Below are positions 1 through 64,000 of a stretch of 64,000 bases of DNA, one piece after another; position 1 is the first letter of the stretch, and every line of letters begins with the position of its first letter. Source of the stretch: Neoroseomonas alkaliterrae (GTDB taxonomy: Bacteria > Pseudomonadota > Alphaproteobacteria > Acetobacterales > Acetobacteraceae). The translations under genes were made by a program, and so were the position numbers. The stretch spans positions 310,001 to 374,000 of the forward strand of contig NZ_JACIJE010000003.1 in assembly GCF_014199195.1 (NCBI RefSeq), in the 5' to 3' direction. Under the pieces are notes generated by a model. It was not told the DNA's origin, made no database searches, and saw nothing but the letters and a program-made list of their open reading frames with translations.

Positions 1-243
1 CTGCACCCAGAACACGCCCCCGCCGGTCTCGCGCACCGCCGCGGCGAGCCGGTTCACCGCGGGCACGATGCGCTCGGCCATCGGGCAATAGGCATGGCTG
101 ATCGCGGGGTCCATGAAGCCGACCTGGAGGTCGATCACGACGAAGGCGGTCCGCTCCGGCACCAGCTCCTCGAAGGGATGGGCGCGGCCGCAGCGCGCGA
201 TCACGCGCTCCACGATCTCGGGCGGGATGGAGAGGGGGTGCAT
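1..243 (-). CDS. Isochorismatase-like cysteine hydrolase, N-terminal part (gene runs off the window)
   Basis: The complement of 243-1 reads as 81 open codons beginning ATG and is cut by the window edge. The start of the family's Rossmann-like fold is visible as FVVIDLQVGFMDP around residues 34-46; the Asp in it is the usual catalytic acid. The catalytic Cys lies beyond the edge. Family members hydrolyse amides or vinyl ethers (nicotinamide, N-carbamoyl compounds, isochorismate); the substrate cannot be told from this part. The next gene, on the same strand, is a thioesterase about 100 bp upstream. The family call is seen in the sequence; the function is left open. Confidence 0.8.
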   Translation of the reverse strand, partial: MHPLSIPPEIVERVIARCGRAHPFEELVPERTAFVVIDLQVGFMDPAISHAYCPMAERIVPAVNRLAAAVRETGGGVFWVQ

Positions 244-342
244 CAGGGCGGTCTCCTCGGCGGCTGGCGATGGCGCCGGCGACGCTCCGCGTTTCCTCGG
301 CCGCGAGGCTAGCGGCGGCCCCGGGGGGCGGCAACCCGGCGC

Positions 343-771
343 TCAGCCGCGCGGCTCGACCACCGCCGTGGTCAGGCGCGAGACGCAGGCGAGCCGCCCG
401 TCGGAGCGGCGGATCTCGGTCTGCCAGACCTGGGTGGTGCGGCCGAGATGCAGCGGCCGGCAGGTCGCCGTCACCACCTCGCCCTTCGGCACGCCGGCCA
501 TGTGGTTGGCGTTGATCTCGAGCCCGACGGCGCGGCGCCCCTCCTCGAGCGTCAGGGTGCTCGCCATGCTGCCGATCGTCTCGGCGAGCACGACGGAGGC
601 GCCGCCATGCAGGATGCCGAAGGGCTGCACATGGCGCTCGTCCACCGGCATCTCGGCGCGGATGAAGTCCTCGCCCACCTCGATGATGCGGATGCCGAAC
701 AGGCCGGGCAGGCTGCCCTCGAACCGCGCCTGCATCTCCGCCGCATCGGCGCGGCGCTTCCAGATGGCCAT
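343..771 (-). CDS. PaaI/MenI-type hotdog-fold acyl-CoA thioesterase
   Basis: This 142-residue protein has the length of a single hotdog domain. The stretch FGILHGGASVVLAETIGS (around residues 51-68) is the hallmark of the PaaI/YbdB/MenI group, in which an acid residue on the long helix (here the Glu of AETIGS) activates water to split an acyl-CoA thioester. Likely a soluble cytoplasmic homotetramer or dimer. It is followed on the same strand by the cysteine hydrolase after about 100 bp and starts back-to-back with the capsule glycosyltransferase. The acyl substrate is not predictable; a housekeeping proofreading role is as likely as a pathway role. Confidence 0.85.
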   Translation of the reverse strand: MAIWKRRADAAEMQARFEGSLPGLFGIRIIEVGEDFIRAEMPVDERHVQPFGILHGGASVVLAETIGSMASTLTLEEGRRAVGLEINANHMAGVPKGEVVTATCRPLHLGRTTQVWQTEIRRSDGRLACVSRLTTAVVEPRG

Positions 772-849
772 GGTCCTTCACGTCTCCGTCAGCGGTCCGG
801 CCGATCCTGGCGCGGAAGCCCCGGCGCGGCCAGGGCCGGCACACGACGG

Positions 850-878
850 TTGACGATGCCCCGCCCGCGCGGGATAGG
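850..878 (+). promoter_or_regulatory. Possible sigma70-like promoter of the capsule operon
   Basis: In the divergent gap between the thioesterase and the glycosyltransferase, TTGACG (850-855) is followed after 17 bp by GATAGG (873-878). The -35 box is a good match; the -10 box keeps only the central ATA. The gap (772-1001) holds no other obvious signal. A Shine-Dalgarno-like GGAGGAGG lies at 982-989, before the GTG start at 1002. Confidence 0.3.
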
Positions 879-1001
879 AGCGCCACCCGCGGATGCCGCC
901 CCGGGGCCGCGTCATGCGCCCCCGGGGATCGCGGCGAAGAGCCGTCGCCCGGGTGCGGACCGCGGATCCACCAGCCTGAGCGGAGGAGGCGAGCAGCAGC
1001 C

Positions 1002-2297
1002 GTGCACGTGGTCCTGGACGTGTCCCGGTTCCTCGCCTGCGCGCGCCGTCGCGCGCCATCGGGCATCGACCGCGTCGAGGCCGCCTATGTCGCCCGATGG
1101 CTCGCCGCGCCGGCCGCTTCCGTGACCTTCTGCGCCCGCGCGCCCTGGGGCGGCTATGCCGCCGTGCCGCGCGGCATGGTGGCCGATGCGGCCGCCGCGC
1201 TGGCCGCCGCCTGGGCCGGCGGGACCGGGGCCGAGGCCGCGCGCCGCGCCGCGCTGCGCATCGGCCGGCTGTCCGACCTCCGCCTCGCCGTCGGCCGCGG
1301 CCGGCAGCGGCTGCGCGAGGTGCTGGCGCGCGAAGGCCGCGCGCTGTTCCTGCTCGTCTCGCACCGGCTGATGGAAAGGCCCGAGCCGATCGCGGCACTT
1401 CGCGCCGCGGGCGCGGCCTTCGTCCCGCTCGTCCACGACCTGATCCCGGTGACGCATCCCGAATACGCGCGTCCCGGCGTGGCGATGCAGCACCTGCGGC
1501 GGCTCGACACCGTGGCCTCCATGGCCGATGGCGTGATCGTGAACTCGGCCGCGACGGCCGCGGTGCTGCGCCCGCATCTCGTCGCGCAGGACGGCGCGCC
1601 GCCGCTCGTCGTCGCGCCCCTCGGCATCGAGCTCGCCGATGCGCCGGCGGGCCGCCGTCCCCTGCCCACCGATCCCTACTTCGTCGCCATCGGCACCATC
1701 GAGCCGCGCAAGAACCACCTGCTGCTGCTCCATCTCTGGCGCGACTTCGCCGCGCGCTGGGGGCCCGCGGCGCCGCGCCTGGTGCTGGTCGGCCGCCGCG
1801 GGTGGGAGAACGAGAACGTCGTGGACCTGCTCGAACGCTGCGCCCTGCTGCGCGGCCTCGTCACCGAGGCCGGCGCGCTGCCGGATGCGGATGTCGCGGC
1901 ACTGCTGCGCGGCGCCCGCGCGCTGCTCTTCCCCTCCTTCGCCGAGGGCTACGGCCTGCCGCTCGCCGAGGCGCTGGCCTGCGGCACGCCCGCCATCTGC
2001 TCGGACCTGCCGGCGCTGCGCGAGGTCGGCGGCCAGGTGCCGGAATACCTCGACCCGGTGGATGGCGCGGGCTGGCGGCGGATGATCCTCGACTACGCCG
2101 CGCCGGAGAGCCGCAACCGCGCCGCGCAGATCGCGCGCCTGCGCGGCTGGTCCGCGCCGCGCTGGGATGCGCATTTCGCGGCGGTGGACGGGCTGCTGGC
2201 CAGGGTCGCCGCGCGCCACCGCGCCGCAGCGCCCGCCGAGAACCCGCCCCTCTCCGCCGCGGCCGTCCTGGCCGATGCGCGGGAGGGCCTGCGCTGA
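1002..2297 (+). CDS. GT4-family (GT-B fold) capsule glycosyltransferase
   Basis: A 431-residue retaining glycosyltransferase with a group 1 catalytic half: AIGTIEPRKNHLLLL (about residues 228-242) is the nucleotide-sugar site after the linker, and FPSFAEGYGLPLAEALACG (about 309-327) contains the E-x7-E motif typical of GT4 enzymes. The N terminus VVLDVSRFLACARR...SGIDRVE resembles transferases of capsule loci. The GTG start follows AGGAGG by about a dozen bases and keeps the first beta strand. It is the first gene of a plus-strand set with the PKS and oxoamine synthase, so it probably adds a sugar to the capsule chain or its lipid-linked primer. Donor and acceptor are unknown. Confidence 0.85.
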   Translation: MHVVLDVSRFLACARRRAPSGIDRVEAAYVARWLAAPAASVTFCARAPWGGYAAVPRGMVADAAAALAAAWAGGTGAEAARRAALRIGRLSDLRLAVGRGRQRLREVLAREGRALFLLVSHRLMERPEPIAALRAAGAAFVPLVHDLIPVTHPEYARPGVAMQHLRRLDTVASMADGVIVNSAATAAVLRPHLVAQDGAPPLVVAPLGIELADAPAGRRPLPTDPYFVAIGTIEPRKNHLLLLHLWRDFAARWGPAAPRLVLVGRRGWENENVVDLLERCALLRGLVTEAGALPDADVAALLRGARALLFPSFAEGYGLPLAEALACGTPAICSDLPALREVGGQVPEYLDPVDGAGWRRMILDYAAPESRNRAAQIARLRGWSAPRWDAHFAAVDGLLARVAARHRAAAPAENPPLSAAAVLADAREGLR

Positions 2298-2328
2298 TGC
2301 GCCGGCAGGCCGGGGGCGCCGAACGCCG

Positions 2329-5300
2329 ATGCGCCTGAAGCCCGGCCCGCGCCGCGGCGCCGAGGCCCCGCTCGCCATCGTCGGTGCGGCCTGCCGCCTG
2401 CCCGGCGCGCCCGACCTCGACGCCTTCCGCCGGCTGCTCGAGGAAGGCGGCGACGCCGTCGGCACCGTCCCCGCCGAGCGCTTCGACCAGGCGCGCTGGC
2501 TGCATCCGCGCCGCGGCGAGCCGGGCCGCAGCTACACCTTCGCCGCCGGCACCATCGGCGACGCCGCCGGCTTCGACCCCCAGGCCTTCGGCCTCTCCCC
2601 GCGCGAGGCGGCGGAGATGGACCCGCAGCAGCGCCTGCTGCTCGAAGTCGCCGCCCATGCCTTCGAGGATGCCGGCTGGCCCGCCGACCGCCTCGCCGGC
2701 CGCGCCGTCGCCGTCTTCGTCGGCGGCTCCTCGACCGATTACGCGGAGCTGCGCCTCGAGGACCCGGCGGCGGGCGACCGCTACTTCATGACCGGCAACG
2801 CGCTTTCGATCCTCGCCAACCGCATCGGCAACGTCTTCGACCTGCGGGGCGCGGCGCAGACGGTGGACACGGCCTGCTCCTCCTCCCTCGTCGCGCTGCA
2901 CCTCGCCGCACGCGCGCTGCAGGACGACCCCGGGCTGGAGGCGGCGGTGGTGGGCGGCGTGAACATGCTGCTCTCGCCCTTCGCCTTCCTCGGCTTCTCG
3001 CGCGCGGGGATGCTCTCGCCCACCGGCCGCTGCCGCGCCTTCGCCGCGGCGGCGGACGGCTATGTGCGGGCCGAGGGCGCGGGGGTGGTGGTGCTCAGGC
3101 GCCTGGCCGACGCGCGCGCCGCGGGCGATCGGGTGCGCGCGCTGCTGCTCGGCTCGGGCGTGAACGCGGCGGGGCGGACGATCGGCCTCTCGCTCCCCGA
3201 CCGCGAGGCGCAGGCGGCGCTGATCGCGCGCGTCATCGCCCGCGCCGGCGTCGCGCCCGACCGCTTCCTCGCCTTCGAGGCGCATGGCACCGGCACCCGC
3301 GTGGGCGACCCGGCCGAGGCCTGGGCGATCGGCACCGCCATCGCGCAGGCGCGCGCCGCGCCGCTGCCCATCGGCTCGGTCAAGACCAATGTCGGGCATC
3401 TCGAGCCCGCCTCCGGCATGGCCGGGCTGCTCAAGGCGATGCTGATGCTCGAGACCGGCGCCGTCCCGGCCTCGCTGCATTGCGCCGAGCCCAATCCCGA
3501 GATCGACTTCGCCGGGCTGAACCTGCAGGTGCCGTCGCGCCTGTTGCCGGTGGCGGCCGGCGCGGATGCGGTGGTGGGCGTCAATTCCTTCGGCTTCGGC
3601 GGCACCAATGCGACGGCGCTGCTCGGCCGCGCCCCGCCCGCGCGTGCGGCCCCCGCCGCGCGCGGCCGCGCCATGCCGCCGCTCGTGCTCTCGGCGCGGT
3701 CCGAGGCGGGGCTGCGCCTGCTCGCCGCGCGCTGGCGCGAAAGGCTGCGCGGCACGGGCGCGGAGGAGGCCGCGGCACTCGCCCGCGGCGTCGCGCGGCA
3801 CCGCACGCTCGCGCAGCACCGGCTCGTGCTGCGCGGGGCCGATGGCAATGCGCTCGCCACCGCCATCGCCTCCTGGGAGGGCGGCGGCGCGGGGGGCGAG
3901 GCCGGCATCGCGGCGCATGGCGGGCTCGCCTTCGTCTTCTCCGGCAACGGCGCCCAGCACGAGGGCATGGCGCGCGAGGCGCTGCGCCGCTCCGCGCCTT
4001 TCCGCCGCGCCCTCGCCGAGGCCGATGCCGTGCTCGCGCCGCTGGCCGGCTTCTCGCCGCTCGCGCTGCTGCGCCGCGGCGTCGGGGCCGATGAACTGGC
4101 CGGCACCGACATCGCCCAGCCGCTGCTCTTCGCCGTGCAGGTCGGCATCGTCGGCGCGCTCGCCGCGCAGGGCATCCGTCCCGCGCTGGTGCTCGGCCAT
4201 TCGGTGGGGGAGGTGGCGGCGGCCTGGTGCGCGGGCGTGCTCCCGCTCGATGAGGCGGCGCGGCTGATCGTCGCCCGCTCCCGCCACCAGCACCGGACCA
4301 GGGGCGCAGGCCGCATGGCGGCGATCGGCTGCGCGCCGGAGGCCGCCGCCCCGCTGCTCGAAGCCTGCGGGCCGGGGCTCGAGATCGCCGCGTTCAACGG
4401 GCCGGCCGCGATCACCGTCGCCGGGCCGGCCGAGGCGGTGGCGCGCCTCTGCGCGGCGGCCGAGGGTGCGCGCATCCCCGCCGTGCCGCTCGACCTCGAC
4501 TACGCCTTCCACGCCGCGGCGATGGAGCCGGTGCGCGAGGGGCTGCTTGCCGACCTCGCGGCGCTGGCGCCGCGGCCGGGCGGCATCCCGTTGGTGTCCA
4601 GCGTGACCGGCGCGGTGCTGCCGGGGGAGGCGGCCGGCCCGGAATACTGGTGGCGGAACCTCCGCGAACCCGTCCGCTTCCGCGACGCGGCGCGGGAGGC
4701 CGGGCGGCTCGGCGCCCGGGTCTTCCTCGAGATCGGCCCCGCCCCCGTGCTGCAATCCTACCTGCGCGAGAGCCTGCGCGAGGACGGCGCCGAGGCCGCC
4801 ATCCTGCCCAGCCTGACGCGCCGCGACCCGGCCGGCGACCCCTTCCCCGCCATCGCCGACCGCGCCGTCGCACGCGGTGCCGACCCGCGCGGCGCCCCGG
4901 CCTTCCAGGGCCGCGCCGAGCGCGCCGGCCTGCCGCGCACCCCCTTCGCGCGCCGCCGCATCTGGTTCGGGCGCTCGAACGAGGCGGTGCCGCTCGTCAG
5001 CCCGCCGCGCGACCACCCGCTGCTCGGCGCGCGCAGCACCGAGGAGCCCGTCGCCTGGTCAGCGTGGCTCGACACCGACATCGCGCCCTGGCTCGCCGAC
5101 CACCGCCTGTTCGGCGAGGCGGTGCTGCCGGCCGCGGCGATGGCGGAGATGGCGCTCGCCGCCGCCGCCGCCCGCCACCCCGAGGCGGCGGCGCTGGAGG
5201 TGACGGATCTCGACATCCTCCGCGCCATCTCCTTCGAGGCCGGGCGGGCGCGCAGCCTGCGCGCGAGCCTTGCCGGCGACGGCGCCTTCGTCCTCGAAAG

Positions 5301-8300
5301 CCGGCGGCGCCTCGCCGAGGAGCCCTGGGCGCTCGCCGCCCGGGGCCGCGCCGCCGCGCTGCCGCGCCTGCCCGCCGCACCGCCGCCCATGCCCGCGGAT
5401 GGGCGCCGCATGGGCGGGGCGGAGGTCGTGGCGCTCGCCGCCCGCGCCGGCCTCGACTACGGGCCCGCCTTCCGCCCGGTGCGGGAGGTGACGCTCGGCG
5501 CGGAGGGGGCGCGGGTCAGCCTCGCCCTGCCCGGCGAGGCCCCGCCCGCCGAGGGGTTCCACCTCCATCCCGTGCTGCTCGACGGCGCCCTGCAGGGGCT
5601 GGTGGCGCTGCTGGCCGGGCGGGCGGAGGGGCAGTCCCTGGTGCCGGTGCGCATCGGCCGGCTGGCCTGGCGGCGCGGCGCGGGCCAGCCCGTGATCGCG
5701 GAGATCCGCCCGACCCGCCGTGGCGAGCGCTTCCTCGCCGCCGATCTCGTACTGCGCGATGCCGCCGGTGCCGCCGTCGCCATCGGCTCCGATGTCTGGC
5801 TGCAGCGCGTCCCGCTGCCCGGGCGGCAGAAGGCGGAGGCGCATGCCTTCCGCCTCGATCCCCTGCCCGCGGCACCGCTGCCGGCCGAGCCCGCGCCGCT
5901 GCCCCTCGAGGCGGCGCTCGCGGCCCTGCGCGCCGCCGATGCCGCGGCCAGCCTCGCGGAACCGGCGCTGCTGCTGGAAGGCTTCGCCGCCGCCGCCGCG
6001 CTCGCCGCCCTGCCTGCCGCCCCGCCGCTCGCCACGCCCTATCGCCGCGCGCTGTGGCAGGAGCTGGCGGATTCCGGCCTCGCCGAGGAGACCGCCGCCG
6101 GCTGGCGCGTCGCCGAGGATGCCGCCCTGCCGCCCGCGTCCGAAATCTGGCGCGAGGTGCTGGCCGAACAGCCCGGCCTCGCGCTCGACCTCGCCTGGAT
6201 CGCCGAAGCCGCCGAGCGCCTGCCCGCCGCGCTCGCGGGCGAGGCCTGCCCCGCCCCGCCACCCCCGCCCGAGAGCGGCGGCTTCGCCCGCCTCGCCGCC
6301 GTGCTCGAAGCGGCCATCGCCGCGCTTGCGGCCGCCTGGCCCGAGGGGCGGCTGCTGCGCGTGCTCGATCTCTCGGGCGGCGGCCCGCTGACCCGGCGCG
6401 CGGTCGCCACCCTCGCCGCGAGTGGCCGCCATGTCGCGTATCGCGCGGCGGGCGAGGCCCGGCCCGGCGCCGCCCCGCCCGCCGCCGAGCGCATCGCCTT
6501 CGCCTTCACGGGCCCGGACCCGCTCGCCGCCGGGGCGGTGCCGGAACCGGCGGATCTCGTGATCGGCCTCGGCGCGGCGGCGCGGGGGCGGTCGGGCACG
6601 GCGCTCGCGGCGGCGCTGCGCCCGGCCTGCGCGCCGGGGGCGGTGCTGCTGCTCGCCGAGCCCGCGCCCGGCCGGCTGTGGGATTTCGCCTGCGGCCAGG
6701 ACCCCGCCTGGTGGGAGGGCGGCGAAGCCGCGCTGCCCGGCGCTGCCGCCTGGCGCGCCGCGCTCGCCGCCGCGGGGTTCGAGACGCCGGAGGCGCTGCC
6801 CCTTGCCGCCGCGCCCTGGCCCGCCCTGCTGCTCGCCGCGCGCGCCCCGGCGGTGGCGCTGCCCCGCCCGGCGGCGCGGCGGCGCTTCCTGCTCCTCGCC
6901 GAGCCGGGCTGCGCGCGCCTCGCCGCCCTGCTGGAGGCCGCGCTGCGGGCGGAGGGCCACGAGGCCGCGCGCGGCGGTGCGGATCCCCCCTCCCCGCGCG
7001 CGATGCGCGGCGCCGGCTTGGTGCTGCTCGCCGATGGCGCGGGCGGGCTCGCCGGGAGCCTCGCCGCCGCCACCGCGCTCGCCCGCGCCGCCGAGGGCGC
7101 GGCCGAGGGCCTCGTCCTGGTCGGCGCCGGCGGCGCGGCGCCGGCGGCCGCGCTGGCCGGCCTCGGCCGCGTGCTCGCGAACGAGGCGCCGGGGCTGCGG
7201 ACGCGCCGCATCACCCTCGCCGCCGGCCTCGCGCCCGAGGCCGCCGCGCGCCGCCTCGCCGCCGAGCTCGCCGGGGATGCGCCGGAGGTCACGCTCGGCC
7301 CGGATGGCCGGCGCGTGCCGGCGCTGCTGCCGGGCCTGCCGGCGCCGCGGGGCGGCCCGCGCCGGCTCGTCACCGGCCAGCCGGGGCAGATCGGCAGCCT
7401 CGGCTGGACCGGGCTCTCCGGCCTGCCCGCGCCCGGCCCGGGCGAGGTGCGGCTGCGCGTCACCGCCGCCGGGCTCAATTTCCGCGACCTCCTGTGGGCC
7501 CAGGGCCTGCTGCCGGAGGAGGCGCTGCTCGACGGCTTCGCCGGCCCCGGCCTCGGCATGGAATGCGCAGGCGTGGTCGAGGAGGCCGGCCCCGGCGTCG
7601 CGCTGCGCCCCGGCCAGGCGGTGTTCGGCTTCGCCCCGGCGGCCCTTGCCACCCATGCGCTGACGCGCGCCGAGGCCCTCGTTCCCCTGCCCCCGGGCCT
7701 CGCGCCCGAGGCCGCAGCGACCATCCCGGTCGCCTTCCTGACCGCCGCCTATGCGCTGGAGACGCTCGCGCGCATCCGCCCCGGCGAGCGGGTGCTGATC
7801 CATGGCGGGGCGGGCGGCGTGGGGCTCGCCGCCCTGCAGGTCGCGCGCGCGGCGGGGGCGCGGGTCGCGGCCACTGCCGGGAGCGAGGCGAAGCGCGCCT
7901 TCCTCCGCCTCGCCGGCGCGGAGCTCGTGCTCGACAGCCGCGACGCCGGCTTCGCTGACGCGCTGCGCGCCGCCTGGCCCGGGGGCGTGGAGGTGGTGCT
8001 GAATTCGCTCGCGGGCGAGGCGATGGAGCGCAGCCTCGGCCTGCTCGCGCCCTTCGGGCGGTTCGTCGAGCTGGGCAAGCGCGACTTCGTGGAGAACCGC
8101 CGCGCGCCGCTGCGCCCCTTGCGGCGCAACGCCTCGTATTTCGCGGTGGATGCGGATGCGCTGCCGCGCGCGAAGCCGGACCTCGCCCAGGCGCTGCTGG
8201 CCGACCTCGCCGCGCGGCTCGCCGAGGGCGCGCTGCTGCCGCTGCCGCACGCCGTCTTCGCCGCCGAGGAGGCCGAGACCGCCTTCCGCACGCTGCAGGC

Positions 8301-9504
8301 CTCGGGCCATATCGGCAAGCTCGTCATCCGCCCGCCCGCGGACGCGCAGGCAGCGCCCGAGGCCTGGAGGCCCGATCCCGGCGGGACCTATCTCGTGGTG
8401 GGCGGCACCCAGGGCTTCGGCCTGGAATGCGCGAAGTGGCTCGCGGCGGAGGGCGCGGCGCATCTCGTGCTGGTCTCGCGCCGCGGCGGCGAGGCGCCGG
8501 GGGCGGAGGCGGCGCTGCGCACCCTCGCCGCCCTCGGCGCGCGCACCCGCATCCACGCGTGCGACGCGGCGGAGGAGGACGCGCTCGCCGCCCTGCTCGC
8601 GCGGCTGCGGCGCGAGGGCCCGCCCCTCCGCGGCGTCGTCCACGCCGCCGCCGCCTATGCCGACGGCGCGGCATCGGGAATGGACGCCGCGCGCTTCGCC
8701 GCCGCGCTCGGGCCGAAACTCGCCGCGGCCGAGGCGCTCGACCGGCTCACCGCGGAAGACCCGCTGCATCTCTTCCTGCTCTTCTCCTCGGCCACCACGG
8801 CCTTCGGCAATCCGGGCCAGGCCAACTACGTCGCGGCCAATGCGGCGATCGAGGCGATCGCGCGGCGGCGCCACGCCGAAGGGCGCCCGGCGCTCGCGGT
8901 GGGATGGGGGCCGATCGCCGATGCCGGCCTGCTCGCGCGCGAGGCCGCGACCGCCGAGGCGCTGGAACGCCGCACCGGCGTCGCGCCCATGCCGGCGGCC
9001 GAGGCGCTCGCCGCCCTGCCCGCGCTGCTCGCGGCGGGCGTTCCGGTGGTGCATCTCGCGCGCATCGGCTGGGCGCAGCTGACCGCCGGCCTGCCCATCC
9101 TCGCCGAGCCCGCCTATGCCGCGGTGCGCACCGCGCGGCAGGACGGCGCCGAGGGCGCGGAACTGCGCGCCGCCCTGCGCGCCCTGCCGCCGCACGAGGC
9201 GCGGGCGCGGCTGACGCGGCTGGCGCAGGAGGAGGCCGGGCGGATCCTCCGCCTGCCGGCCGATGCCGTCCCGGCCGAGGCGCCGGTCGCCGGGCTCGGC
9301 CTCGATTCCCTCGGCGGGCTCGAACTGCGCATGGCGCTGGAACGCCGGCTCGGCGTGCAGGTGCCGCTCGCGGCGGTGACGGAGGACCTCACCCTTGCCA
9401 TCCTCGCCGCGCGCATCGCAGGCGTGGTGCTGGAGGAGCGCGAGGAGCAGGCCCTGGAGGTGCTGATGCAGGCCTATGAACCGGCCGCGGAGCCGGCGGG
9501 GTGA
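2329..9504 (+). CDS. Iterative, fully reducing type I polyketide/fatty acid synthase (RkpA/WcbR-like)
   Basis: A 2,391-residue multidomain synthase. KS: Cys183 in DTACSSS, His319 in EAHGTGT, and NVGH. AT: Ser625 in GHSVGE. DH: His925 in HRLFGEAVLP and Asp1085 in DGALQ. A middle region of about 500 residues is Ala-rich and looks like a degenerate methyltransferase plus structural KR half. ER: IHGGAGGVGL near residue 1825. KR: GGTQGFGLE near 2025, with Tyr2167 in YVAAN. ACP: Ser2327 in GLDSL. There is no thioesterase; the next gene overlaps by GTGA and encodes an oxoamine synthase, which would release the chain onto an amino acid. The ATG at 2329 was chosen because it starts just before the KS; more upstream codons run into the glycosyltransferase. 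Known relatives are rkpA and wcbR of capsule loci. The product is inferred to be a lipid anchor or precursor, not shown. Confidence 0.92.
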   Translation: MRLKPGPRRGAEAPLAIVGAACRLPGAPDLDAFRRLLEEGGDAVGTVPAERFDQARWLHPRRGEPGRSYTFAAGTIGDAAGFDPQAFGLSPREAAEMDPQQRLLLEVAAHAFEDAGWPADRLAGRAVAVFVGGSSTDYAELRLEDPAAGDRYFMTGNALSILANRIGNVFDLRGAAQTVDTACSSSLVALHLAARALQDDPGLEAAVVGGVNMLLSPFAFLGFSRAGMLSPTGRCRAFAAAADGYVRAEGAGVVVLRRLADARAAGDRVRALLLGSGVNAAGRTIGLSLPDREAQAALIARVIARAGVAPDRFLAFEAHGTGTRVGDPAEAWAIGTAIAQARAAPLPIGSVKTNVGHLEPASGMAGLLKAMLMLETGAVPASLHCAEPNPEIDFAGLNLQVPSRLLPVAAGADAVVGVNSFGFGGTNATALLGRAPPARAAPAARGRAMPPLVLSARSEAGLRLLAARWRERLRGTGAEEAAALARGVARHRTLAQHRLVLRGADGNALATAIASWEGGGAGGEAGIAAHGGLAFVFSGNGAQHEGMAREALRRSAPFRRALAEADAVLAPLAGFSPLALLRRGVGADELAGTDIAQPLLFAVQVGIVGALAAQGIRPALVLGHSVGEVAAAWCAGVLPLDEAARLIVARSRHQHRTRGAGRMAAIGCAPEAAAPLLEACGPGLEIAAFNGPAAITVAGPAEAVARLCAAAEGARIPAVPLDLDYAFHAAAMEPVREGLLADLAALAPRPGGIPLVSSVTGAVLPGEAAGPEYWWRNLREPVRFRDAAREAGRLGARVFLEIGPAPVLQSYLRESLREDGAEAAILPSLTRRDPAGDPFPAIADRAVARGADPRGAPAFQGRAERAGLPRTPFARRRIWFGRSNEAVPLVSPPRDHPLLGARSTEEPVAWSAWLDTDIAPWLADHRLFGEAVLPAAAMAEMALAAAAARHPEAAALEVTDLDILRAISFEAGRARSLRASLAGDGAFVLESRRRLAEEPWALAARGRAAALPRLPAAPPPMPADGRRMGGAEVVALAARAGLDYGPAFRPVREVTLGAEGARVSLALPGEAPPAEGFHLHPVLLDGALQGLVALLAGRAEGQSLVPVRIGRLAWRRGAGQPVIAEIRPTRRGERFLAADLVLRDAAGAAVAIGSDVWLQRVPLPGRQKAEAHAFRLDPLPAAPLPAEPAPLPLEAALAALRAADAAASLAEPALLLEGFAAAAALAALPAAPPLATPYRRALWQELADSGLAEETAAGWRVAEDAALPPASEIWREVLAEQPGLALDLAWIAEAAERLPAALAGEACPAPPPPPESGGFARLAAVLEAAIAALAAAWPEGRLLRVLDLSGGGPLTRRAVATLAASGRHVAYRAAGEARPGAAPPAAERIAFAFTGPDPLAAGAVPEPADLVIGLGAAARGRSGTALAAALRPACAPGAVLLLAEPAPGRLWDFACGQDPAWWEGGEAALPGAAAWRAALAAAGFETPEALPLAAAPWPALLLAARAPAVALPRPAARRRFLLLAEPGCARLAALLEAALRAEGHEAARGGADPPSPRAMRGAGLVLLADGAGGLAGSLAAATALARAAEGAAEGLVLVGAGGAAPAAALAGLGRVLANEAPGLRTRRITLAAGLAPEAAARRLAAELAGDAPEVTLGPDGRRVPALLPGLPAPRGGPRRLVTGQPGQIGSLGWTGLSGLPAPGPGEVRLRVTAAGLNFRDLLWAQGLLPEEALLDGFAGPGLGMECAGVVEEAGPGVALRPGQAVFGFAPAALATHALTRAEALVPLPPGLAPEAAATIPVAFLTAAYALETLARIRPGERVLIHGGAGGVGLAALQVARAAGARVAATAGSEAKRAFLRLAGAELVLDSRDAGFADALRAAWPGGVEVVLNSLAGEAMERSLGLLAPFGRFVELGKRDFVENRRAPLRPLRRNASYFAVDADALPRAKPDLAQALLADLAARLAEGALLPLPHAVFAAEEAETAFRTLQASGHIGKLVIRPPADAQAAPEAWRPDPGGTYLVVGGTQGFGLECAKWLAAEGAAHLVLVSRRGGEAPGAEAALRTLAALGARTRIHACDAAEEDALAALLARLRREGPPLRGVVHAAAAYADGAASGMDAARFAAALGPKLAAAEALDRLTAEDPLHLFLLFSSATTAFGNPGQANYVAANAAIEAIARRRHAEGRPALAVGWGPIADAGLLAREAATAEALERRTGVAPMPAAEALAALPALLAAGVPVVHLARIGWAQLTAGLPILAEPAYAAVRTARQDGAEGAELRAALRALPPHEARARLTRLAQEEAGRILRLPADAVPAEAPVAGLGLDSLGGLELRMALERRLGVQVPLAAVTEDLTLAILAARIAGVVLEEREEQALEVLMQAYEPAAEPAG

Positions 9505-10814
9505 CGCAGGGCTTCGGCCTTTCCGCCGCGGCCCGGCTCGCGCTGCTGCGCCGCCTCGCGCAGCGGAAGGAGGACCGCGCGCCGCCCGAGGCCGCCGCGC
9601 GCGCCTTCCGCGAACTGCCCGGCCAGCGCGACATGGATCTCATCCGCGAGGCGGCGGGCGCGCTCGGCCTCGAGAACCCCTTCTTCCGCGCCCATGAGGG
9701 CATCGCCGGCGCCACCACGGTGATCGGCGGGCGGGAGGTGCTGAATTTCGGCTCCTACGACTATCTCGGCCTGAACGGCGACCCGCGCGTCATCGCCGCG
9801 GCCGAGGCGGCGCTGCGCCGCCATGGCGTCTCGGCCTCCGCCTCGCGCATGGTCTCCGGCGAGCGGCCCGTCCATGCCGCGCTGGAGGCGGCGATCGCCG
9901 CGCATTACGGGGTGGATGCGGCGCTCGCCTTCGTCTCGGGCCATGCAACCAACGTCACCGTGCTCGGCCACCTGATGGGGCCGCGCGACCTCATCCTGCA
10001 CGACGCCGCGATCCACAATTCCTGCGCCGAGGGGGCGCGCCTGTCCGGCGCGCGGCGCATCGCCTTCCCCCACAACGACTGGCAGGCGGCGGAGCGGGAA
10101 CTCGCCGCCCATCGCCGCGGCGCGCGCCGCGCGCTCATCGTCATCGAGGGCCACTACTCGATGGACGGCGACATCCCGGACCTGCCGCGCTTCATCGCCA
10201 TCGCCCGCCGCCACGATGCCTGGCTGATGGTGGACGAGGCGCATGCGATGGGCGTCCTCGGCCCCACGGGGCGCGGCATCCACGAACATTGGGGCGTGGA
10301 TGCGCGCGAGGTGGACATCTGGATGGGCACGCTGTCCAAGGCGCTGTGCGGCTGCGGCGGCATCATCGCGGGCAATGCGGACCTCATCGCCTGGCTGCGC
10401 CATTCCGCCCCGGGCTTCGTCTATTCGGTCGGCATGCCCCCCGCGCTCGCCGCCGCCTCGGCCGAGGCACTGCGCATCCTGCATGCCGAGCCGGAGCGCG
10501 TGCACCGCCTGCGGCAGAATGCCTCGCTGTTCCTGCGGCTGGCGAAGGAGGCGGGGCTCGATACGGGCGCCTCGGCGGGGCTCGCGATCGTGCCGGTGAT
10601 CGTCGGCTCCTCGGTCGCCGCCGCGCGTCTTTCGCAGGCGCTGTTCGAGCGCGGCGTCAACGTGCAGCCCATCCTCTACCCGGCGGTGCCGGACTCCTCG
10701 GCCCGGCTGCGCTTCTTCCTCTCCGCCGCGCATGAGGAGGGGCAGATCCGCGCCGCCGTCGCAGCACTCGCCGAGGCCGTGGCCGGCGCGCGCGCCGCGG
10801 AGGCCGCAGGCTGA
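9501..10814 (+). CDS. PLP-dependent alpha-oxoamine synthase (BioF/Kbl/SPT family; RkpG/WcbT-like)
   Basis: A 437-residue class II aminotransferase-fold enzyme. Lys280 in GTLSKAL is the expected Schiff-base lysine; VDEAHAMGVLG around residues 243-253 holds the PLP-ring Asp and a conserved His. The family condenses an acyl thioester with an amino acid and loses CO2 (8-amino-7-oxononanoate, 2-amino-3-oxobutyrate, 3-ketosphinganine). An N-terminal extension of about 60 residues (rich in Arg and Ala) precedes the core and is longer than in BioF. The GTG start overlaps the PKS stop (GTGA), so translation is probably coupled. With no thioesterase in the PKS, this enzyme is the best candidate to off-load the acyl-ACP. 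The amino acid partner is unknown. Confidence 0.9.
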   Translation: MTQGFGLSAAARLALLRRLAQRKEDRAPPEAAARAFRELPGQRDMDLIREAAGALGLENPFFRAHEGIAGATTVIGGREVLNFGSYDYLGLNGDPRVIAAAEAALRRHGVSASASRMVSGERPVHAALEAAIAAHYGVDAALAFVSGHATNVTVLGHLMGPRDLILHDAAIHNSCAEGARLSGARRIAFPHNDWQAAERELAAHRRGARRALIVIEGHYSMDGDIPDLPRFIAIARRHDAWLMVDEAHAMGVLGPTGRGIHEHWGVDAREVDIWMGTLSKALCGCGGIIAGNADLIAWLRHSAPGFVYSVGMPPALAAASAEALRILHAEPERVHRLRQNASLFLRLAKEAGLDTGASAGLAIVPVIVGSSVAAARLSQALFERGVNVQPILYPAVPDSSARLRFFLSAAHEEGQIRAAVAALAEAVAGARAAEAAG

Positions 10815-11617
10815 GCGCGCCGCGGCTCCGCATCGCGCTGCTGACGCTGGAAAGCACCGCCAGCGCCGCCGCCGCCGCGCGCGTGTTGCGCGAGACGCGG
10901 CACGACGTGGTGTTCCTCGGCGTCTCGGACGCCTTCGCCGCATGGCGGTCGCGGCTCGGGCGCCACTGGCGGCAGTCCGGCCCGCGCCTGATGCCGTGGC
11001 TCTTCGTCGAGTTCGCCGCGCCGCGCCTGCTGCGCCGCGGCCGCGTCGGGCCGGTCGGCGCGGCCGCGCTCGCGCACGGCATCGCGGCGACGCGCGTTGC
11101 CGACATCAACGCGACGCTGATGCAGGAAAGGCTCAAGCAACTCGCGCCCGACCTCATCGTGACCTGCCATTTCGACCAGATCCTCGAGCCCGCGACGATC
11201 GCGACGGCGCGGCTCGGCGGCGTCAACCTGCATCCATCGCTGCTGCCGCTGCATCGCGGGCCGATGCCCTGCTTCTGGGCGGCCTTCGAGGGCAATGGCG
11301 CCTTCGGCGTCTCGGTGCACCGGCTGGTGCCGCGCATAGACGCCGGCGCGGTGCTGGCGCAGCGCGCGGTCTCGCCGCCCCCGCGCGCGAGCGTCTCGGC
11401 CATCGCGCGCGCGCTGCACGATGCCGGGGCGGAGCTGCTGCTGCAGGTGCTGGACGACATCGCCGCCGACCGCGACCGCGGCGTGGAGACGCCGCCCCTG
11501 CCCTATCGCGGCTTTCCCGACCGCGCGAGCCTCGCCGCCGCCGCGCGGCGCGGCGTGCGCCTGACCGGCTGGCGGGATTTCCTCGCGGCACGGTCGCTCG
11601 GCGGCACGCTGGCATAG
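10811..11617 (+). CDS. Formyltransferase-fold protein of the capsule lipid set (WcbS-like position)
   Basis: The protein has the methionyl-tRNA/GAR formyltransferase core: NLHPSLLPLHRG carries the catalytic Asn and His, and DAGAVLAQ carries the Asp. No C-terminal tRNA-binding domain is present, so it is not Fmt. The first beta strand, RIALLTLE, is encoded upstream of the first standard start (GTG at 10883). In that frame there is no ATG, GTG or TTG between a stop at 10733 and 10883, so I place the start at CTG 10811, which overlaps the preceding TGA (CTGA). With GTG 10883 the protein is 244 residues and lacks strand 1. It may formylate the amine made by the oxoamine synthase; this is inference. 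Confidence 0.75.
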   Translation: MSAPRLRIALLTLESTASAAAAARVLRETRHDVVFLGVSDAFAAWRSRLGRHWRQSGPRLMPWLFVEFAAPRLLRRGRVGPVGAAALAHGIAATRVADINATLMQERLKQLAPDLIVTCHFDQILEPATIATARLGGVNLHPSLLPLHRGPMPCFWAAFEGNGAFGVSVHRLVPRIDAGAVLAQRAVSPPPRASVSAIARALHDAGAELLLQVLDDIAADRDRGVETPPLPYRGFPDRASLAAAARRGVRLTGWRDFLAARSLGGTLA

Positions 11618-11631
11618 GGCGGGCCCCGCCC
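11617..11631. terminator. GC hairpin between convergent capsule genes
   Basis: GGGCGG (11617-11622) pairs with CCGCCC (11626-11631) across a 3-nt loop. It begins at the stop codon of the formyltransferase-like gene and lies just before the end of the convergent membrane phosphatase-superfamily gene. There is no T-run, as is usual at this GC, so its strength as a terminator is uncertain. Confidence 0.35.
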
Positions 11632-11643
11632 GGGCGCCGCGCG

Positions 11644-13035
11644 TCAGCCCGCGACCGCCGCGCGCAGCGCCCGGTGCAGCCCCGCCGCGTCGAGCGTGCA
11701 GGGCGGGCCGCCACCGGGCCTGTCGCTGCGCCAGACCAGCATGTCCGTGTCCGTCCCGCCGCGCGCCTCCGGCAGCGCCGGGCGGTGGTCCCCGAAGGCG
11801 GCGATCACCACCGGGCGGGTGCAGCCACGCGCCGCCGCGGCGACGGCGCCGAGCATCCCATCCGTCGCCACCATGCGCGCCGCCCAGTCCGCCGCATCCG
11901 CCCACGGGCCATGCGCCGCGACAGTGATCGCGTAGAGGAAGGCGGGCCCCTGCGCGGCGGCGAGGTCCGCGACCACGCGCGCACCGAGCGCGGCGTCGGT
12001 GACCAGGCCGCGCTCGCGCGGCGCATCGGCGAAAGCCTCCGCGCCGAGGAAGCGACGGAAGCCGAGCGCGGGCAGCACGCGGTCGCGGCCGAAGAAGCGC
12101 CGGTCATGCGGATGCAGGCAGGCGGTGTCGTAGCCCGCGCCGCGCAGCGCCCAGGCGAGCGAGGCGACGGGCGCGCGCGCGAAGCGGAAATAGGGGTTCA
12201 GCCGGTCGAGCCCCATCGCCTCGTCCGTCAGGCCCGTCAGCACGGCGCATTCGGTGCGCATGGTGTTGGCGCCGAAGCCGGGCACATGGAGCCGGCCATG
12301 CAGCAGCGCCTCCGCCGCCAGCGCGTCCCAATGCGGCAGCGCGGCCGCGAGCCCGAAGCGGCGCGGGTCGCAGAAACTCTCGAGCTGCAGCAGCACGAGA
12401 TGCGGCGGCACCGCGTCTTGGGGCAGGCGCGCCGCCTCGGGCGGATGCGCGGCGCGGCGCGCGCCCCGCTCGGTGGCGGCGAGGCGCGCATGGATGGCGA
12501 AGGTCGCGAGCGGCCCGAAGCGCGCCGCATCGGCCACCGGATCGCGCGCGACCGCGGCGCCGCCCAGCAGCGCGAGCGGGCGCAGCAGCACGAGGACGCA
12601 GCCCGCCGCCGCCGCCAGCATCGCGCCCCGCGCCGCGGCCCCGATCGCCAGGGCAGGCTCGAAGGCCAGGGCCGCGGCAAGGGCCGCAGCGCCGGCGCCG
12701 ATCCCGCCCGCGAGCACGGGCCTCGGCACGAAGGGCAGGTAGAAGCGCGGATGGGCGAAGACCTGCCAGAGCAGGCCGCCATCGGTGAAGACCAGCGGCT
12801 CGTTCAGCGTCGCGCGCTTGGCGCGGTCGGCGACGCCGAGGAACACGCCGGCGGCGGCGACGATACCGCCCGCCAGCAGCGGCCGCGCCGTCAGCGCGAG
12901 CAGCGCGAGGAAACCCGCCGCGACGGGCAGCGCGTCCAGCAGGAGGAAGCGGTCCGCCCGCGCGCCGCGCCGCAGCCACAGCCATGCCGCCAGCGCCGGC
13001 GCGAGGCCGGCGAGCAGATGCGCCGCCGCGCTCAC
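11644..13035 (-). CDS. Membrane-anchored alkaline-phosphatase/sulfatase-superfamily enzyme (LtaS/OpgB-like)
   Basis: 463 residues: an N-terminal membrane region of roughly four or five hydrophobic segments (to about residue 170) and then a periplasmic catalytic domain. Visible metal and nucleophile signatures are LQLESFCD (Glu219), GANTMRTE (Thr258 as likely nucleophile), AAHGPW, and FGDHRPAL (Asp and His near 414). This pattern is that of LtaS, OpgB and EptA, which move phospho-polar groups, rather than of true sulfatases, which need a formylglycine. The start is GTG 13035, overlapping the SDR stop (GTGA); longer frames upstream only shadow the SDR. It matches the slot of rkpI/wcbQ as I recall it. 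It may decorate the capsule lipid or chain; substrate unknown. Confidence 0.8.
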   Translation of the reverse strand: MSAAAHLLAGLAPALAAWLWLRRGARADRFLLLDALPVAAGFLALLALTARPLLAGGIVAAAGVFLGVADRAKRATLNEPLVFTDGGLLWQVFAHPRFYLPFVPRPVLAGGIGAGAAALAAALAFEPALAIGAAARGAMLAAAAGCVLVLLRPLALLGGAAVARDPVADAARFGPLATFAIHARLAATERGARRAAHPPEAARLPQDAVPPHLVLLQLESFCDPRRFGLAAALPHWDALAAEALLHGRLHVPGFGANTMRTECAVLTGLTDEAMGLDRLNPYFRFARAPVASLAWALRGAGYDTACLHPHDRRFFGRDRVLPALGFRRFLGAEAFADAPRERGLVTDAALGARVVADLAAAQGPAFLYAITVAAHGPWADAADWAARMVATDGMLGAVAAAARGCTRPVVIAAFGDHRPALPEARGGTDTDMLVWRSDRPGGGPPCTLDAAGLHRALRAAVAG

Positions 13036-13811
13036 GCCTCGGGCGCGATGCGGAAGCGCATCCGCCGCACCGCCCAGTCCGAGACGCCGGCGGGCAGCGC
13101 ATCGAGCAGGCGCAGCAGCGCGGCGAGCGGCAGCGGGAAGGCGCAGCGCCCGCGCCCGCGCAGGATCGCCGCATGGATGCGCGCCGCCGCCGCTTCCAGC
13201 CCGAGCGCGAGCGGCCGCGGCCCGATCCAGCGCTGCCCCATCGCGCTGTCGAAGAAGCCCGGCAGCGCCACCGTCACCGCGATTCCCTGCCCGGCCAGCG
13301 CCGCGCGCAGCCCTTCCCCATAGGCGCGCAGCCCGGCCTTGGAGGCCGCGTAGCCCGGCGCATCCGGCAGGCCGCGATAGGCGGCGAGCGAGGCGATCAG
13401 CGCGATCCGCCCCGCGCCCCGCGCGCGCATCGCAGGCAGCAGCGGCTCGATCAGGTGCATCGCGCCGGCGAGGTTCACCGCCACCTGATCGGTCGCGCCG
13501 GCCAGGCCTTCCCAGGCGCCGTCGGGGGTCACGCCGCGCGAGATGCCGGCATTGGCCACCACGCAATCCACCGCGCGCTCGGCATCCCAGGCGGCGAGGC
13601 GGGCGGCGAGCGCGGCCGCGTCGCGCACGTCGAGCACGGCCGTCTCCACCGCCGCCCCGCGCGCGGCGCAGGATGCGGCGGTGCGCGCGAGGCCCTCAGC
13701 CCCGCGCGCGAGCAGGCAGAGCGAGACGCCCGGGCCTGCGAAGCGCCCGGCCAGCGCCGCGCCGAGCCCGCGCGAGGCGCCCGAGATCACGATGCGGCGC
13801 GGCGGCTGCAC
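13032..13811 (-). CDS. SDR oxidoreductase of the capsule lipid set (RkpH/WcbP-like)
   Basis: 259 residues with a classical SDR layout: GASRGLG near residue 11 (NADP-binding), NAG in the fourth strand, Ser in IALIASLAAY, and YAASK (catalytic Tyr and Lys). The C-terminal part is longer than in FabG and carries a hydrophobic-basic tail. The start is GTG 13811, which puts PPRRIVISGASRG at the N terminus; an upstream ATG would add 21 residues translated out of the kpsS tail. It starts 4 bp after the kpsS stop and overlaps the next gene by GTGA. A plausible job is reducing the 3-keto group left by the oxoamine synthase, as 3-ketosphinganine reductase does; this is inference. Confidence 0.85.
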   Translation of the reverse strand: MQPPRRIVISGASRGLGAALAGRFAGPGVSLCLLARGAEGLARTAASCAARGAAVETAVLDVRDAAALAARLAAWDAERAVDCVVANAGISRGVTPDGAWEGLAGATDQVAVNLAGAMHLIEPLLPAMRARGAGRIALIASLAAYRGLPDAPGYAASKAGLRAYGEGLRAALAGQGIAVTVALPGFFDSAMGQRWIGPRPLALGLEAAAARIHAAILRGRGRCAFPLPLAALLRLLDALPAGVSDWAVRRMRFRIAPEA

Positions 13812-13815
13812 GGCG

Positions 13816-14556
13816 CTATTCCGCGGCGAGGCGCGCGAGATCCGGCGCCGCCGCCTCGAGCCGCGCCACGGCATTGGCCACCGCCTCGGCGATGCCGGCC
13901 TCGCTGAAGAAGCCGCCGCGGATCAGGCAATGCGCGGCGAGCACGCGGCGCAGCGCGTCCACCAGCGCCGGGTCGGGCGGCGCGGCGGCGGTCCAGAAGC
14001 GATCGAGCCCGCCCTGGAAGGTGAGCCCCGGCATGTCGTAGTGCGCGCGGCCGAGCACCACGACGGGCTTGCCCTCGCGCAGCGCCTGCAGCCCGGCGGT
14101 GCTGTTGATGGTCACCACGCCCGCCGCCGGCGCCAGCACCGGGCCGAAGGGCAGTTCGGGCAGCCAGAGCAGCCGCCCCGCCACGCCGAGCGCCTCGGCC
14201 TCGCGCCGCGCGAGGCGCCCCCAGTCGGTCAGACCGTTGTCGAGCGGGTGGCCCTTCAGCGCGAGCAGCGCCTCGGCCGGCGCATGCGCGGCGAAGGAGC
14301 GCAGCACGAGGCGGATCGCCTCCCCCAGCCCGGCGAAGTCGGAATGCAGCCGCAATTGGAAGTCGCCCTCCAGTTGCAGCGGCATCACGAAGACCGGCCC
14401 CGGCCAGGCGCGCAGGATGCCGACGCGCCGCCAGGCGAGGCTGCGCCTGAGCGGCCGCAGCGCGCCCCGCCCGAGCCAGCCGGCATATTCGTGGAACGGG
14501 TTCCAGGCGCGGTGCGTGCGCCAGTGCGAGACGTAGCCGGCCTGATGCTTATGCGC
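13816..14556 (-). pseudogene. kpsS: kpsS/rkpJ capsule Kdo transferase, N-terminal half missing
   Basis: About 247 codons are open, ending at TAG 13816. They match the C-terminal half of KpsS: PLQLEGDFQLRLHS, LALKGHPLDNG, VVTINSTAGLQAL, and YDMPGLTFQG...RFW, each with a clear counterpart in E. coli KpsS as I remember it. KpsS is a cytoplasmic Kdo transferase of about 390-400 residues that starts the poly-Kdo linker on the capsule lipid. Here the frame meets a stop at 14557-14559, and beyond it base composition drops sharply. The only standard internal start is GTG 14388 (190 residues), which cannot make a whole enzyme. I read it as truncated by replacement of its 5' part. Downstream genes of this strand would have lost their original promoter. 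Confidence 0.8.
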
Positions 14557-14569
14557 TTATCGATAAGCG
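14554..14569. repeat. 16-bp perfect palindrome at the edge of the low-GC insertion
   Basis: CGCTTATCGATAAGCG is its own reverse complement. It lies exactly where KpsS homology ends and low-GC DNA begins, and it supplies the TAA that closes the truncated kpsS frame. It could be an element end, a recombination site or an operator. No second copy is visible at the right edge. Confidence 0.6.
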
Positions 14570-15495
14570 ATAATGGATCGAATAGTCTCAAAAAAGCGAC
14601 CTCCCGAATGCGTTATTTCTGCGTTATTACGTGGTTTCGGATATACTCATGATGCAAGTTTTTCGTTTTCTATCAATTAGTTGTTGGATTTTTCTGCCTG
14701 CCGACGTTATCAATCAGGGGTTTTATTGCGCTAGGCACGCGCACGCGTTTCGCGTATCGTTTGCCATGCGCATATCCCAGAAAGGAGATCGTTCCGCATG
14801 AATTGCGCATTTTTGGGTCATACCCCATCGGTCGGCATCACGTTCGCCGATCACGCCAAGTTGCCGGAGCACTACAAACACCTCATGAACGCCATCCGAA
14901 GCCTTGAGGAGCACTCTGCCTTCGCTCACGAGGAAGGGCACCACGAGGCCGTCCAAGTCTTGATTGCAACCGCTGGCATGCTGAGAGCGTTTGCTTTCAG
15001 GTCGGCTTGATGAAGCCCTAATGGTAGCCGCGAGGCGCAGGAGCATTCCAGAAAGTGCTGCGACGTGAGACGAGGTTGGCAGAAGCGGGCGAGGTCTAAA
15101 AAAATCCCTACCGAGAAAGCGTTTGCGGGCGAGCGAGGCGAAAGCGGACGCAAATGCCCAGCAGCGGGCGCGAACGGCAATGCCAACTTATTTCTTGACT
15201 TGTGTATGATCCTAGCGCGCGTCGCGGTGGCGCTAGTAGAGTGGGATCGAGGATGGCCGCTTTCGATGAGTGCGAACGGCATGAATCGCTCACCGCGACG
15301 CGAGGTGCTCATTGGTGACAGCGCGCTGCCCCGGCCATGGATTTGGGCGGAATGGTGTGGAAGCGTCAGACAAAGCCCATCCGCGCCTATCATCGCGTGC
15401 CGTTCGCAGCGCCTGATGTTCTGCCCCGCGGTGTAGGCCCGTGGATCGCTGCGATCGCGCGCCTGACGCCCGGGTTGATAATCAGTCTTCAGATT
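14557..15495. other. Low-GC foreign segment between two truncated genes
   Basis: About 0.94 kb differs from its surroundings. 14581-14700 has about 32-43% GC against over 70% outside; the part after 15000 is mixed. Edges are approximate: the left is set by the end of KpsS homology, the right by the return of host-like codons near 15495. It contains a 70-aa gene with a good ribosome site (14798-15010). The remaining stretch, 15011-15440, has no convincing gene; it holds a 12-bp inverted repeat (15218-15229 with 15291-15302) that could form a long-loop stem. No transposase, integrase or terminal repeats were found. Confidence 0.7.
14798..15010 (+). CDS. Small uncharacterised protein carried by the low-GC segment
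   Basis: 70 residues, starting ATG 14798 with AAGGAG at 14782-14787 (10 bp spacing), the best Shine-Dalgarno in this part. The protein is His-rich (seven His) and looks helical in the middle (LPEHYKHLMNAIRSLEEHSAFAH is suggestive, with HEEGHHEA after it). No membrane segment or signal peptide. Codon use is far less GC-biased than in the capsule genes, consistent with transfer. I do not recognise the family. No convincing promoter boxes were found upstream. Confidence 0.5.
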   Translation: MNCAFLGHTPSVGITFADHAKLPEHYKHLMNAIRSLEEHSAFAHEEGHHEAVQVLIATAGMLRAFAFRSA

Positions 15496-15722
15496 CGCCT
15501 TGGCATCCCTCCCCCGGCGCCGATGACACGGTCGTGCTGCCCGCCACCGGCCAGACCGCGCGGGTGCGCCTCGTGCGCGCCTACGCCGCGGCGAGCGGCC
15601 GCGAATGCCGCGAGGTGCTGGTCGGCACCGGCGGCGGCGGCACCTCCCGCCTGCTCTGCCGCGCGGGCGAGGGCTGGCGCGAGGCGCGGCCGCTCATCAC
15701 CGCCGGCACGGGCAGGCCGTGA
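15441..15722 (+). pseudogene. C-terminal fragment of a surface-antigen-like (RT0821/17-kDa type) protein
   Basis: From about 15519 the frame is host-like and reads ARVRLVRAYAAASGRECREV and later SRLLCRAGEGW. The pattern SGR-x-CRE ... C ... GW resembles the C-terminal domain of 17-kDa surface-antigen-like lipoproteins, which end with two conserved Cys. Upstream of about 15495 the frame passes into the foreign segment, and no signal peptide or lipobox can be found, so the 5' end seems lost. The nominal GTG at 15441 lies in the foreign part. Its TGA overlaps the kpsM start as GTGA, which suggests the intact ancestor was the first gene of the kpsMTED operon. The family call is tentative. Confidence 0.5.
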
Positions 15723-16519
15723 GCGGGGCCTCGGCCCGCCCCCTGCTCATCGACTGCGCGCGGCAGCAGCTGCGCGTCATCGGCGCGCTCATCATCCGCG
15801 AGATGCACACGCGCTTCGGGCGGCGGCGCCTGGGCTATCTCTGGGTGTTCCTCGAACCCCTGCTGCTCGGGGCGATGATCGCGCTGATCCACGGCTCGCG
15901 CGGGCGCTTCAGCGGCGAGACGATGCGCGCGACCTTCGAGTTCTTCGCCATCGGCTACATCCTGTTCTTCAAGTTCCGCGGCATCATCAACCGCGCGGCC
16001 ACGACCATCAGCGCCAATCGCGGCCTGCTCTACCACCGGCAGGTGACGCTGCCGGACCTGTTCTACGCCCGCCACATCATCGAGGCGGTGGCGTGCACGG
16101 GCGTGCTGATCGTCTTCGTCATCGCCGCGGTGGCGCTTGGTGGCGATGCGCCGGATTCGCCCATGCAGATGATCGTCGCACTCGGGCTGATGCTGCTGCT
16201 CTCGCAGGGGCTCGCGCTGATGATCGGCGCGGCGACCACGGAATGGGAGGGGCTGGACCGCTTCGTCCACGCCTTCTCCTACGTGATGCTGCCCTTCTGC
16301 GGCGTCTTCTTCATGGTCGAGTGGCTGCCCGAATGGATGCGCGAGATCGTGCTCTGGATCCCGACCGTGCACATCTTCGAGTTCCTGCGCGAGGGCCAGT
16401 TCGGGGACAAGGTGAAGGCGACCTACGACCTCGGCTACGTCGCCGGCTGGATCCTGGTGCCGCATCTGCTCGGCCTCGCGGGGCTGAGGCTCGCGCGCCA
16501 GCGCATCGGGCTCGAGTAG
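15719..16519 (+). CDS. kpsM: Capsule ABC transporter permease KpsM
   Basis: 266 residues of the ABC-2 type with about six membrane segments; LGYLWVFLEPLLLGAMIA and the conserved cytoplasmic N-terminal REMHTRFG are typical of KpsM/Wzm-like permeases. It forms the inner-membrane channel that moves capsule polysaccharide to the periplasm with KpsT. GTG 15719 is chosen because it overlaps the previous TGA and begins just before the amphipathic N-terminal helix; a longer frame upstream encodes unrelated Arg-rich sequence. kpsT follows after 5 bp. Because its start depends on coupling to a now truncated gene, expression may be altered. Confidence 0.92.
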   Translation: MSGASARPLLIDCARQQLRVIGALIIREMHTRFGRRRLGYLWVFLEPLLLGAMIALIHGSRGRFSGETMRATFEFFAIGYILFFKFRGIINRAATTISANRGLLYHRQVTLPDLFYARHIIEAVACTGVLIVFVIAAVALGGDAPDSPMQMIVALGLMLLLSQGLALMIGAATTEWEGLDRFVHAFSYVMLPFCGVFFMVEWLPEWMREIVLWIPTVHIFEFLREGQFGDKVKATYDLGYVAGWILVPHLLGLAGLRLARQRIGLE

Positions 16520-16524
16520 GCGCC

Positions 16525-17160
16525 ATGCTCGAACTGCTCGACGTCCACAAATCCTACCGCATGCTGGCCGGGCGCAAGCATGTGCTGCGCGGCGTCAACG
16601 CCACCTTCCGCAAGGGCGAGCGCGTCGGCGTGCTCGGCCGCAACGGCTCGGGCAAGTCCACCCTGGTGCGCATCCTCGGCGGGGTCGAGGCGCCGACGCG
16701 GGGCACGGTGCGGCGCTCGATGTCCGTCTCCTGGCCGATCGGCATGGCGGCGGGCTTCCAGACCGCGCTCTCCGGGGCGGACAATACCCGCTTCATCGCG
16801 CGCATCTACGACCGCCCGGTGAAGGAGACGGTCGAATTCGTCGAGAGCTTCGCCGAGCTCGGCGAATACCTGCGCATGCCGGTCCACACCTATTCCTCGG
16901 GCATGCGCTCGCGGCTCGGCCTCGCCATCTCGCTCGCGGTCGAGTTCGACTGCTTCCTGGTGGACGAGGCGCTGGCCGTCGGCGACACCAGGTTCGGCCG
17001 GGCCTTCGGCGCGCGGCTGCAGCGTGCGGGCCTCATCCTCGTCACGCACCAGCCCTCCCTCGTCCGCCAGCTCTGCACCCGGGCCGCGGTGCTGGATCAG
17101 GGCACCCTCACCTTCTACGAAGACCTCGATGAAGCTCTCGCCACCTACAACAGCCTTTGA
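16525..17160 (+). CDS. kpsT: Capsule ABC transporter ATPase KpsT
   Basis: 211 residues, the normal short length of KpsT (no C-terminal carbohydrate-binding domain as in Wzt). Walker A GRNGSGKST with Lys44; signature YSSGMRSRLGLAISLA replaces the common LSGGQ, as usual in KpsT; Walker B FDCFLVDEA; switch His in LVTHQ. It powers KpsM. It begins 5 bp after kpsM and its end overlaps kpsE by 32 bp, so the four genes are surely one operon. Confidence 0.95.
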   Translation: MLELLDVHKSYRMLAGRKHVLRGVNATFRKGERVGVLGRNGSGKSTLVRILGGVEAPTRGTVRRSMSVSWPIGMAAGFQTALSGADNTRFIARIYDRPVKETVEFVESFAELGEYLRMPVHTYSSGMRSRLGLAISLAVEFDCFLVDEALAVGDTRFGRAFGARLQRAGLILVTHQPSLVRQLCTRAAVLDQGTLTFYEDLDEALATYNSL

Positions 17161-18313
17161 CGGCCCGGCCGCCGAGGCGGTCCCCGCCTGGAGCCCGGCC
17201 CCGCCCGAGCCGCCGCCCCGGCCGCGATCCCGTCTGCGGCGCTTCCTGCGCCACCCCTACACCTGGTGGGTGCTGCTGCCGACGCTGATCGCCGCGACCT
17301 ATTTCTACGGCATCGCGAGCCCGCAATATGTCAGCGAGGCGCGCTTCGTGGTGCGCTCGCGCGCCGATGCGCCGCAGCTCTCGCTTGGCGCCGTGCTCAC
17401 GGGCGCGGTGGGCGGCAGCGCGTCCAACGAAGGCCACAGCGTGCGCGACTTCCTCACCTCCCACGACGCGGTGATGCGCACGCATGAAAGGCTGAACCTC
17501 GTCGAGATCTGGCAGCGGGAGGAGGCGGATTTCGTCGCGCGCCTGCGCCACGACGACCCCGAGCGCCTGACCCGCTACTACAACGGCATGGTCTCGGCCT
17601 CCTACGACAGCACCACCGCGGTGGTGACGCTGCGCGTGCGCAGCTTCCGCCCCGAGGATTCCAAGGCCATCGCGGACACGCTGCTCGCCCTCTCCGAGAC
17701 GCTCGTGAACAGCCTCTCGGAGCGCGCGCGCGAGGATGCGCTGCGCGTCGCGCGCGAGGAGGTGGCGATCGCCGAGCGCCGCGTCGTCGCGAGCCGCGAG
17801 GCGCTGACGCGTTTCCGCGAGCAGCAGCAGGACCTCGACAGCGCCGGCTCCGCCCAGGCCGCGGTGCAGACCATCGCGCAGCTCGAGGGCGCGCTCACCG
17901 CCGCCCAGGCCGAGCTGCGCGAGCGCATGGCCTTCATGCGCCCAGACAACCCGGCGCTGCAGTCCACACGCAACCGCATCGCCGCCCTCGAACGCCAGAT
18001 CGCGGCCGAACGCGCCCGCCGCACCCAGGGCGACGGCGCGCTCTCCCAGCAGCTCGCGGCCTTCGAGCGCCTGATGCTCGAGCGCGAATTCGCCGACCGC
18101 CAGCTCGCCTCAGCGACGGCGAGCCTCGAGACGGCGCGGATGGAGGCGCAGCGCCAGCAGCTCTACCTCGCGCGCGTGGTCGCGCCCAACCTCGCCGTCC
18201 ACCCGCTCTATCCACGGAAACTGATCAGTGTCGGCAGCATCTTCCTCGGTCTCTCGGTCGCCTTCGGCATCGGCTGGCTGCTCGTCGCGGGCATGCGCGA
18301 ACATGCGGCCTGA
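17129..18313 (+). CDS. kpsE: Capsule export inner-membrane/periplasmic adaptor KpsE (PCP-2/3 type)
   Basis: 394 residues. A Pro-rich cytoplasmic N terminus precedes TM1 (WWVLLPTLIAATYFYGIA, about residues 47-64). A periplasmic part with long coiled-coil helices (about 190-320) follows, then a C-terminal TM (LISVGSIFLGLSVAFGIGW). This is the layout of KpsE/BexC/CtrB, which links KpsMT to the outer-membrane pore KpsD. ATG 17129 lies within the kpsT end; earlier in-frame codons are shadows of kpsT. The stop overlaps the kpsD start by 11 bp. Confidence 0.93.
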   Translation: MKLSPPTTAFDGPAAEAVPAWSPAPPEPPPRPRSRLRRFLRHPYTWWVLLPTLIAATYFYGIASPQYVSEARFVVRSRADAPQLSLGAVLTGAVGGSASNEGHSVRDFLTSHDAVMRTHERLNLVEIWQREEADFVARLRHDDPERLTRYYNGMVSASYDSTTAVVTLRVRSFRPEDSKAIADTLLALSETLVNSLSERAREDALRVAREEVAIAERRVVASREALTRFREQQQDLDSAGSAQAAVQTIAQLEGALTAAQAELRERMAFMRPDNPALQSTRNRIAALERQIAAERARRTQGDGALSQQLAAFERLMLEREFADRQLASATASLETARMEAQRQQLYLARVVAPNLAVHPLYPRKLISVGSIFLGLSVAFGIGWLLVAGMREHAA

Positions 18314-20135
18314 CTTCCGGCGCGTGGTCGCGCTGGCCGGGGCGATGCTGCTGCTGGCCGCGGGCGGTGCGCTGGCGCAGGCCAATCGCGGGGGGCTGCC
18401 GCCGGGGATCGGCGGCGTGCCGGGCGGGCTGCCCGGCTTCACCAGCGCCCCGCCGGGCCCCGGCACAATGGGCGGCGCGCCGCCCGTGGGCACGCCCGCG
18501 ACGCAGCCGCCGCCGGTCTTCGACCGCCGCAGCCTCGCCGACATCCCGGGCCAGCAGCGCGGGATCGAGCGGCTGGGCAGCCCCACCCAGGCCGAGGGCG
18601 GGCCCTCCCTCGTCGCCCCGCTCGGCGACCAGGCGCGCGTCTCGGGGCCGGCGACGGCGGTGTTCGGCGCCTCGCTCTTCACCGGCCAGCCGCAATCCTC
18701 CTCCGATGCGCCCAACCCGAACTACGTGCTGGCGCCGGGGGACCGCGTCTCGGTGCGCGCCTGGGGGGCGGTGGAATCGGAGATCGTCGGCGTCATCGAC
18801 CCGGCGGGGAACCTGTTCCTGCCCAATATCGGGCCGATCCCGCTCGCCGGGGTGCGCGTGGGCGACCTGCAATCGGTGGTCGAGGCCGAGATCCGCAAGG
18901 TCTACACGGCGCAGGTGCAGGTCTATGCGACCACGCTCTCGACGCAGCGCATCGGCGTCTTCGTCACCGGCTTCGTCCGCCAGCCCGGGCGCTATGCGGG
19001 CGTGGCCTCGGATTCGATCCTCGATTTCCTGGTGCGCGCGGGCGGTGTGGATCCGGGCCGCGGCTCGCACCGGGAGATCACGCTGCGCCGGGGCAATGCG
19101 ACCGTCGCCTCGGTGGACCTCTACCGCTTCCTCCTCGACGGCACGCTGCCGCAGCTCCGCCTGCAGGAGGGCGACACCATCGTGGTCGGGCGCCAGCGCG
19201 CCATGGTCGGCGCCGACGGTGCGGTACGGAACAACTACCTGTTCGAGAGCACCTCCCGCGCCTCGCTGACCGGGCGCGAGCTGATCGAGCTCGCCCGCCC
19301 GCTGCCCGCCGCGACCAATGCCGTGGTGCGCGGCGTGCGCAACGCGCAGCCCTTCTCGCGCTACATGTCGGTGGCCGAGCTCGCCTCCCAGACGCTGCTC
19401 GACCAGGACACCGTCACCTTCGTCGCCGACGTCGCCGCGCGGACCATGCGCGTCACGGTCGAGGGCAGCCGCCTCTACCCCTCGGTGCTGGTGGCCGACC
19501 GCGACATGACGCTGTGCCAGATCCTCGACCACATCGCGGTGGACCCCGCGCTTGCGGACACCGAGGGCGTCTTCCTGCTCCGCCCCTCCCTCGCGCAGAG
19601 CCAGAAGCGCGCGATCGACGAGGCGCTCGACCGGCTCGAACGCCAGCTCTTCCTCGCCCCGGCGGCGACCACGCGGGTGGCCGATGCGCGTGCGCAGGAA
19701 GCGCAGATGATCACGCAGTACATCTCGCGCGCCCGCCGCACCCAGCCCGAGGGCCGGCTCGTGGTGATGGGCCCCGATGGCCGCTGCAGCCCGCTCAGGC
19801 TCGAGAACGGGGACATCATCGTCATCCCCGAACGCTCGCAGACCGTCTTCGTGCAGGGCGAGGTGAACTTCCCGCAGGCCGTGGTCTGGCGTGAGGGCTG
19901 GTCCGCCGCCCAGTTCATCGAGGCCGCGGGCGGCCTGACCCCGCGCGGGCGGATGTCCACGCTGATGCTGCGCCGCCCCTCGGGGCAGGCCATCCTCAAC
20001 CCGCAGCAGGCGCCGCGCCCCGGCGACGAGCTGATCGTGCTGCCCTATCTCGACCCGAAGGTCTGGCAGTTCGCGACCGACCTCGTGACCGCGCTGTTCC
20101 AGGTCGCCCTCGCCGCCCGCGTGTTCCGGGACTGA
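18303..20135 (+). CDS. kpsD: Polysaccharide export outer-membrane protein KpsD
   Basis: 610 residues. An N-terminal signal peptide ([17 protein letters not shown]) is followed by a Gly/Pro-rich low-complexity linker to about residue 135. Then comes the polysaccharide export domain (YVLAPGDRVSVRAWGAVES onward) and several SLBB-like repeats. Length and lack of a lipobox fit KpsD rather than the shorter lipoprotein Wza. It would form the periplasmic/outer-membrane conduit for capsule. ATG 18303 overlaps the kpsE end. The phosphoesterase gene starts 4 bp after its stop, so transcription likely continues into it. Confidence 0.92.
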   Translation: MRPDFRRVVALAGAMLLLAAGGALAQANRGGLPPGIGGVPGGLPGFTSAPPGPGTMGGAPPVGTPATQPPPVFDRRSLADIPGQQRGIERLGSPTQAEGGPSLVAPLGDQARVSGPATAVFGASLFTGQPQSSSDAPNPNYVLAPGDRVSVRAWGAVESEIVGVIDPAGNLFLPNIGPIPLAGVRVGDLQSVVEAEIRKVYTAQVQVYATTLSTQRIGVFVTGFVRQPGRYAGVASDSILDFLVRAGGVDPGRGSHREITLRRGNATVASVDLYRFLLDGTLPQLRLQEGDTIVVGRQRAMVGADGAVRNNYLFESTSRASLTGRELIELARPLPAATNAVVRGVRNAQPFSRYMSVAELASQTLLDQDTVTFVADVAARTMRVTVEGSRLYPSVLVADRDMTLCQILDHIAVDPALADTEGVFLLRPSLAQSQKRAIDEALDRLERQLFLAPAATTRVADARAQEAQMITQYISRARRTQPEGRLVVMGPDGRCSPLRLENGDIIVIPERSQTVFVQGEVNFPQAVVWREGWSAAQFIEAAGGLTPRGRMSTLMLRRPSGQAILNPQQAPRPGDELIVLPYLDPKVWQFATDLVTALFQVALAARVFRD

Positions 20136-20139
20136 GGCG

Positions 20140-20883
20140 GTGCTGATCGCGCTGCTCGCGGACATCCACGGCAACCTGGAAGCCTTCCAGGCCTGCCTGG
20201 AGCACGCGAGGGCGCAGGGCGCGGTGCGCTACATCCTGCTCGGCGATCTCGTGGGTTACGGGGCGGATCCGGTGGCGGTGCTGCGGATCGTGCGCGGCCT
20301 CGCCGCCGAGGGCGCGCTCGCCGTGCTCGGCAACCACGACGAGGCGGCCGCCCTCGGCGGCCCGACCGGCATGACCGACGCCGCCGCGGCCGCCATCGCC
20401 TGGACGCGCGCGCGCCTCGATGCCGAGGACCGCGCCTTCCTCGCCGCCTTGCCCCTGACCGCGCGGGAGGAGGGGCGCCTCTATGTCCATGCCGAGGCCT
20501 CCGCGCCCGGGCGCTGGCGCTACGTCAGCGATGCCGAGGCCGCGCGCCGCTGCCTCGAGGCGAGCGAGGCGCATGTCACCTTCTGCGGCCATGTCCATCG
20601 CCCAGCCCTCTACAGCCTCAGCCCGAGCGGCACGCTCGTCGCCTTCACCCCCGTCGCCGGCGCGCCGGTGCCGCTCGCGCAGGGGCGCTCCTGGCTCTGC
20701 GTGCTCGGCGCGGTGGGCCAGCCGCGCGACGGCAACCCGGCCGCGAGCTACCTGCTGCTCGACACCCAGCCGCTGACCGCGACCTGGCAGCGCGTGCCCT
20801 ACGACATCGCCACCGCCGCGCGGAAGATCCGCGAGGCCGGGCTGCCGCCGCGCCTCGCCGACCGCCTCTTCCTCGGCCGCTGA
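20140..20883 (+). CDS. Calcineurin-like metallophosphoesterase (YfcE/MJ0936 or diadenosine tetraphosphatase type)
   Basis: 247 residues with the dimetal phosphoesterase signatures in order: LLADIHGNLEAF (D-x-H), LLGDLVGYGADP (GD), VLGNHDEAA (GNHD), then FCGHVHRP (GHxH). These bind two metal ions and hydrolyse phosphomonoesters, phosphodiesters or phosphoproteins. No signal peptide, so cytoplasmic. The GTG start follows the kpsD stop by 4 bp and the kinase gene follows after 3 bp. The pairing suggests an opposing phosphatase to the kinase, but a nucleotide or phosphodiester substrate is equally possible. Confidence 0.85.
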   Translation: MLIALLADIHGNLEAFQACLEHARAQGAVRYILLGDLVGYGADPVAVLRIVRGLAAEGALAVLGNHDEAAALGGPTGMTDAAAAAIAWTRARLDAEDRAFLAALPLTAREEGRLYVHAEASAPGRWRYVSDAEAARRCLEASEAHVTFCGHVHRPALYSLSPSGTLVAFTPVAGAPVPLAQGRSWLCVLGAVGQPRDGNPAASYLLLDTQPLTATWQRVPYDIATAARKIREAGLPPRLADRLFLGR

Positions 20884-20886
20884 GCC

Positions 20887-22278
20887 ATGCGCGGGCGGAT
20901 CGACGGCTTCACCGTCGGCGAGGTCCTGCACGAGGGCGGCATGGCCGTTCTCTACCGCGTCACCCGCGAGGGCGGCCCCGGGGATCCGCCCCTGCTGATG
21001 AAGGTGCCGCGCCTGCGCCCGGGCGAGGACCCGGCGGCGATCGTCTCCTTCGAGATGGAGCAGATGATCATGCCGCGCCTGTCCGGGCCGCATGTGCCGC
21101 GCGTGATCGCGATGGGCGGGCTCGAGGCCCAGCCCTACATCGTGATGGAGCGCATCGAGGGCCCCGCGCTGTCCGACCGGCTGCGCGAGGTGCCGTTGCC
21201 GGCCGAGGAGGTCGCGGCGGTCGGCGCGGCCATCGCCGATGCGCTGGACGACCTGCACAACCAGCATGTCGTCCATCTCGACGTGAAGCCGGGCAACATC
21301 CGCTTCCGCCCGGATGGAGAGGCGGTGCTGCTCGATTTCGGCCTCGCCCACCACGAGCAGTTGCCGGACCTGATCGCCGAGGAGTTCCGCCTGCCCTACG
21401 GCACCACCGCCTACATGGCGCCCGAGCAGGCGCTCGGCCGGCGCAGCGACCCGCGCAGCGACATCTTCGCCCTCGGCGCGGTGCTCTACCAGCTCGCGAC
21501 CGGCGACCTGCCCTTCGGCGAGCCGCAGCACCTCGCCGGCGTGAAGCGCCGGCTGTGGCGCGATCCGGTGCCGCCGCGCCGCCGCCGCCCCGACATCCCG
21601 CCCTGGCTGCAGGAGGCGATCCTGCGCTGCCTCGAGGTCGAGCCGGCCCGCCGCTACCCCACCGCCGCGCAACTCGCCTTCGACCTGCGCCACCCCGACC
21701 AGGTGGCGCTGACCGCACGGGCCGAGCGGCGGCGGCGCGACGGGCCGCTCGCCGTGCTGCGCCGCCGCCTGCGCCGCGCCGAGCCGCCGCCGCCCGCGGC
21801 CGGCGCCTTCGCCCAGCTCCGCACCGCGCCCATCTTCGCGGTCGCGATCGACCTCGGCCGCACCGATCCCGCGCTCGAGGCGATGCTGCGCAACCAGATG
21901 CAGAAGCTGCTCGCGGGCCGGCCGGATGCGCGCCTCGCCTGCCTCAACGTGATGGGCGCCGGGCGGCTCGGCGGCGGGGCGGCGCATGACGAGCAGGGGC
22001 TGAACCGCCATGTCCAGCGGCTGGTGGAACTGCGCCACTGGGCGCGGCCGCTCCGCCTCGCAGAAGGGCGCGTCACCTTCCACGTGCTGGAGGGGGCGGA
22101 TGTCGCGGAGGCCCTGCTCGCCTATGCGCGGGCGAACCGGGTGGACCACATCGTGCTCGGGGCGCGGGCGAATTCGCTCTCGCGCCGGCTGCTCGGCAGC
22201 GTCTCGGGCAAGGTGGCGGCCGAGGCGCCGTGCAGCGTGACGGTGGTGCGCCGGCGCGGCGGGGCGGCGGCGGGCTGA
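20887..22278 (+). CDS. Eukaryotic-like Ser/Thr protein kinase fused to a C-terminal UspA domain
   Basis: 463 residues. Kinase domain (about 1-275): degenerate Gly loop, Lys39 in LLMKVPR, catalytic Asp132 in HLDVKPGN, Asp150 in DFGLA, and YMAPEQA for the APE motif. HLD in place of HRD makes it a non-RD kinase, so it may not need activation-loop phosphorylation. An Arg-rich linker leads to a UspA-like domain (about 308-455), ending with GARANSLSRRLLGSVSGKV...APCSV, the usual ATP-binding loop of Usp proteins. No membrane segment. It closes the kpsMTED-phosphoesterase row at 3-bp spacing. It probably senses nucleotide state or stress and phosphorylates an export or surface-glycan protein; targets unknown. 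Confidence 0.9.
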   Translation: MRGRIDGFTVGEVLHEGGMAVLYRVTREGGPGDPPLLMKVPRLRPGEDPAAIVSFEMEQMIMPRLSGPHVPRVIAMGGLEAQPYIVMERIEGPALSDRLREVPLPAEEVAAVGAAIADALDDLHNQHVVHLDVKPGNIRFRPDGEAVLLDFGLAHHEQLPDLIAEEFRLPYGTTAYMAPEQALGRRSDPRSDIFALGAVLYQLATGDLPFGEPQHLAGVKRRLWRDPVPPRRRRPDIPPWLQEAILRCLEVEPARRYPTAAQLAFDLRHPDQVALTARAERRRRDGPLAVLRRRLRRAEPPPPAAGAFAQLRTAPIFAVAIDLGRTDPALEAMLRNQMQKLLAGRPDARLACLNVMGAGRLGGGAAHDEQGLNRHVQRLVELRHWARPLRLAEGRVTFHVLEGADVAEALLAYARANRVDHIVLGARANSLSRRLLGSVSGKVAAEAPCSVTVVRRRGGAAAG

Positions 22279-22300
22279 GCCCGGGGCGGGGCTTGCACGG

Positions 22301-22675
22301 CTACAGGACGGCGAAGGCCGCGCTCGCCGGCGGATGGCCGTCGCGGCGCAGCGCGGCCTCGCGGGCGGCGCGCCAGGCCTCGTGTTCGAGCGTCGCCCAG
22401 AACGGCCCGAGGCCGCGCGCCTCGGCCTCGCGGCGCGCGGCCCGTTCGAGCCGGGCCGCGCCCGCGCTGCCCGCGCCCATCGCGAGACGCGCCTCATGGG
22501 CGATGAGCAGCGCGGCCTCGGCCGGCGACAGCCCGCGCCAGGAGAGGCCGCGCGCCGCCGCCTGCCCTTCGAGATAGGCGGCTGTGGGCGGCAGGCTCAC
22601 CGGGTCGCCCCCTTCGGCCCGCGCGGCGGCGAGGATGCGGCGCAGCACGCGCCGCATCCTGGTCTTGAAGAACAT
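22301..22675 (-). CDS. Uncharacterised small basic protein
   Basis: 124 residues rich in Arg and Ala; start ATG 22675, with other ATGs upstream less likely because they cross into the LysR promoter side. Helical throughout by eye, with a basic N terminus (KTRMRRVLRRIL) and a segment LSWRGLSPAEAALLIAHEARLAM. No signal peptide or clear membrane segment, no recognised motif. It is convergent with the kinase gene and divergent from the lysR gene. Function unknown. Confidence 0.65.
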   Translation of the reverse strand: MFFKTRMRRVLRRILAAARAEGGDPVSLPPTAAYLEGQAAARGLSWRGLSPAEAALLIAHEARLAMGAGSAGAARLERAARREAEARGLGPFWATLEHEAWRAAREAALRRDGHPPASAAFAVL

Positions 22676-22817
22676 GATGGTCTGGCTCCAAATCATTCCT
22701 GTTCGGGAGCGGTGCCATAGGCCCTCCGCGCCGGCAGACCGAGCGAAGGGATTGCATGTCCCGGATCGAGGCGGTGCATCCGGCACGCGCCGCCCCCGGG
22801 TTTCGGGAAAGCAGCCG

Positions 22818-23774
22818 ATGAACAGCCTCCGGGGCATGGACCTGAACCTGCTGCTGGTCTTCGAGGCGCTCTACGAGACGCGCTCGGTCAGCCGCGCCGG
22901 GGCGAGGCTCGGCCTCAGCCAGTCGGCGACGAGCCATGCGCTCGGGCGGCTGCGCGAGGCCTGCCGGGACGAGCTGTTCCTGCGCGGGGCCACGGGCATG
23001 ACGCCCACCCCTGTCGCCAACCGCATCTACCCCGAGATCCACCAGGCCCTCGATTCGCTGCGCCATTCGGTCGAGGAGGCGCGCGGCTTCGACCCCGCGA
23101 CCAGCACGCGGCGCTTCGAGATCGCCATGCCCCACCCGATGGGCCCGGACTACGCGCTGCGCCTGCGCGACGCCGCGGCCGCCGAGGCGCCGGGCGTGCG
23201 GCTGCGCTTCGACACGCGCACCCTCGCCGACGACGCGCCCGCGCTGATGCGCGAGGGGCTGCTCGACCTCGCGGTGGACTGGATCCCCGCCGAGGACGAC
23301 CGTTTCGTGAATCGCCGCCTGTTCGAGGACGGGCTCGTGATCGCCGCGCGCGGCGGCCATCCGCGCGCGCGCAAGGGCATGGGCTGGCGCGACCTCGCGC
23401 AGGAGGAGTTCGTGCGCTGCCACCGCCGCGCGCCGGAACGCCGCCCCCGCGCGCTCCAGGGCAAGCTGTGGGACCTGATGGCCGAGAGCCGCCTGACGGT
23501 CAGCGAATACCTCGAAGTGCCCTATGTCATCTCCCGCACCGACTATCTCGGCGTCCTGCCGCGCAGCATGGCCCAGGTGGCGGAGAGGGAGTTCCGCATG
23601 ATCGTGATGGACGTGCCCGGCCCGCCCATCCGCATCCCGATCTGGCTCGTCTGGCACGAGGCGCGGCGGCGCGATGCGGGCCATGCCTGGCTGCGCGGGC
23701 TGGTGGCGCGGGAGATGGTGCAGGCCGCCGCCGAACAGGGCCTCGTGCCGCCGCTGGCCGCCGCCGCGCAGTAG
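22818..23774 (+). CDS. LysR-family transcriptional regulator (NodD/SyrM/LinR-like)
   Basis: 318 residues. Winged HTH at the N terminus: LNLLLVFEALYETRSVSRAG and LSQSATSHALGRLRE (recognition helix about residues 33-47), followed by a periplasmic-binding-fold effector domain. The opening MDLNLLLVFEALY and the region DLAVDW fit the group that includes NodD, LinR and PcpR. ATG 22818 places the HTH at the usual distance. It starts 142 bp from the divergent small gene. The stop TAG sits directly before a composite repeat. Target genes and inducer unknown. Confidence 0.9.
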   Translation: MNSLRGMDLNLLLVFEALYETRSVSRAGARLGLSQSATSHALGRLREACRDELFLRGATGMTPTPVANRIYPEIHQALDSLRHSVEEARGFDPATSTRRFEIAMPHPMGPDYALRLRDAAAAEAPGVRLRFDTRTLADDAPALMREGLLDLAVDWIPAEDDRFVNRRLFEDGLVIAARGGHPRARKGMGWRDLAQEEFVRCHRRAPERRPRALQGKLWDLMAESRLTVSEYLEVPYVISRTDYLGVLPRSMAQVAEREFRMIVMDVPGPPIRIPIWLVWHEARRRDAGHAWLRGLVAREMVQAAAEQGLVPPLAAAAQ

Positions 23775-23855
23775 GCGCGGGGCTGGTGGCGCGGCCGCGC
23801 GCGAAACCAAATCTGCTACCTTGCGGACAAAGGTCGGTCCTTTGCCCGCAGGGTA

Positions 23856-23858
<3 letters not shown>
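23775..23858 (-). repeat. Composite palindromic repeat, partial copy R1 (linker + hairpin A)
   Basis: Hairpin A occupies 23814-23858: two 20-nt arms around TCGGT, with three mismatches. The GC-rich linker (23775-23813) reads GCGCGGGGCTGG...CGCGAAACC. The outer TGATACCC of hairpin A supplies the TGA of prfC (23858-23856). Hairpin B is absent, since the lysR coding end abuts the linker. Compare R2 and R3 below. Confidence 0.85.
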
Positions 23859-25460
<1,602 letters not shown>

Positions 25461-25502
25461 GGCGGGGGGAACCTAGTGGCGCGCGGTCCGCGGCGCCAGC
25501 CG

Positions 25503-26354
25503 TCAGGCCCCCGGTTCCGTCGCGTTGGGGAAGAAGAGCTGCTCGCCGCCGATCCTGAAGCCCGCGATCGCTCCCTGGCCCTCCGCCGAGGTGATCCAGT
25601 CCACGAACCTCTGGCCATCCGCCGCCCGCACATGCGGATGGCGCTGCGGACTCACGAGCATGACCCCATACTGGTTGAGCAGGCGCCGGTCACCCTCGAC
25701 CAGGACGCGCATGCCTTGCCGGTTCCGGAAGGCGATCCAACTCCCCCGATCTGCAATCAGATAGGCATTCTGCGCCGCTGCCGTGTTCAGCGCGGGGCCC
25801 ATGCCCTGGCCGACTTCGCGATACCAGGTTCCGCGCCCCCGCGCGGGATCGACGCCGGCGGCCAGCCACAGCCGCAACTCGGCGGCATGGGTGCCGCTGC
25901 GGTCCCCGCGCGAGACGAAGCGCGCCCGCGCCGCGGCGATCTGCGCGAGGGCGAAGGCGATATCCGCGTTGCCGCCGATCCCGGCCGGGTCGTCGGCTGG
26001 GCCGACGAGGACGAAATCGTTGTACATCACCGGCCGGCGCGGGCCTCCGAAGCCTTCCGCCACGAAACGTTCCTCCGCGGCGCGGTCATGCACGAGGACC
26101 ACGTCCGCATCGCCGCGCCGCCCGACATCCAGCGCCTGGCCTGTTCCGAGCGCGACGACGCGCACCACGATGCCGGCCTGCCGCGTGAAGATCGGCAGGA
26201 TGTGGCCGAACAATCCCGTCTGTTCGGTCGAGGTGGTGGAGGCCAGGATGATCGCGCGCCGCTGCGCCGCCACCGGCGGCGAAAGAAGGGCCGCCAGCGC
26301 GGCCGGCAGGGCGCGCCGGCCTGAGCGCAACGCCCGCAACGGGGCGTTCACCAC
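25503..26354 (-). CDS. tupA: Tungstate ABC transporter substrate-binding protein TupA
   Basis: 283 residues with a signal peptide (ALPAALAALLSPPVAA). STTSTEQTGLFGHILPIF near residue 40 is the TupA oxyanion-binding hallmark TTTS-T; ALGTGQALDVGRRGDADVVL and VHD follow as in the family. It binds tungstate (some relatives also molybdate) in the periplasm and delivers it to TupB. Start GTG 26354 overlaps the tupC stop by 7 bp. Here tupA is the last gene of the operon (B-C-A), unlike the usual A-B-C order. Confidence 0.93.
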   Translation of the reverse strand: MVNAPLRALRSGRRALPAALAALLSPPVAAQRRAIILASTTSTEQTGLFGHILPIFTRQAGIVVRVVALGTGQALDVGRRGDADVVLVHDRAAEERFVAEGFGGPRRPVMYNDFVLVGPADDPAGIGGNADIAFALAQIAAARARFVSRGDRSGTHAAELRLWLAAGVDPARGRGTWYREVGQGMGPALNTAAAQNAYLIADRGSWIAFRNRQGMRVLVEGDRRLLNQYGVMLVSPQRHPHVRAADGQRFVDWITSAEGQGAIAGFRIGGEQLFFPNATEPGA

Positions 26355-27073
26355 AGGAGCTCACCCTTGAGGAATGCAGCAGCCTCCGGCGCCGCGGGCG
26401 CGGCGAAGAACCGCGCCGCCGGCGCATGCTCGACCACCCTGCCGCGATGGAGGAACAGGATGTCCCCTGCCAGGCGCCTCGCCTGGCCGAGGTCGTGCGT
26501 CGTCATCAGCACCTTCGTTCCCCGTGCCGCAATGGCGGTGACGATCTCCTCCACCGCGCGGGTGGCGGCCGGGTCGAGATTGGCGGAGGGCTCGTCGAGG
26601 AACAGCATCGCCGGGTCCATCGCCGCGGCCCGGGCCAGCGCGATGCGCTGCTGCTCCCCGCCCGAGAGCCGCCGCGCCGGTCGGTGGGCGAGATCGCCGA
26701 GGCCGAATTCGCCAAGCACCGCCTGCGCCCGTGCCCGGCGCTCGGGCCCGGGCAGGCCGGCGAGCCGCAGCGGGTACTCCACATTGGCCAGCGCGCTGCG
26801 GCGAAGCATCACCGGGCGCTGGAACACCATGGCCTGGCGGCGGCGGGCGACCTCTGCCGGCAGCAGCGCCCACCGGATGACACCGCCGCTCGGCGGGAGA
26901 AGGCCGTGCAACAGCCGCAGCAGCGTCGATTTGCCTGCGCCGTTGGGGCCGATCAGCACGCTCGGCGGGCCGGCCTCGAGGCGGAAGCTGACATCCTGAA
27001 GGATTGGCACGCCGCCGGCGACGAAGCCGAGCCCTTCGACCTGCAGCGGCAGGAGGCCGGATCCCGCTCGCAT
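26348..27073 (-). CDS. tupC: Tungstate ABC transporter ATPase TupC
   Basis: 241 residues. Walker A GPNGAGKST (about residues 40-48), signature LSGGEQQRIALARA, Walker B MLFLDEPSANLD, switch His in MTTHD. Gene order between permease and receptor identifies it as the tungstate importer ATPase. ATG 27073 lies one base past the tupB stop, indicating coupled translation. Confidence 0.93.
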   Translation of the reverse strand: MRAGSGLLPLQVEGLGFVAGGVPILQDVSFRLEAGPPSVLIGPNGAGKSTLLRLLHGLLPPSGGVIRWALLPAEVARRRQAMVFQRPVMLRRSALANVEYPLRLAGLPGPERRARAQAVLGEFGLGDLAHRPARRLSGGEQQRIALARAAAMDPAMLFLDEPSANLDPAATRAVEEIVTAIAARGTKVLMTTHDLGQARRLAGDILFLHRGRVVEHAPAARFFAAPAAPEAAAFLKGELLW

Positions 27074-27074
27074 C

Positions 27075-27779
27075 TCAGCCGGACATCCGCGCCACGCGCT
27101 CCCGCAGCAGGTGGGCCGCGCCGTTCACCGCCAGGACGATCGCCATCAGCACCATGCCGAGCCCGAGCGCGAGCGGCAGGTCGCCCTTGCTGGTTTCGAG
27201 CGCGATGGCGGTGGTCATGACACGCGTGAAGCCCTCGATGTTGCCGCCAACCACCATGACGGCCCCGACCTCGGCGCTGGCCCGACCGAAGCCGGCCAGC
27301 AGCACGGTGACCAGCGCGAGGCGGCCGTCGCGCAGCAGGGTCGGCACCGCCCGCCAGGAGGAAACGCCGAAGGAGTGAAGCTGCTCGCGGTATTCCTCCC
27401 ACATCCCCTCCAGCACTTCGCGGGTCAGCGCGGCGAGGATCGGGGCGATCAGCACGGCCTGCGCGATGACCATGGCCGAGGGCGTGAACAGCAGGCCGAA
27501 ATGCCCGAACGGTCCGGCCCGCGAGAGCAGCAGATAGATGACCAGTCCCGCAACCACCGGCGGCAGCCCCATCAGCGCGTTCATCCCGACGATGATGAGG
27601 TGCCGCCCCGGGAAGCGCGCCACCGCCAGCAGCGCGCCAAGCGGCAAGCCGACAAGCGCGGCCAGGGCCAGCGCCATGAGCGAGACGCGCAGGCTCAGCC
27701 CCACGATCTCCGCCAGCGCCGGATCCTGGCCGGCGACCAGCGCGAAGGCGGCGGACAGGGCGTCTTGGAAGTCGGACAT
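27075..27779 (-). CDS. tupB: Tungstate ABC transporter permease TupB
   Basis: 234 residues with five or six membrane segments, e.g. LSLRVSLMALALAALVGLPLG and MNALMGLPPVVAGLVIYLLL. The cytoplasmic EAA-like loop is around GVSSWRAVPTLLRDGR. ATG 27779 is selected; upstream in-frame codons lie in the divergent promoter gap with galU. First gene of the tupBCA operon. The 146-bp gap (27780-27925) shows no clear Moco/W riboswitch or ModE-like palindrome by eye. Confidence 0.93.
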   Translation of the reverse strand: MSDFQDALSAAFALVAGQDPALAEIVGLSLRVSLMALALAALVGLPLGALLAVARFPGRHLIIVGMNALMGLPPVVAGLVIYLLLSRAGPFGHFGLLFTPSAMVIAQAVLIAPILAALTREVLEGMWEEYREQLHSFGVSSWRAVPTLLRDGRLALVTVLLAGFGRASAEVGAVMVVGGNIEGFTRVMTTAIALETSKGDLPLALGLGMVLMAIVLAVNGAAHLLRERVARMSG

Positions 27780-27925
27780 CGGCGGGGCAGACCATGCGTC
27801 GGGCCTGCGTCCGGCGGCAAGCGGGGACCGGTCACGACGCCGATCGGGCCTATTCCCGCCCGGCCGCCTTGCTGCGATCCTATGCTCCTGGATTCGCAGC
27901 CGGACAGGACAAGGAATCGCCGCTC

Positions 27926-28798
27926 GTGCCCCTGAAGCCACTCAAGAAGGCCGTCCTGCCCGTCGCCGGCCTCGGCACCCGCTTCCTGCCCGCCACCAAG
28001 GCGATGGCCAAGGAGATGCTGCCGGTGGTGGACAAGCCCCTGATCCAGTACGCGGTCGAGGAGGCGCGCGCGGCCGGCATCGAGCAGTTCTGCTTCATCA
28101 CCGGCCGCGGCAAGACCGCCATCGTCGAGCATTTCGACGTGGCCTACGAGCTCGAGCGCACGCTCGCCGAGCGCAACAAGACCGCCGAGCTCGAGGCGCT
28201 GCGCGCGCAGGCGATGACGCCGGGCGCCATCGTGACGGTGCGCCAGCAGGTGCCGATGGGCCTCGGCCACGCCATCTGGTGCGCCCGCGCCTTCGTCGGC
28301 GACGACCCCTTCGCCATCCTGCTGCCCGACGACCTGATGCTGTGCGACACGCCCTGCATGCGGCAGCTCGCGGACGCCTATCGCGAGACCGAGGGCAATG
28401 TCGTCGCCATCGAGGAAGTGCCGATGGAGCGCGTCAACCGCTATGGCGTGCTCGACGTGGCCGAGGACAAGGGACGGCTGGTCTCGGTGAAGGGCCTGGT
28501 CGAGAAGCCGCCGGTCGAGAAGGCGCCCTCGAACCTGACCATCATCGGCCGCTACGTGCTGATGCCGGAGGTGATGGGCTTCCTCAACCGGCTCGAGAAG
28601 GGCGCGGGGGGCGAGGTGCAGCTCACCGATTCCATGGCGAAGCTGATCGGCATGCAGCCCTTCCACGGCCTGCGCTACGAGGGCAAGCGCTTCGATTGCG
28701 GCGACAAGGCGGGCTTCCTGGAGGCGCAGGTGGCCTTCGCGCTGCGCCGGCCGGACCTCGCCCCCGCGATGCGCGCCATCCTCAAGGCCTACGCCTGA
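27926..28798 (+). CDS. galU: UTP-glucose-1-phosphate uridylyltransferase
   Basis: 290 residues. Nucleotidyltransferase motif GLGTRFLPATKAMAKEMLP (residues 14-32) and DKP, then VEKP and GDKAGFL near the end as in GalU. It makes UDP-glucose from UTP and glucose-1-phosphate for capsule, cyclic glucan and other glycans. GTG 27926 follows AAGGAA by about 11 bp and gives the normal short N terminus. The stop TGA is the first three bases of a TGATACCC repeat end. Confidence 0.95.
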   Translation: MPLKPLKKAVLPVAGLGTRFLPATKAMAKEMLPVVDKPLIQYAVEEARAAGIEQFCFITGRGKTAIVEHFDVAYELERTLAERNKTAELEALRAQAMTPGAIVTVRQQVPMGLGHAIWCARAFVGDDPFAILLPDDLMLCDTPCMRQLADAYRETEGNVVAIEEVPMERVNRYGVLDVAEDKGRLVSVKGLVEKPPVEKAPSNLTIIGRYVLMPEVMGFLNRLEKGAGGEVQLTDSMAKLIGMQPFHGLRYEGKRFDCGDKAGFLEAQVAFALRRPDLAPAMRAILKAYA

Positions 28799-28830
28799 TA
28801 CCCGCCGGGCAGAGGATCACCTCCCGCCGG
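28796..28830 (+). repeat. Decayed hairpin of the palindromic family at the galU stop
   Basis: The sequence begins TGATACCCGCCGGGCAGAGG and continues ATCACCTCCCGCCGG. It shares TGATACCC and an inner AGG/CCT core with hairpin A but has lost most pairing. Its TGA ends galU. The 70 bp up to copy R2 hold further GC-rich sequence without a gene. Confidence 0.5.
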
Positions 28831-28900
28831 CCGCGTCTCGCCTGCCGGCTTCCCGCGCGATGCGGCCGGGCGAAGCGTCAGGCTTCCCGCCCGCCGGCCA

Positions 28901-29029
28901 TGATACCCTTCGAACAACGGATCGGCCTTTGTTCGCAGCGTATCAGGATTTGGTTTCCCGCGCGGTCGCCCCGCCAGCCCCGCGCGCCATGCCTGCGGGT
29001 GAAAGGTCAGAACCTTCTCCCGCCGGCAT
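28901..29029 (+). repeat. Composite palindromic repeat, full copy R2 (hairpin A - linker - hairpin B)
   Basis: Hairpin A 28901-28945 (20-nt arms, loop ATCGG), linker 28946-28988, hairpin B 28989-29029 (ATGCC...GGCAT ends, AAGG/CCTT core). The orientation is opposite to R3. Nearly all of linker and hairpin B lies inside the OmpA-like coding frame, and hairpin A gives its stop codon. Confidence 0.85.
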
Positions 29030-29461
29030 GAGGCGCCCGCGCCGGTCGCGCGTCCGCCCGCGCGGCCCGGGACACGGGATCATCTCCACGCGGTCGTTCA
29101 TCGGCTCCGGCTGACCGGGCGGCGCGAGCCGCACCGGCAGGCTGTCCCCCGCCGCCTCCACCTCGACATCCGCCGGATCAACCCCCTGCCGCGCCAGCAC
29201 CGCGGCGACGGCACGCACCCGGGCAAGGGCCAGCGCCTCCGCCGCCGGGCCGCGGTCGGCATGGCCGCGCAGGCAATGCCCGGCGAGGCCGGGCGGGCGC
29301 GGCTGGCGCAGGAAGGCGAGCACGACCTCGCGCGCCTCGACGCTGACCTCGGCGCTGCCGGGGGCGAAGAGGACGGTGGTGCGTTCGGGCACGAGGCCCT
29401 GCGCGCCGGCCAGGGGGGCAAGCGCGACCACGCCCAGCATCCCGGCCGGCAGGCGCCACAT
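28943..29461 (-). CDS. Secreted OmpA-like domain protein with a repeat-derived C-terminal tail
   Basis: 172 residues. A signal peptide (LPAGMLGVVALAPLAGAQG) precedes a single OmpA-like domain: VLFAPGSAEVSVEAREVV, GHADRGPAAEALALARVRAV, and a final NDRVEMI. These bind peptidoglycan in the family. The domain is at the short end and lacks a beta barrel or lipobox. After about residue 144 the protein reads MPAGEGSDLSPAGMARGAGG and then ATARETKS: all 28 residues are encoded by repeat R2, and its stop TGA is the edge of hairpin A. The ancestral stop was probably lost when the repeat arrived. Whether the tail is kept in the mature protein is unknown. Confidence 0.75.
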   Translation of the reverse strand: MWRLPAGMLGVVALAPLAGAQGLVPERTTVLFAPGSAEVSVEAREVVLAFLRQPRPPGLAGHCLRGHADRGPAAEALALARVRAVAAVLARQGVDPADVEVEAAGDSLPVRLAPPGQPEPMNDRVEMIPCPGPRGRTRDRRGRLMPAGEGSDLSPAGMARGAGGATARETKS

Positions 29462-29785
29462 GCCCGGATGCTACACCCGGGCCGGCCGGCGGTCAGGCGT
29501 GGCGGTGGCCGGCAGGGCCGGAGCCTGGACTGCCCCGCATCCCGAATGGGCTGGCGGGACGACAGCGCGCGAAAGCCCGCCGCGGCGCAAGGGGCGGCGC
29601 TTGCGTCCGCCGAAAGGCGATCCAGGGAAGGAAGGGTTTGATCTTTGGTCCGCTGCGAGCACGCGGTCGTCAGGATGGCCTGAAAAGATCACCGCAGAAG
29701 TCGTCCGCTGCGAGCGCGCGGGCCGGGCGGGCGGTCGCGCGCGGAAACCGGTCCCGCATCCGGCGCGCCGATGCCGCCAGGTGTC
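29462..29785. other. Gene-free region with decayed repeat copies
   Basis: No gene is supported here. GTCCGCTGCGAGCACGCGG (29649 onward) recurs as GTCCGCTGCGAGCGCGCGG at 29703. Around 29720-29755, GGGCGGGCGGTCGCGCGCGG is close to the linker of R2 and R3. It looks like an older, decayed copy of the same element, next to intact R3. Other parts show nothing recognisable. Confidence 0.5.
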
Positions 29786-29915
29786 ATACCAGCGGGCGAA
29801 AGGATTGACCTTTCCCCCGCTGGCATGGCGCGCGGGGCTGGTGGGGCGGCCGCGCGCGGAACCGAGATCCTGATACCCTGCGGACAAAGGTCGATCCTTT
29901 GTCCGCAGGGTATCA
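29786..29915 (-). repeat. Composite palindromic repeat, full copy R3 (best preserved)
   Basis: Hairpin B 29786-29826, linker 29827-29870, hairpin A 29871-29915. Hairpin A is perfect: TGATACCCTGCGGACAAAGG, loop TCGAT, then the exact reverse complement. A 20-bp perfect stem suggests recent arrival or selection. Its right end supplies the TGA (29915-29913) of the adjacent 71-aa gene. It could also act as a bidirectional terminator. Confidence 0.9.
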
Positions 29916-30128
29916 AAGCGGCTTCTGCGCCTTCTCCAGCAGGCGGCCGAAGAAGCCGGGCTTCTTCGCCGGCGCCGGGGGCTTGGGCGCGGCCTGCGCG
30001 GCGGCGCGGGCCTCCTCGGCGGCGCGGCGCTCCTTGCTCGCAAGCCACTTCTCGAGGCTCATGCCTGCCTTGGCCGCGCGCTTCGCCTCATAGGCGCGCT
30101 GCGCCTCCGTCATCTTCCGCTCGCTCAT
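29913..30128 (-). CDS. Small uncharacterised basic protein ending in a repeat
   Basis: 71 residues: SERKMTEAQRAYEAKRAAK then MSLEKWLASKERRAAEE, a charged helical N-terminal half, a Pro/Ala linker (APKPPAPAKK) and a C-terminal PGFFGRLLEKAQKPL. ATG 30128 follows GGAGG by 7-8 bp. No signal peptide. The TGA is the edge of repeat R3. I recognise no domain; the composition suggests nucleic-acid or membrane-surface contact. Divergent from the DUF1491 gene. Confidence 0.7.
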   Translation of the reverse strand: MSERKMTEAQRAYEAKRAAKAGMSLEKWLASKERRAAEEARAAAQAAPKPPAPAKKPGFFGRLLEKAQKPL

Positions 30129-30206
30129 GCCACGACCTCCGGGGTGGCGGGTGAATGGCGCGCCGCGCGGCTTCCGGCAAGGGGCCGCCCATGCCAGGGT
30201 CGCGGC

Positions 30207-30539
30207 ATGGAAGCGAAAGTGAAGGCCGGCATCTGGGTCTCGATGGCGATCCGCCTGTCCGACATGGCCGGCCGGCCGGCCGCCGTGCTGCGGAAGGGCG
30301 ACCCCGATTCGGGCGGCATCCTCGCGGTGCTGCGCGGGCGGGAGGGCTGGGTCGTGCTGTCCCAGGCGCGCGATGCCGAGGGCCGGCCAGCCTGGATCCG
30401 CGGCACCGGCCCCGCCCCGGTGCCCGAGGAGACGGCGACCGCCTATGTGGAGCGCCAGGTGAAGCGCGACCCCGACCTCTGGGTGGTCGAGTTCGAAGCC
30501 CCCGACCTGATGCCGCCCTTCGAGGCGCGGATCCTCTGA
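30207..30539 (+). CDS. DUF1491 family protein
   Basis: 110 residues. AKVKAGIWVSMAIRLSD near the start, AAVLRKGDPDSGGILAVL and GWVVLSQARD fit the alphaproteobacterial DUF1491 family, whose function is unknown. Soluble, alpha/beta by appearance. ATG 30207 is preferred over ATGs further up because homology begins there. The gap after it (30540-30678) holds only GC-rich DNA between convergent genes. Confidence 0.8.
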   Translation: MEAKVKAGIWVSMAIRLSDMAGRPAAVLRKGDPDSGGILAVLRGREGWVVLSQARDAEGRPAWIRGTGPAPVPEETATAYVERQVKRDPDLWVVEFEAPDLMPPFEARIL

Positions 30540-30678
30540 TGGCGCGCCGCGCCCGGCCCGGCCGGGAGGCGGCGCTGCCACGGCCGTTCGCGGCCGCCAC
30601 AACGCTGCGGCCGGCCATGTCGCCCCAGGCGGCGCGCGCCGGCCACGCGCCAGGACCGGCGGTCCCGGCCCGCTGGCG

Positions 30679-32967
30679 TCAGGCGGCCCGCCGCGCCGGC
30701 GCGGCGAGCCCGGCCAGCAGCGCGCGCACCGCATCGGCGGTGGCGGCTTCCGTGCTCAGCGCCACGCCGACCCGCTCGGCCTCCACATGCGCCACGCGGC
30801 CGGACAGGCGGTGGCCGCCGACCAGGATCGTCACCGCCTCGCCCGCGCGCAGCGCGATGGGCGGCGGCAGGCTGAGGCCGATCCCGCCCTCGCAGAGATC
30901 GAGGCTCCGCCCCGCGAGCCGGCGCTGCCCGGCCTCGACCGTCACGGCGAGGTCGGCCGGGATGCGCTCGAACCGGCGCGCATCCCCGTCGCGGCGCAGC
31001 GAGGCGAGGAACTGCGCCACCTCCCGGTCGATCGCCGCGGCATCGCCGGCCAGCGTGTTCGAAGCCGCCTGCACCGACTCCGCCGCGCCGCCGGCCTCCT
31101 GGGCCTGGGCGGAGAGCGCCCCGGCGCGCTCGGCCACCTGGCGCATATGGGCCGCGACCCGGCCGATCACGCCGGTGATCTCCTGCGTCGCCGCGCCCTG
31201 CTGCTCGACCGCCTCGGTGATGCCGGCCGCGACCGTGTCCATCGCCTGCACCACGGCGAGCATCTCGCGCAGGCCCTCGACCGCCTCGGCGGTGGCGCGG
31301 CGCACCGCCTCGATCCGCTCGGCGATCTCGGCGGTGCCGCTCGTCGTCTGCTGGGCGAGCGACTTCACCTCCTGCGCCACCACGGCGAAGCCCTTGCCGG
31401 CCTCCCCGGCGCGCGCCGCCTCGATGGTGGCGTTGAGGGCGAGCAGGTTGGTCTGCCCGGCGATGCCCTCGATCACCCGCACCACCGAACCGATCTCGCC
31501 CGCCGTGGCGGCGAGGCTCGCGACCACGCGGTCCACCGCCTCGGCCCTTGCCACCGCGCCGCGGGTCGTGGCGGCGGCCTCCTCGGCCTGGCGGCCGACC
31601 TCGCGCGCGGCGGCGGAGAGCTGCTCGGTGGCCGCGGCCGCGGCGCCGAGCTCCTGCGCCGCCTCGCCCGAGGCGCGATGGGTGCCCTCGGCCTCGGCCT
31701 TCACCGCCTCGGCGACGCGGCGCATCGTGGCCGAGGTCGCCTGCATCCCCTCCGAGGCGCCGCGCAATTCGTGCAGCAGGCCGCTGACCGAGCCGCCGAA
31801 CTCCCCGATCGCGGCGAGCAGCCCGGCCTGGCGGCGTTCGCGCCGCGCGCGCTCCTCCGCCAGCTCGGCCTCCTGCGCGGCCTTCTCGGCCAGGGCGCGG
31901 CGGAAGCCGTCCAGCGCCCGGGCGAGCGCGCCGACCTCGTCCCTCCGCTCCCCGCCCGCGACCGCGGTGTCGAACCGGCCCTCGGCGATCCGTGCGGTGG
32001 CCGCGGCAAGGCCGGTGATGGGCGCTGCCAGCCGCCGCGCCAGCAGAAGCCCCGCCCCACCCGCGGCCAGGAGCAGCGCGAGCAGCAGCCCGGCCATCAG
32101 CAGCCGCGCCTCGCTCCGCAGCGCCACGATGCCAGAGGCATCGGAGGCGACCAGCAGCACCGCCACCGGGCGGCCCGAGAAATCGGCCAGCGGCACCTCG
32201 AGCATCAGATGCGGGCGGCCGGACCAGGGGCGGATCGCGCCCTCGGCCGGGGCGGTCAGGGCGGATTGCGGGGGCGCCGGCAGCGTCTCGGCGGTGGTGG
32301 CCAGCCGGGCCATCGTCCCATCCCGCCGGGGGGCGTAGAGCGCCGCCTGCACCTGCAGCCGCGCCTGCATGGCCTCGAGGAAGGGCCTGCCGAGGGAGAG
32401 GCCGAACTCCACCGTGCCGAGATGCCGCCCCTCCCGCGCGATGGGCTGCACGCCGCGGAAGCCGAGCCCGGCCACGCCCCCTTCCAGGCCGCGGATCGGC
32501 CGCGGCCCGGCATTGGCCGCCACCACCGTGGCGCGGAAGCCCGAAAGATCGTCCCCGAACCGGCCGGGCTGATGGACGCGCAGGAAGGAGGTCGCGGGCG
32601 GGGTGTGGAACTGGAACTGCTCCACCGCCACGCTCTCGCGCCGCAGCGCCTCCTGCACCGGCGCGGTGAGGGCGAGCAGCCGCGCGCGGTCGCCACGGCC
32701 GAAGGCCTCGACCACCTCGGGCGCGGCGGCGACGGCGGCGGCCAGACCCGCCGCACGGGCGGATTCGGCCTCGACCATGAGGGTCACGGCCTGGCGCAGG
32801 CTGGCGCTCTCGCGCCGCACCGTCTCCTCCGCGAGGCGGCCCTGCGCGAACTCCGCCGCGCCGAAGGCGGCGAGGCCCGCGACGAGAACGAGGGAGACGA
32901 AGGCGAGCGCGAGGCTCGTGCGCAGGGAAGCCCCGCGCGCACGGCGCAGGGCATGGGACAGGGGCAT
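30679..32967 (-). CDS. Methyl-accepting chemotaxis protein with C-terminal PilZ domain
   Basis: 762 residues. TM1 near residues 18-38, a periplasmic sensor of the double-Cache type (to about 270), TM2 ([22 protein letters not shown]), HAMP, then the signalling coiled coil with the conserved tip [20 protein letters not shown]. At the end RRFERIPA (RxxxR) and DLCEGGIG form a PilZ domain that binds c-di-GMP in relatives, although the usual Ser of DxSxxG is Cys here. It would pass a periplasmic signal to CheA/CheW, with c-di-GMP input at the tail. ATG 32967 begins just before TM1; the long upstream frame is a shadow of manC. Single gene. Confidence 0.93.
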
Positions 32968-33126
32968 CGGCGAATCCTCCTCGGGGGCGGAGGATGAAGG
33001 GGCATCCTTACGGAAGCCTTTCGCCGCCCCGCGCTTCGCGGATGGCTCGGCCGCCGGGGGCCGCCTTCCATTTGCCGCCATTGCGTTGCATGACCGCCCG
33101 CACCCGAGACCCTTGCCCCGGACGCC

Positions 33127-34548
33127 ATGAGCACGACACCGACCGACATCCTTCCCGTCATCCTCAGCGGCGGGACCGGCACGCGCCTGTGGCCGCTCTC
33201 GCGCGAGGGCTATCCGAAGCAGTTCTGGCCGCTGGCCTCGGCCCGGCCGATGCTCGAGGAGACCGCCGCGCGGGCCGAGGGGCCGGGCTTCCTGCCGCCG
33301 ACCGTGGTCTGCAACGAGGCGCACCGCTTCCTCGTCGCGGAGCAGCTCCGCGGGCGCGGGGCGCGCATCGTGCTGGAGCCGGCCGGGCGCAACAGCGGCC
33401 CGGCGATCGCGGCCGCCGCCCTGCTGGCCGAGGAAGCGGCCCCGGGGACCGTGATGTGGATCATGGCCGCCGATTCGGCGGTGCAGGACGTGCCGGCGCT
33501 GCATGCCGCGCTCGCGCGCGCGGCGGCGGCGGCGCGGGCCGGGCGGATCGTCACCTTCGGCATGAAGCCGACCGCGCCCGAGACGGGCTACGGCTACATC
33601 GAGGCCGGCGAGGCGCTGCCCGGGCTCGACGGCGTGCGGGCCATCGCGCGCTTCGTCGAGAAGCCGGACGCGGCGCGCGCGGCGGAATTCGTCGCCGGCG
33701 GGCGGCATCTGTGGAACTCGGGGATGTTCGTCGCCACCGCCGCGACGCTGCTTGCCGAGTTCGAGCGGCACGAGCCGGCGCTGCTCGCGCAGGTGCGCGC
33801 CGCGGTGGCGGGTGCGAAGCGCGACATGGATTTCGTGCGCCTCGACGCCGCCGCCTTCGCCGCGGCGCCCTCGATCAGCATCGACTACGCCGTGATGGAG
33901 CGGACGCAGCACGCCGCGGTGGTGCCGGCGGCGATCGGCTGGTCCGACATCGGCTCCTGGGCCGCGTTGTGGGAGATCAGCGGCAAGGACGCGCAGGGCA
34001 ATGTCGCGGCCGGCCCGGCCGAGATCATCGACAGCCGCAACTGCTACGTGCGCAGCGAGGGCATCCTCACCGGCGTGATCGGCCTTCAGGATGCGGTGGT
34101 GGTGGTGACCGACGACGCGGTGCTCGCGATGCACCGCGACCGCGCACAGGATGTGAAGACGCTCGTGGACGCGCTCAAGGCCAAGGGCCGCAAGGAGGCG
34201 ACCGAGCACCGCCGCGCCTATCGCCCCTGGGGCCATTACGAGGGCCTGATCATGGGCGACCGCTTCCAGGTGAAGAAGATCCTGGTGCGGCCGGGCGCGA
34301 AACTGTCCCTGCAGAAGCACTTCCACCGCGCCGAGCACTGGGTCGTCGTCTCGGGCACCGCCATCGTGCGGCGCGACGCCGAGGAGATCCTGCTGCGCGA
34401 GAACGAGAGCGTCTATCTGCCGCTCGGTTGCGTGCACCGGATGGAGAACCCCGGGATCATCCCGCTGGTGCTGATCGAAGTGCAGTCCGGCTCCTATCTC
34501 GGCGAGGACGACATCGTGCGCTTCGAGGACACCTACGGGCGGGCCTGA
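33127..34548 (+). CDS. manC: Bifunctional mannose-1-phosphate guanylyltransferase / mannose-6-phosphate isomerase
   Basis: 473 residues, the usual type II length. GDP-mannose pyrophosphorylase half: [20 protein letters not shown] (about residues 14-33), and FVEKP. C-terminal cupin isomerase half: RPWGHYEGL and [13 protein letters not shown] with the metal-binding His and Glu. It converts mannose-6-P to mannose-1-P precursor flow and makes GDP-mannose for capsule or exopolysaccharide. Equivalent to ManC/AlgA/XanB. It stands alone, followed by a strong hairpin. Confidence 0.95.
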
Positions 34549-34559
34549 AGCCGGCACGG

Positions 34560-34587
34560 CGGCGCCTTGATCCTGGTCAAGGCGCCG
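34560..34587. terminator. Perfect 11-bp hairpin after manC
   Basis: CGGCGCCTTGA (34560-34570) pairs perfectly with TCAAGGCGCCG (34577-34587) across TCCTGG. It lies 12 bp after the manC stop. No T-run follows, but stem and position fit a terminator. Confidence 0.6.
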
Positions 34588-34642
34588 CGCCGCCCGCGGC
34601 GGAGAATGGCCTTCAAGCCATCACGGCACGAAAGGCCAGACG

Positions 34643-34906
34643 ATGAACCACCGCCACCGCAAGGTCCTGCAGGCGCTCTTCGCCCATCCCGTCAGCGCGA
34701 ACATCGACCCCAAGGCCGTGCATGCCGTCCTCGAGGAACTCGGGGCCGAGGTGTCGCACAACGGCTCGGGCCGCGTCGCGGTGAAGCTGAACGGCCAGGC
34801 CCATGCATTCCACGATGCGCGGCACAGCCTCTCCAAGGACGAGGTCGTGCAGATCCGCAACTTCCTCGCCGCGGCGGGTGTGGACCCGGCGCAGTATCCG
34901 GCCTGA
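34643..34906 (+). CDS. HicA-like small protein without the catalytic His
   Basis: 87 residues. NHRHRKVLQALFAHPVSANI and the pattern up to LRNFL-type end (QIRNFLAAAGVDP) resemble solitary HicA-like proteins of alphaproteobacteria. Classical HicA toxins carry GSH in the double-stranded-RNA-binding fold and the His is catalytic; here the site reads NGSGRVAVKLNG, with Gly in place of His. No hicB antitoxin gene lies next to it. It is thus unlikely to be an active mRNA-cleaving toxin; a retained RNA-binding role is conceivable. Fold assignment tentative. Confidence 0.65.
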   Translation: MNHRHRKVLQALFAHPVSANIDPKAVHAVLEELGAEVSHNGSGRVAVKLNGQAHAFHDARHSLSKDEVVQIRNFLAAAGVDPAQYPA

Positions 34907-35011
34907 GCCGGCGGCGGCGCCGGGCGGCTTGATTGCCGGCGCCGTCCAGGCAGTATCCTCGATCAGCCATGCCGGGCGGCACCCCGCCCCGCCGATCGAG
35001 AGGATGACGCC

Positions 35012-35995
35012 ATGAGCTTCCCGCGCCGCGCCCTTCTGGGTGCCGCCAGCCTCGCCGCACTCGCGCCTGCCGGGGCGCGCGCCCAGACGCGCTGGCAGAT
35101 GGCGACACCCTACGCCGACGGCAACTTCCACACCCGCAACATCCGCAGCTTCGTGCAGGAGATCGAGCAGGCCGCGGGCGGGCGCCTCTCGATCCAGATC
35201 CATTCCAACGGCTCGCTGCTGCGCATGCCCGAGATCAAGCGCGGCGTGCAGACCGGCCAGGTGCAGATGGGCGAGATCCTGCTCACCGCCTATGCCAACG
35301 AGGACCCGCTCTTCGACGCCGACGCGCTGCCGCAGCTCGTGACGAACTACCAGCAGGCGAAGCGGCTGGCCGACCTGCAGAGGCCCTTCATCGAGGCGCG
35401 GCTCGGCCGGCAGGGGCTCAGCCTGCTCTACATGGTGCCCTGGCCGCCCGCCGGGCTCTATTCGCAGCAGCCGGTGACGAGCCTCGAGCAGCTCCGCGGC
35501 AGCCGCTTCCGCACCTTCTCGCCGATGACGAACCGCTTCGCGCAGCTCATCGGGGCGCAGCCGACGCTGGTGCAGTCGGCCGAACTCGCGCAGGCCTTCG
35601 CCACCGGGGTGGTGCAGGCGCAGATCACCTCCGCCGCGACCGGCGTGGACACCCAGGCCTGGGACTATGCGCGACACTTCACGCCGCTAGGCTTCTCCAT
35701 GACGAAGAACGCCGTGCTGGTCTCCCGCCGCGCCCTCGAGGGCCTGCCGCGCGACCTGCAGGAGGCGATCCGCGCCGCCGCGCAGCGCGCCGAGCAGCGC
35801 GGCTACGAGCTCTCCGAGGCCGCGATGCGCGAGACCGAGGCGACGCTCGCCGCCCGCGGCATGCAGGTCGCGCCCGCCTCGCAGCAGCTGCTCGACGACC
35901 TCGCGCGCGTCGGCCGGACCATGGCCGATGAATGGGTCCAGCGCGCGGGCGAGGACGGGCGCCGGCTTCTCGAGCAGTATCGCGCGGCGGGCTGA
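35012..35995 (+). CDS. TRAP transporter substrate-binding protein (DctP type), first copy
   Basis: 327 residues with a twin-Arg-like N terminus (FPRRALLGAASLAALAPAGARA) and mature start QTRWQMATPYADGNFHTRN. EIKRGVQTGQVQMGEI and the conserved Arg region SRFRTFSP (carboxylate contact in DctP) are present. It binds an organic acid or related anion in the periplasm for a TRAP permease. The next gene is a paralogue that is alike along its whole length, and dctQM genes follow. ATG 35012 after GAGAGGA. Ligand unknown. Confidence 0.92.
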   Translation: MSFPRRALLGAASLAALAPAGARAQTRWQMATPYADGNFHTRNIRSFVQEIEQAAGGRLSIQIHSNGSLLRMPEIKRGVQTGQVQMGEILLTAYANEDPLFDADALPQLVTNYQQAKRLADLQRPFIEARLGRQGLSLLYMVPWPPAGLYSQQPVTSLEQLRGSRFRTFSPMTNRFAQLIGAQPTLVQSAELAQAFATGVVQAQITSAATGVDTQAWDYARHFTPLGFSMTKNAVLVSRRALEGLPRDLQEAIRAAAQRAEQRGYELSEAAMRETEATLAARGMQVAPASQQLLDDLARVGRTMADEWVQRAGEDGRRLLEQYRAAG

Positions 35996-36170
35996 CGCCG
36001 CAGGGGCCACGCCGCGCCCTGCACGCGATGCGCGCAGCGCGCGGCGGGCGCGCCCAACCGGCGGGCAGCCATGGCCGGGGGTGCGCGATGGCGCGGCGCA
36101 TCCCCCTTGCCGGTCCGGGGGAGGCGCGCCGAAGATGCGCCCCGCCAAGAACGAGAAAGGGGGCTTCAGC

Positions 36171-37169
36171 ATGACCTCGATCCGTCGCCGCGGTCTTCTC
36201 GCGGCTTCCGGCGGGCTTGCCGCCGCGGCACTCGCCCCGCGCGCAGCCGAAGCGCAGACGCGCTGGCAGGTCGCCACCGCCTATCCGGACGGCAATTTCC
36301 ACACCCGCAACCTGCGCGCCTTCGTCGAGGAGGCGCAGCAGGCCTCGGGCGGGCGGCTGCAGATCCAGCTGCATTCCAACGCCTCGCTGCTGCGCATGCC
36401 CGAGATCAAGCGCGGCGTGCAGACCGGCCAGGTGCAGATGGGCGAGATCCTGCTCTCGGCCTACGGCAACGAGGATCCGTTCTTCGAGGTGGACAGCGTG
36501 CCGCAGCTCGTCACCTCGACGGCACAGGCGCGCAAGCTCGCCGAGCTGCAGCGGCCCTATGTCGAGGCGCGCTTCAACCGCCAGGGCCTCTCGCTGCTCT
36601 ACTGGGTGCCCTGGCCGCCCTCGGGCCTCTACACCAATGTCCCGGTCGAGAGCGTGGAGACGCTGCGCGGGCTGAAAATGCGCACCTTCAACGCGCTGAC
36701 CAACCGCTTCGCGACGCTGGCCGGCGCGACGCCGACCCTCGTGCAGCAGGCCGAGGTGCCGCAGGCCTTCGCCACCGGCGTGGTCAACGCCATGGTGACC
36801 TCGGCGGCGACCGGGGTGGACGTGCAGGCCTGGGATTTCTGCCGCCATTTCACGCCGATCGGCTTCACGCGGACCAAGAACGCGATCTTCGTCCGCCAGC
36901 GCGACCTCGCCGCCCTGCCCGCCGAGGCCCAGGCCGCGATCCGCGCCGCCGCCGCGGCGGCCGAGGCGCGCGGCTGGGCCGCTTCGGACACCGAGACGGT
37001 GAACCAGCAGAACGTGCTCCAGCAGCGCGGCATGACCATCGGCACGCCGACGCCCGCGCTGATGGAGGGGCTCGCGCGCATCGGGCGCATCCAGGCCGAT
37101 GAATGGGTGGCCAAGGCCGGGGACGAAGGCAGGCGCCTGATCGACGCCTATCGCGCCGCCGTCGCGTGA
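36171..37169 (+). CDS. TRAP transporter substrate-binding protein (DctP type), second copy
   Basis: 332 residues; about two-thirds of positions match the first copy by eye, including GNFHTRN, RMPEIKRGVQTGQVQMGEIL and QAFATGVV. N-terminal SIRRRGLLAASGGLAAAALAP is a likely Tat/Sec signal. Conserved RTFNALTNR includes the anion-binding Arg. ATG 36171 is preferred because AAAGGGGG lies about 8 bp before it; an ATG further up would add a non-signal N terminus. It is nearest to the permease genes and so the likely main partner. The 175-bp gap before it (35996-36170) holds nothing recognisable. Confidence 0.92.
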   Translation: MTSIRRRGLLAASGGLAAAALAPRAAEAQTRWQVATAYPDGNFHTRNLRAFVEEAQQASGGRLQIQLHSNASLLRMPEIKRGVQTGQVQMGEILLSAYGNEDPFFEVDSVPQLVTSTAQARKLAELQRPYVEARFNRQGLSLLYWVPWPPSGLYTNVPVESVETLRGLKMRTFNALTNRFATLAGATPTLVQQAEVPQAFATGVVNAMVTSAATGVDVQAWDFCRHFTPIGFTRTKNAIFVRQRDLAALPAEAQAAIRAAAAAAEARGWAASDTETVNQQNVLQQRGMTIGTPTPALMEGLARIGRIQADEWVAKAGDEGRRLIDAYRAAVA

Positions 37170-37178
37170 GCGGCACCG

Positions 37179-37200
37179 GGGCCCGCCGCAGGGCGGGCCC
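37179..37200. terminator. GC hairpin between receptor and TRAP permease genes
   Basis: GGGCCCGCC (37179-37187) pairs exactly with GGCGGGCCC (37192-37200) across GCAG. It lies 9 bp after the receptor stop and 45 bp before dctQ. Such a hairpin may reduce read-through so that receptor exceeds permease, or stabilise the receptor mRNA end. Confidence 0.5.
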
Positions 37201-37245
37201 TTCCACGAGCGGGAGAGACGAACGCCGCATGACGCTCCGGATGAC

Positions 37246-37785
37246 ATGACCCTTCTTCGACGTGCGCTCGACGCGCTCTATCTCGCCGGCGGCATCCTCG
37301 GCGCGGTCGCGCTCGCCGCGATCGGCTGCATCATCGCGGCACAGGTGATCGGGCGGCAGTTCGGCGCCACCGTGCTCGGCGCGGACGACCTGACGGCCTT
37401 CTCGGTCGCGGCCTCGGCGACGCTGCCGCTCGCCCACGCCTTCCGCCACGGCGCGCATATCCGCGTGGACCTGATCGTCGGCCGGCTGCGCGGGGCGCCG
37501 CGCTTCGCCGTGGAGGCGGTGGCGCTGCTGCTCGCGGCGGGGCTCTGCGCCGTCTTCGCCTATTCCATGATCGACCTCGCCACCGACAGTTTCGAGTTCG
37601 ACGACGTGGCGCAGGGCTCGGTCGCCTGGAAGCTCTGGGTGCCGCAGGGGCTGGTGGGCCTCGGCACGGCGCTCTTCGCCCTCTGCCTGATCGACGACCT
37701 CGTGGTGCATCTGGCGGGCGGCACGCCGTCCTACCGGCGCGCGGCGGAAGCCTCGGCGCTCGAACGCGCGGCGGAGGAACTCTAG
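37246..37785 (+). CDS. TRAP transporter small permease (DctQ)
   Basis: 179 residues with four membrane segments, e.g. ILGAVALAAIGCIIAAQVIG and VEAVALLLAAGLCAVFAY; the sequence VIGRQFGATVLGADDLTAF fits the DctQ helix-loop with the conserved Gly/Asp. It scaffolds the large subunit DctM. Stop TAG directly abuts the dctM ATG with no spacer. Confidence 0.9.
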   Translation: MTLLRRALDALYLAGGILGAVALAAIGCIIAAQVIGRQFGATVLGADDLTAFSVAASATLPLAHAFRHGAHIRVDLIVGRLRGAPRFAVEAVALLLAAGLCAVFAYSMIDLATDSFEFDDVAQGSVAWKLWVPQGLVGLGTALFALCLIDDLVVHLAGGTPSYRRAAEASALERAAEEL

Positions 37786-39117
37786 ATGGAACTCGCCCAG
37801 ACCGAGGCCGGGCTGCTCATGCTCGGCCTGCTCTTCGTCTTCCTCGGCCTCGGGGTGTGGATCGGCCTCGCGCTCGCCCTGGTCGGGCTGACCGGCGTGG
37901 TGGTGCTGCCGATGCTCATCCCCTCCATGCCCTCCATGCCGCCCGAGAAGGTGATGGGCACGGCGATCTGGCAGTCGCTCGCCTCCTGGACGCTCGCCGC
38001 GCTGCCGCTCTTCATCTGGATGGGGGAGATCCTGTTCCGCACCAGGCTGAGCGAGGACATGTTCAAGGGCCTCGCCCCCTGGGTGCAGCGGCTGCCGGGG
38101 CGGCTGATGCATGTGAACGTGATCGGTTGCGGCATCTTCGCCGCGGTGTCCGGCTCCTCCGCCGCCACGACGGCGACGGTGGGCAAGATGTCGCTGCCCG
38201 CGCTGACGCAGCGCGGCTACCACGTGCCGATGGCGATCGGCAGCCTCGCCGGCGCGGGCACGCTCGGGCTGCTGATCCCGCCCTCGATCGTGATGATCGT
38301 CTATGGCGTGGCGGCCGAGGTCTCGATCGTGCGGCTGTTCATCGCCGGCGTGCTGCCGGGGCTGCTGCTGATGGTGCTGTTCTCGGGCTACATCGCGGCG
38401 TGGTCGCTGCTCAATCCCTCGCGCACGCCGCCGCGCGACCCGCCCGTGCCGCTGCGCCAGCGCCTGCGGGAGAGCGCGAGCCTGCTGCCCATCGTCGGGC
38501 TGATCCTGTTCGTGATGGGCAGCATCTACTTCGGCTGGGCCACCGCGACGGAGGCGGCGGTGTTCGGCGTGGCGGGCGCGCTCGCGCTCTCGGCCTGGGG
38601 CGGCACGCTCACGCGAAAATCCTTCGTGGACAGCCTGATGGGCGCGGTGCGCCTGTCCTGCATGATCAACCTGATCCTCGCCGGCGCGGCCTTCCTCACG
38701 CAGGCCATGGCCTATTCCGGCATCCCGGCGGCGATGGCGGCCTGGGTCGGCAGCCAGGGCTTCAGCCCCTATGTCATCATCGCCTGCCTGACGCTGATCT
38801 ACCTCGTTCTCGGCTGCTTCATCGACGGGATCAGCATGATCGTGCTGACCGCCTCGGTCGTGCTGCCGATCATCCAGGCGACGGGCTTCGACCTGCTCTG
38901 GTTCGGCATCTTCATCGTGCTGGTGGTGGAGATGGCGCAGATCACGCCGCCCGTCGGCTTCAACCTCTTCGTTCTGCAGGGCCTGACCGGGCGCAGCATC
39001 TTCGAGGTGGCGCGCTACACCCTGCCCTTCTTCCTGCTGATGGTGACGGCGGTCGCGATCGTGACGGTCTTCCCGCAGATCGTCACCTGGCTGCCGCAGA
39101 CGATGCTCGCGCGATAG
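37786..39117 (+). CDS. TRAP transporter large permease (DctM)
   Basis: 443 residues with about 12 membrane helices. VSGSSAATTATVGKMSLPAL and SLAGAGTLGLLIPPSIVMIVYG are the first-repeat DctM hallmarks; ITPPVGFNLFVLQGL marks the second. It is the sodium-driven channel subunit and takes substrate from a DctP receptor, here one of the two upstream copies. It begins right after the dctQ stop. Confidence 0.95.
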   Translation: MELAQTEAGLLMLGLLFVFLGLGVWIGLALALVGLTGVVVLPMLIPSMPSMPPEKVMGTAIWQSLASWTLAALPLFIWMGEILFRTRLSEDMFKGLAPWVQRLPGRLMHVNVIGCGIFAAVSGSSAATTATVGKMSLPALTQRGYHVPMAIGSLAGAGTLGLLIPPSIVMIVYGVAAEVSIVRLFIAGVLPGLLLMVLFSGYIAAWSLLNPSRTPPRDPPVPLRQRLRESASLLPIVGLILFVMGSIYFGWATATEAAVFGVAGALALSAWGGTLTRKSFVDSLMGAVRLSCMINLILAGAAFLTQAMAYSGIPAAMAAWVGSQGFSPYVIIACLTLIYLVLGCFIDGISMIVLTASVVLPIIQATGFDLLWFGIFIVLVVEMAQITPPVGFNLFVLQGLTGRSIFEVARYTLPFFLLMVTAVAIVTVFPQIVTWLPQTMLAR

Positions 39118-39128
39118 GGCGCGCGGGC

Positions 39129-39533
39129 TCAGACCGGGGCGGGCCAGTCGGGGCGCTCGAAGCGCTGGATCTCGAGCGTGTAGCCCGCCGGGTCGCGGAA
39201 GAAGAAGGAGGTGACGCGGTAGGTCTCCGAGAAGGCCGGTGCGGCGGCGATCTCGACGCCCGCGGCCTTCAGGCGCGCATGCCAGCCTTCGACATCCTGC
39301 GCGACGAAGGTGATGACCGCACCGCCCTGGACGCGCGGGTTATCGGTCACGCGCGGTCCGCGCGCGCGGCACACGCCGAGGAAGGCGCGCGCCCCGGGCG
39401 CGACCGCGTAGATGCGGCAGGTGCCCTGGTCCTGCGCCAGCGGCAGGCCGAGCACCTCCTCGTAGAAGCGCCATGAGGGGGCCGGATCCTCGGCATAGAG
39501 GAAGGTGACGTGCTGGTCGAAGGGCGCGGACAT
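39129..39533 (-). CDS. VOC-superfamily (glyoxalase/bleomycin-resistance-like) protein
   Basis: 134 residues, one VOC unit made of two beta-alpha-beta-beta-beta modules: FLYAEDPAPSWRFYEEVLGL at the start and FFFRDPAGYTLEIQRFE at the end, with the final Glu as a possible metal ligand. Family members act as lyases, dioxygenases or binding proteins; no specific function can be given. Convergent with dctM, 11 bp away, and divergent from the TAXI gene. Confidence 0.85.
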   Translation of the reverse strand: MSAPFDQHVTFLYAEDPAPSWRFYEEVLGLPLAQDQGTCRIYAVAPGARAFLGVCRARGPRVTDNPRVQGGAVITFVAQDVEGWHARLKAAGVEIAAAPAFSETYRVTSFFFRDPAGYTLEIQRFERPDWPAPV

Positions 39534-39611
39534 GGCGCGATCATCGCAGGCGGCGCGCCGGCAGGCCAGGGCGATTGCCGCGGCGCGCGCGCCGTCGCAT
39601 GGTCGGCGGCG

Positions 39612-40946
39612 ATGCAGGGACTTCTCGCCTGGGCCATCCGCCACTGGGTCCTGACCACCGCGGCGCTGCTGATCGCGTGCGCGGCGCTCGGCTATTCGCT
39701 CGCCGCGCCGGCCCCGCCGCGGGAGATCCGGCTCGCCGTGGGCGCGGCCCCGGATTCCGCCTACACCCTCGCCGCCGAAGCCTATGCGGCACGGCTCGAG
39801 GCCACGCGCTTCCGCGTGAGCAAGGTGCCGACGGCCGGCTCGGTCGAGAATCTGCGACTGCTGCGCGAAGGGGCGGTGGATGTCGCGCTGGTGCAGGGCG
39901 GCATCGCCGGGCGCGACCGCGATGCCGGGCTCGAATCCCTCGGCGCGGTGTTCCACGAGCCGGTCTGGGCCTTCCTGCGCGCCGATCGCGGCCTCGCGCG
40001 GCTGGCTGACCTGCGCGGGAAGCGGGTGGCCATCGGACCCGAAGGCAGCGGCACGCGGGTGCTCGCACTCGCCATGCTCGCCGCCAACGGCATCGGCCCC
40101 GAGGGCTTCGAGGCCCTGCCCCTCGGCGGGCCGGAGGCGGCCGCGGCGCTGCGGGCGGGAACGGCCGATGCGGCCATCCTGGTCTCGGCGCGGGTCGAGG
40201 GCACGATCGCCGCGCTGATGCGCGCCGGGCCCGAGGTGGCGCTCGCGGACCTGACCGACCACGCCGATGCCTATGCGGCGCAGCTGCCCTTCCTGGTGCC
40301 GGTGCGGCTGCCGCGCGGCGGGCTTTCGCTCGCGGACGACCTGCCGCCGCGGCCGATGACGCTGCTCGCCCCGGTGGCCTCGGTGGTGGTGCGCGAAGGG
40401 ACGCATCCGCAGGTGGTCAGCCTGCTCGTCTCCATCATGCGCGAGGTCCATCGCGCGCGGACGCCCTTCGCCCCCGAGGCCAGCTTCCCGAACACGCTGA
40501 CGCAAGACCTGCGGGTGAACGCGGATGCCGAGCGCTACTACGCGCACGGCCAGACCGTGCTGCAGCGCTGGCTGCCGTTCTGGGTGGCGGTCTGGGCCGA
40601 GCGGCTGTTCACCATCCTGCTGCCCGTGCTCGGCATCGCGCTGCCGCTGATTCGCTTCGGCCCGGCGATCTATGCGCGCCACATGGAGACACGGGTGTGG
40701 CGGCACTACGACACGCTCCGGCGCATCGAGGCCGAGGCCGCGGCCGCACCCGACGGCGCGGCGCGCCAGGCGCTGCGCGACAGGCTTGAGACGCTCGAGG
40801 GGCTGGTCGCCCGGCTGGCCCTGCCGGCGAGCTACCGGCGGCACATCTTCGCCCTGCGGCGCGACATCGCCTATGTCCGGGCCAAGCTCGCCGCTGCCCC
40901 GGGCGAGGATGGCTACGCGCCCGCGGACGCAACCGCCGCGGGCTGA
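39612..40946 (+). CDS. TAXI-family TRAP receptor, membrane-anchored at both ends
   Basis: 444 residues. TM1 is at WVLTTAALLIACAALGYSLA. A periplasmic-binding fold follows with IRLAVGAAPDSAYTLAAEAY, RLLREGAVDVALVQGG and IGPEGSGTRVLA, typical of TAXI receptors. A second membrane segment, ERLFTILLPVLGIALPLIR (about residues 337-355), leads to an Arg/Glu-rich cytoplasmic coiled tail (about 370-430). Standard TAXI proteins end with the binding fold. No 4TM-12TM permease gene is adjacent. It may serve a permease elsewhere or act as a membrane sensor. ATG 39612 starts just before TM1. Confidence 0.85.
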   Translation: MQGLLAWAIRHWVLTTAALLIACAALGYSLAAPAPPREIRLAVGAAPDSAYTLAAEAYAARLEATRFRVSKVPTAGSVENLRLLREGAVDVALVQGGIAGRDRDAGLESLGAVFHEPVWAFLRADRGLARLADLRGKRVAIGPEGSGTRVLALAMLAANGIGPEGFEALPLGGPEAAAALRAGTADAAILVSARVEGTIAALMRAGPEVALADLTDHADAYAAQLPFLVPVRLPRGGLSLADDLPPRPMTLLAPVASVVVREGTHPQVVSLLVSIMREVHRARTPFAPEASFPNTLTQDLRVNADAERYYAHGQTVLQRWLPFWVAVWAERLFTILLPVLGIALPLIRFGPAIYARHMETRVWRHYDTLRRIEAEAAAAPDGAARQALRDRLETLEGLVARLALPASYRRHIFALRRDIAYVRAKLAAAPGEDGYAPADATAAG

Positions 40947-41044
40947 TGGCGCTCCGTCATGCTGGAACGGCGGATCGTTTCGCCGGATGATCGGCCCCGG
41001 TCACGCAGGCGATTCGCGCCTGCGCCGAACGGAGCCCACCGCCC

Positions 41045-41545
41045 ATGAGCGACCTCGCGAACAAGATCGGCAGCCAGATCCCGATCAAGGAACCGGCCTG
41101 GATGAAGGAGTTCAAGGCCTTCATCATGCGCGGCAACGTGATCGACCTCGCCGTCGGCGTGGTGATCGGCGCCGCCTTCACGGCGATCGTGAACTCGGTC
41201 GTGACCGACCTGATCAACCCCATCATCGGCATCCTGATGGGCGGGATCGACTTCTCGAACCTGTTCCTCGTCCTGTTCGGCGAGCGGCGCGCCTCGCTCG
41301 AGGCGACGCGCCAGGGCGGGGCCTCGGTGCTGGCCATCGGCGCCTTCCTCAATGCGGTGATCAAGTTCCTGATCGTCGGCTTCGCGGTGTTCTGGCTGGT
41401 CAAGATCATCAACCGCCTGCACGGGCCGAAGGAGGCGCCGAAGCCGGCCGGGCCCACGCCGACCGAGGCGCTGCTGGCCGAGATCCGCGACGAGCTGCGC
41501 GCCCAGCGCGGCGGCGCGCCCGCCCCCGCACCGAAGACCGAATAG
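41045..41545 (+). CDS. mscL: Large-conductance mechanosensitive channel
   Basis: 166 residues. The MscL core begins at MKEFKAFIMRGNVIDLAVGV with TM1 GVVIGAAFTAIVNSVVTDLI, and TM2 is FLNAVIKFLIVGFAVFWLV; the cytoplasmic helix follows (LLAEIRDELRAQRG). It opens under membrane tension to release solutes after osmotic downshift. Twenty residues precede the usual MKEF start; ATG 41045 is kept because spacing and coding bias support it, but ATG at codon 20 (41102) is a valid alternative. Confidence 0.95.
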   Translation: MSDLANKIGSQIPIKEPAWMKEFKAFIMRGNVIDLAVGVVIGAAFTAIVNSVVTDLINPIIGILMGGIDFSNLFLVLFGERRASLEATRQGGASVLAIGAFLNAVIKFLIVGFAVFWLVKIINRLHGPKEAPKPAGPTPTEALLAEIRDELRAQRGGAPAPAPKTE

Positions 41546-41555
41546 GCCGGGCGCG

Positions 41556-42650
41556 TCACGCCGCCCGAGGCGGCGTAGAGAGGAACCAGTCGAGGATCGC
41601 ACCCGCCTCCTCGCGCGGCCAGGCATGGGCGAGGTCGGGGATCTCGCGCCAGGCCAGCGCCGCGCCGGCCGCGCGCAGGGCGGCGGCGGCCTCGCGCGCC
41701 GTCTCGACCGGGAACATCCAGTCGCGCCCGCCGTGGGTGAGGCGGACCGGCAGGCCGCGCAGCGCGGCGGGATCGGCGAGCGCGATCATCAGCGGGCTGA
41801 AGGAGGCGGCGACCGGCGCGGCGTGCGTGAAGCCCGGCGCGCCGCGCAGCGCGGCGATGGTGGCGAAGGTGCCGCCATCGCTCATGCCGAGCAGCAGGCG
41901 GCGATCCGGCGCGAGGGGATGGATCCCGTCCGCCACGGCCAGCGCATCCGCGATGGCGGCGAGGTCCGCCTCCGGCGCGTGCAGGTCCCAGGTGCGGCCG
42001 CGCGAGGTCGGCGCGAGCAGCACCACCCCGCGCGCCCGCGCCGCGCGCAGCATGGACCACAGGAAATGCGCGCCGGTGCCGCCGCCGCCATGCAGCGCGA
42101 CGGCGAGCGGCGCCGCTTCCGTGCCGTCGAGCGTTTCCGGGACATAGAGGCTCGCCCCGCCGCGCGTGCCGGGCGGGCCGCCGAGATGCATCACGCCGCG
42201 CCCCTCGCGCCCCGGCGGCGCGGCGGCGAGGCGCGCGATCAGCCCCTCGTCCATCCGCTCCGCGCCGTCGAGGAAATGCCGGCTGACCGCAGGCAGGAAG
42301 GTGGCGAGCGGGTAGAGCGCATCCTCGGCGCGCGGCAGGGCGCGCAGCGCGGCGAAGGCGCCGCGCATCGGATGCGGCGCCTCGGCCGCCGCGCCGAGCG
42401 CGGCGAAGGCATCGCACGCGAGCCCGGCGGAGGCATCGAGGCAGTCGCGCACCGGCAGCAGGCGCTCCGGCCAGGAATGGGCGGCGAAGTCCGCACGCGC
42501 CGCCTCGAGCGTCGCGGCCAGCGGCATGGCTGCCGCGGCAAGCGCCTCGATCGTGCCCGGCGCGGCATGCCGCGCCGCATGGCCCAGCGCATCGAGCGCC
42601 GGCAGCAGCGCCGCGAGCAGGCCGGCCATGGCCTGCCCGTCGCCGCTCAT
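41556..42650 (-). CDS. Alpha/beta-hydrolase (phospholipase/carboxylesterase-like)
   Basis: 364 residues. The hydrolase fold occupies the C-terminal half: VALHGGGGTG (oxyanion hole, about residues 190-200), LLLGMSDGGTF with the nucleophile Ser in GMSDG, and near the end DLAHAWP with the His. The first 140 residues are helical and lack a signal peptide. The start ATG overlaps the helicase stop (ATGA), so the two are translated together. The unusual pairing with a helicase-nuclease is unexplained; it may simply be operonic chance. Confidence 0.85.
   Translation of the reverse strand: MSGDGQAMAGLLAALLPALDALGHAARHAAPGTIEALAAAAMPLAATLEAARADFAAHSWPERLLPVRDCLDASAGLACDAFAALGAAAEAPHPMRGAFAALRALPRAEDALYPLATFLPAVSRHFLDGAERMDEGLIARLAAAPPGREGRGVMHLGGPPGTRGGASLYVPETLDGTEAAPLAVALHGGGGTGAHFLWSMLRAARARGVVLLAPTSRGRTWDLHAPEADLAAIADALAVADGIHPLAPDRRLLLGMSDGGTFATIAALRGAPGFTHAAPVAASFSPLMIALADPAALRGLPVRLTHGGRDWMFPVETAREAAAALRAAGAALAWREIPDLAHAWPREEAGAILDWFLSTPPRAA
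41558..41576. terminator. Convergent hairpin between mscL and the esterase gene
   Basis: ACGCCGCC (41558-41565) pairs perfectly with GGCGGCGT (41569-41576) across CGA. It begins 13 bp after the mscL stop and overlaps the last codons of the opposing gene, so it could end both transcripts. Confidence 0.5.
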
Positions 42651-45600
42651 GACAGGCGGATCGTGCCGGCGCCGACCAGCGCGGCGATGCGCGCGGCGAT
42701 GGCGACCTCCGCCGCCGCATCCAGGCCGAGCAGGGCGTGCACGCCCTTGGCCAGTTCCGCCTCGGTCATCGCCGGCCGGCGCGCGAGCAGCGCCTCGGCG
42801 GCGGCGGCGATCTCGGCCGGCGGCACGGCGGCGGCGCGCCGCAGATGCGCCGCGGCGGCGCGGCGGTCGCGCGGCACCGGCTTCGCATCGGCGGTGGTGA
42901 GAAGGCCCGAAGCCTCCAGGACGCCGTGCTGCGCGCGGGCGATGGCGAGCGCCTCGCGGATCGCGTTGCGCTCGGCCGTGCTCAGCGCGTCGCGGCCGGC
43001 GGCGAGGCGCAGGCGCTCGTGCAGGCTGTCCGCGGTGATCGGCGCCTCGGTCGCCACCACCTCGGCGATCGCGGCGGCGAGGCTGGCGCGGGGCAGGGCG
43101 TCGAGCGCGCCGCGCGGCAGGTCGGGCGCGGCCTCGCGGTAGGCCTCGGCGAGGCCGGGCTCGGGCGGCGGGGGCGCGGCGGGGGCTGGTGCGGCGGCCG
43201 GCGCGGCGCCGAGGGCGGCGGCGATGCGCGCGGCCTCGGCCTCGGGGCGCGCATACCAGGCGAGCGACCAGGCGCGAACCAGTTTCCAGCCCATCATCTG
43301 CAAGGCGGCGGGGCGGCCGCGCTCGCGGTCCCGCGCGCAGCGCAGCGCCGCCCAGTCCCCGGCATCGGCCTCGATGCCGAGTTCGTAGCCCTGCTCGCCG
43401 CGCGCGGCGACATCGAGGAAGAGGCCCGCGAGGCCGACATGCGGCACGGGCTCCTTGCCGGCGGCGCGCACCGCCTCGGCGATGGCCTCGGCGATCGGGC
43501 TCCCGGTCGCGCCGCCGCCGGCGCGCGGCGCATCGGGCGGCGCGGCGGCGAAGGCGAGGAAGGCCTTGAGCGCGGCCACGCCCCGGCCCGAGGCGCGGGC
43601 GAGGTCGATGTCCTCGGCCCCGATGCCCGAGAAGACGATGCAGCGCTTCTTCGCCCGCGTGATCAGCACGTTGAGCCGGCGCTCCCCGCCCTCGGCGGAG
43701 AGCGGGCCGAAGCGCATGGCCAGCCGCCCGTTCCTGTCGCGCCCGTAGCCGACCGAGATCAGGATCGCGTCCCGCTCGTCGCCCTGCACGTTCTCGAGGT
43801 TCTTGACGAAGAAGGGCTCGTCCGGATGCGCGCCGAAGAAGGCGTCGGCGGAGGGGTCGGCGCGGCGCGCGGCCTCGATCGCGTCCATGATCGCGTCGCG
43901 CTGGCGGATGGAGAAGGCGGCGACGCCGAGCGTGTCGCCGGGCGTCTCCTTCGCGTGGCGCATCACCGCCTGCGCGACGGCCTCGGCCTCGGCGCGGTTG
44001 ACGCCCTCCCCCGTCTCCCAGGCGCCGTCCACGCGCACGAGCGACAGGCCGAGTTCCGCCGAGCGCGGGCGCGGCGAGGGCAGCACCAGCAGCCGGTTCT
44101 CGTAGAACTCGGCGTTGGAGGTGGCGATCAGGCTCTCGTGCCGCGAGCGGTAGTGCCAGCGCAGCATCGCGCGGGGCACGCCGCGCGCATTGCACAGGCC
44201 GAGGATGGATTCGACGTCGCGCGCCGCCACCGCATCCGGCGCATCCTCGGGCGCCGTCTCCTCCTCCTCGCCGGTCATGCGCTGGAAGAAGCGGGTGGGC
44301 GGCATCTGCCGGTCGTCGCCGACCACCACCACCTGGCGGCAGCGCGCGATGGCGCCGAGCGCGTCCACGGGCTCGACCTGCGAGGCCTCGTCGATCACCA
44401 GCAGGTCGAAGGAGAGGCCCGGACGCAGCCCGTGCGGGGGCGCGAGGAATTGCGCGACCGACAGCGGGCTCATCATGAAGACCGGCTTGATCTGTTGCAC
44501 AGCGGATGCGGCGCGCAGCAGCAACTCGCGCACCGGCAGGTGGCCGCGCTTCTTCTCCATCTCGCCGCGGATCACCTGCATCCCCGGCGCGCCGTCGCGC
44601 ACCTGCTTCACGCGGTCGGCATGGATGCGCGCGGCCTCGGCCCGGGTCAGCGCGATGCGCGCCGCGTCGGCCTCGCGGAACTCGGCCACCAGCCGGTCAT
44701 AGGCGGCGGCGTCGAAGGCGGCGAGGTCGGGATGCGCGGCACTCGCCGCGCGCAGCAGCCCCTCGTGCAGGGCGTGGGTGAAGGCGTCCTCGGCCGCCTC
44801 GGGCGCGAGGCGCCCGTCCTGCAGGCGCTCGATAATCGGCTCGATGCCGCGTGCCTCGGCCAGCGCTCGGCGCCAGCCCTGCCAGAGCGGAAGCGCCTCG
44901 GGATGAGCGGCCCATTCACCCAGGCGATCGGCGAGCATGGCGAAGCTCGGCTCGCGCGAGCCGAAGGCGGCGACGGGATCGAGGCCGGTCGCCTGCTGCA
45001 ACTCGGCCCAGGCGGCCGCGCCGGCTTCGAGCACCGCGCCGTCGCCGGCCGGCTCCTCGGCGGCGAGCGCGGCGGCGGCCTCGGCGCCGTGCTTCTGGCG
45101 CCAGAGGATCAGCGCCGACATGGCGGAGGGGTCGGTTTCCTCGCCGCGCCACAGGCGCCCGAAGGCGGCCGAGCCCAGCGCATGGCCTGCGCGCACGCGC
45201 TCGCGCGCCGCCTGCCCGGCGATGGCGGCATCGAGTGCCGCGAGCGGATCCGCCCCGTCGCGCGCGACCCGCGCGGCAACCTCCTGCGCCGCGCGGCGGC
45301 CGGCATTGAGGAAGCCGAAGAAGCCGCCCGATGCGGCGAGCGCGGCCCGCGCCTCCTGCAGCCCCGGCACGTCGAGCGCGCCTGGCTTCAGTCGGGCATC
45401 CCGCTTGGCGATGGCGAGCTTGGCCACCGCCTCGGTCAGCGCGACCAGCGGCGCGGGGTCGGCGCGCCAGGCGGCGCTGCGCATCGCCTCCTTGTCGTGC
45501 GGGGGGGCCTCGCGCAGCGCCTGGGCGGCGCGCAGCCGCGCGGCGATCCCGGCCGGGCCCGCCGTGCCGCCTGCGGCCGCGCCGGCGGCGGCGAAGGCGC

Positions 45601-47155
45601 GGATCCAGCCGGGCAGGCGGGCCATCAGCCGGTCGGCATCGGCCGGGCCGAGATCGGCCGTCACGCCGCGCCACGGATTCGCCGCGCCATTCGCCTCCGC
45701 GGCGCGGGCGGCGAGGTCGCGCACCGCGTCGCGCTTCGCCGCGATCATTGCGCCGTCCCAGCCGGCTGCGTCGAGGGAGAAGTCGGGCACGGGCACGCCG
45801 CGCCGGCGCAAGCCAACCAGCGTGCCGATCACGTCATGCAGCGGGATGCCGGAGGCGCCGGCGGGCGCGCGCATCGCCGCGGCATGGCGGTTGAGGCGCG
45901 AGCGTATCGTCGCCAGGCGCTCGATGACCGCGGCGCGGTTGGGCCGGGGCGGCGGCGGCAAGGCGAGCGTCGCGCGCAGCTCGTCGAGCACCGCGCGCTT
46001 GGACTGCTTCTCGGAATGCAGTTCGAGGCAGGCGGCGCCGAGGCCGATATTCTCGAGCCGCCGCTTGACCACCTCCAGCGCGGCCAGCTTCTCGGCCACG
46101 AACAGCACGGTGCGGCCATCGAGGATGGCCTGGGCGAGGATGGTCGCGATGGTCTGCGACTTGCCGGTGCCCGGCGGCCCCTGGATCACCACATGACCGC
46201 CGCGCCGCACCGATTCGGCCGCCAGCGCCTGGGATCCGTCCATGTCCACGACGTGATCGAGACGCTCGACCGGAATCTCGGCATCCACGTCGGCGTCGTC
46301 GGGGAATGTGGGCTGCGTAGCCAGCGCCTCCCCGCCGACCAGGGCGCGGACCAGGGGATGGTCGGCAAGGCCCGGATTCTCCTCCGGCCCCAGGTCGCGC
46401 CACATCAGGAACTTGGCGAAGGAGAACAGGCCGAGGGCGAGCGCGTCCGCCTCCACCGTCCAGTCCGGGCGGTCCTTGACCGCGGCCGCGACCGCATCCG
46501 CCCAGGCGGTCGGGTTGTAGGCCTCCGCGTCGAAATCGGGCAGCGCGGTGCCGAAATTGACCTTCAGCATCTCGCGCAGGGAGAGGTTCTCGGCCGGCTC
46601 GTCATTGCCCGCGCGCAGGCGGAAGGTCTGGGAGACGCCCTCGCGTTCGAGCACGACCGGCAGCAGCGCGAGCGGCGCGCGGCGCTCGGTCTCGGGCGTG
46701 GCGGGGTCGCGCCAGGACAGCGCGCCAAGGGCGAGGTAGAGCGTCGGCACGCCGGTTTCCTCGCGCGCGGTGCGTGCATCGGTCATCAGGTCGCGCAGGC
46801 GGCGGGCGAGGTCGGCGGCGGGCAAGCGCACGCGCAGCCGGTCGTCGCGCTGCCACTGCTCGCGGCTCGCCGTGCCGTCGGCGCGGGCGACGCCATCGGC
46901 CTTGGCGGCGCGGGTGGAGCGGCGCGGCCGCGCGGGCGCGGCCGGACCGGCGGGCGGCGCCTCCTCCCCGGCCGCCTCGAAGCCGAAGGCGCGGCCGGCG
47001 GCGAGCGCGCCGAGGACGAAATCCGCATCCTCGTCGTCCAGGATGAGGACTCCGCGCGAACGCCCGGGCTTCGGCAGGGAGAGCAGGCGGTTGCGCGTGG
47101 AGAGGTCGAGCAGCGCGCGTCGGGCATCCTCGAGGGCCTGGCGAAGATCCGTCAT
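42647..47155 (-). CDS. DUF4011-type superfamily 1 helicase with DUF3320/nuclease-like C-terminal region
   Basis: 1,502 residues. The N-terminal DUF4011-like part opens with ALLDLSTRNRLLSL. SF1 helicase motifs: Walker A GPPGTGKS (Lys332), VIDEASQVEP near 918, GDDRQMPPTRF, then RSRHESLI, ENVQGDERDAI and RRLNVLITRAKK (motif VI). Next comes a Vsr/MTES_1575-like nuclease segment: FLDVAARGEQGYELGIEAD, ARDRERGRPAAL and MGWKLVRAWSLAWY. A C-terminal region follows. Proteins of this build are found alone or in defence islands and are thought to process nucleic acid; a specific system was not identified. Its stop overlaps the esterase start. A shorter start is possible, but ATG 47155 gives the complete domain. 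Confidence 0.9.
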   Translation of the reverse strand: MTDLRQALEDARRALLDLSTRNRLLSLPKPGRSRGVLILDDEDADFVLGALAAGRAFGFEAAGEEAPPAGPAAPARPRRSTRAAKADGVARADGTASREQWQRDDRLRVRLPAADLARRLRDLMTDARTAREETGVPTLYLALGALSWRDPATPETERRAPLALLPVVLEREGVSQTFRLRAGNDEPAENLSLREMLKVNFGTALPDFDAEAYNPTAWADAVAAAVKDRPDWTVEADALALGLFSFAKFLMWRDLGPEENPGLADHPLVRALVGGEALATQPTFPDDADVDAEIPVERLDHVVDMDGSQALAAESVRRGGHVVIQGPPGTGKSQTIATILAQAILDGRTVLFVAEKLAALEVVKRRLENIGLGAACLELHSEKQSKRAVLDELRATLALPPPPRPNRAAVIERLATIRSRLNRHAAAMRAPAGASGIPLHDVIGTLVGLRRRGVPVPDFSLDAAGWDGAMIAAKRDAVRDLAARAAEANGAANPWRGVTADLGPADADRLMARLPGWIRAFAAAGAAAGGTAGPAGIAARLRAAQALREAPPHDKEAMRSAAWRADPAPLVALTEAVAKLAIAKRDARLKPGALDVPGLQEARAALAASGGFFGFLNAGRRAAQEVAARVARDGADPLAALDAAIAGQAARERVRAGHALGSAAFGRLWRGEETDPSAMSALILWRQKHGAEAAAALAAEEPAGDGAVLEAGAAAWAELQQATGLDPVAAFGSREPSFAMLADRLGEWAAHPEALPLWQGWRRALAEARGIEPIIERLQDGRLAPEAAEDAFTHALHEGLLRAASAAHPDLAAFDAAAYDRLVAEFREADAARIALTRAEAARIHADRVKQVRDGAPGMQVIRGEMEKKRGHLPVRELLLRAASAVQQIKPVFMMSPLSVAQFLAPPHGLRPGLSFDLLVIDEASQVEPVDALGAIARCRQVVVVGDDRQMPPTRFFQRMTGEEEETAPEDAPDAVAARDVESILGLCNARGVPRAMLRWHYRSRHESLIATSNAEFYENRLLVLPSPRPRSAELGLSLVRVDGAWETGEGVNRAEAEAVAQAVMRHAKETPGDTLGVAAFSIRQRDAIMDAIEAARRADPSADAFFGAHPDEPFFVKNLENVQGDERDAILISVGYGRDRNGRLAMRFGPLSAEGGERRLNVLITRAKKRCIVFSGIGAEDIDLARASGRGVAALKAFLAFAAAPPDAPRAGGGATGSPIAEAIAEAVRAAGKEPVPHVGLAGLFLDVAARGEQGYELGIEADAGDWAALRCARDRERGRPAALQMMGWKLVRAWSLAWYARPEAEAARIAAALGAAPAAAPAPAAPPPPEPGLAEAYREAAPDLPRGALDALPRASLAAAIAEVVATEAPITADSLHERLRLAAGRDALSTAERNAIREALAIARAQHGVLEASGLLTTADAKPVPRDRRAAAAHLRRAAAVPPAEIAAAAEALLARRPAMTEAELAKGVHALLGLDAAAEVAIAARIAALVGAGTIRLS

Positions 47156-47226
47156 GTCCGGTCCTGGTGCGTGGCGGGCGGGGCGAATGCGGTCCGAGGG
47201 ATACCAGAGCGGCGCGGCGGGCGCTG

Positions 47227-47397
47227 CTACTCGTCCTTCCTCCAGCGCCAGAGCACGATCAGGCCGATGACGCAGACCAGCACGACGGTCGAGAGCATGC
47301 CCTGCACGACGCCGAAATTCGGGCTGTCGCGCGCGACGAACAGGGCGGCGAGGGCGCCGCCGGCGGCCAGCACGATGCGCACGGCGAGGTTGATCAT
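47227..47397 (-). CDS. Small one- or two-pass membrane protein
   Basis: 56 residues: INLAVRIVLAAGGALAALFVA then MLSTVVLVCVIGLIVLWRW and a charged RKDE end. Two hydrophobic segments with a short loop (RDSPNFGVVQG) suggest a hairpin in the membrane, both ends inside. Start ATG 47397. No family recognised; lies 71 bp upstream of the helicase start region on the same strand. Function unknown. Confidence 0.6.
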   Translation of the reverse strand: MINLAVRIVLAAGGALAALFVARDSPNFGVVQGMLSTVVLVCVIGLIVLWRWRKDE

Positions 47398-47461
47398 GGG
47401 CGGGTTGGGCTTTCTCTGGCCAGGGCGGATCGCACCAGGGTGGCGCGGCCCGCGCGGCGGC

Positions 47462-48214
47462 TCAATGGCTCGACCGCAGCGTGCCGCCGTCCACATGGAT
47501 CACCTGGCCGGTGATGTAGCGAGCGAGCGGGGAGCAGAGGAAGGCGACGAGCACGGCGAGGTCCTCCGGCTCCCCGATGTAGCCGACCGGGACCTCGCGG
47601 GCGGCCCAGTCCTCCTGCGCCTCCTTCGTGGGCAGGATGCGGGTGTCGATCTGCTCGGAATGGATCCGCCCGGGCGGGACGCAGTTCACCGTGATGCCAT
47701 CCCGCCCGAGCACGCGCGAGAGCGCCTTGGACCAGATATGGACCGCGCCGTTCGGCGCATTGGCAGGGTTGATCGAGAAGGGCTCGTCCGTGCCGGTGAG
47801 GCTGACGATGCGCCCCCATTTCCGCGCCCGCATGGCGGGGATCAGCGCGTGGGTGATGCGGCGGCCGGCCTCGAAGTTGAGCAGCATCGCCTCGGCCCAG
47901 ACCTCGTCGCTGCCGAGATCGGCCTGCGGGCGGGACCCGCCGGCATTGTTCACCAGGATGTCGCAATGGCCGAAATGCCCGAGCACCGCGTCGCGGATGC
48001 GCGGGGCGGCGTCCGCGGCGGTGATGTCCTGCTCGATGACGAGCGGCGCCGCCGAGGCCGGCAGTTCGGCCGCGAGTTCCTCGAGCAGGGCCCGCCGGCG
48101 CGCGAGGATGGCCAGACGGCAGCCCTCGGCCGCCAGGACCCTGGCGATGGCGCGGCCGATGCCGGCCGAGGCGCCGGTGACGAGGGCGACCTTGCCGGTC
48201 AGTTGCAGATCCAT
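47462..48214 (-). CDS. SDR oxidoreductase with atypical active site
   Basis: 250 residues. GASAGIGRAIARVLA gives the NADP(H) loop, NNAGG is present, and IVSLTGTDEPFSINPANAP holds the catalytic Ser region. Where classical SDRs have YxxxK, this reads HIWSK: the Lys stays but the Tyr is His. The following GRDGITVNCVPPGRIHSEQI and final ITGQVIHVDGG are family-typical. Such a His variant may belong to a known SDR subgroup; activity should not be assumed. Start ATG 48214. Located 90 bp from the CBS gene on the same strand. Confidence 0.85.
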   Translation of the reverse strand: MDLQLTGKVALVTGASAGIGRAIARVLAAEGCRLAILARRRALLEELAAELPASAAPLVIEQDITAADAAPRIRDAVLGHFGHCDILVNNAGGSRPQADLGSDEVWAEAMLLNFEAGRRITHALIPAMRARKWGRIVSLTGTDEPFSINPANAPNGAVHIWSKALSRVLGRDGITVNCVPPGRIHSEQIDTRILPTKEAQEDWAAREVPVGYIGEPEDLAVLVAFLCSPLARYITGQVIHVDGGTLRSSH

Positions 48215-48303
48215 GCTCCGCGCTCCGATGCTTCCGCTCGGGCGGAGTCTGGCACGGCCGGCCGCGCGCCGCGATGCTCGGGCGCAGCACGGCCCGGGGG
48301 GCT

Positions 48304-48735
48304 TCAGGCCGCGGTGACGAAGGCGCGCAGCGATTCCGCCTCCTGCTCCGCCTCCGCGATGCGGGCCTTCACGAGATCCCCGATCGAGACCATGCCCAGC
48401 AGGCGGCCATCCTGCATCACCGGCAGGTGACGGCAGCGGTGGTTGGTCATGAGCGCGAAGGCCTCGGCCACCGTGGTCGCAGGCGAGACGGTGACGAGCT
48501 CGGCGGTCATCAGTTCGCGCGCGGTCTGCGCGAGCGCGGCGGTCTGCGACCGGGCGATGGCGCGCACGATGTCGCGCTCGCTGACGATGCCGAGCACCGC
48601 GCCGTCCGCATCGCGGACCAGCACGGCGCCGATGCGGTGCTGCGCGAGCGCCTCGGCGATCGCGATCGCGTCCATGCCGGGGCCGACGGAGAACACGTCG
48701 CTGCCCTTGCCGCGCAGGATGCTCTCGATTGTCAC
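48304..48735 (-). CDS. Tandem CBS-domain protein
   Basis: 143 residues, two CBS motifs: IAEALAQHRIGAVLVRDAD...GIVSERDIVRAIA (residues about 24-62) and FALMTNHRCRHLPVMQDGRLLGMVSIGDLV (second). This single Bateman module binds adenine nucleotides in relatives and signals energy state. The start GTG 48735 is preceded by GGGAGGG at a good distance. No effector domain is fused. Function unknown, common in alphaproteobacteria. Confidence 0.9.
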   Translation of the reverse strand: MTIESILRGKGSDVFSVGPGMDAIAIAEALAQHRIGAVLVRDADGAVLGIVSERDIVRAIARSQTAALAQTARELMTAELVTVSPATTVAEAFALMTNHRCRHLPVMQDGRLLGMVSIGDLVKARIAEAEQEAESLRAFVTAA

Positions 48736-48918
48736 GTGCGATCCCTCCCGTTTCCTCGCCGGCCGGAGGGCCGGCGGAACGCGGCGGGGGCGCCGGATGT
48801 GTGGCGAGGCGAGGGACCGGCGCCCTGTCCGCGCAACCGTGAGTGGAGCGTGCCAAAGCGGGGCGTCGCGATGCAAGCAGGAACCGCACCCGCGCGCGCG
48901 GTTGTGCGCGGCATGCGC

Positions 48919-50685
48919 TCAATGCTGCGCCGCCGCACCCCCGGCGAGCTGCGTGCGCACCAGTTCCGCGAAGCGCCCATCCATGGCGACGAGCGCGGCG
49001 AAGGGCCCGCGCTCGACGATGCGGCCGGCATCAAAGACCAGGATCTCGTCCGCCTCGCGCACCGTGGACAGGCGATGGGCGATGATGAAGGTGGTGCGCC
49101 CGGCCATCAGCGCGGCGAGCGCCTTCTGCACGCGCGCCTCCGTCGCCGCGTCGAGCGCCGAGGTGGCCTCGTCCAGGATCAGCACCGGCGGGTTCTTGAT
49201 GAGCGCGCGCGCGATGGCGAGGCGCTGGCGCTGGCCACCCGAGAGGTTCGCGCCGCGCTCGCCCACCATCGTGTCGTAGCCCTGGGGCTGGCGCAGGATG
49301 AAGTCGTGCGCCTCGGCCTGGCGGCAGGCGGCCTCGATCTCCTCCTGCGTGGCGTCGGGGCGGCCCACCAGCAGGTTCTCGCGGATGGTGCGGCTGAACA
49401 GCATGGATTCCTGGAACACCACGCCGATGTTCCGGCGAAGGGATTCCAGCGTGATGGAGCGCAGGTCGTGCCCGTCCAGGGTGATGCGCCCCTCCGAGGG
49501 GTCCCACAGGCGCTGCAGCAGCGCCATGGCGGTGGATTTGCCCGCGCCCGTCTGCCCGACCAGGGCGATGGTCCGCCCGGGCGAGGCGCTGAAGGAGACG
49601 TCGCGCAGGATGGGCGGCCCGCCGGGATAGGCGAAGCCGACGCCCTCGAAGGCGACATGGCCCTCGGCGCGGCCGATATCCACCGCATCCGGGGCCTCCG
49701 GCACGCTCGAGCGCGCGTCGAGCACCGCGAAGAGCTCCTCGATGCGCGGCTTGACGAAGACCATGTGGGAGACGAAGGCGACCGCGCTCTCGAGCCGGCC
49801 GATCAGCAGCGTCGCGAAACCCATGAAGGAGACGATCTCGCCCACGCTCGCCTGGCCGCGCACATGCAGCACGGTGCCGAAGACGAAGATCGCGATGACG
49901 CAGATGGTCGAGGCCGCGCGCGTCAGCACCGCGACGATCGCCCACCAGTTCAGCACCGGGAACTGGTGGTCGAGCACCTGGCGCACGATGTCGCCGAACA
50001 GCCGCGCCTCGGAGGACAGCCGCGTGAAGGACTGCACCACGACCACGTTGGACAGCGCATCCTGCGCGCTGCCCGCGAGCGCGGAATGGAACTGCTCGAC
50101 CTTCGCCTGCGCGTCCTGCGTGCGGCGGATGACGAAGGCCGAGACGACGGCGAAGACCGCCACCAGCAGGATCAGCAGGAGCCCGAGCCGCCAGTTCATG
50201 ACCAGCGTGAGGGGCAGCAGCACCACCAGCGAGACGAAGGTGACGATGTGCTCGCGGAAGAAGCCGAGCCAGAGGCCGAACAGGTTGTCGGTGCCGACCA
50301 GCATGATCTTCATCAGCCGGCCCGACTGCGTGTCCCCGTGGAAGGAGAGCGGCAGCGCGAGCACGTGCTGGAAATAGTCGTGCATCACCTTGAGGCGGTT
50401 GCGGTGGGCCATCCGGTCGGCGAAGAGGCCGACGGCGACATTGGCGGCGATGCCCGCGGCCCCGACCAGGCCCCAGATGCCGAGCAGCACCGTCGCCTCA
50501 GCCCAGAGCGCGCCCTGCTCCAGCCGGTCGGAACGCGCAAGCAGGTCCACCACCCGGCCGAACAGCACGGGTTCGAGGAACTGCAGGCCAGCCAGCGCCA
50601 GCGCCGCGACGGCGAGGCCCGCGGCCATCGGCCGGTCGGCGCCGAGCAGCCACAGCACGCGGCCATAGAGCGTGAGGAAACCCAT
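48919..50685 (-). CDS. NdvA/ChvA-like glucan ABC exporter (fused permease-ATPase)
   Basis: 588 residues. Six membrane helices in the first 300 residues; [20 protein letters not shown] and [19 protein letters not shown] match the NdvA/ChvA group as recalled. ATPase: Walker A GQTGAGKS, signature [15 protein letters not shown], Walker [13 protein letters not shown], switch His IIAHRLSTV. NdvA exports cyclic beta-1,2-glucan to the periplasm; no cyclic-glucan synthase (NdvB) is seen in the window. Start ATG 50685 skips 15 poorly matching residues upstream. It is divergent from a TctC gene. The substrate assignment is by similarity only. Confidence 0.85.
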
Positions 50686-50840
50686 CGCGCAGCGAACCCC
50701 CTGACTCGTCCCGTCGGGCCTGCGCGGCATCCGTCCGGCCCCTTCGGCCGCGCGAGGTTGATCCCGGAGCGATCATCACCCAGTTTGCGGGCCGTGTCGT
50801 CAACGCCCCGCACAGGGGCAGCCGGGAGGAGGACCCTGGA

Positions 50841-51830
50841 ATGATCGAACGCCGCGCCCTTTTGGGCGGCATCGCCGCCGGCACGCTTGCCGCCCCCGCC
50901 TACGCGCAGGCCTGGCCCGCGCGGCCCATCCGCCTCGTGGTCGGCTTCCCGCCGGGCGGCACCACGGACATCGCGGCGCGCATCCTGATCGAGCCGCTGA
51001 GCCAGCGCCTCGGCCAGAACGTGGTGGTCGAGAACCGGCCGGGCGGCGCGGGCGGCAACATCGGGGCCGACGTGGTCGCGAAGGCGGACCCGGACGGCTA
51101 CACGATCCTGATGCAGACCGTCTCCTCGGGGGCGATCAACCACGGCCTCTATGGCGCGCGCATGCCGCACCGCCCGGATGCCATGACCGCGGTGGCGCTG
51201 GTGGTGAAGGTGCCCAACGCCATCTTCGTCACCAACGCCCTGCCGGTGCGCACGCTGCGCGAGCTGGTGGACTACGTGAAGGCGCGGCCGGGCCGGCTGA
51301 ACATCGGCTCCTCCGGCGTCGGCACTTCGCTGCACATGACGGGCGAGCTGCTCAAGCAGGCCGCGGGCCTCGAGATGACGCACGTGCCCTTCCGCGGCGC
51401 GGGTCCGATGCTGCAGGAGGTGATCGCCGGGCGCATCGAGGTGGCGGTGGACAACCTGCCCTCCGTCATCGGGCATCTGCGCGAGGGGCGGCTGCGGCCG
51501 CTTGCGGTGACCGTGGACACGCGCACGCCCGCGCTGCCCGACGTGCCGACCACGGCCGAGGCCGGCTTCCCGACCGTGGAGGCGACGGCCTGGTTCGGCG
51601 TCACCGCCCCGGCGCGCACGCCGCGCGAGATCGTCACGCGGCTGAACACCGAGATCAACGCGGTGCTCGCCAACCCGGCCGTGTGGCGGCGCTTCGAGGA
51701 TCTCGGCGGCATGAAGCCGGGGCTGACGCCGGATGGCCTGTCCTCGCCCGAAACCTTCCAGCGCTTCATCGATGCCGAGATCGCGAAATGGACCGAGGTG
51801 GTCCGCCGCGGCAACATCACGGTGGACTGA
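50841..51830 (+). CDS. Bug/TctC-family periplasmic receptor, copy 1
   Basis: 329 residues. Signal peptide with RRALLGGIAAGTLAAPAYA; mature protein opens WPARPIRLVVGFPPGGTTDI, the Bug hallmark for carboxylate binding. NIGADVVAKADPDGYT and FRGAGPMLQEVIAGRIEV follow as usual. It binds a carboxylate or amide ligand for a tripartite tricarboxylate transporter or a sensor. No tctA/tctB genes are adjacent. A good GGAGGAGG precedes the start. Confidence 0.93.
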   Translation: MIERRALLGGIAAGTLAAPAYAQAWPARPIRLVVGFPPGGTTDIAARILIEPLSQRLGQNVVVENRPGGAGGNIGADVVAKADPDGYTILMQTVSSGAINHGLYGARMPHRPDAMTAVALVVKVPNAIFVTNALPVRTLRELVDYVKARPGRLNIGSSGVGTSLHMTGELLKQAAGLEMTHVPFRGAGPMLQEVIAGRIEVAVDNLPSVIGHLREGRLRPLAVTVDTRTPALPDVPTTAEAGFPTVEATAWFGVTAPARTPREIVTRLNTEINAVLANPAVWRRFEDLGGMKPGLTPDGLSSPETFQRFIDAEIAKWTEVVRRGNITVD

Positions 51831-52230
51831 GAGCACGAACGTCCTGCGCCGCCCGCGATGCATGCCGTCACGGGCGGCTGCTGACGCGGTGAGCCGGCGG
51901 GGCCGCGCGCGGCGCGCGGGGGTTCCGCCGGATGCCTGCCCGCGGCCTGCGGCGGTCTTGGCGTGCCGGCGTCGCCGCGCTCGCGGCCCCGGCTACCGCT
52001 GCATCCCTTCGACACTGCGCGCGGCCGCGAACCGCCGGATCGCTTCCATGCTCATGCGGGCATTCTCGATCGCTGAGGGTCCGTCCCGGCATCGGGCGCC
52101 GGCTCCGTGAGGCGCGCGACTCTGCGCTTGCCGCTGCCGCGGGCCTGGGCTCTCATGCCCTGACGACAACAAGGGCAGGCACGACCTGCCGGACGCCAGG
52201 GAAGGAAAGACGCCAGGGAAGGAAACACGC
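51831..52230. other. 400-bp gap between TctC copies 1 and 2
   Basis: No gene is supported. On the complement around 52085-51993 a short host-like reading ends in ENARMSMEAIRRFAAARS, perhaps the tail of a lost gene; too short to name. GGCAGG-CACGA-CCTGCC near 52174 is a small stem. The 17-bp tandem repeat at 52192-52225 is listed separately. Confidence 0.4.
52192..52225 (+). repeat. Tandem 17-bp duplication containing the Shine-Dalgarno
   Basis: GACGCCAGGGAAGGAAA occurs twice without a gap, ending 5 bp before the ATG at 52231. Each unit has a GGAAGGAAA-like ribosome site; the second is at working distance, the first 17 bp further up. It may change translation efficiency of the receptor gene. 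Confidence 0.8.
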
Positions 52231-53223
52231 ATGACCATCGCCCGCCGCGGCGTGCTCGCTGCCCTGACCGCCGCCCTTGCCGCGCCGCGCATCGCGTGGG
52301 GCCAGGCCTATCCGACCCGCCCCATCCGCATCGTCGTGCCCTTCACGCCCGCCGGCACCACCGACCTCGTGGCGCGGCTGACCGCCGAGATCCTCGGCCG
52401 GCGGCTGAACCACCAGGTCGTGGTGGACAACCGCCCCGGGGCCTCGGGCAATGTCGGCGCGGAGTTCGTCGCGCGCAGCGAGCCCGACGGGCACACGCTG
52501 CTGCTGACCACCATCGGCACCGGCGCGATCAACTTCGCCGTCTTCCGCGAGCGCATGCCCTACCGGCCGGAGGACCTCGCCGCGGTCGCGCTGATGACGC
52601 GCGTGCCGAACGTGCTGATGGCCGCGAACCGCACCAACATCCGCAGCCTCGCGGACATGGTGCGCGAGGCGCGGGCCGCGCCGGGGCGGCTGAACTACGG
52701 CACGGCGGGCATCGCGACCTCGCCGCATGTGGTGATCGAGCAGCTCCGCCTCGCGACCGGCATCGACATCACGCATGTCCCCTATCGCGGCTCGGGGCCG
52801 ATGCTGACCGAGCTGGTGGCCGAGCGGATCGAGCTCGGCATGGACAACATCCCCTCCGCCCTGCCCTTCATCCGCGACGGCCGGATCCGCGCCCTCGGCG
52901 TCACCAGCGCGCGGCGCAACGCCTCCCTGCCCGACGTGCCGACCATCGCCGAGCAGGGGCTGCCGGATTTCGAGGCAACGGCCTGGTTCGGCGTGCTGGC
53001 CCCGGCGGCCACACCCGCGCCAGTCATCGCGCTGCTGGGCCGCGAGCTCGACGCGGTGGGCAAGGATCCGGTGTTCCGCGAGAGGCTCGCGGCCGTCGGC
53101 GCGGATCCGGCCGGGCTCACGCCCGATGGCGGATCGAGCCCGGAGACCTTCGCCGCCTTCCTGCGCGCCGAGATCGCCAGATGGGCCGATGTGGTGACGC
53201 GCGCCAATGTCCGCGTCGAATAG
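52231..53223 (+). CDS. Bug/TctC-family periplasmic receptor, copy 2
   Basis: 330 residues. A signal peptide (RRGVLAALTAALAAPRIAWG) leads to YPTRPIRIVVPFTPAGTTDL, where a Pro-Ala pair varies from the PPGGTTD of copies 1 and 3. Later NVGAEFVARSEPDGHT and YRGSGPMLTELVAERIEL are conserved. Ligand probably a small carboxylate or amide; unknown. Start ATG after the duplicated ribosome site. Convergent with the 118-aa membrane gene. Copies 1-3 are similar but not near-identical, so they probably have different ligands. Confidence 0.92.
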   Translation: MTIARRGVLAALTAALAAPRIAWGQAYPTRPIRIVVPFTPAGTTDLVARLTAEILGRRLNHQVVVDNRPGASGNVGAEFVARSEPDGHTLLLTTIGTGAINFAVFRERMPYRPEDLAAVALMTRVPNVLMAANRTNIRSLADMVREARAAPGRLNYGTAGIATSPHVVIEQLRLATGIDITHVPYRGSGPMLTELVAERIELGMDNIPSALPFIRDGRIRALGVTSARRNASLPDVPTIAEQGLPDFEATAWFGVLAPAATPAPVIALLGRELDAVGKDPVFRERLAAVGADPAGLTPDGGSSPETFAAFLRAEIARWADVVTRANVRVE

Positions 53224-53232
53224 CGCGGCCCG

Positions 53233-53589
53233 CTACCGCAGAAGCCCCGGCACGAAGAAGGCGAAGACGACCAGCGCGACCCCTGCAGCCGCGGTGATCC
53301 AGGCGGCGCGGATCTGCTCCTCCAGCCGGGTCACGACCTGCCGGACGAGCATGGTCCCGGCCATCTGCGCGACGCGCCGCGTGACGATGCGCCGCAGCAG
53401 CGGGTTGCGGATGCGCTCCGCCGCGGCGGCGCTGAGCTCCCGCGCGCCGCGCGGGCTGTCGTCGGCGAGGAATCCCTCGAACACGCCCCGCACGGTGGAA
53501 AGCCCCTTCGCGACCGCGCCGAACCAGAGGGCGAGCGCGATGCCCGCCAGCGCCACCGCGATGGCCGCCGCATACGCCAGCACGCCCAT
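53233..53589 (-). CDS. Small membrane protein of unknown function
   Basis: 118 residues. Hydrophobic segments at both ends: AYAAAIAVALAGIALALWFG and AAWITAAAGVALVVFAFFVPG. Between them is a charged helical domain (about residues 40-90, RRIVTRRVAQMAGTMLVRQV). Both termini are probably on the same side. No motif recognised. Convergent with TctC copy 2, ending 10 bp from its stop. Confidence 0.65.
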   Translation of the reverse strand: MGVLAYAAAIAVALAGIALALWFGAVAKGLSTVRGVFEGFLADDSPRGARELSAAAAERIRNPLLRRIVTRRVAQMAGTMLVRQVVTRLEEQIRAAWITAAAGVALVVFAFFVPGLLR

Positions 53590-53700
53590 CGGATCCCCCC
53601 TTCGTCATGCGGCGGCAACGCGCCGGCGCGACGGCAGGTCTGGCCCATGCCCCGCGATGCGGCAGCGAAGGACTTCACAACCCGGAGGAGGCGTTCACCC

Positions 53701-54693
53701 ATGACACTCCCGCGTCGTCCCCTCGTCGCCGGCCTGCTCGCGCTGCCGGCGATCGCCCGCGCGCAGGACGCGCCCTGGCCCACGCGGCCGATCCGCATGA
53801 TCGTGAACTTCCCGCCCGGCGGCACCACCGACATCGCCGGTCGCATCTTCGCCGAGCGCCTGCAGGCGCGCCTCGGCCAGCCGGTGCCGGTCGAGAACCG
53901 CGCCGGCGCCACGGGCAATATCGGCGCCGAGGCGGTCGCGCGCGCCGCACCCGACGGCTACACGGTGCTGACCACCGCGGTTTCGCCCGCGGCGATCAAC
54001 TACGCGCTGTTCGGCGCGCGCATGCCCTACAGGCCCGAGGATCTTGCGGCGGTCGGGCTCTATCTGCGCGTCCCGAACGTGATCATGGTCCATCCCGCCC
54101 AGCCGATGCGGACCATCCAGGACCTTGTGGAGGCGGCGAGGGCGCGGCCCGGCGCGCTGAACTACGGGAGTGCGGGCAGCGGCGGCTCGCCGCACATGTC
54201 CATGGAGATGTTCAAGCTGCGCGCGGGCGGGCTGCAGATCACGCATGTGCCCTTCCGCGGCGCCGGGCCGATGCTGATCGAGGCGGTGGGCGGGCGGCTC
54301 GAGGTCTCGGTGGACAACATCCCCTCGAGCCTCGGGCATATCCGCGAGGGGCGCCTGCGCGCGCTCGCCGTCACCGGCCATGTGCGCAGCGCGGTGCTGC
54401 CCGATGTGCCGACGCTCGCCGAGACGGTGCTGCCCGGCTTCGAGGCGACGGCCTGGTTCGGCATGCAGGCGCCCGCGCGCACGCCGCGCGCCATCATCGA
54501 GCGGCTGGGCGCGGAGATCGACGCCATCGGCAAGGAGCCGGAGGTGCGCGCGCGCCTTGCCGCCCTCGGCGCCGACCCGCCGAACCTCACGCCCGATGGC
54601 GGGACCTCGCCCGCCGCCTTCGAGGCCTTCATCAAGGCCGAGATCGAGAAATGGGCCGAGGTCGTGCGCGCCTCGGGCGCCCGCATAGACTGA
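53701..54693 (+). CDS. Bug/TctC-family periplasmic receptor, copy 3
   Basis: 330 residues. Signal peptide RRPLVAGLLALPAIARA; mature WPTRPIRMIVNFPPGGTTDI and NIGAEAVARAAPDGYTVL are conserved Bug features, as is FRGAGPMLIEAVGGRLEV. ATG 53701 lies 7 bp after GGAGGAGG. Closest to the M81 peptidase/racemase block, which faces it, so it may bring in a substrate of that block; this is a guess from position. Confidence 0.92.
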   Translation: MTLPRRPLVAGLLALPAIARAQDAPWPTRPIRMIVNFPPGGTTDIAGRIFAERLQARLGQPVPVENRAGATGNIGAEAVARAAPDGYTVLTTAVSPAAINYALFGARMPYRPEDLAAVGLYLRVPNVIMVHPAQPMRTIQDLVEAARARPGALNYGSAGSGGSPHMSMEMFKLRAGGLQITHVPFRGAGPMLIEAVGGRLEVSVDNIPSSLGHIREGRLRALAVTGHVRSAVLPDVPTLAETVLPGFEATAWFGMQAPARTPRAIIERLGAEIDAIGKEPEVRARLAALGADPPNLTPDGGTSPAAFEAFIKAEIEKWAEVVRASGARID

Positions 54694-54719
54694 GCGGCGG
54701 CGCCGCGCGGCCCCGCTGT

Positions 54720-54743
54720 CCGGAGGGCCCTTGCGGCCTCCGG
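54720..54743. terminator. Hairpin between convergent TctC copy 3 and M81 genes
   Basis: CCGGAGG (54720-54726) pairs with CCTCCGG (54737-54743) over a 10-nt loop that has some inner pairing. It is in the 78-bp gap between the two stops. Confidence 0.45.
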
Positions 54744-54771
54744 TGGCGGGAGGCGCCGCGGGCGCCCGTTC

Positions 54772-56226
54772 TCAGCCGAGCCATTCCATCGGCACATGCC
54801 GCCAGGGCAGGCCCGCGAGGTCGAGCGCCGCCGGTCCCGGCGCGTCGCATTCGACGATCGCGCTGCATCGCTCCCGGAAGGCTGCGCGGAAGTGGTTCTT
54901 GCCCTTGTTCGCGAGCAGCCGCGTCCGCCCGAGATCCACGCCATGCAGCGCGAAGAAGGCGGGATCCACCGCGGATTCCTTCCGGCTCGTGCAGATCACG
55001 CGCAGGCTTCCCGCGCGCAGCACGCAGGTCGGGCCGAGATCGACCGGCGCGCCGCGCTCCATCGGCCCCTCGTTGACGAAGCGGCCCTCGGTCAGGCGCT
55101 CCACCACCACCTCGGCGATGACCGGCGGGCCGAAGGCCTCGGTGATCCGCGCGCCGAGATGCCGCGTGAGGGTCGCGCCGATGCCGGCCTCCTGCGCCGC
55201 CGCGACGGAATCGGGGTCGTGCAGGAAGGCGAAGACGGCGGGCACATCGAGCCGGGCCGCGAGCAGCGTGCGGAGCAGCTCCGGCGTGTCCGCGATGCCG
55301 CCCGAGAGCGGATTGTCCGCCGGGTCGAGCAGCGCGACCAGCCCGGGCGGCGCGGCGAGCGCCTGGCGCAGCGCGGTGGCGGGGTCGGGCAGGCTCACGG
55401 CGAAGCGGGCGCGGCGCGCGGCGATGGCGCCGGCGAGCCGCTCCGCGAGGTCGCGCGCCATGCCGGCATCCTCGGCATAGACCATCGCGGAGGGGCCGGC
55501 ATGGGGGCTGTCGCCCCAGGCGAAGCCGCCGAAGATCGAGGCGTCGAGGACCGGCGCGCGCTCCGCCGCCGCGGCCTCCGCCCAGACCTCGGCCATGGGG
55601 CCCTGCTCGTGGCGCATGTGGAAGCTGTGCAGCACCATCGGCCGCTTCGCGATGTGGCCATGCGCGCGCGGCGCGCCGCCGATGCGGCGTTCGAGCTGGG
55701 CCAGCGCGCGCATCGCGGCGGCGTCCATGTCCACATGCGGGTAGGTGCGATAGGCCGAGGCGCCGTCGAGCAGCCCGGCGATCTCGGGCGCCATGTTGGC
55801 GTGGAAGTCGAAGGAAGCGGTCATCGGCACCTCCGGCCCGATGATGGCGCGCAGGCGGTGCAGCGTGGTGGCATCCGCCTCGGGGTCGGATTCGGTGACG
55901 CAGGCGCCGTGCAGCGAGAGATAGACGCCGTCGAAGCGGCCGGCCTTCAGCGCCGCCTCGACCTCGCCGCGCCAGGCGCGCATCGCCTCGTCGGCCATCG
56001 GCCCGCCCGGCTGGGCGGCGATGCAGGGCAGGATGGTGGCCCGCCAGTCCGGTCGCGCGGCGAGGAAGGCGTGCAGCGCGCCGAGTTCCGTCGCGGTGCC
56101 GCCATAGCGCGCGAGGTGTCCCTCCCCGCTGCCCCATTCGCGCGATTCGAAGGCGCTGCGGGGCGTTGGGACCGGTGTGAAGGAATTGCCTTCGAACCAC
56201 AGGCGGGCGACGGCGATGTGCGGCAT
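54772..56226 (-). CDS. M81-family metallopeptidase (MlrC/microcystinase-like)
   Basis: 484 residues, the size of MlrC proteins. IAVARLWFEGNSFTP at the start, LSLHGACVTESDPEAD (metal site HG...E/D) and ASFDFHANMAPEI (D-x-H) are the family metal ligands, then a DUF1485 C-terminal half (NKGKNHFRAAF). In microcystin degradation MlrC cleaves linear peptides; in other alphaproteobacteria its substrates are unknown amides or peptides. It is divided from the upstream racemase-fold gene by a 52-bp gap with a hairpin. Start ATG 56226. Confidence 0.92.
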   Translation of the reverse strand: MPHIAVARLWFEGNSFTPVPTPRSAFESREWGSGEGHLARYGGTATELGALHAFLAARPDWRATILPCIAAQPGGPMADEAMRAWRGEVEAALKAGRFDGVYLSLHGACVTESDPEADATTLHRLRAIIGPEVPMTASFDFHANMAPEIAGLLDGASAYRTYPHVDMDAAAMRALAQLERRIGGAPRAHGHIAKRPMVLHSFHMRHEQGPMAEVWAEAAAAERAPVLDASIFGGFAWGDSPHAGPSAMVYAEDAGMARDLAERLAGAIAARRARFAVSLPDPATALRQALAAPPGLVALLDPADNPLSGGIADTPELLRTLLAARLDVPAVFAFLHDPDSVAAAQEAGIGATLTRHLGARITEAFGPPVIAEVVVERLTEGRFVNEGPMERGAPVDLGPTCVLRAGSLRVICTSRKESAVDPAFFALHGVDLGRTRLLANKGKNHFRAAFRERCSAIVECDAPGPAALDLAGLPWRHVPMEWLG

Positions 56227-56250
56227 GGCGGGAGGCTAGCCGCGTGCCCT

Positions 56251-56271
56251 GCGCCTCGCCAGGGGAGGCGC
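56251..56271. terminator. Hairpin between racemase-fold and M81 genes
   Basis: GCGCCTC (56251-56257) pairs with GAGGCGC (56265-56271) over a 7-nt loop. It lies 8 bp past the end of the racemase-fold gene on that strand and may separate it from the M81 gene. Confidence 0.4.
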
Positions 56272-56278
56272 GGCCGCC

Positions 56279-57010
56279 TCAGCGCGCGAGCAGCGCCGCG
56301 AGCGCGGGCGAGAGGCCGAGGCTCGCGCGCCCCGAGCAGGGCGCGTAGGAGCCGGCACGCGGCCGGGGCAGCCCGAGTGCGACCATCATCTCGGCCATGC
56401 GCACGCCGCAGGCCATGCCGTCGAGCAGCGCGACCGGCGCGCGGGCCTGCAGGCGGCGGTCGAAGCCGGCGAGCGCCGCCCCGGCGAGCACGACGGACTC
56501 CGCCCCTTGCGCGGCGAGCCCCTCGACCGCGGCGAGCACCTTCGCGCCGACGCCTTCCGGGTCGGCCACCGCCTCGGGCGGTGTCGCATCCACCCCGGCC
56601 AGCGCCGCGAGGCGCGCCGACAGGCCATGGCGGGCCACCAGCTCGCGATAGGTCTCGACCCCGCCGAAGGTGACGAGGCCGAAGCGCCCGCCATGCAGGC
56701 AGGCCGTCAGGCAGGCCGCCTCGGTCATGCCGATCACCGGGCAGGGCATCATCTGCTTCGCCGCCTCGAGCGCGGTGTCGTGGCTGACGGCGAGCAGGCA
56801 GGCATCCACGCGGCCCGCATGCCCGGCCAGCAGTTCGAGCAGCGCATGCCCCGCGATGACGTTCTCGGCGCGGGAGGCGATCACCGCCGGGCCGAAGCGC
56901 GGCGTCGCGGCGATGATCTCGGTCCCCGCCGAGGCGGCGGCGCGCGCGGCGGCCGCGCAGGCATCGGTGATCGCCTGGGTGGTGTTGGCGTTGGCGACGA
57001 GCAGGCGCAT
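56279..57010 (-). CDS. Asp/Glu/hydantoin racemase-fold protein lacking both catalytic cysteines
   Basis: 243 residues of the HyuE-like layout: LLVANANTTQAIT, VDACLLAVSHDTALEAAKQ, PVIGMTEAACLTACLHGGRF and LLDGMACGVRMAEM. Active racemases have Cys in the first loop (roughly ACFxDPGL) and in the second (LGCxGM). Here these read AVSHDTAL and LAGAALAG, with no Cys. Racemisation by the two-base mechanism is thus unlikely; the fold also hosts decarboxylases and other enzymes. Start ATG 57010 shares one base with the upstream stop (TGATG). The judgement on residues is by eye and should be aligned. Confidence 0.8.
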   Translation of the reverse strand: MRLLVANANTTQAITDACAAAARAAASAGTEIIAATPRFGPAVIASRAENVIAGHALLELLAGHAGRVDACLLAVSHDTALEAAKQMMPCPVIGMTEAACLTACLHGGRFGLVTFGGVETYRELVARHGLSARLAALAGVDATPPEAVADPEGVGAKVLAAVEGLAAQGAESVVLAGAALAGFDRRLQARAPVALLDGMACGVRMAEMMVALGLPRPRAGSYAPCSGRASLGLSPALAALLAR

Positions 57011-57924
57011 CAGGCGGGCTCCGCCACGGTGCGGCGCGAATGCGCCATGGTCAGGCGCAGGCGCAGGAATTCCTGCGGCGCCGGGGGCGCGTCCGGCGGC
57101 ACCTCGGCCAGGGTGCGGCGCTTCCACACGAGCTGCGGATTGAACAGCAGCAGGTCGCCGGGGCGCGGCTCGATCTTCAGCGCGAGGGTCGGCTCGGCGC
57201 AGACCGCGTCCAGCAGGTCGAAGGCGGCGCGCTGCTCGGGCGGGGGGGGCGCGGCGCCGGGGCGGGGCGTGCTGGCCGCGGCCTCCACCGCGGGGCGGGT
57301 GTAGCGCGCGGCGAAGGCGCCGCCGGTCATCGTGAAGACGGCCCGCTCGGTCTCCGCGCCATCCTCGATCAGCGGCGCGGGCTCGTAGAGCACGGCGAGC
57401 AGCGCGCGGTCGCGCCGCATCACCTCGTTGTGCACGGCGCCGGCCGAGACGAGCACATGCGGCGGCGCGTCGGGCGCATTGGCAAGGCAGAGCAGCGCGA
57501 TGGCATCGCAGGCCTCGCTGTGGAAGCGCGGCGGGCCGGAGGCCGGACCCTCCGGCGGCGGGCCGATCAGGCGCGCGACCGGCGCGCCCTCGCCCGAGAG
57601 CCGCTTGCCGAGCTGCGCGCCGAGCGCGACCAGCACCGCCTCGGCCGCCTCCGCGCCGTGGCGGTCGAAGGGCAGGCCGCGCAGCAGGCAGAAGCCGTGG
57701 CCGGTGTCGAGCCGCGCCGTCACGGCGGAGAGGATGGGCGCGAGGCGGCTCAGCGGCGGCGCGGGCGCGGCGGCCTCGGTCGCCGTCAGCACGGCGTCGA
57801 GCTCCGCCGCCTCCTCCGCGCCGACCGGGATCATCCAGTCGGCGGCGGTGAGGTCGGCCGCGGTCCAGACGGCGGGGCCGGTCTGCGGCACGGGCCTGGG
57901 GCGCGGGCGTGTCGGTATGGTCAT
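57010..57924 (-). CDS. TauD/TfdA-fold protein with altered iron site
   Basis: 304 residues of the Fe(II)/2-oxoglutarate dioxygenase jelly roll. The first iron motif is FHSEACD (H-x-E in place of the common H-x-D). IEPRPGDLLLFNPQLVWKRR replaces the usual NN...LHGR, so the distal His ligand is Lys or Trp. LRLRLT near the end may give the 2OG Arg. It could be an inactive homologue or use another ligand. Start ATG 57924. It is upstream of and overlapping with the racemase-fold gene, which also lacks usual catalytic residues. Function unknown. Confidence 0.8.
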   Translation of the reverse strand: MTIPTRPRPRPVPQTGPAVWTAADLTAADWMIPVGAEEAAELDAVLTATEAAAPAPPLSRLAPILSAVTARLDTGHGFCLLRGLPFDRHGAEAAEAVLVALGAQLGKRLSGEGAPVARLIGPPPEGPASGPPRFHSEACDAIALLCLANAPDAPPHVLVSAGAVHNEVMRRDRALLAVLYEPAPLIEDGAETERAVFTMTGGAFAARYTRPAVEAAASTPRPGAAPPPPEQRAAFDLLDAVCAEPTLALKIEPRPGDLLLFNPQLVWKRRTLAEVPPDAPPAPQEFLRLRLTMAHSRRTVAEPA

Positions 57925-58053
57925 GCACGCCACGGTAGCACGGCGCGGCCGGTGGGGCGGAAGCGGGGCTCCCATGCCGTTTGCGCGTGGCGGGCTTGCC
58001 GGATGCCCGGGGCGGGGCGAGGCTGGCCCTCCAGCCATGCCGGAGACGCGCCC

Positions 58054-59199
58054 ATGAGCACGGAGTTCCCCGCCACCGCCCTGCCCTTCGACGCCGAGGA
58101 GATCCTCGCGCGGCTGATGCGCTGGGCCGCCTGCGAGAGCCCGACCTTCGACGCGGCGGCGGTGAACCGGATGATGGACCTCGCCTCGCGGGATTTCGCG
58201 CTGCTCGGCGCGCGCATAGACCGCATTCCGGGGCGGATGGGCCTCGGGGACTGCGTGCGCGCGCGCTTCGCCCATCCGATGGGCGATGACGCCCCGGGCA
58301 TCTGCGTCATGGCGCATCTCGACACCGTGCATCCGGTCGGCACGCTGGCGAAGCTGCCGATCCGGCGCGAGGGCAACCGGTGCTACGGGCCGGGCATCTT
58401 CGACATGAAGGGCGGCACGGTGACGAGCCTCGAGGCGATGCGGCAGATCCTCGCCGCCGGCATCCGCACGAAGCTGCCCGTCACCTTCCTGCTCACCAGC
58501 GACGAGGAGATCGGCAGCCCCTCGACGCGCGACCTCATCGAGGCCGAGGCGGCGCGCAGCCGATACGTGCTGGTGCCCGAACCCGCGCGCCCCGATGGCG
58601 GCGTCGTGACGGGGCGCTACGCCATCGCCCGCTTCAACCTCCGCACGACCGGGCGGCCGTCCCACGCCGGATCGCGGCTGTCGGAAGGCCGCAGCGCGAT
58701 CCGCGAAATGGCGAAGCAGATCCTCGCCATCGAGGAGATGACGACGGAGGACTGCACCTTCTCGGTCGGCGTCATCCATGGCGGGCAATGGGTGAACTGC
58801 GTCACCACGACCTGCGAGGCCGAGGCGCTGTCCATGGCCAAGCGGCAGGAGGATCTCGATGCGGGGGTTGCGAAGATGCTCGCGCTGCGCTCCACCTCCA
58901 ACGACGTGCAATTCGAGGTGACGCGGGGCGTGACGCGGCCGGTGTGGGAGCCGGATGCGAACGGCATGGCGCTGTTCGAGCGCGCGCGGCGAATCGCGAA
59001 CAGCATCGGCTTCGACATCAACCCGCAATCGAGCGGCGGCGGATCGGACGGCAACTTCACCGGCGCGATGGGCGTCACGACGCTTGACGGGCTCGGCGTG
59101 CAGGGCGGCATGGCGCATACGCTCGAGGAGCATGTGCTGATCGACAGCCTGGTGCCGCGCGCGAAGCTGATGGCGGGGCTGCTCAGCACGCTCGATTGA
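58054..59199 (+). CDS. M20-family metallopeptidase (CPG2/ArgE type)
   Basis: 381 residues. Zn ligands and catalytic acids: VMAHLDTVHPV (H-x-D), GPGIFDMKGG (bridging Asp), TSDEEIGSPS (general base Glu), PEPAR, and near the end GMAHTLEEH (His). A dimerisation domain with the conserved RPSHAG is inserted at about 200-310. It cleaves amide bonds of amino-acid conjugates in the cytoplasm. Divergent from the TauD-fold gene with 129 bp between them; it may act on the product of the M81 enzyme. ATG 58054. Confidence 0.93.
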   Translation: MSTEFPATALPFDAEEILARLMRWAACESPTFDAAAVNRMMDLASRDFALLGARIDRIPGRMGLGDCVRARFAHPMGDDAPGICVMAHLDTVHPVGTLAKLPIRREGNRCYGPGIFDMKGGTVTSLEAMRQILAAGIRTKLPVTFLLTSDEEIGSPSTRDLIEAEAARSRYVLVPEPARPDGGVVTGRYAIARFNLRTTGRPSHAGSRLSEGRSAIREMAKQILAIEEMTTEDCTFSVGVIHGGQWVNCVTTTCEAEALSMAKRQEDLDAGVAKMLALRSTSNDVQFEVTRGVTRPVWEPDANGMALFERARRIANSIGFDINPQSSGGGSDGNFTGAMGVTTLDGLGVQGGMAHTLEEHVLIDSLVPRAKLMAGLLSTLD

Positions 59200-59319
59200 G
59201 CGGCGGCGCGGCGATGGAAGGGGCCGAGGTGTGAAACCCTGCCTTGCCCGCGCCATCGAATGGCTGGAGGCTGGCCAAGCCGCGACGAAGGCGCGGTGCA
59301 ACAACGGGAGAATGCCGAG

Positions 59320-59598
59320 ATGGCACCACGCCGGACCATCCTGCTGGGCGCGCTCGCGGCCCTCGGGGCCTGCATCACGGGCGCGCCCGCCGCGCGGGCG
59401 GAAGCCGGGTTGACGCTGGCGCAATTCGTGCCGGAGCGCCCCCATTATGCGCCGCGACCGCATTACGGAAGGCCGCCGCCGCGCCGGCGGCAGGTGTGCT
59501 GGACGCAGCAGAGCCGCGCCTTCGTCGGCTACGACCGCTACGGCCGGGCGGTCTACCGCTACGTGCCGCAGCGCGTCTGCCGCTGGCAGTACTACTGA
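59320..59598 (+). CDS. Small secreted protein with Tyr/Arg-rich C terminus
   Basis: 92 residues. N-terminal signal peptide (TILLGALAALGACITGAPAARA); the Cys in it could also suit a lipobox poorly. After a Pro/His/Arg-rich linker, QVCWTQQSRAFVGYDRYGRA and YVPQRVCRWQYY contain two Cys that may form a disulphide. Unknown family; small periplasmic proteins of this kind are common in Acetobacteraceae (inference). Its last 7 bases overlap the convergent TerB-like gene. Confidence 0.7.
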   Translation: MAPRRTILLGALAALGACITGAPAARAEAGLTLAQFVPERPHYAPRPHYGRPPPRRRQVCWTQQSRAFVGYDRYGRAVYRYVPQRVCRWQYY

Positions 59599-60278
59599 CC
59601 GAGCGCCGCCGCGGCCTGCTCGTCGAGTTGCGCCACCAGCCCCGACGGCAGCCGCAGCCGGTGCGCCAGCGCCTCGAGCCAGGCGCGCTCGGCCGGGTGG
59701 TCGGGGTCGATGGCGAGGCGCGCGGCGAGGTAGAGCTCCGCCGCCTGTTCCTGCGTGGCGGCGCCGGCGGCGATCTCGTCGAAGCTCGGCGGGCGCTGCA
59801 GCAGCTCGAAGATGAAGCCCTTCGCCTCGGCATCGAGGCCGAGGCGGTCCACCTGCGCGAAGATCGTCGCGCGCTCGGCCGCATCCACATGGCCATCCGC
59901 CATCGCGGCGCCGGCCATGGCGCGGATCAGCGCGAGCTGGAACTCGGGCGCCGTCGCGGCGAAGGCGGGCGGCGGCAGCGCGGGCGGCCCGGCGGCCGCG
60001 GGCGCCGCGGCGGGCGGCGTGCCCTGCTGCCAGCCCTGCCAGGCCCGGTAGGCCAGCGCGCCGAGCGCGGCCGCGCCGCCATAGCCGATGGCGCCGCCGG
60101 CCATCCTGCGGACCTTCTTGCTCCCGAGCAGCAGCGCGAGCAGCCCGCCCGCGGCCGCGCCGCCGAGCATGGCGCCGGTACTGCCGCCGAGCGCGCCGCG
60201 CGCGCGATCGGCGAGGTTGCCCGCGCCGGCGGCCGCATCGGGGCCGAGGAAGCGGTCGAGAAGGGCTTTCGGATCCAT
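59592..60278 (-). CDS. DUF533/TerB-like protein (YebE family)
   Basis: 228 residues. N-terminal part with Gly-rich membrane segment (GAMLGGAAAGGLLALLLGSKK then GGAIGYGGAAALGALAY), a Pro/Ala linker, and a C-terminal helical TerB domain: MAGAAMADGHVDAAERATIF with the DGHVD metal-like loop. Inner-membrane tethered with TerB in the cytoplasm probably. Role unknown. Start ATG 60278. The shared 7 bp with the neighbour mean convergent overlap. Confidence 0.88.
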   Translation of the reverse strand: MDPKALLDRFLGPDAAAGAGNLADRARGALGGSTGAMLGGAAAGGLLALLLGSKKVRRMAGGAIGYGGAAALGALAYRAWQGWQQGTPPAAAPAAAGPPALPPPAFAATAPEFQLALIRAMAGAAMADGHVDAAERATIFAQVDRLGLDAEAKGFIFELLQRPPSFDEIAAGAATQEQAAELYLAARLAIDPDHPAERAWLEALAHRLRLPSGLVAQLDEQAAAALGQ

Positions 60279-60319
60279 GCGCGGCAGGTCGTGACGCGCC
60301 GCGCCCGCTTCAAGGCCGG

Positions 60320-61081
60320 CTACTTGCCGCCGTCCACGCTGATCACCTGCCCGTTGATGTAGCTCGCCATCGGCGAGGCGAGGAACAGCACGGCATTGGC
60401 GATGTCCTGCACCTCGCCCAGCCGGCGCAGCGCGATCGAGGCGAGCAGGCGCGCCTGGCCCTCCGGACCATAGGCGGCCCATTGCCGCTCCGTCGCCGGA
60501 TTCGACAGGACGAAGCCCGGCGCGACGCTGTTCACGGTGATGCCGAACTGGCCGAGCTCGTGGCCGAGTTGCCGCGTCAGGCCGATCAGGCCGTGCTTGG
60601 CGCTGGCATAGGCCTGGATGCCGGTGCGCGAGGGCTGCAGCCCCGCGCCGCTGCTGATGGTCACGATCCGCCCCGCGCCCGCGCGCTTCATGCCCGGCAC
60701 CACCGCCTGGCACAGCGCGAAGGCGGCATGGAGGTTGATGTCGAGGATGGCGTGCCAGTCGGCCTCGGGCACCTCCTCGATGGGCCGGCCGACCTGCCCG
60801 CGCACGCCGCCGGCATTGCAGACCAGCACGCCGACGGGGCCCTCGGCCTTCGCCTCGATCTCCCTGATCCAGCCCCTCGCCGCGCCGGGCGCGGTCAGGT
60901 CGAAGGCGCTGGTGTGGATGGCGCCGGGATGGTCCGCGGTCTCCTCGAGCTCCGCGGCCGAGAGGTCGCAGGCGAAGACCTGCGCGCCGAGCGCGGCGAA
61001 GGACTGCGCGATGGCGCGGCCGAAGCCGTGGCCCGCCCCGGTCACGGCAACCGTCGTGCCGGTGAAGTCGTAATCCCTCAT
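60320..61081 (-). CDS. SDR-family oxidoreductase (FabG-like)
   Basis: 253 residues with an intact SDR active site: GAGHGFGRAIAQ (cofactor), CNAGG, ISSGAGLQ with Ser, YASAKHG with Tyr and Lys, and YINGQVISVDGG at the end. It reduces or oxidises a hydroxy/keto group with NAD(P). Its ATG overlaps the reductase stop upstream (ATGA). Together the two genes may act on the same keto/hydroxy acid; substrate unknown. Confidence 0.9.
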   Translation of the reverse strand: MRDYDFTGTTVAVTGAGHGFGRAIAQSFAALGAQVFACDLSAAELEETADHPGAIHTSAFDLTAPGAARGWIREIEAKAEGPVGVLVCNAGGVRGQVGRPIEEVPEADWHAILDINLHAAFALCQAVVPGMKRAGAGRIVTISSGAGLQPSRTGIQAYASAKHGLIGLTRQLGHELGQFGITVNSVAPGFVLSNPATERQWAAYGPEGQARLLASIALRRLGEVQDIANAVLFLASPMASYINGQVISVDGGK

Positions 61082-62130
61082 GGCGCCATCAGCTCCGTCA
61101 GGTTGGCGTCCGACATCGGGCGCGTGCCGGCCTCGCATTCGTGGATCATGGCGACGAGGCGCGCCGTCGCCGGGCAGGCGATGCCGCGCCTCGCGCCGAT
61201 CGCCGCGATGGGCGCGATCTGCACATCCACCTCGGTGCGGCGCCTGCGCACCCAGAGATCCCGCCACACGCCGGAATGCGTCTTGGCGTTGGGGCGGTTG
61301 AACGCGACCATGGCGGCGACGGAGGCCGCCGCCTGCGCCTCGGTCGCGCCGGGCGAGAAGGCCGCGGGGTCGAAGCCGTTGAAGCCGAGCGGCGTCACGC
61401 CTTCCGCGCGCGCGACCGCGATCGCCTCCCCGCCCAGGGCGCGCCACAGCGGGAGCAGTTCCGGGCGCGCGAGGCAGTCCGCGATGCCCTTTTCCCCCAG
61501 CGCCTGGGCGAAGAGCATCGCCCCGTAGCCGAGCTTGCCCCAGAGATAGCCCCAGATGTTGTCGGTGACGATGGCGTTCGGCTCGAAGGCGTCGCGCAGC
61601 AGCGTTTGCAGCGCGGCAAGGCGCGGCGTGGTGGCGCCGTCGAGTTCGCCCAGCACCAGAGCGCCGCGCCCGCCATACATGATCCGCCCGGGCCCGTGCC
61701 AGTCGGCGGAGAAGTTCACGAAGCAGCCCATGGTGCGCTCGCGCCCGACGATGGGGGCGATGATGCTCTCGCACAGACCGTTCTGCAGCGAGAGCACATA
61801 GCCGTCGCCGGCGAGGTGCGGCAGCAGGGCGCGGCACGCCTCCTCCGTATGGTGCGCCTTCACGCAGAGGAAGATCCGGCGGTAGGTGCCCTTCACCGTC
61901 GCCGGCGTGAAGGCGGGTGCGACGATGCGGTGCGGGTCCACCGGGCCTTCGATAACGAGCCCGCGCGCCGGGTCGGCGATGGCGGCGACGTGATCGGCCT
62001 CGATGTCCACGAAGACCACCGCGTGCCGCGCGCGCACCAGCGCGGCGCCGATCGTGCCGCCGATCGCCCCCGCGCCCCAGACCAGGATGGGGCCGCGGTC
62101 CACCGCCGCCGCATGATCCGTCCGCTCCAT
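61078..62130 (-). CDS. Ketopantoate-reductase-like (ApbA/PanE family) dehydrogenase
   Basis: 350 residues. N-terminal Rossmann fold ILVWGAGAIGGTIGAALV (GxGxxG near residues 15-22), LCVKAHHTEEA with the conserved Lys, QNGLCE, then the helical ApbA C domain. It is longer than PanE (about 300) by inserts near the centre. Family enzymes reduce 2-oxo acids; many annotated copies are not true PanE. ATG 62130 is chosen; upstream in-frame codons are shadows of the EamA gene, which starts 79 bp away on the other strand. Confidence 0.88.
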   Translation of the reverse strand: MERTDHAAAVDRGPILVWGAGAIGGTIGAALVRARHAVVFVDIEADHVAAIADPARGLVIEGPVDPHRIVAPAFTPATVKGTYRRIFLCVKAHHTEEACRALLPHLAGDGYVLSLQNGLCESIIAPIVGRERTMGCFVNFSADWHGPGRIMYGGRGALVLGELDGATTPRLAALQTLLRDAFEPNAIVTDNIWGYLWGKLGYGAMLFAQALGEKGIADCLARPELLPLWRALGGEAIAVARAEGVTPLGFNGFDPAAFSPGATEAQAAASVAAMVAFNRPNAKTHSGVWRDLWVRRRRTEVDVQIAPIAAIGARRGIACPATARLVAMIHECEAGTRPMSDANLTELMAP

Positions 62131-62209
62131 CGCCCGCCCTTCCCGCCTGGACGGCGCGGCCGCCCCGCCGCACCATCGGCGCACGCTACGCCGGAGGCAC
62201 CTTTCGTCA

Positions 62210-63076
62210 ATGCTCTCGGGACTGTCCGGCAATCTCCGCGGCGGCGCGCTGATGGCGGCCGCGGCGGTGCTCTTCGCCGCCGAGGCGCTGGCGATCCGCT
62301 GGATGACCGCGCGCGGCGTGCCGGTCGAGGTGCAGGTCTTCTTCCGCTCCCTCGGCCAGTTGTTCTGGGTGGCGCCGATGATCGCGGCGAGCGGGCTTGC
62401 CGTGTTCCGCACGGCGCGGCCTGGGCTGCACCTGCTGCGCGGCGCCTCCTCGCTGCTGACCTGGGGGTTCTACTACGCCTCCTTCGGGCCGCTCGACCTC
62501 GCCACCGCGACGGTGCTCTCCTTCACCAACGTAATGTTCACCACACTGCTCGCGGGGCCCGTGCTGGGCGAGCGGGTGGACCGCTGGCGCTGGGCCGGCA
62601 CCATCGCGGGCTTCATCGGGGTCGCGGTGATGCTGCGGCCGGGCACCACGGTCTCGGCCTTCGGCGTCGCGCTCGCGCTCGCCTCGGCGATCACCTGGTG
62701 CGGCATCACCCTCTCCTCGCGCGTGCTGGCGCAGATCGACCGCAACACGACCATCATGGCCTGGGTGGGGCTGGTGACGACCGCCGGCTCCCTGCCCTTC
62801 GCCATCGCGGCCTGGGTGCCGCTCGGCCTGCCGGAGATCGCGATGCTGCTCGCGGTCGCTGGCTTCGCGCCGGGCATCATCTGGCTGATCACGAGCGCCT
62901 ACCGGCACGGCGAGGCCTCGGCCATCGCGCCCTTCCAGTATCTGCGGCTGATCGTGGTCGCGCTCTTCGGCTGGGCGGTGTTCCACGAGGTGCCGGATGG
63001 CTGGACTTGGCTCGGCGCGGCGGTGATCCTCGGCGGCGCCGTGGTGGTCACGATCGCGGAGGCGCGCCGCCGCTGA
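62210..63076 (+). CDS. EamA/DMT-family transporter
   Basis: 288 residues with ten predicted membrane helices in two EamA repeats: RGGALMAAAAVLFAAEALAI at the start, LATATVLSFTNVMFTTLLAG (first EamA hallmark) and ASAIAPFQYLRLIVVALFGW (second). It probably exports a small metabolite such as an amino or keto acid. Divergent from the ketopantoate-reductase-like gene, hence perhaps coregulated. The end overlaps the convergent GGCT gene by 29 bp. Confidence 0.9.
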   Translation: MLSGLSGNLRGGALMAAAAVLFAAEALAIRWMTARGVPVEVQVFFRSLGQLFWVAPMIAASGLAVFRTARPGLHLLRGASSLLTWGFYYASFGPLDLATATVLSFTNVMFTTLLAGPVLGERVDRWRWAGTIAGFIGVAVMLRPGTTVSAFGVALALASAITWCGITLSSRVLAQIDRNTTIMAWVGLVTTAGSLPFAIAAWVPLGLPEIAMLLAVAGFAPGIIWLITSAYRHGEASAIAPFQYLRLIVVALFGWAVFHEVPDGWTWLGAAVILGGAVVVTIAEARRR

Positions 63077-63488
63077 AGCCCGAGGCCGCGATGGCCGCCT
63101 CGAGCGGCGCGAGGTCGAAGGCGAAGTCGCGATAGCCGTCGCGCAGGCGCTGCACGTATTCGGCCGCGGGCGGGCCGGGGCGGCGGCGGATCTCCATGTA
63201 GGTCCAGGCCATGCGGCCATCGGGCAGCGCGATGCGCGTGCGCTCGTAGGTGTGCGGCCCCTCATGGCCGTCCAGCGCCGCGAGGTCGGCCGCCGTGACG
63301 CGCCAGAGCCCGACCGGGCAGGCGGCGTCGGCGGCGCGCTCGATCAGGGCGAAGCGCCGCAGCACGAGGCGCCAGCCGGGCAGGAGCAGGCTGCCCGCGA
63401 CCACCGCATCGGGGCAGCGCCGTCGCATCTGGTCGTGCCAGAGGTTGCTGCCATAGGCTGCGTAGGGTTCAGGGAGATACTCAGGCAT
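63048..63488 (-). CDS. Gamma-glutamylcyclotransferase-like (AIG2/GGCT fold) protein
   Basis: 146 residues. YAAYGSNLW (the YGSNL substrate loop) lies near residue 10; the expected catalytic acid is in the DLAALDGHEG stretch, and YERTRIALPDGRMAWTYM follows. Family enzymes form 5-oxoproline from gamma-glutamyl compounds. Its start codon shares CATG with the divergent MBL gene, so the two promoters must lie in each other's coding parts. Substrate unknown. Confidence 0.88.
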   Translation of the reverse strand: MPEYLPEPYAAYGSNLWHDQMRRRCPDAVVAGSLLLPGWRLVLRRFALIERAADAACPVGLWRVTAADLAALDGHEGPHTYERTRIALPDGRMAWTYMEIRRRPGPPAAEYVQRLRDGYRDFAFDLAPLEAAIAASGFSGGAPPRS

Positions 63489-64000
63489 GCAGGCGCCCCC
63501 GCCGGTGGACCGGATCGAGATAACCGTCCTCGTGGACAACGTCACGGACACGCTCTCCTCCACGCCGCCCTTCGTGACGCGGGAATGGACGCGGCTGCAG
63601 CGCATGGGGATGAAGCGCAGCTCGGGCGGGGCGATCTGCTGCGCCAATCACGGGCTCTCGCTCGTCATCGCGGTGGAGGCGGGCGGCGAGCGCCGCACCA
63701 TCCTCTTCGACGGCGGGCCGGTGGACTACGCGGTGGAGCGCAACGGCACGCGGCTCGGCGTGCCGTTCGGCGCCATCGAGGCGATGGTGCTCTCGCACGG
63801 CCACTGGGACCACGCCGGCGGGCTGCCCAAGGCGATCGAGATGGTGCGCGCGGCCAATGGCGGGCGCGCAGTGCCGCTCTGCCTGCATCCCGGGATGCCG
63901 CGCGAGCGCGGCTCGCGCCAGCCCGATGGCGGCGTGCTGCCGATGGACCGCGTGCCCGCGCCCGAGGGCTGGGCCGCGATGGGGGCGGAGCCGATCGTCA
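63487..64000 (+). CDS. MBL-fold metallo-hydrolase, N-terminal part (runs off the window)
   Basis: 171 codons to the window edge. ITVLVDNVTDTL at the start, TILFDGGPVD, and LSHGHWDHAGGLP (HxHxDH metal motif) identify a metallo-beta-lactamase fold of the DHPP-synthase-related group (TIGR-like '7,8-dihydropterin-6-methyl' family by memory). Further metal ligands are beyond the edge except His in CLHPG. Substrate unknown. Start ATG 63487 overlaps the opposing ATG. Confidence 0.88.
   Translation, partial: MQAPPPVDRIEITVLVDNVTDTLSSTPPFVTREWTRLQRMGMKRSSGGAICCANHGLSLVIAVEAGGERRTILFDGGPVDYAVERNGTRLGVPFGAIEAMVLSHGHWDHAGGLPKAIEMVRAANGGRAVPLCLHPGMPRERGSRQPDGGVLPMDRVPAPEGWAAMGAEPIV

Follow-up and report, generated by a model that had tools for sequence, protein, structure and literature searches.

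Can a capsule locus that has kept its whole export machinery still make the lipid-linked anchor of a canonical capsule when foreign DNA lies across its linker genes? Poly-Kdo is reported to typify ABC-dependent capsules, the Vi antigen being the notable exception (PMC12220298), and in the reported pathway KpsS begins the poly-Kdo linker, which KpsC then extends (PMC10148158). The locus discussed here lies in a 64-kb window, the whole stretch of DNA that was analysed (G000:C3:310001-374000; GC 74.4%), from a host genome of 4.24 Mb in 50 contigs with a completeness rating of 100%. It is highly probable that foreign DNA bearing a decayed IS5-family element entered this locus, that 2.7–3.0 kb of native DNA was lost, and that the canonical poly-Kdo capsule ended with the exporter left intact. 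The lesion is real, larger than first noted, and a mechanistically ordinary case of gene loss associated with mobile DNA.

Towards the left of the window, a PKS-like ORF (2167-9504) that is kept in relatives is adjoined by an AONS-like gene and then by a formyltransferase-like gene; these three names are presumptive assignments. The PKS, AONS-like, SDR and LtaS-like genes of the window presumably resemble rkpA, G, H and I. The minus strand carries an LtaS-like gene of the sulfatase family (11644..13041; PF00884) and an SDR gene (13032..13874; PF00106), the latter given as its longest ORF, with the true start probably lower. The SDR gene lies 3' of a kpsS remnant (13816..14535, minus strand; PF05159), which is followed by the foreign block of ~0.96 kb (14546..15505, assigned to neither strand), recognised by its GC content, the spacing in nine relatives and the junctions. 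On the plus strand, the 3' remnant of a DUF5061 lipoprotein gene (15510..15722), identified by the DUF5061 profile and by alignment to relatives, sits directly upstream of kpsM (15719..16519), kpsT (16525..17160), kpsE (17129..18313) and kpsD (18303..20135), all intact. The assignment of kpsM is based on PF01061, relatives and a match to PDB 8tsh_C, while kpsT, kpsE and kpsD have open frames and orthologues and take their names from the preliminary description and gene order.

The kpsS gene has lost its 5' part. In a profile search, the window gene covers positions 101-310 of the 310 of PF05159, compared with 2-310 in an intact relative, and thus lacks the full-length domain of a KpsS beta-Kdo transferase. 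Its open frame spans 246 codons as against 411-877 in 11 close relatives (matches at E < 1e-110), and the longest ORF with a start codon within the remnant is of 190 aa. When aligned to the 11 relatives, conservation begins at 'SHWRTHRAWN', at about residue 174 of the 407 in relative L041, such that ~43% of the protein, its N-terminal part, is lost and the C-terminal ~57% remains. The remnant keeps QLEGD, which contains the catalytic Asp and is present in 11 of 11 aligned relatives; it corresponds to the QXXXD motif reported for the KpsS family (PMC10148158). The alignment places the left junction at ~14,527-14,546, in agreement with the preliminary description, in which KpsS homology stopped at about 14550. 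An ancestrally short KpsS was rejected as an explanation, as all 11 close relatives are full length and none shares the short form, the finding that would have spoken against a truncation.

The right junction lies at ~15,504-15,510, where 'SPGADDTVVLP' in the window takes up 'SPGAEDSVVLP' of the relatives. Coding had been described as resuming near 15495 in the middle of a gene, and that gene proves to be the lipoprotein gene. Conservation begins at about residue 54 of 123 (L041 reference); ~53 residues are lost, and with them the signal peptide and the LAGC lipobox that can be read in the L041 lipoprotein. Alignments to relatives therefore bear out the view that both truncated genes lost their 5' ends to foreign DNA.

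The native loss is considerably larger than the two missing gene ends. The junction points lie 2.7–3.0 kb apart (2.72–3.00 kb) in all nine spanning relatives (L040-L048), which, like all relatives compared, belong to species other than that of the host; two further close relatives (L049 and L050) have contigs that end inside kpsC and so fall outside the spanning set. In each of the nine, the interval holds the rest of kpsS, a complete kpsC, a divergent start region and the 5' part of the lipoprotein gene, and KpsC of the eight others is 64-72% identical to the 647-aa KpsC of L041. Since a complete kpsC lies between the junction points in nine of nine cases, the whole of kpsC is evidently lost from the window along with both 5' ends. 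A KpsC search of the host's own genome gave no match, and a kpsC match is present in 21 of the 35 genus genomes searched (own included). Of a complete group-2-like (ABC-dependent, poly-Kdo) capsule locus, kpsM, T, E and D are thus all present and open in the window, and kpsC is missing from the genome.

In L041, the starts of kpsC (13013, minus) and of the lipoprotein gene (13089, plus) lie ~75 bp apart and the two genes diverge; the lost start region is therefore that of these two genes. Judging by position, it probably served a kpsC-kpsS-SDR-LtaS unit on one side and a lipoprotein-kpsMTED unit on the other. It was correctly described before that a shared start region and both 5' ends had been swapped for foreign DNA and that the remnants point apart; what has to be revised is the extent of the native loss, which is 2.7–3.0 kb and includes all of kpsC, and the identity of the divergent pair: in relatives, the lipoprotein gene diverges from kpsC, and kpsS lies downstream of the latter.

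One concern is that an error of assembly or binning produced a chimeric join that put foreign DNA between two broken genes. The evidence is an assembled contig, the block differs from its surroundings in base composition, and no relatives of its left half were found. However, the join lies inside a contig of 465 kb, the flanks are the correct neighbours in a conserved order, and the missing kpsC and 5' ends do not turn up on any other contig, although the genome is rated 100% complete. A chimera is disfavoured because one made of real DNA would normally leave the missing parts on another contig, and we regard an artefact as very improbable.

The block that replaces 2.7–3.0 kb of native DNA with ~0.96 kb is, by its composition and contents, foreign DNA. 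Its mean GC is 55.6%, with 50% in the left half and 61% in the right half, and the lowest 100-bp GC windows of the entire 64 kb (37-41%) all fall within 14,551-14,740. A GC content of 32-43% had been noted for the block, which fits roughly its first 200 bp, whereas the remainder is at 54-65%. The right half holds, on the minus strand, the relic of an IS5-family (DUF4096/DDE_Tnp_1) transposase (15102..15505), recognised by its homology to a transposase gene that lies at the end of a contig in genome G003. The two share 65% DNA identity over 344 bp, and at the protein level 35% identity over 112 residues together with a second piece in another frame. The G003 transposase matches DUF4096 and DDE_Tnp_1 in Pfam and is thus of the IS4/5 type, although the relic itself reached no Pfam model. 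A search of the own genome with the relic gave a match at E 1.3e-14, and further partial transposase matches occur on its small contigs C23 and C33.

The AT-rich left half holds a 70-aa orphan ORF (14798..15010, plus strand) behind an AGGAG that resembles a ribosome site. No convincing relatives of this ORF were found in plasmids, IMG/VR, genome contigs or 385 genomes of the class, where all hits were at chance level; an exact 20-mer from the ORF start occurs in one Lachnoclostridium MAG contig, about the number expected by chance, and in no viral contig. As the IS-like reading reaches about to the stop of the ORF, the ORF may, by eye, represent a foreign gene of which only the 5' part remains. 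For the block DNA as a whole, no match was obtained in plasmids, phages or Rfam, and matches of 30-50 bp in three of 395 genomes of the order (G174, G285 and G341) were taken as chance. The sole match among 39 genomes searched is the IS-type stretch in one other genome; shared intervening DNA, which would have argued for an older arrangement in relatives, is thus limited to that stretch.

The presence of an ORF with a plausible ribosome site raises the question of whether the 0.96-kb block entered by simple insertion, as an entire small mobile element or a functional gene module. The left edge of the block also carries a perfect 16-bp palindrome (CGCTTATCGATAAGCG; 14,554-14,569), which could be a recombination or binding site. 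Against this, the transposase has one frameshift and is missing roughly its first 100 residues at the N-terminus, no convincing terminal repeats, paired ends or target duplication frame the block, no second copy exists in the own genome, and the ORF has no relatives in any of the collections named above. Further, insertion alone leaves the loss of 2.7–3.0 kb unexplained, so that a complete element is scarcely credible.

The preferred reading remains that of a foreign segment coupled to a deletion. A segment already carrying the decayed IS5-family element would have entered the capsule locus, and a deletion, IS-adjacent or illegitimate, would have removed the 2.7–3.0 kb between mid-kpsS and the middle of the lipoprotein gene, also cutting the IS relic. 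The order and mechanism of these events are our reconstruction from what the locus displays directly, namely its anatomy, the missing kpsC match, the two truncations and the IS relic. The relic was probably dead on arrival, because its decay appears much more advanced than that of the kpsS remnant. The block may also have brought new signals with it. Two promoter-like matches were found against 0.2 expected in shuffles, each with nine of 12 consensus positions: one (14649..14676, minus strand) points toward the kpsS remnant and the SDR and LtaS-like genes, and the other (15076..15105, plus strand) toward the lipoprotein remnant and kpsMTED. As one match points outwards on each side, new transcription of both flanks from the block is possible.

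With KpsC, extension of the linker would have been lost, and its start would have been hit by the loss of the N-terminal part of KpsS. Acceptor recognition in KpsC is reported to rest on its N-terminal domain (PMC10148158), and we infer by analogy that the N-terminal part of KpsS would act in the same way. Because KpsC is absent and KpsS lacks its N-terminal part, synthesis of the poly-Kdo linker, and with it the canonical poly-Kdo-anchored capsule, is probably lost. Kdo-linker synthesis had earlier been called crippled on the strength of kpsS; the absence of kpsC and the truncation of kpsS both agree with that verdict, which we keep as a probable consequence drawn from the known pathway.

The verdict had carried the proviso that no other kpsS exists, and KpsS and PF05159 searches of the own genome reveal no second intact copy. 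Besides the remnant, the KpsS search found one match on contig C7 (34% over 150 residues), and the PF05159 search returned the same two. The C7 gene (L053, G000:C7, 9446-10576, minus) encodes a stand-alone 376-aa PF05159 protein and adjoins an ORF resembling peptide chain release factor 2. With 34% identity over 150 residues and 39.7 bits to PF05159, it was rejected as a second kpsS.

The exporter genes that remain would be explained either by a recent loss or by another use of the exporter. Amino-acid differences, averaged between the window and close relatives and divided by the average among the relatives (tblastn matches below 33% identity or 60% query coverage dropped), give a ratio of 1.05 for the kpsS remnant and 0.86-1.51 for ten other genes of the locus. 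Among the genes tested, the others of the locus are open and none shows unusual divergence or decay. Since the kpsS remnant diverges no faster than the other locus genes, the loss is evidently recent relative to the divergence of the species of the genus.

A broader view of the genus bears on the second explanation. A KpsM match at E <= 0.001 is found in 34 of 35 genus genomes and a strong one (E <= 1e-20) in 31, of which 10, own included, have no kpsC match. Five of these 10 keep kpsS (G019, G046, G048, G049 and G050) and four have neither gene (G006, G014, G045 and G016), the window with its remnant being the tenth; G016 is uninformative because its kpsM contig is only 3 kb. No PF05159 match was found in G006, G014 and G045, in a profile search that can miss genes broken by contig ends, as G011 and G042, which have partial kpsC, also score zero.

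Selection was assessed by dN/dS for pairs within the G006/G014/G045 and the G019/G048/G050 groups. Among the former, kpsM gave 0.055-0.088 and kpsT 0.078-0.086 over three pairs each, kpsE and kpsD gave 0.073 and 0.038 from a single pair each, and the lipoprotein gene gave 0.061, 0.080 and 0.249. These values indicate that, where comparable, kpsMTED is under purifying selection in G006, G014 and G045. The DUF5061 lipoprotein gene is found directly 5' of kpsM in both clades (e.g. L066 9482-9733 and L041 13089-13460), for the most part under purifying selection, and the lipoprotein may on this account take part in the export system.

In a KpsT+E+D tree of 18 genomes, made without the short or incomplete loci of G045, G016, G002, G018 and G015, the window clusters with the intact loci of G001, G013 and G040 at a weak support of 0.68. 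As the tree puts the window outside the low-GC clade of the other kpsC-less genomes, whose branch has a support of 1.00, the linker loss of the window appears to be separate from theirs.

Other observations concern the linker genes elsewhere in the genus. The kpsS of L071 (G048) differs from those of L064/L069 (G019/G050) at dS 1.70-1.77, far above the dS of 0.06-0.22 of the adjoining kpsMTED, which suggests that kpsS was exchanged or replaced horizontally. In G002, a contig without kpsS (L075, G002:C62) has two tandem one-module KpsC-like genes (5278-6405 and 7712-8827; frames of ~486 aa), and similar single one-module genes occur in G007 and G039. The kpsS of L021 (G017:C18) has one in-frame TAG and is possibly broken, or the codon is an error in a fragmented genome. 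The glycolipid-site residues of KpsM were considered as a sign of changed substrate and set aside: the TM5 positions vary genus-wide with or without KpsC, Arg35 and Arg94 are kept throughout the genus, and Trp45 mostly.

That the exporter of the window still serves another substrate or anchor, its locus uncoupled from the Kdo linker and the block perhaps giving outward promoters, is the less probable reading. It would accord with the absence of kpsC from 10 of the 31 genomes with strong kpsM, the low dN/dS of kpsMTED in three genomes without a PF05159 protein, the open and not unusually diverged state of all other genes of the window locus, the promoter-like matches facing outwards, and the reported export of the Vi capsule without KpsS and KpsC (PMC12220298). 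However, recency by itself accounts for the intact genes, and no surface polymer was reportedly detected in an engineered system that lacked KpsS or KpsC (PMC11041684). Further, the other kpsC-less genomes fall in another clade, in which no PKS-type gene set adjoins kpsMTED, and are an imperfect guide, and KpsC or KpsS may hide in fragmented assemblies. A recent end of the canonical capsule remains the preferred reading; that there is no capsule at all does not follow, because congeners keep kpsMTED without KpsC or KpsS.

Judged by titles and the openings of abstracts, literature searches among open-licence papers gave none on this locus, and known systems resemble it only in part. The rkp/wcb clusters are alike in that a type I PKS gene (rkpA/wcbR) is reported to accompany their genes for capsule synthesis and export (PMC3908369), but the window has lost its linker enzymes. 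In E. coli K1, IS insertions in the capsule cluster are reported to give resistance to phage K1F (PMC9241782), and there, as here, mobile DNA inactivates capsule genes of an ABC-transporter-dependent cluster. In contrast to the K1 insertions, the lesion in the window is irreversible, because what remains of its element is dead and embedded in unrelated foreign DNA, and ~3 kb of native sequence has gone. The Vi antigen of Salmonella Typhi is exported by vexA-E, described as a KpsMT-type exporter without KpsC and KpsS (PMC12220298, PMC3448643). Vi, however, has its own anchor enzyme, VexE, whereas no replacement enzyme was identified in the window genome, where the state arose by a visible deletion.

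For annotation, the lesion is useful as a correction to a locus that would pass for a complete capsule cluster though both linker enzymes are gone or broken. The recurring uncoupling of exporter from linker enzymes is of more interest than the lesion itself, as several congeners keep a selected KpsMTED without any KpsC/KpsS-family enzyme found. We propose, tentatively and as the less probable outcome, that in this genus KpsMTED and the DUF5061 lipoprotein form a unit that can be detached from the poly-Kdo linker; kpsC, and in part kpsS, would have been lost in at least two separate lineages while the exporter stayed under purifying selection and exported a polymer on an anchor made by neither KpsC nor KpsS. 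If true, this system would join Vi as an exception, and the window genome would be only now reaching that condition by way of a deletion tied to foreign DNA. The pattern among the congeners makes it possible to test in environmental bacteria what a KpsMT exporter can carry without a Kdo linker.
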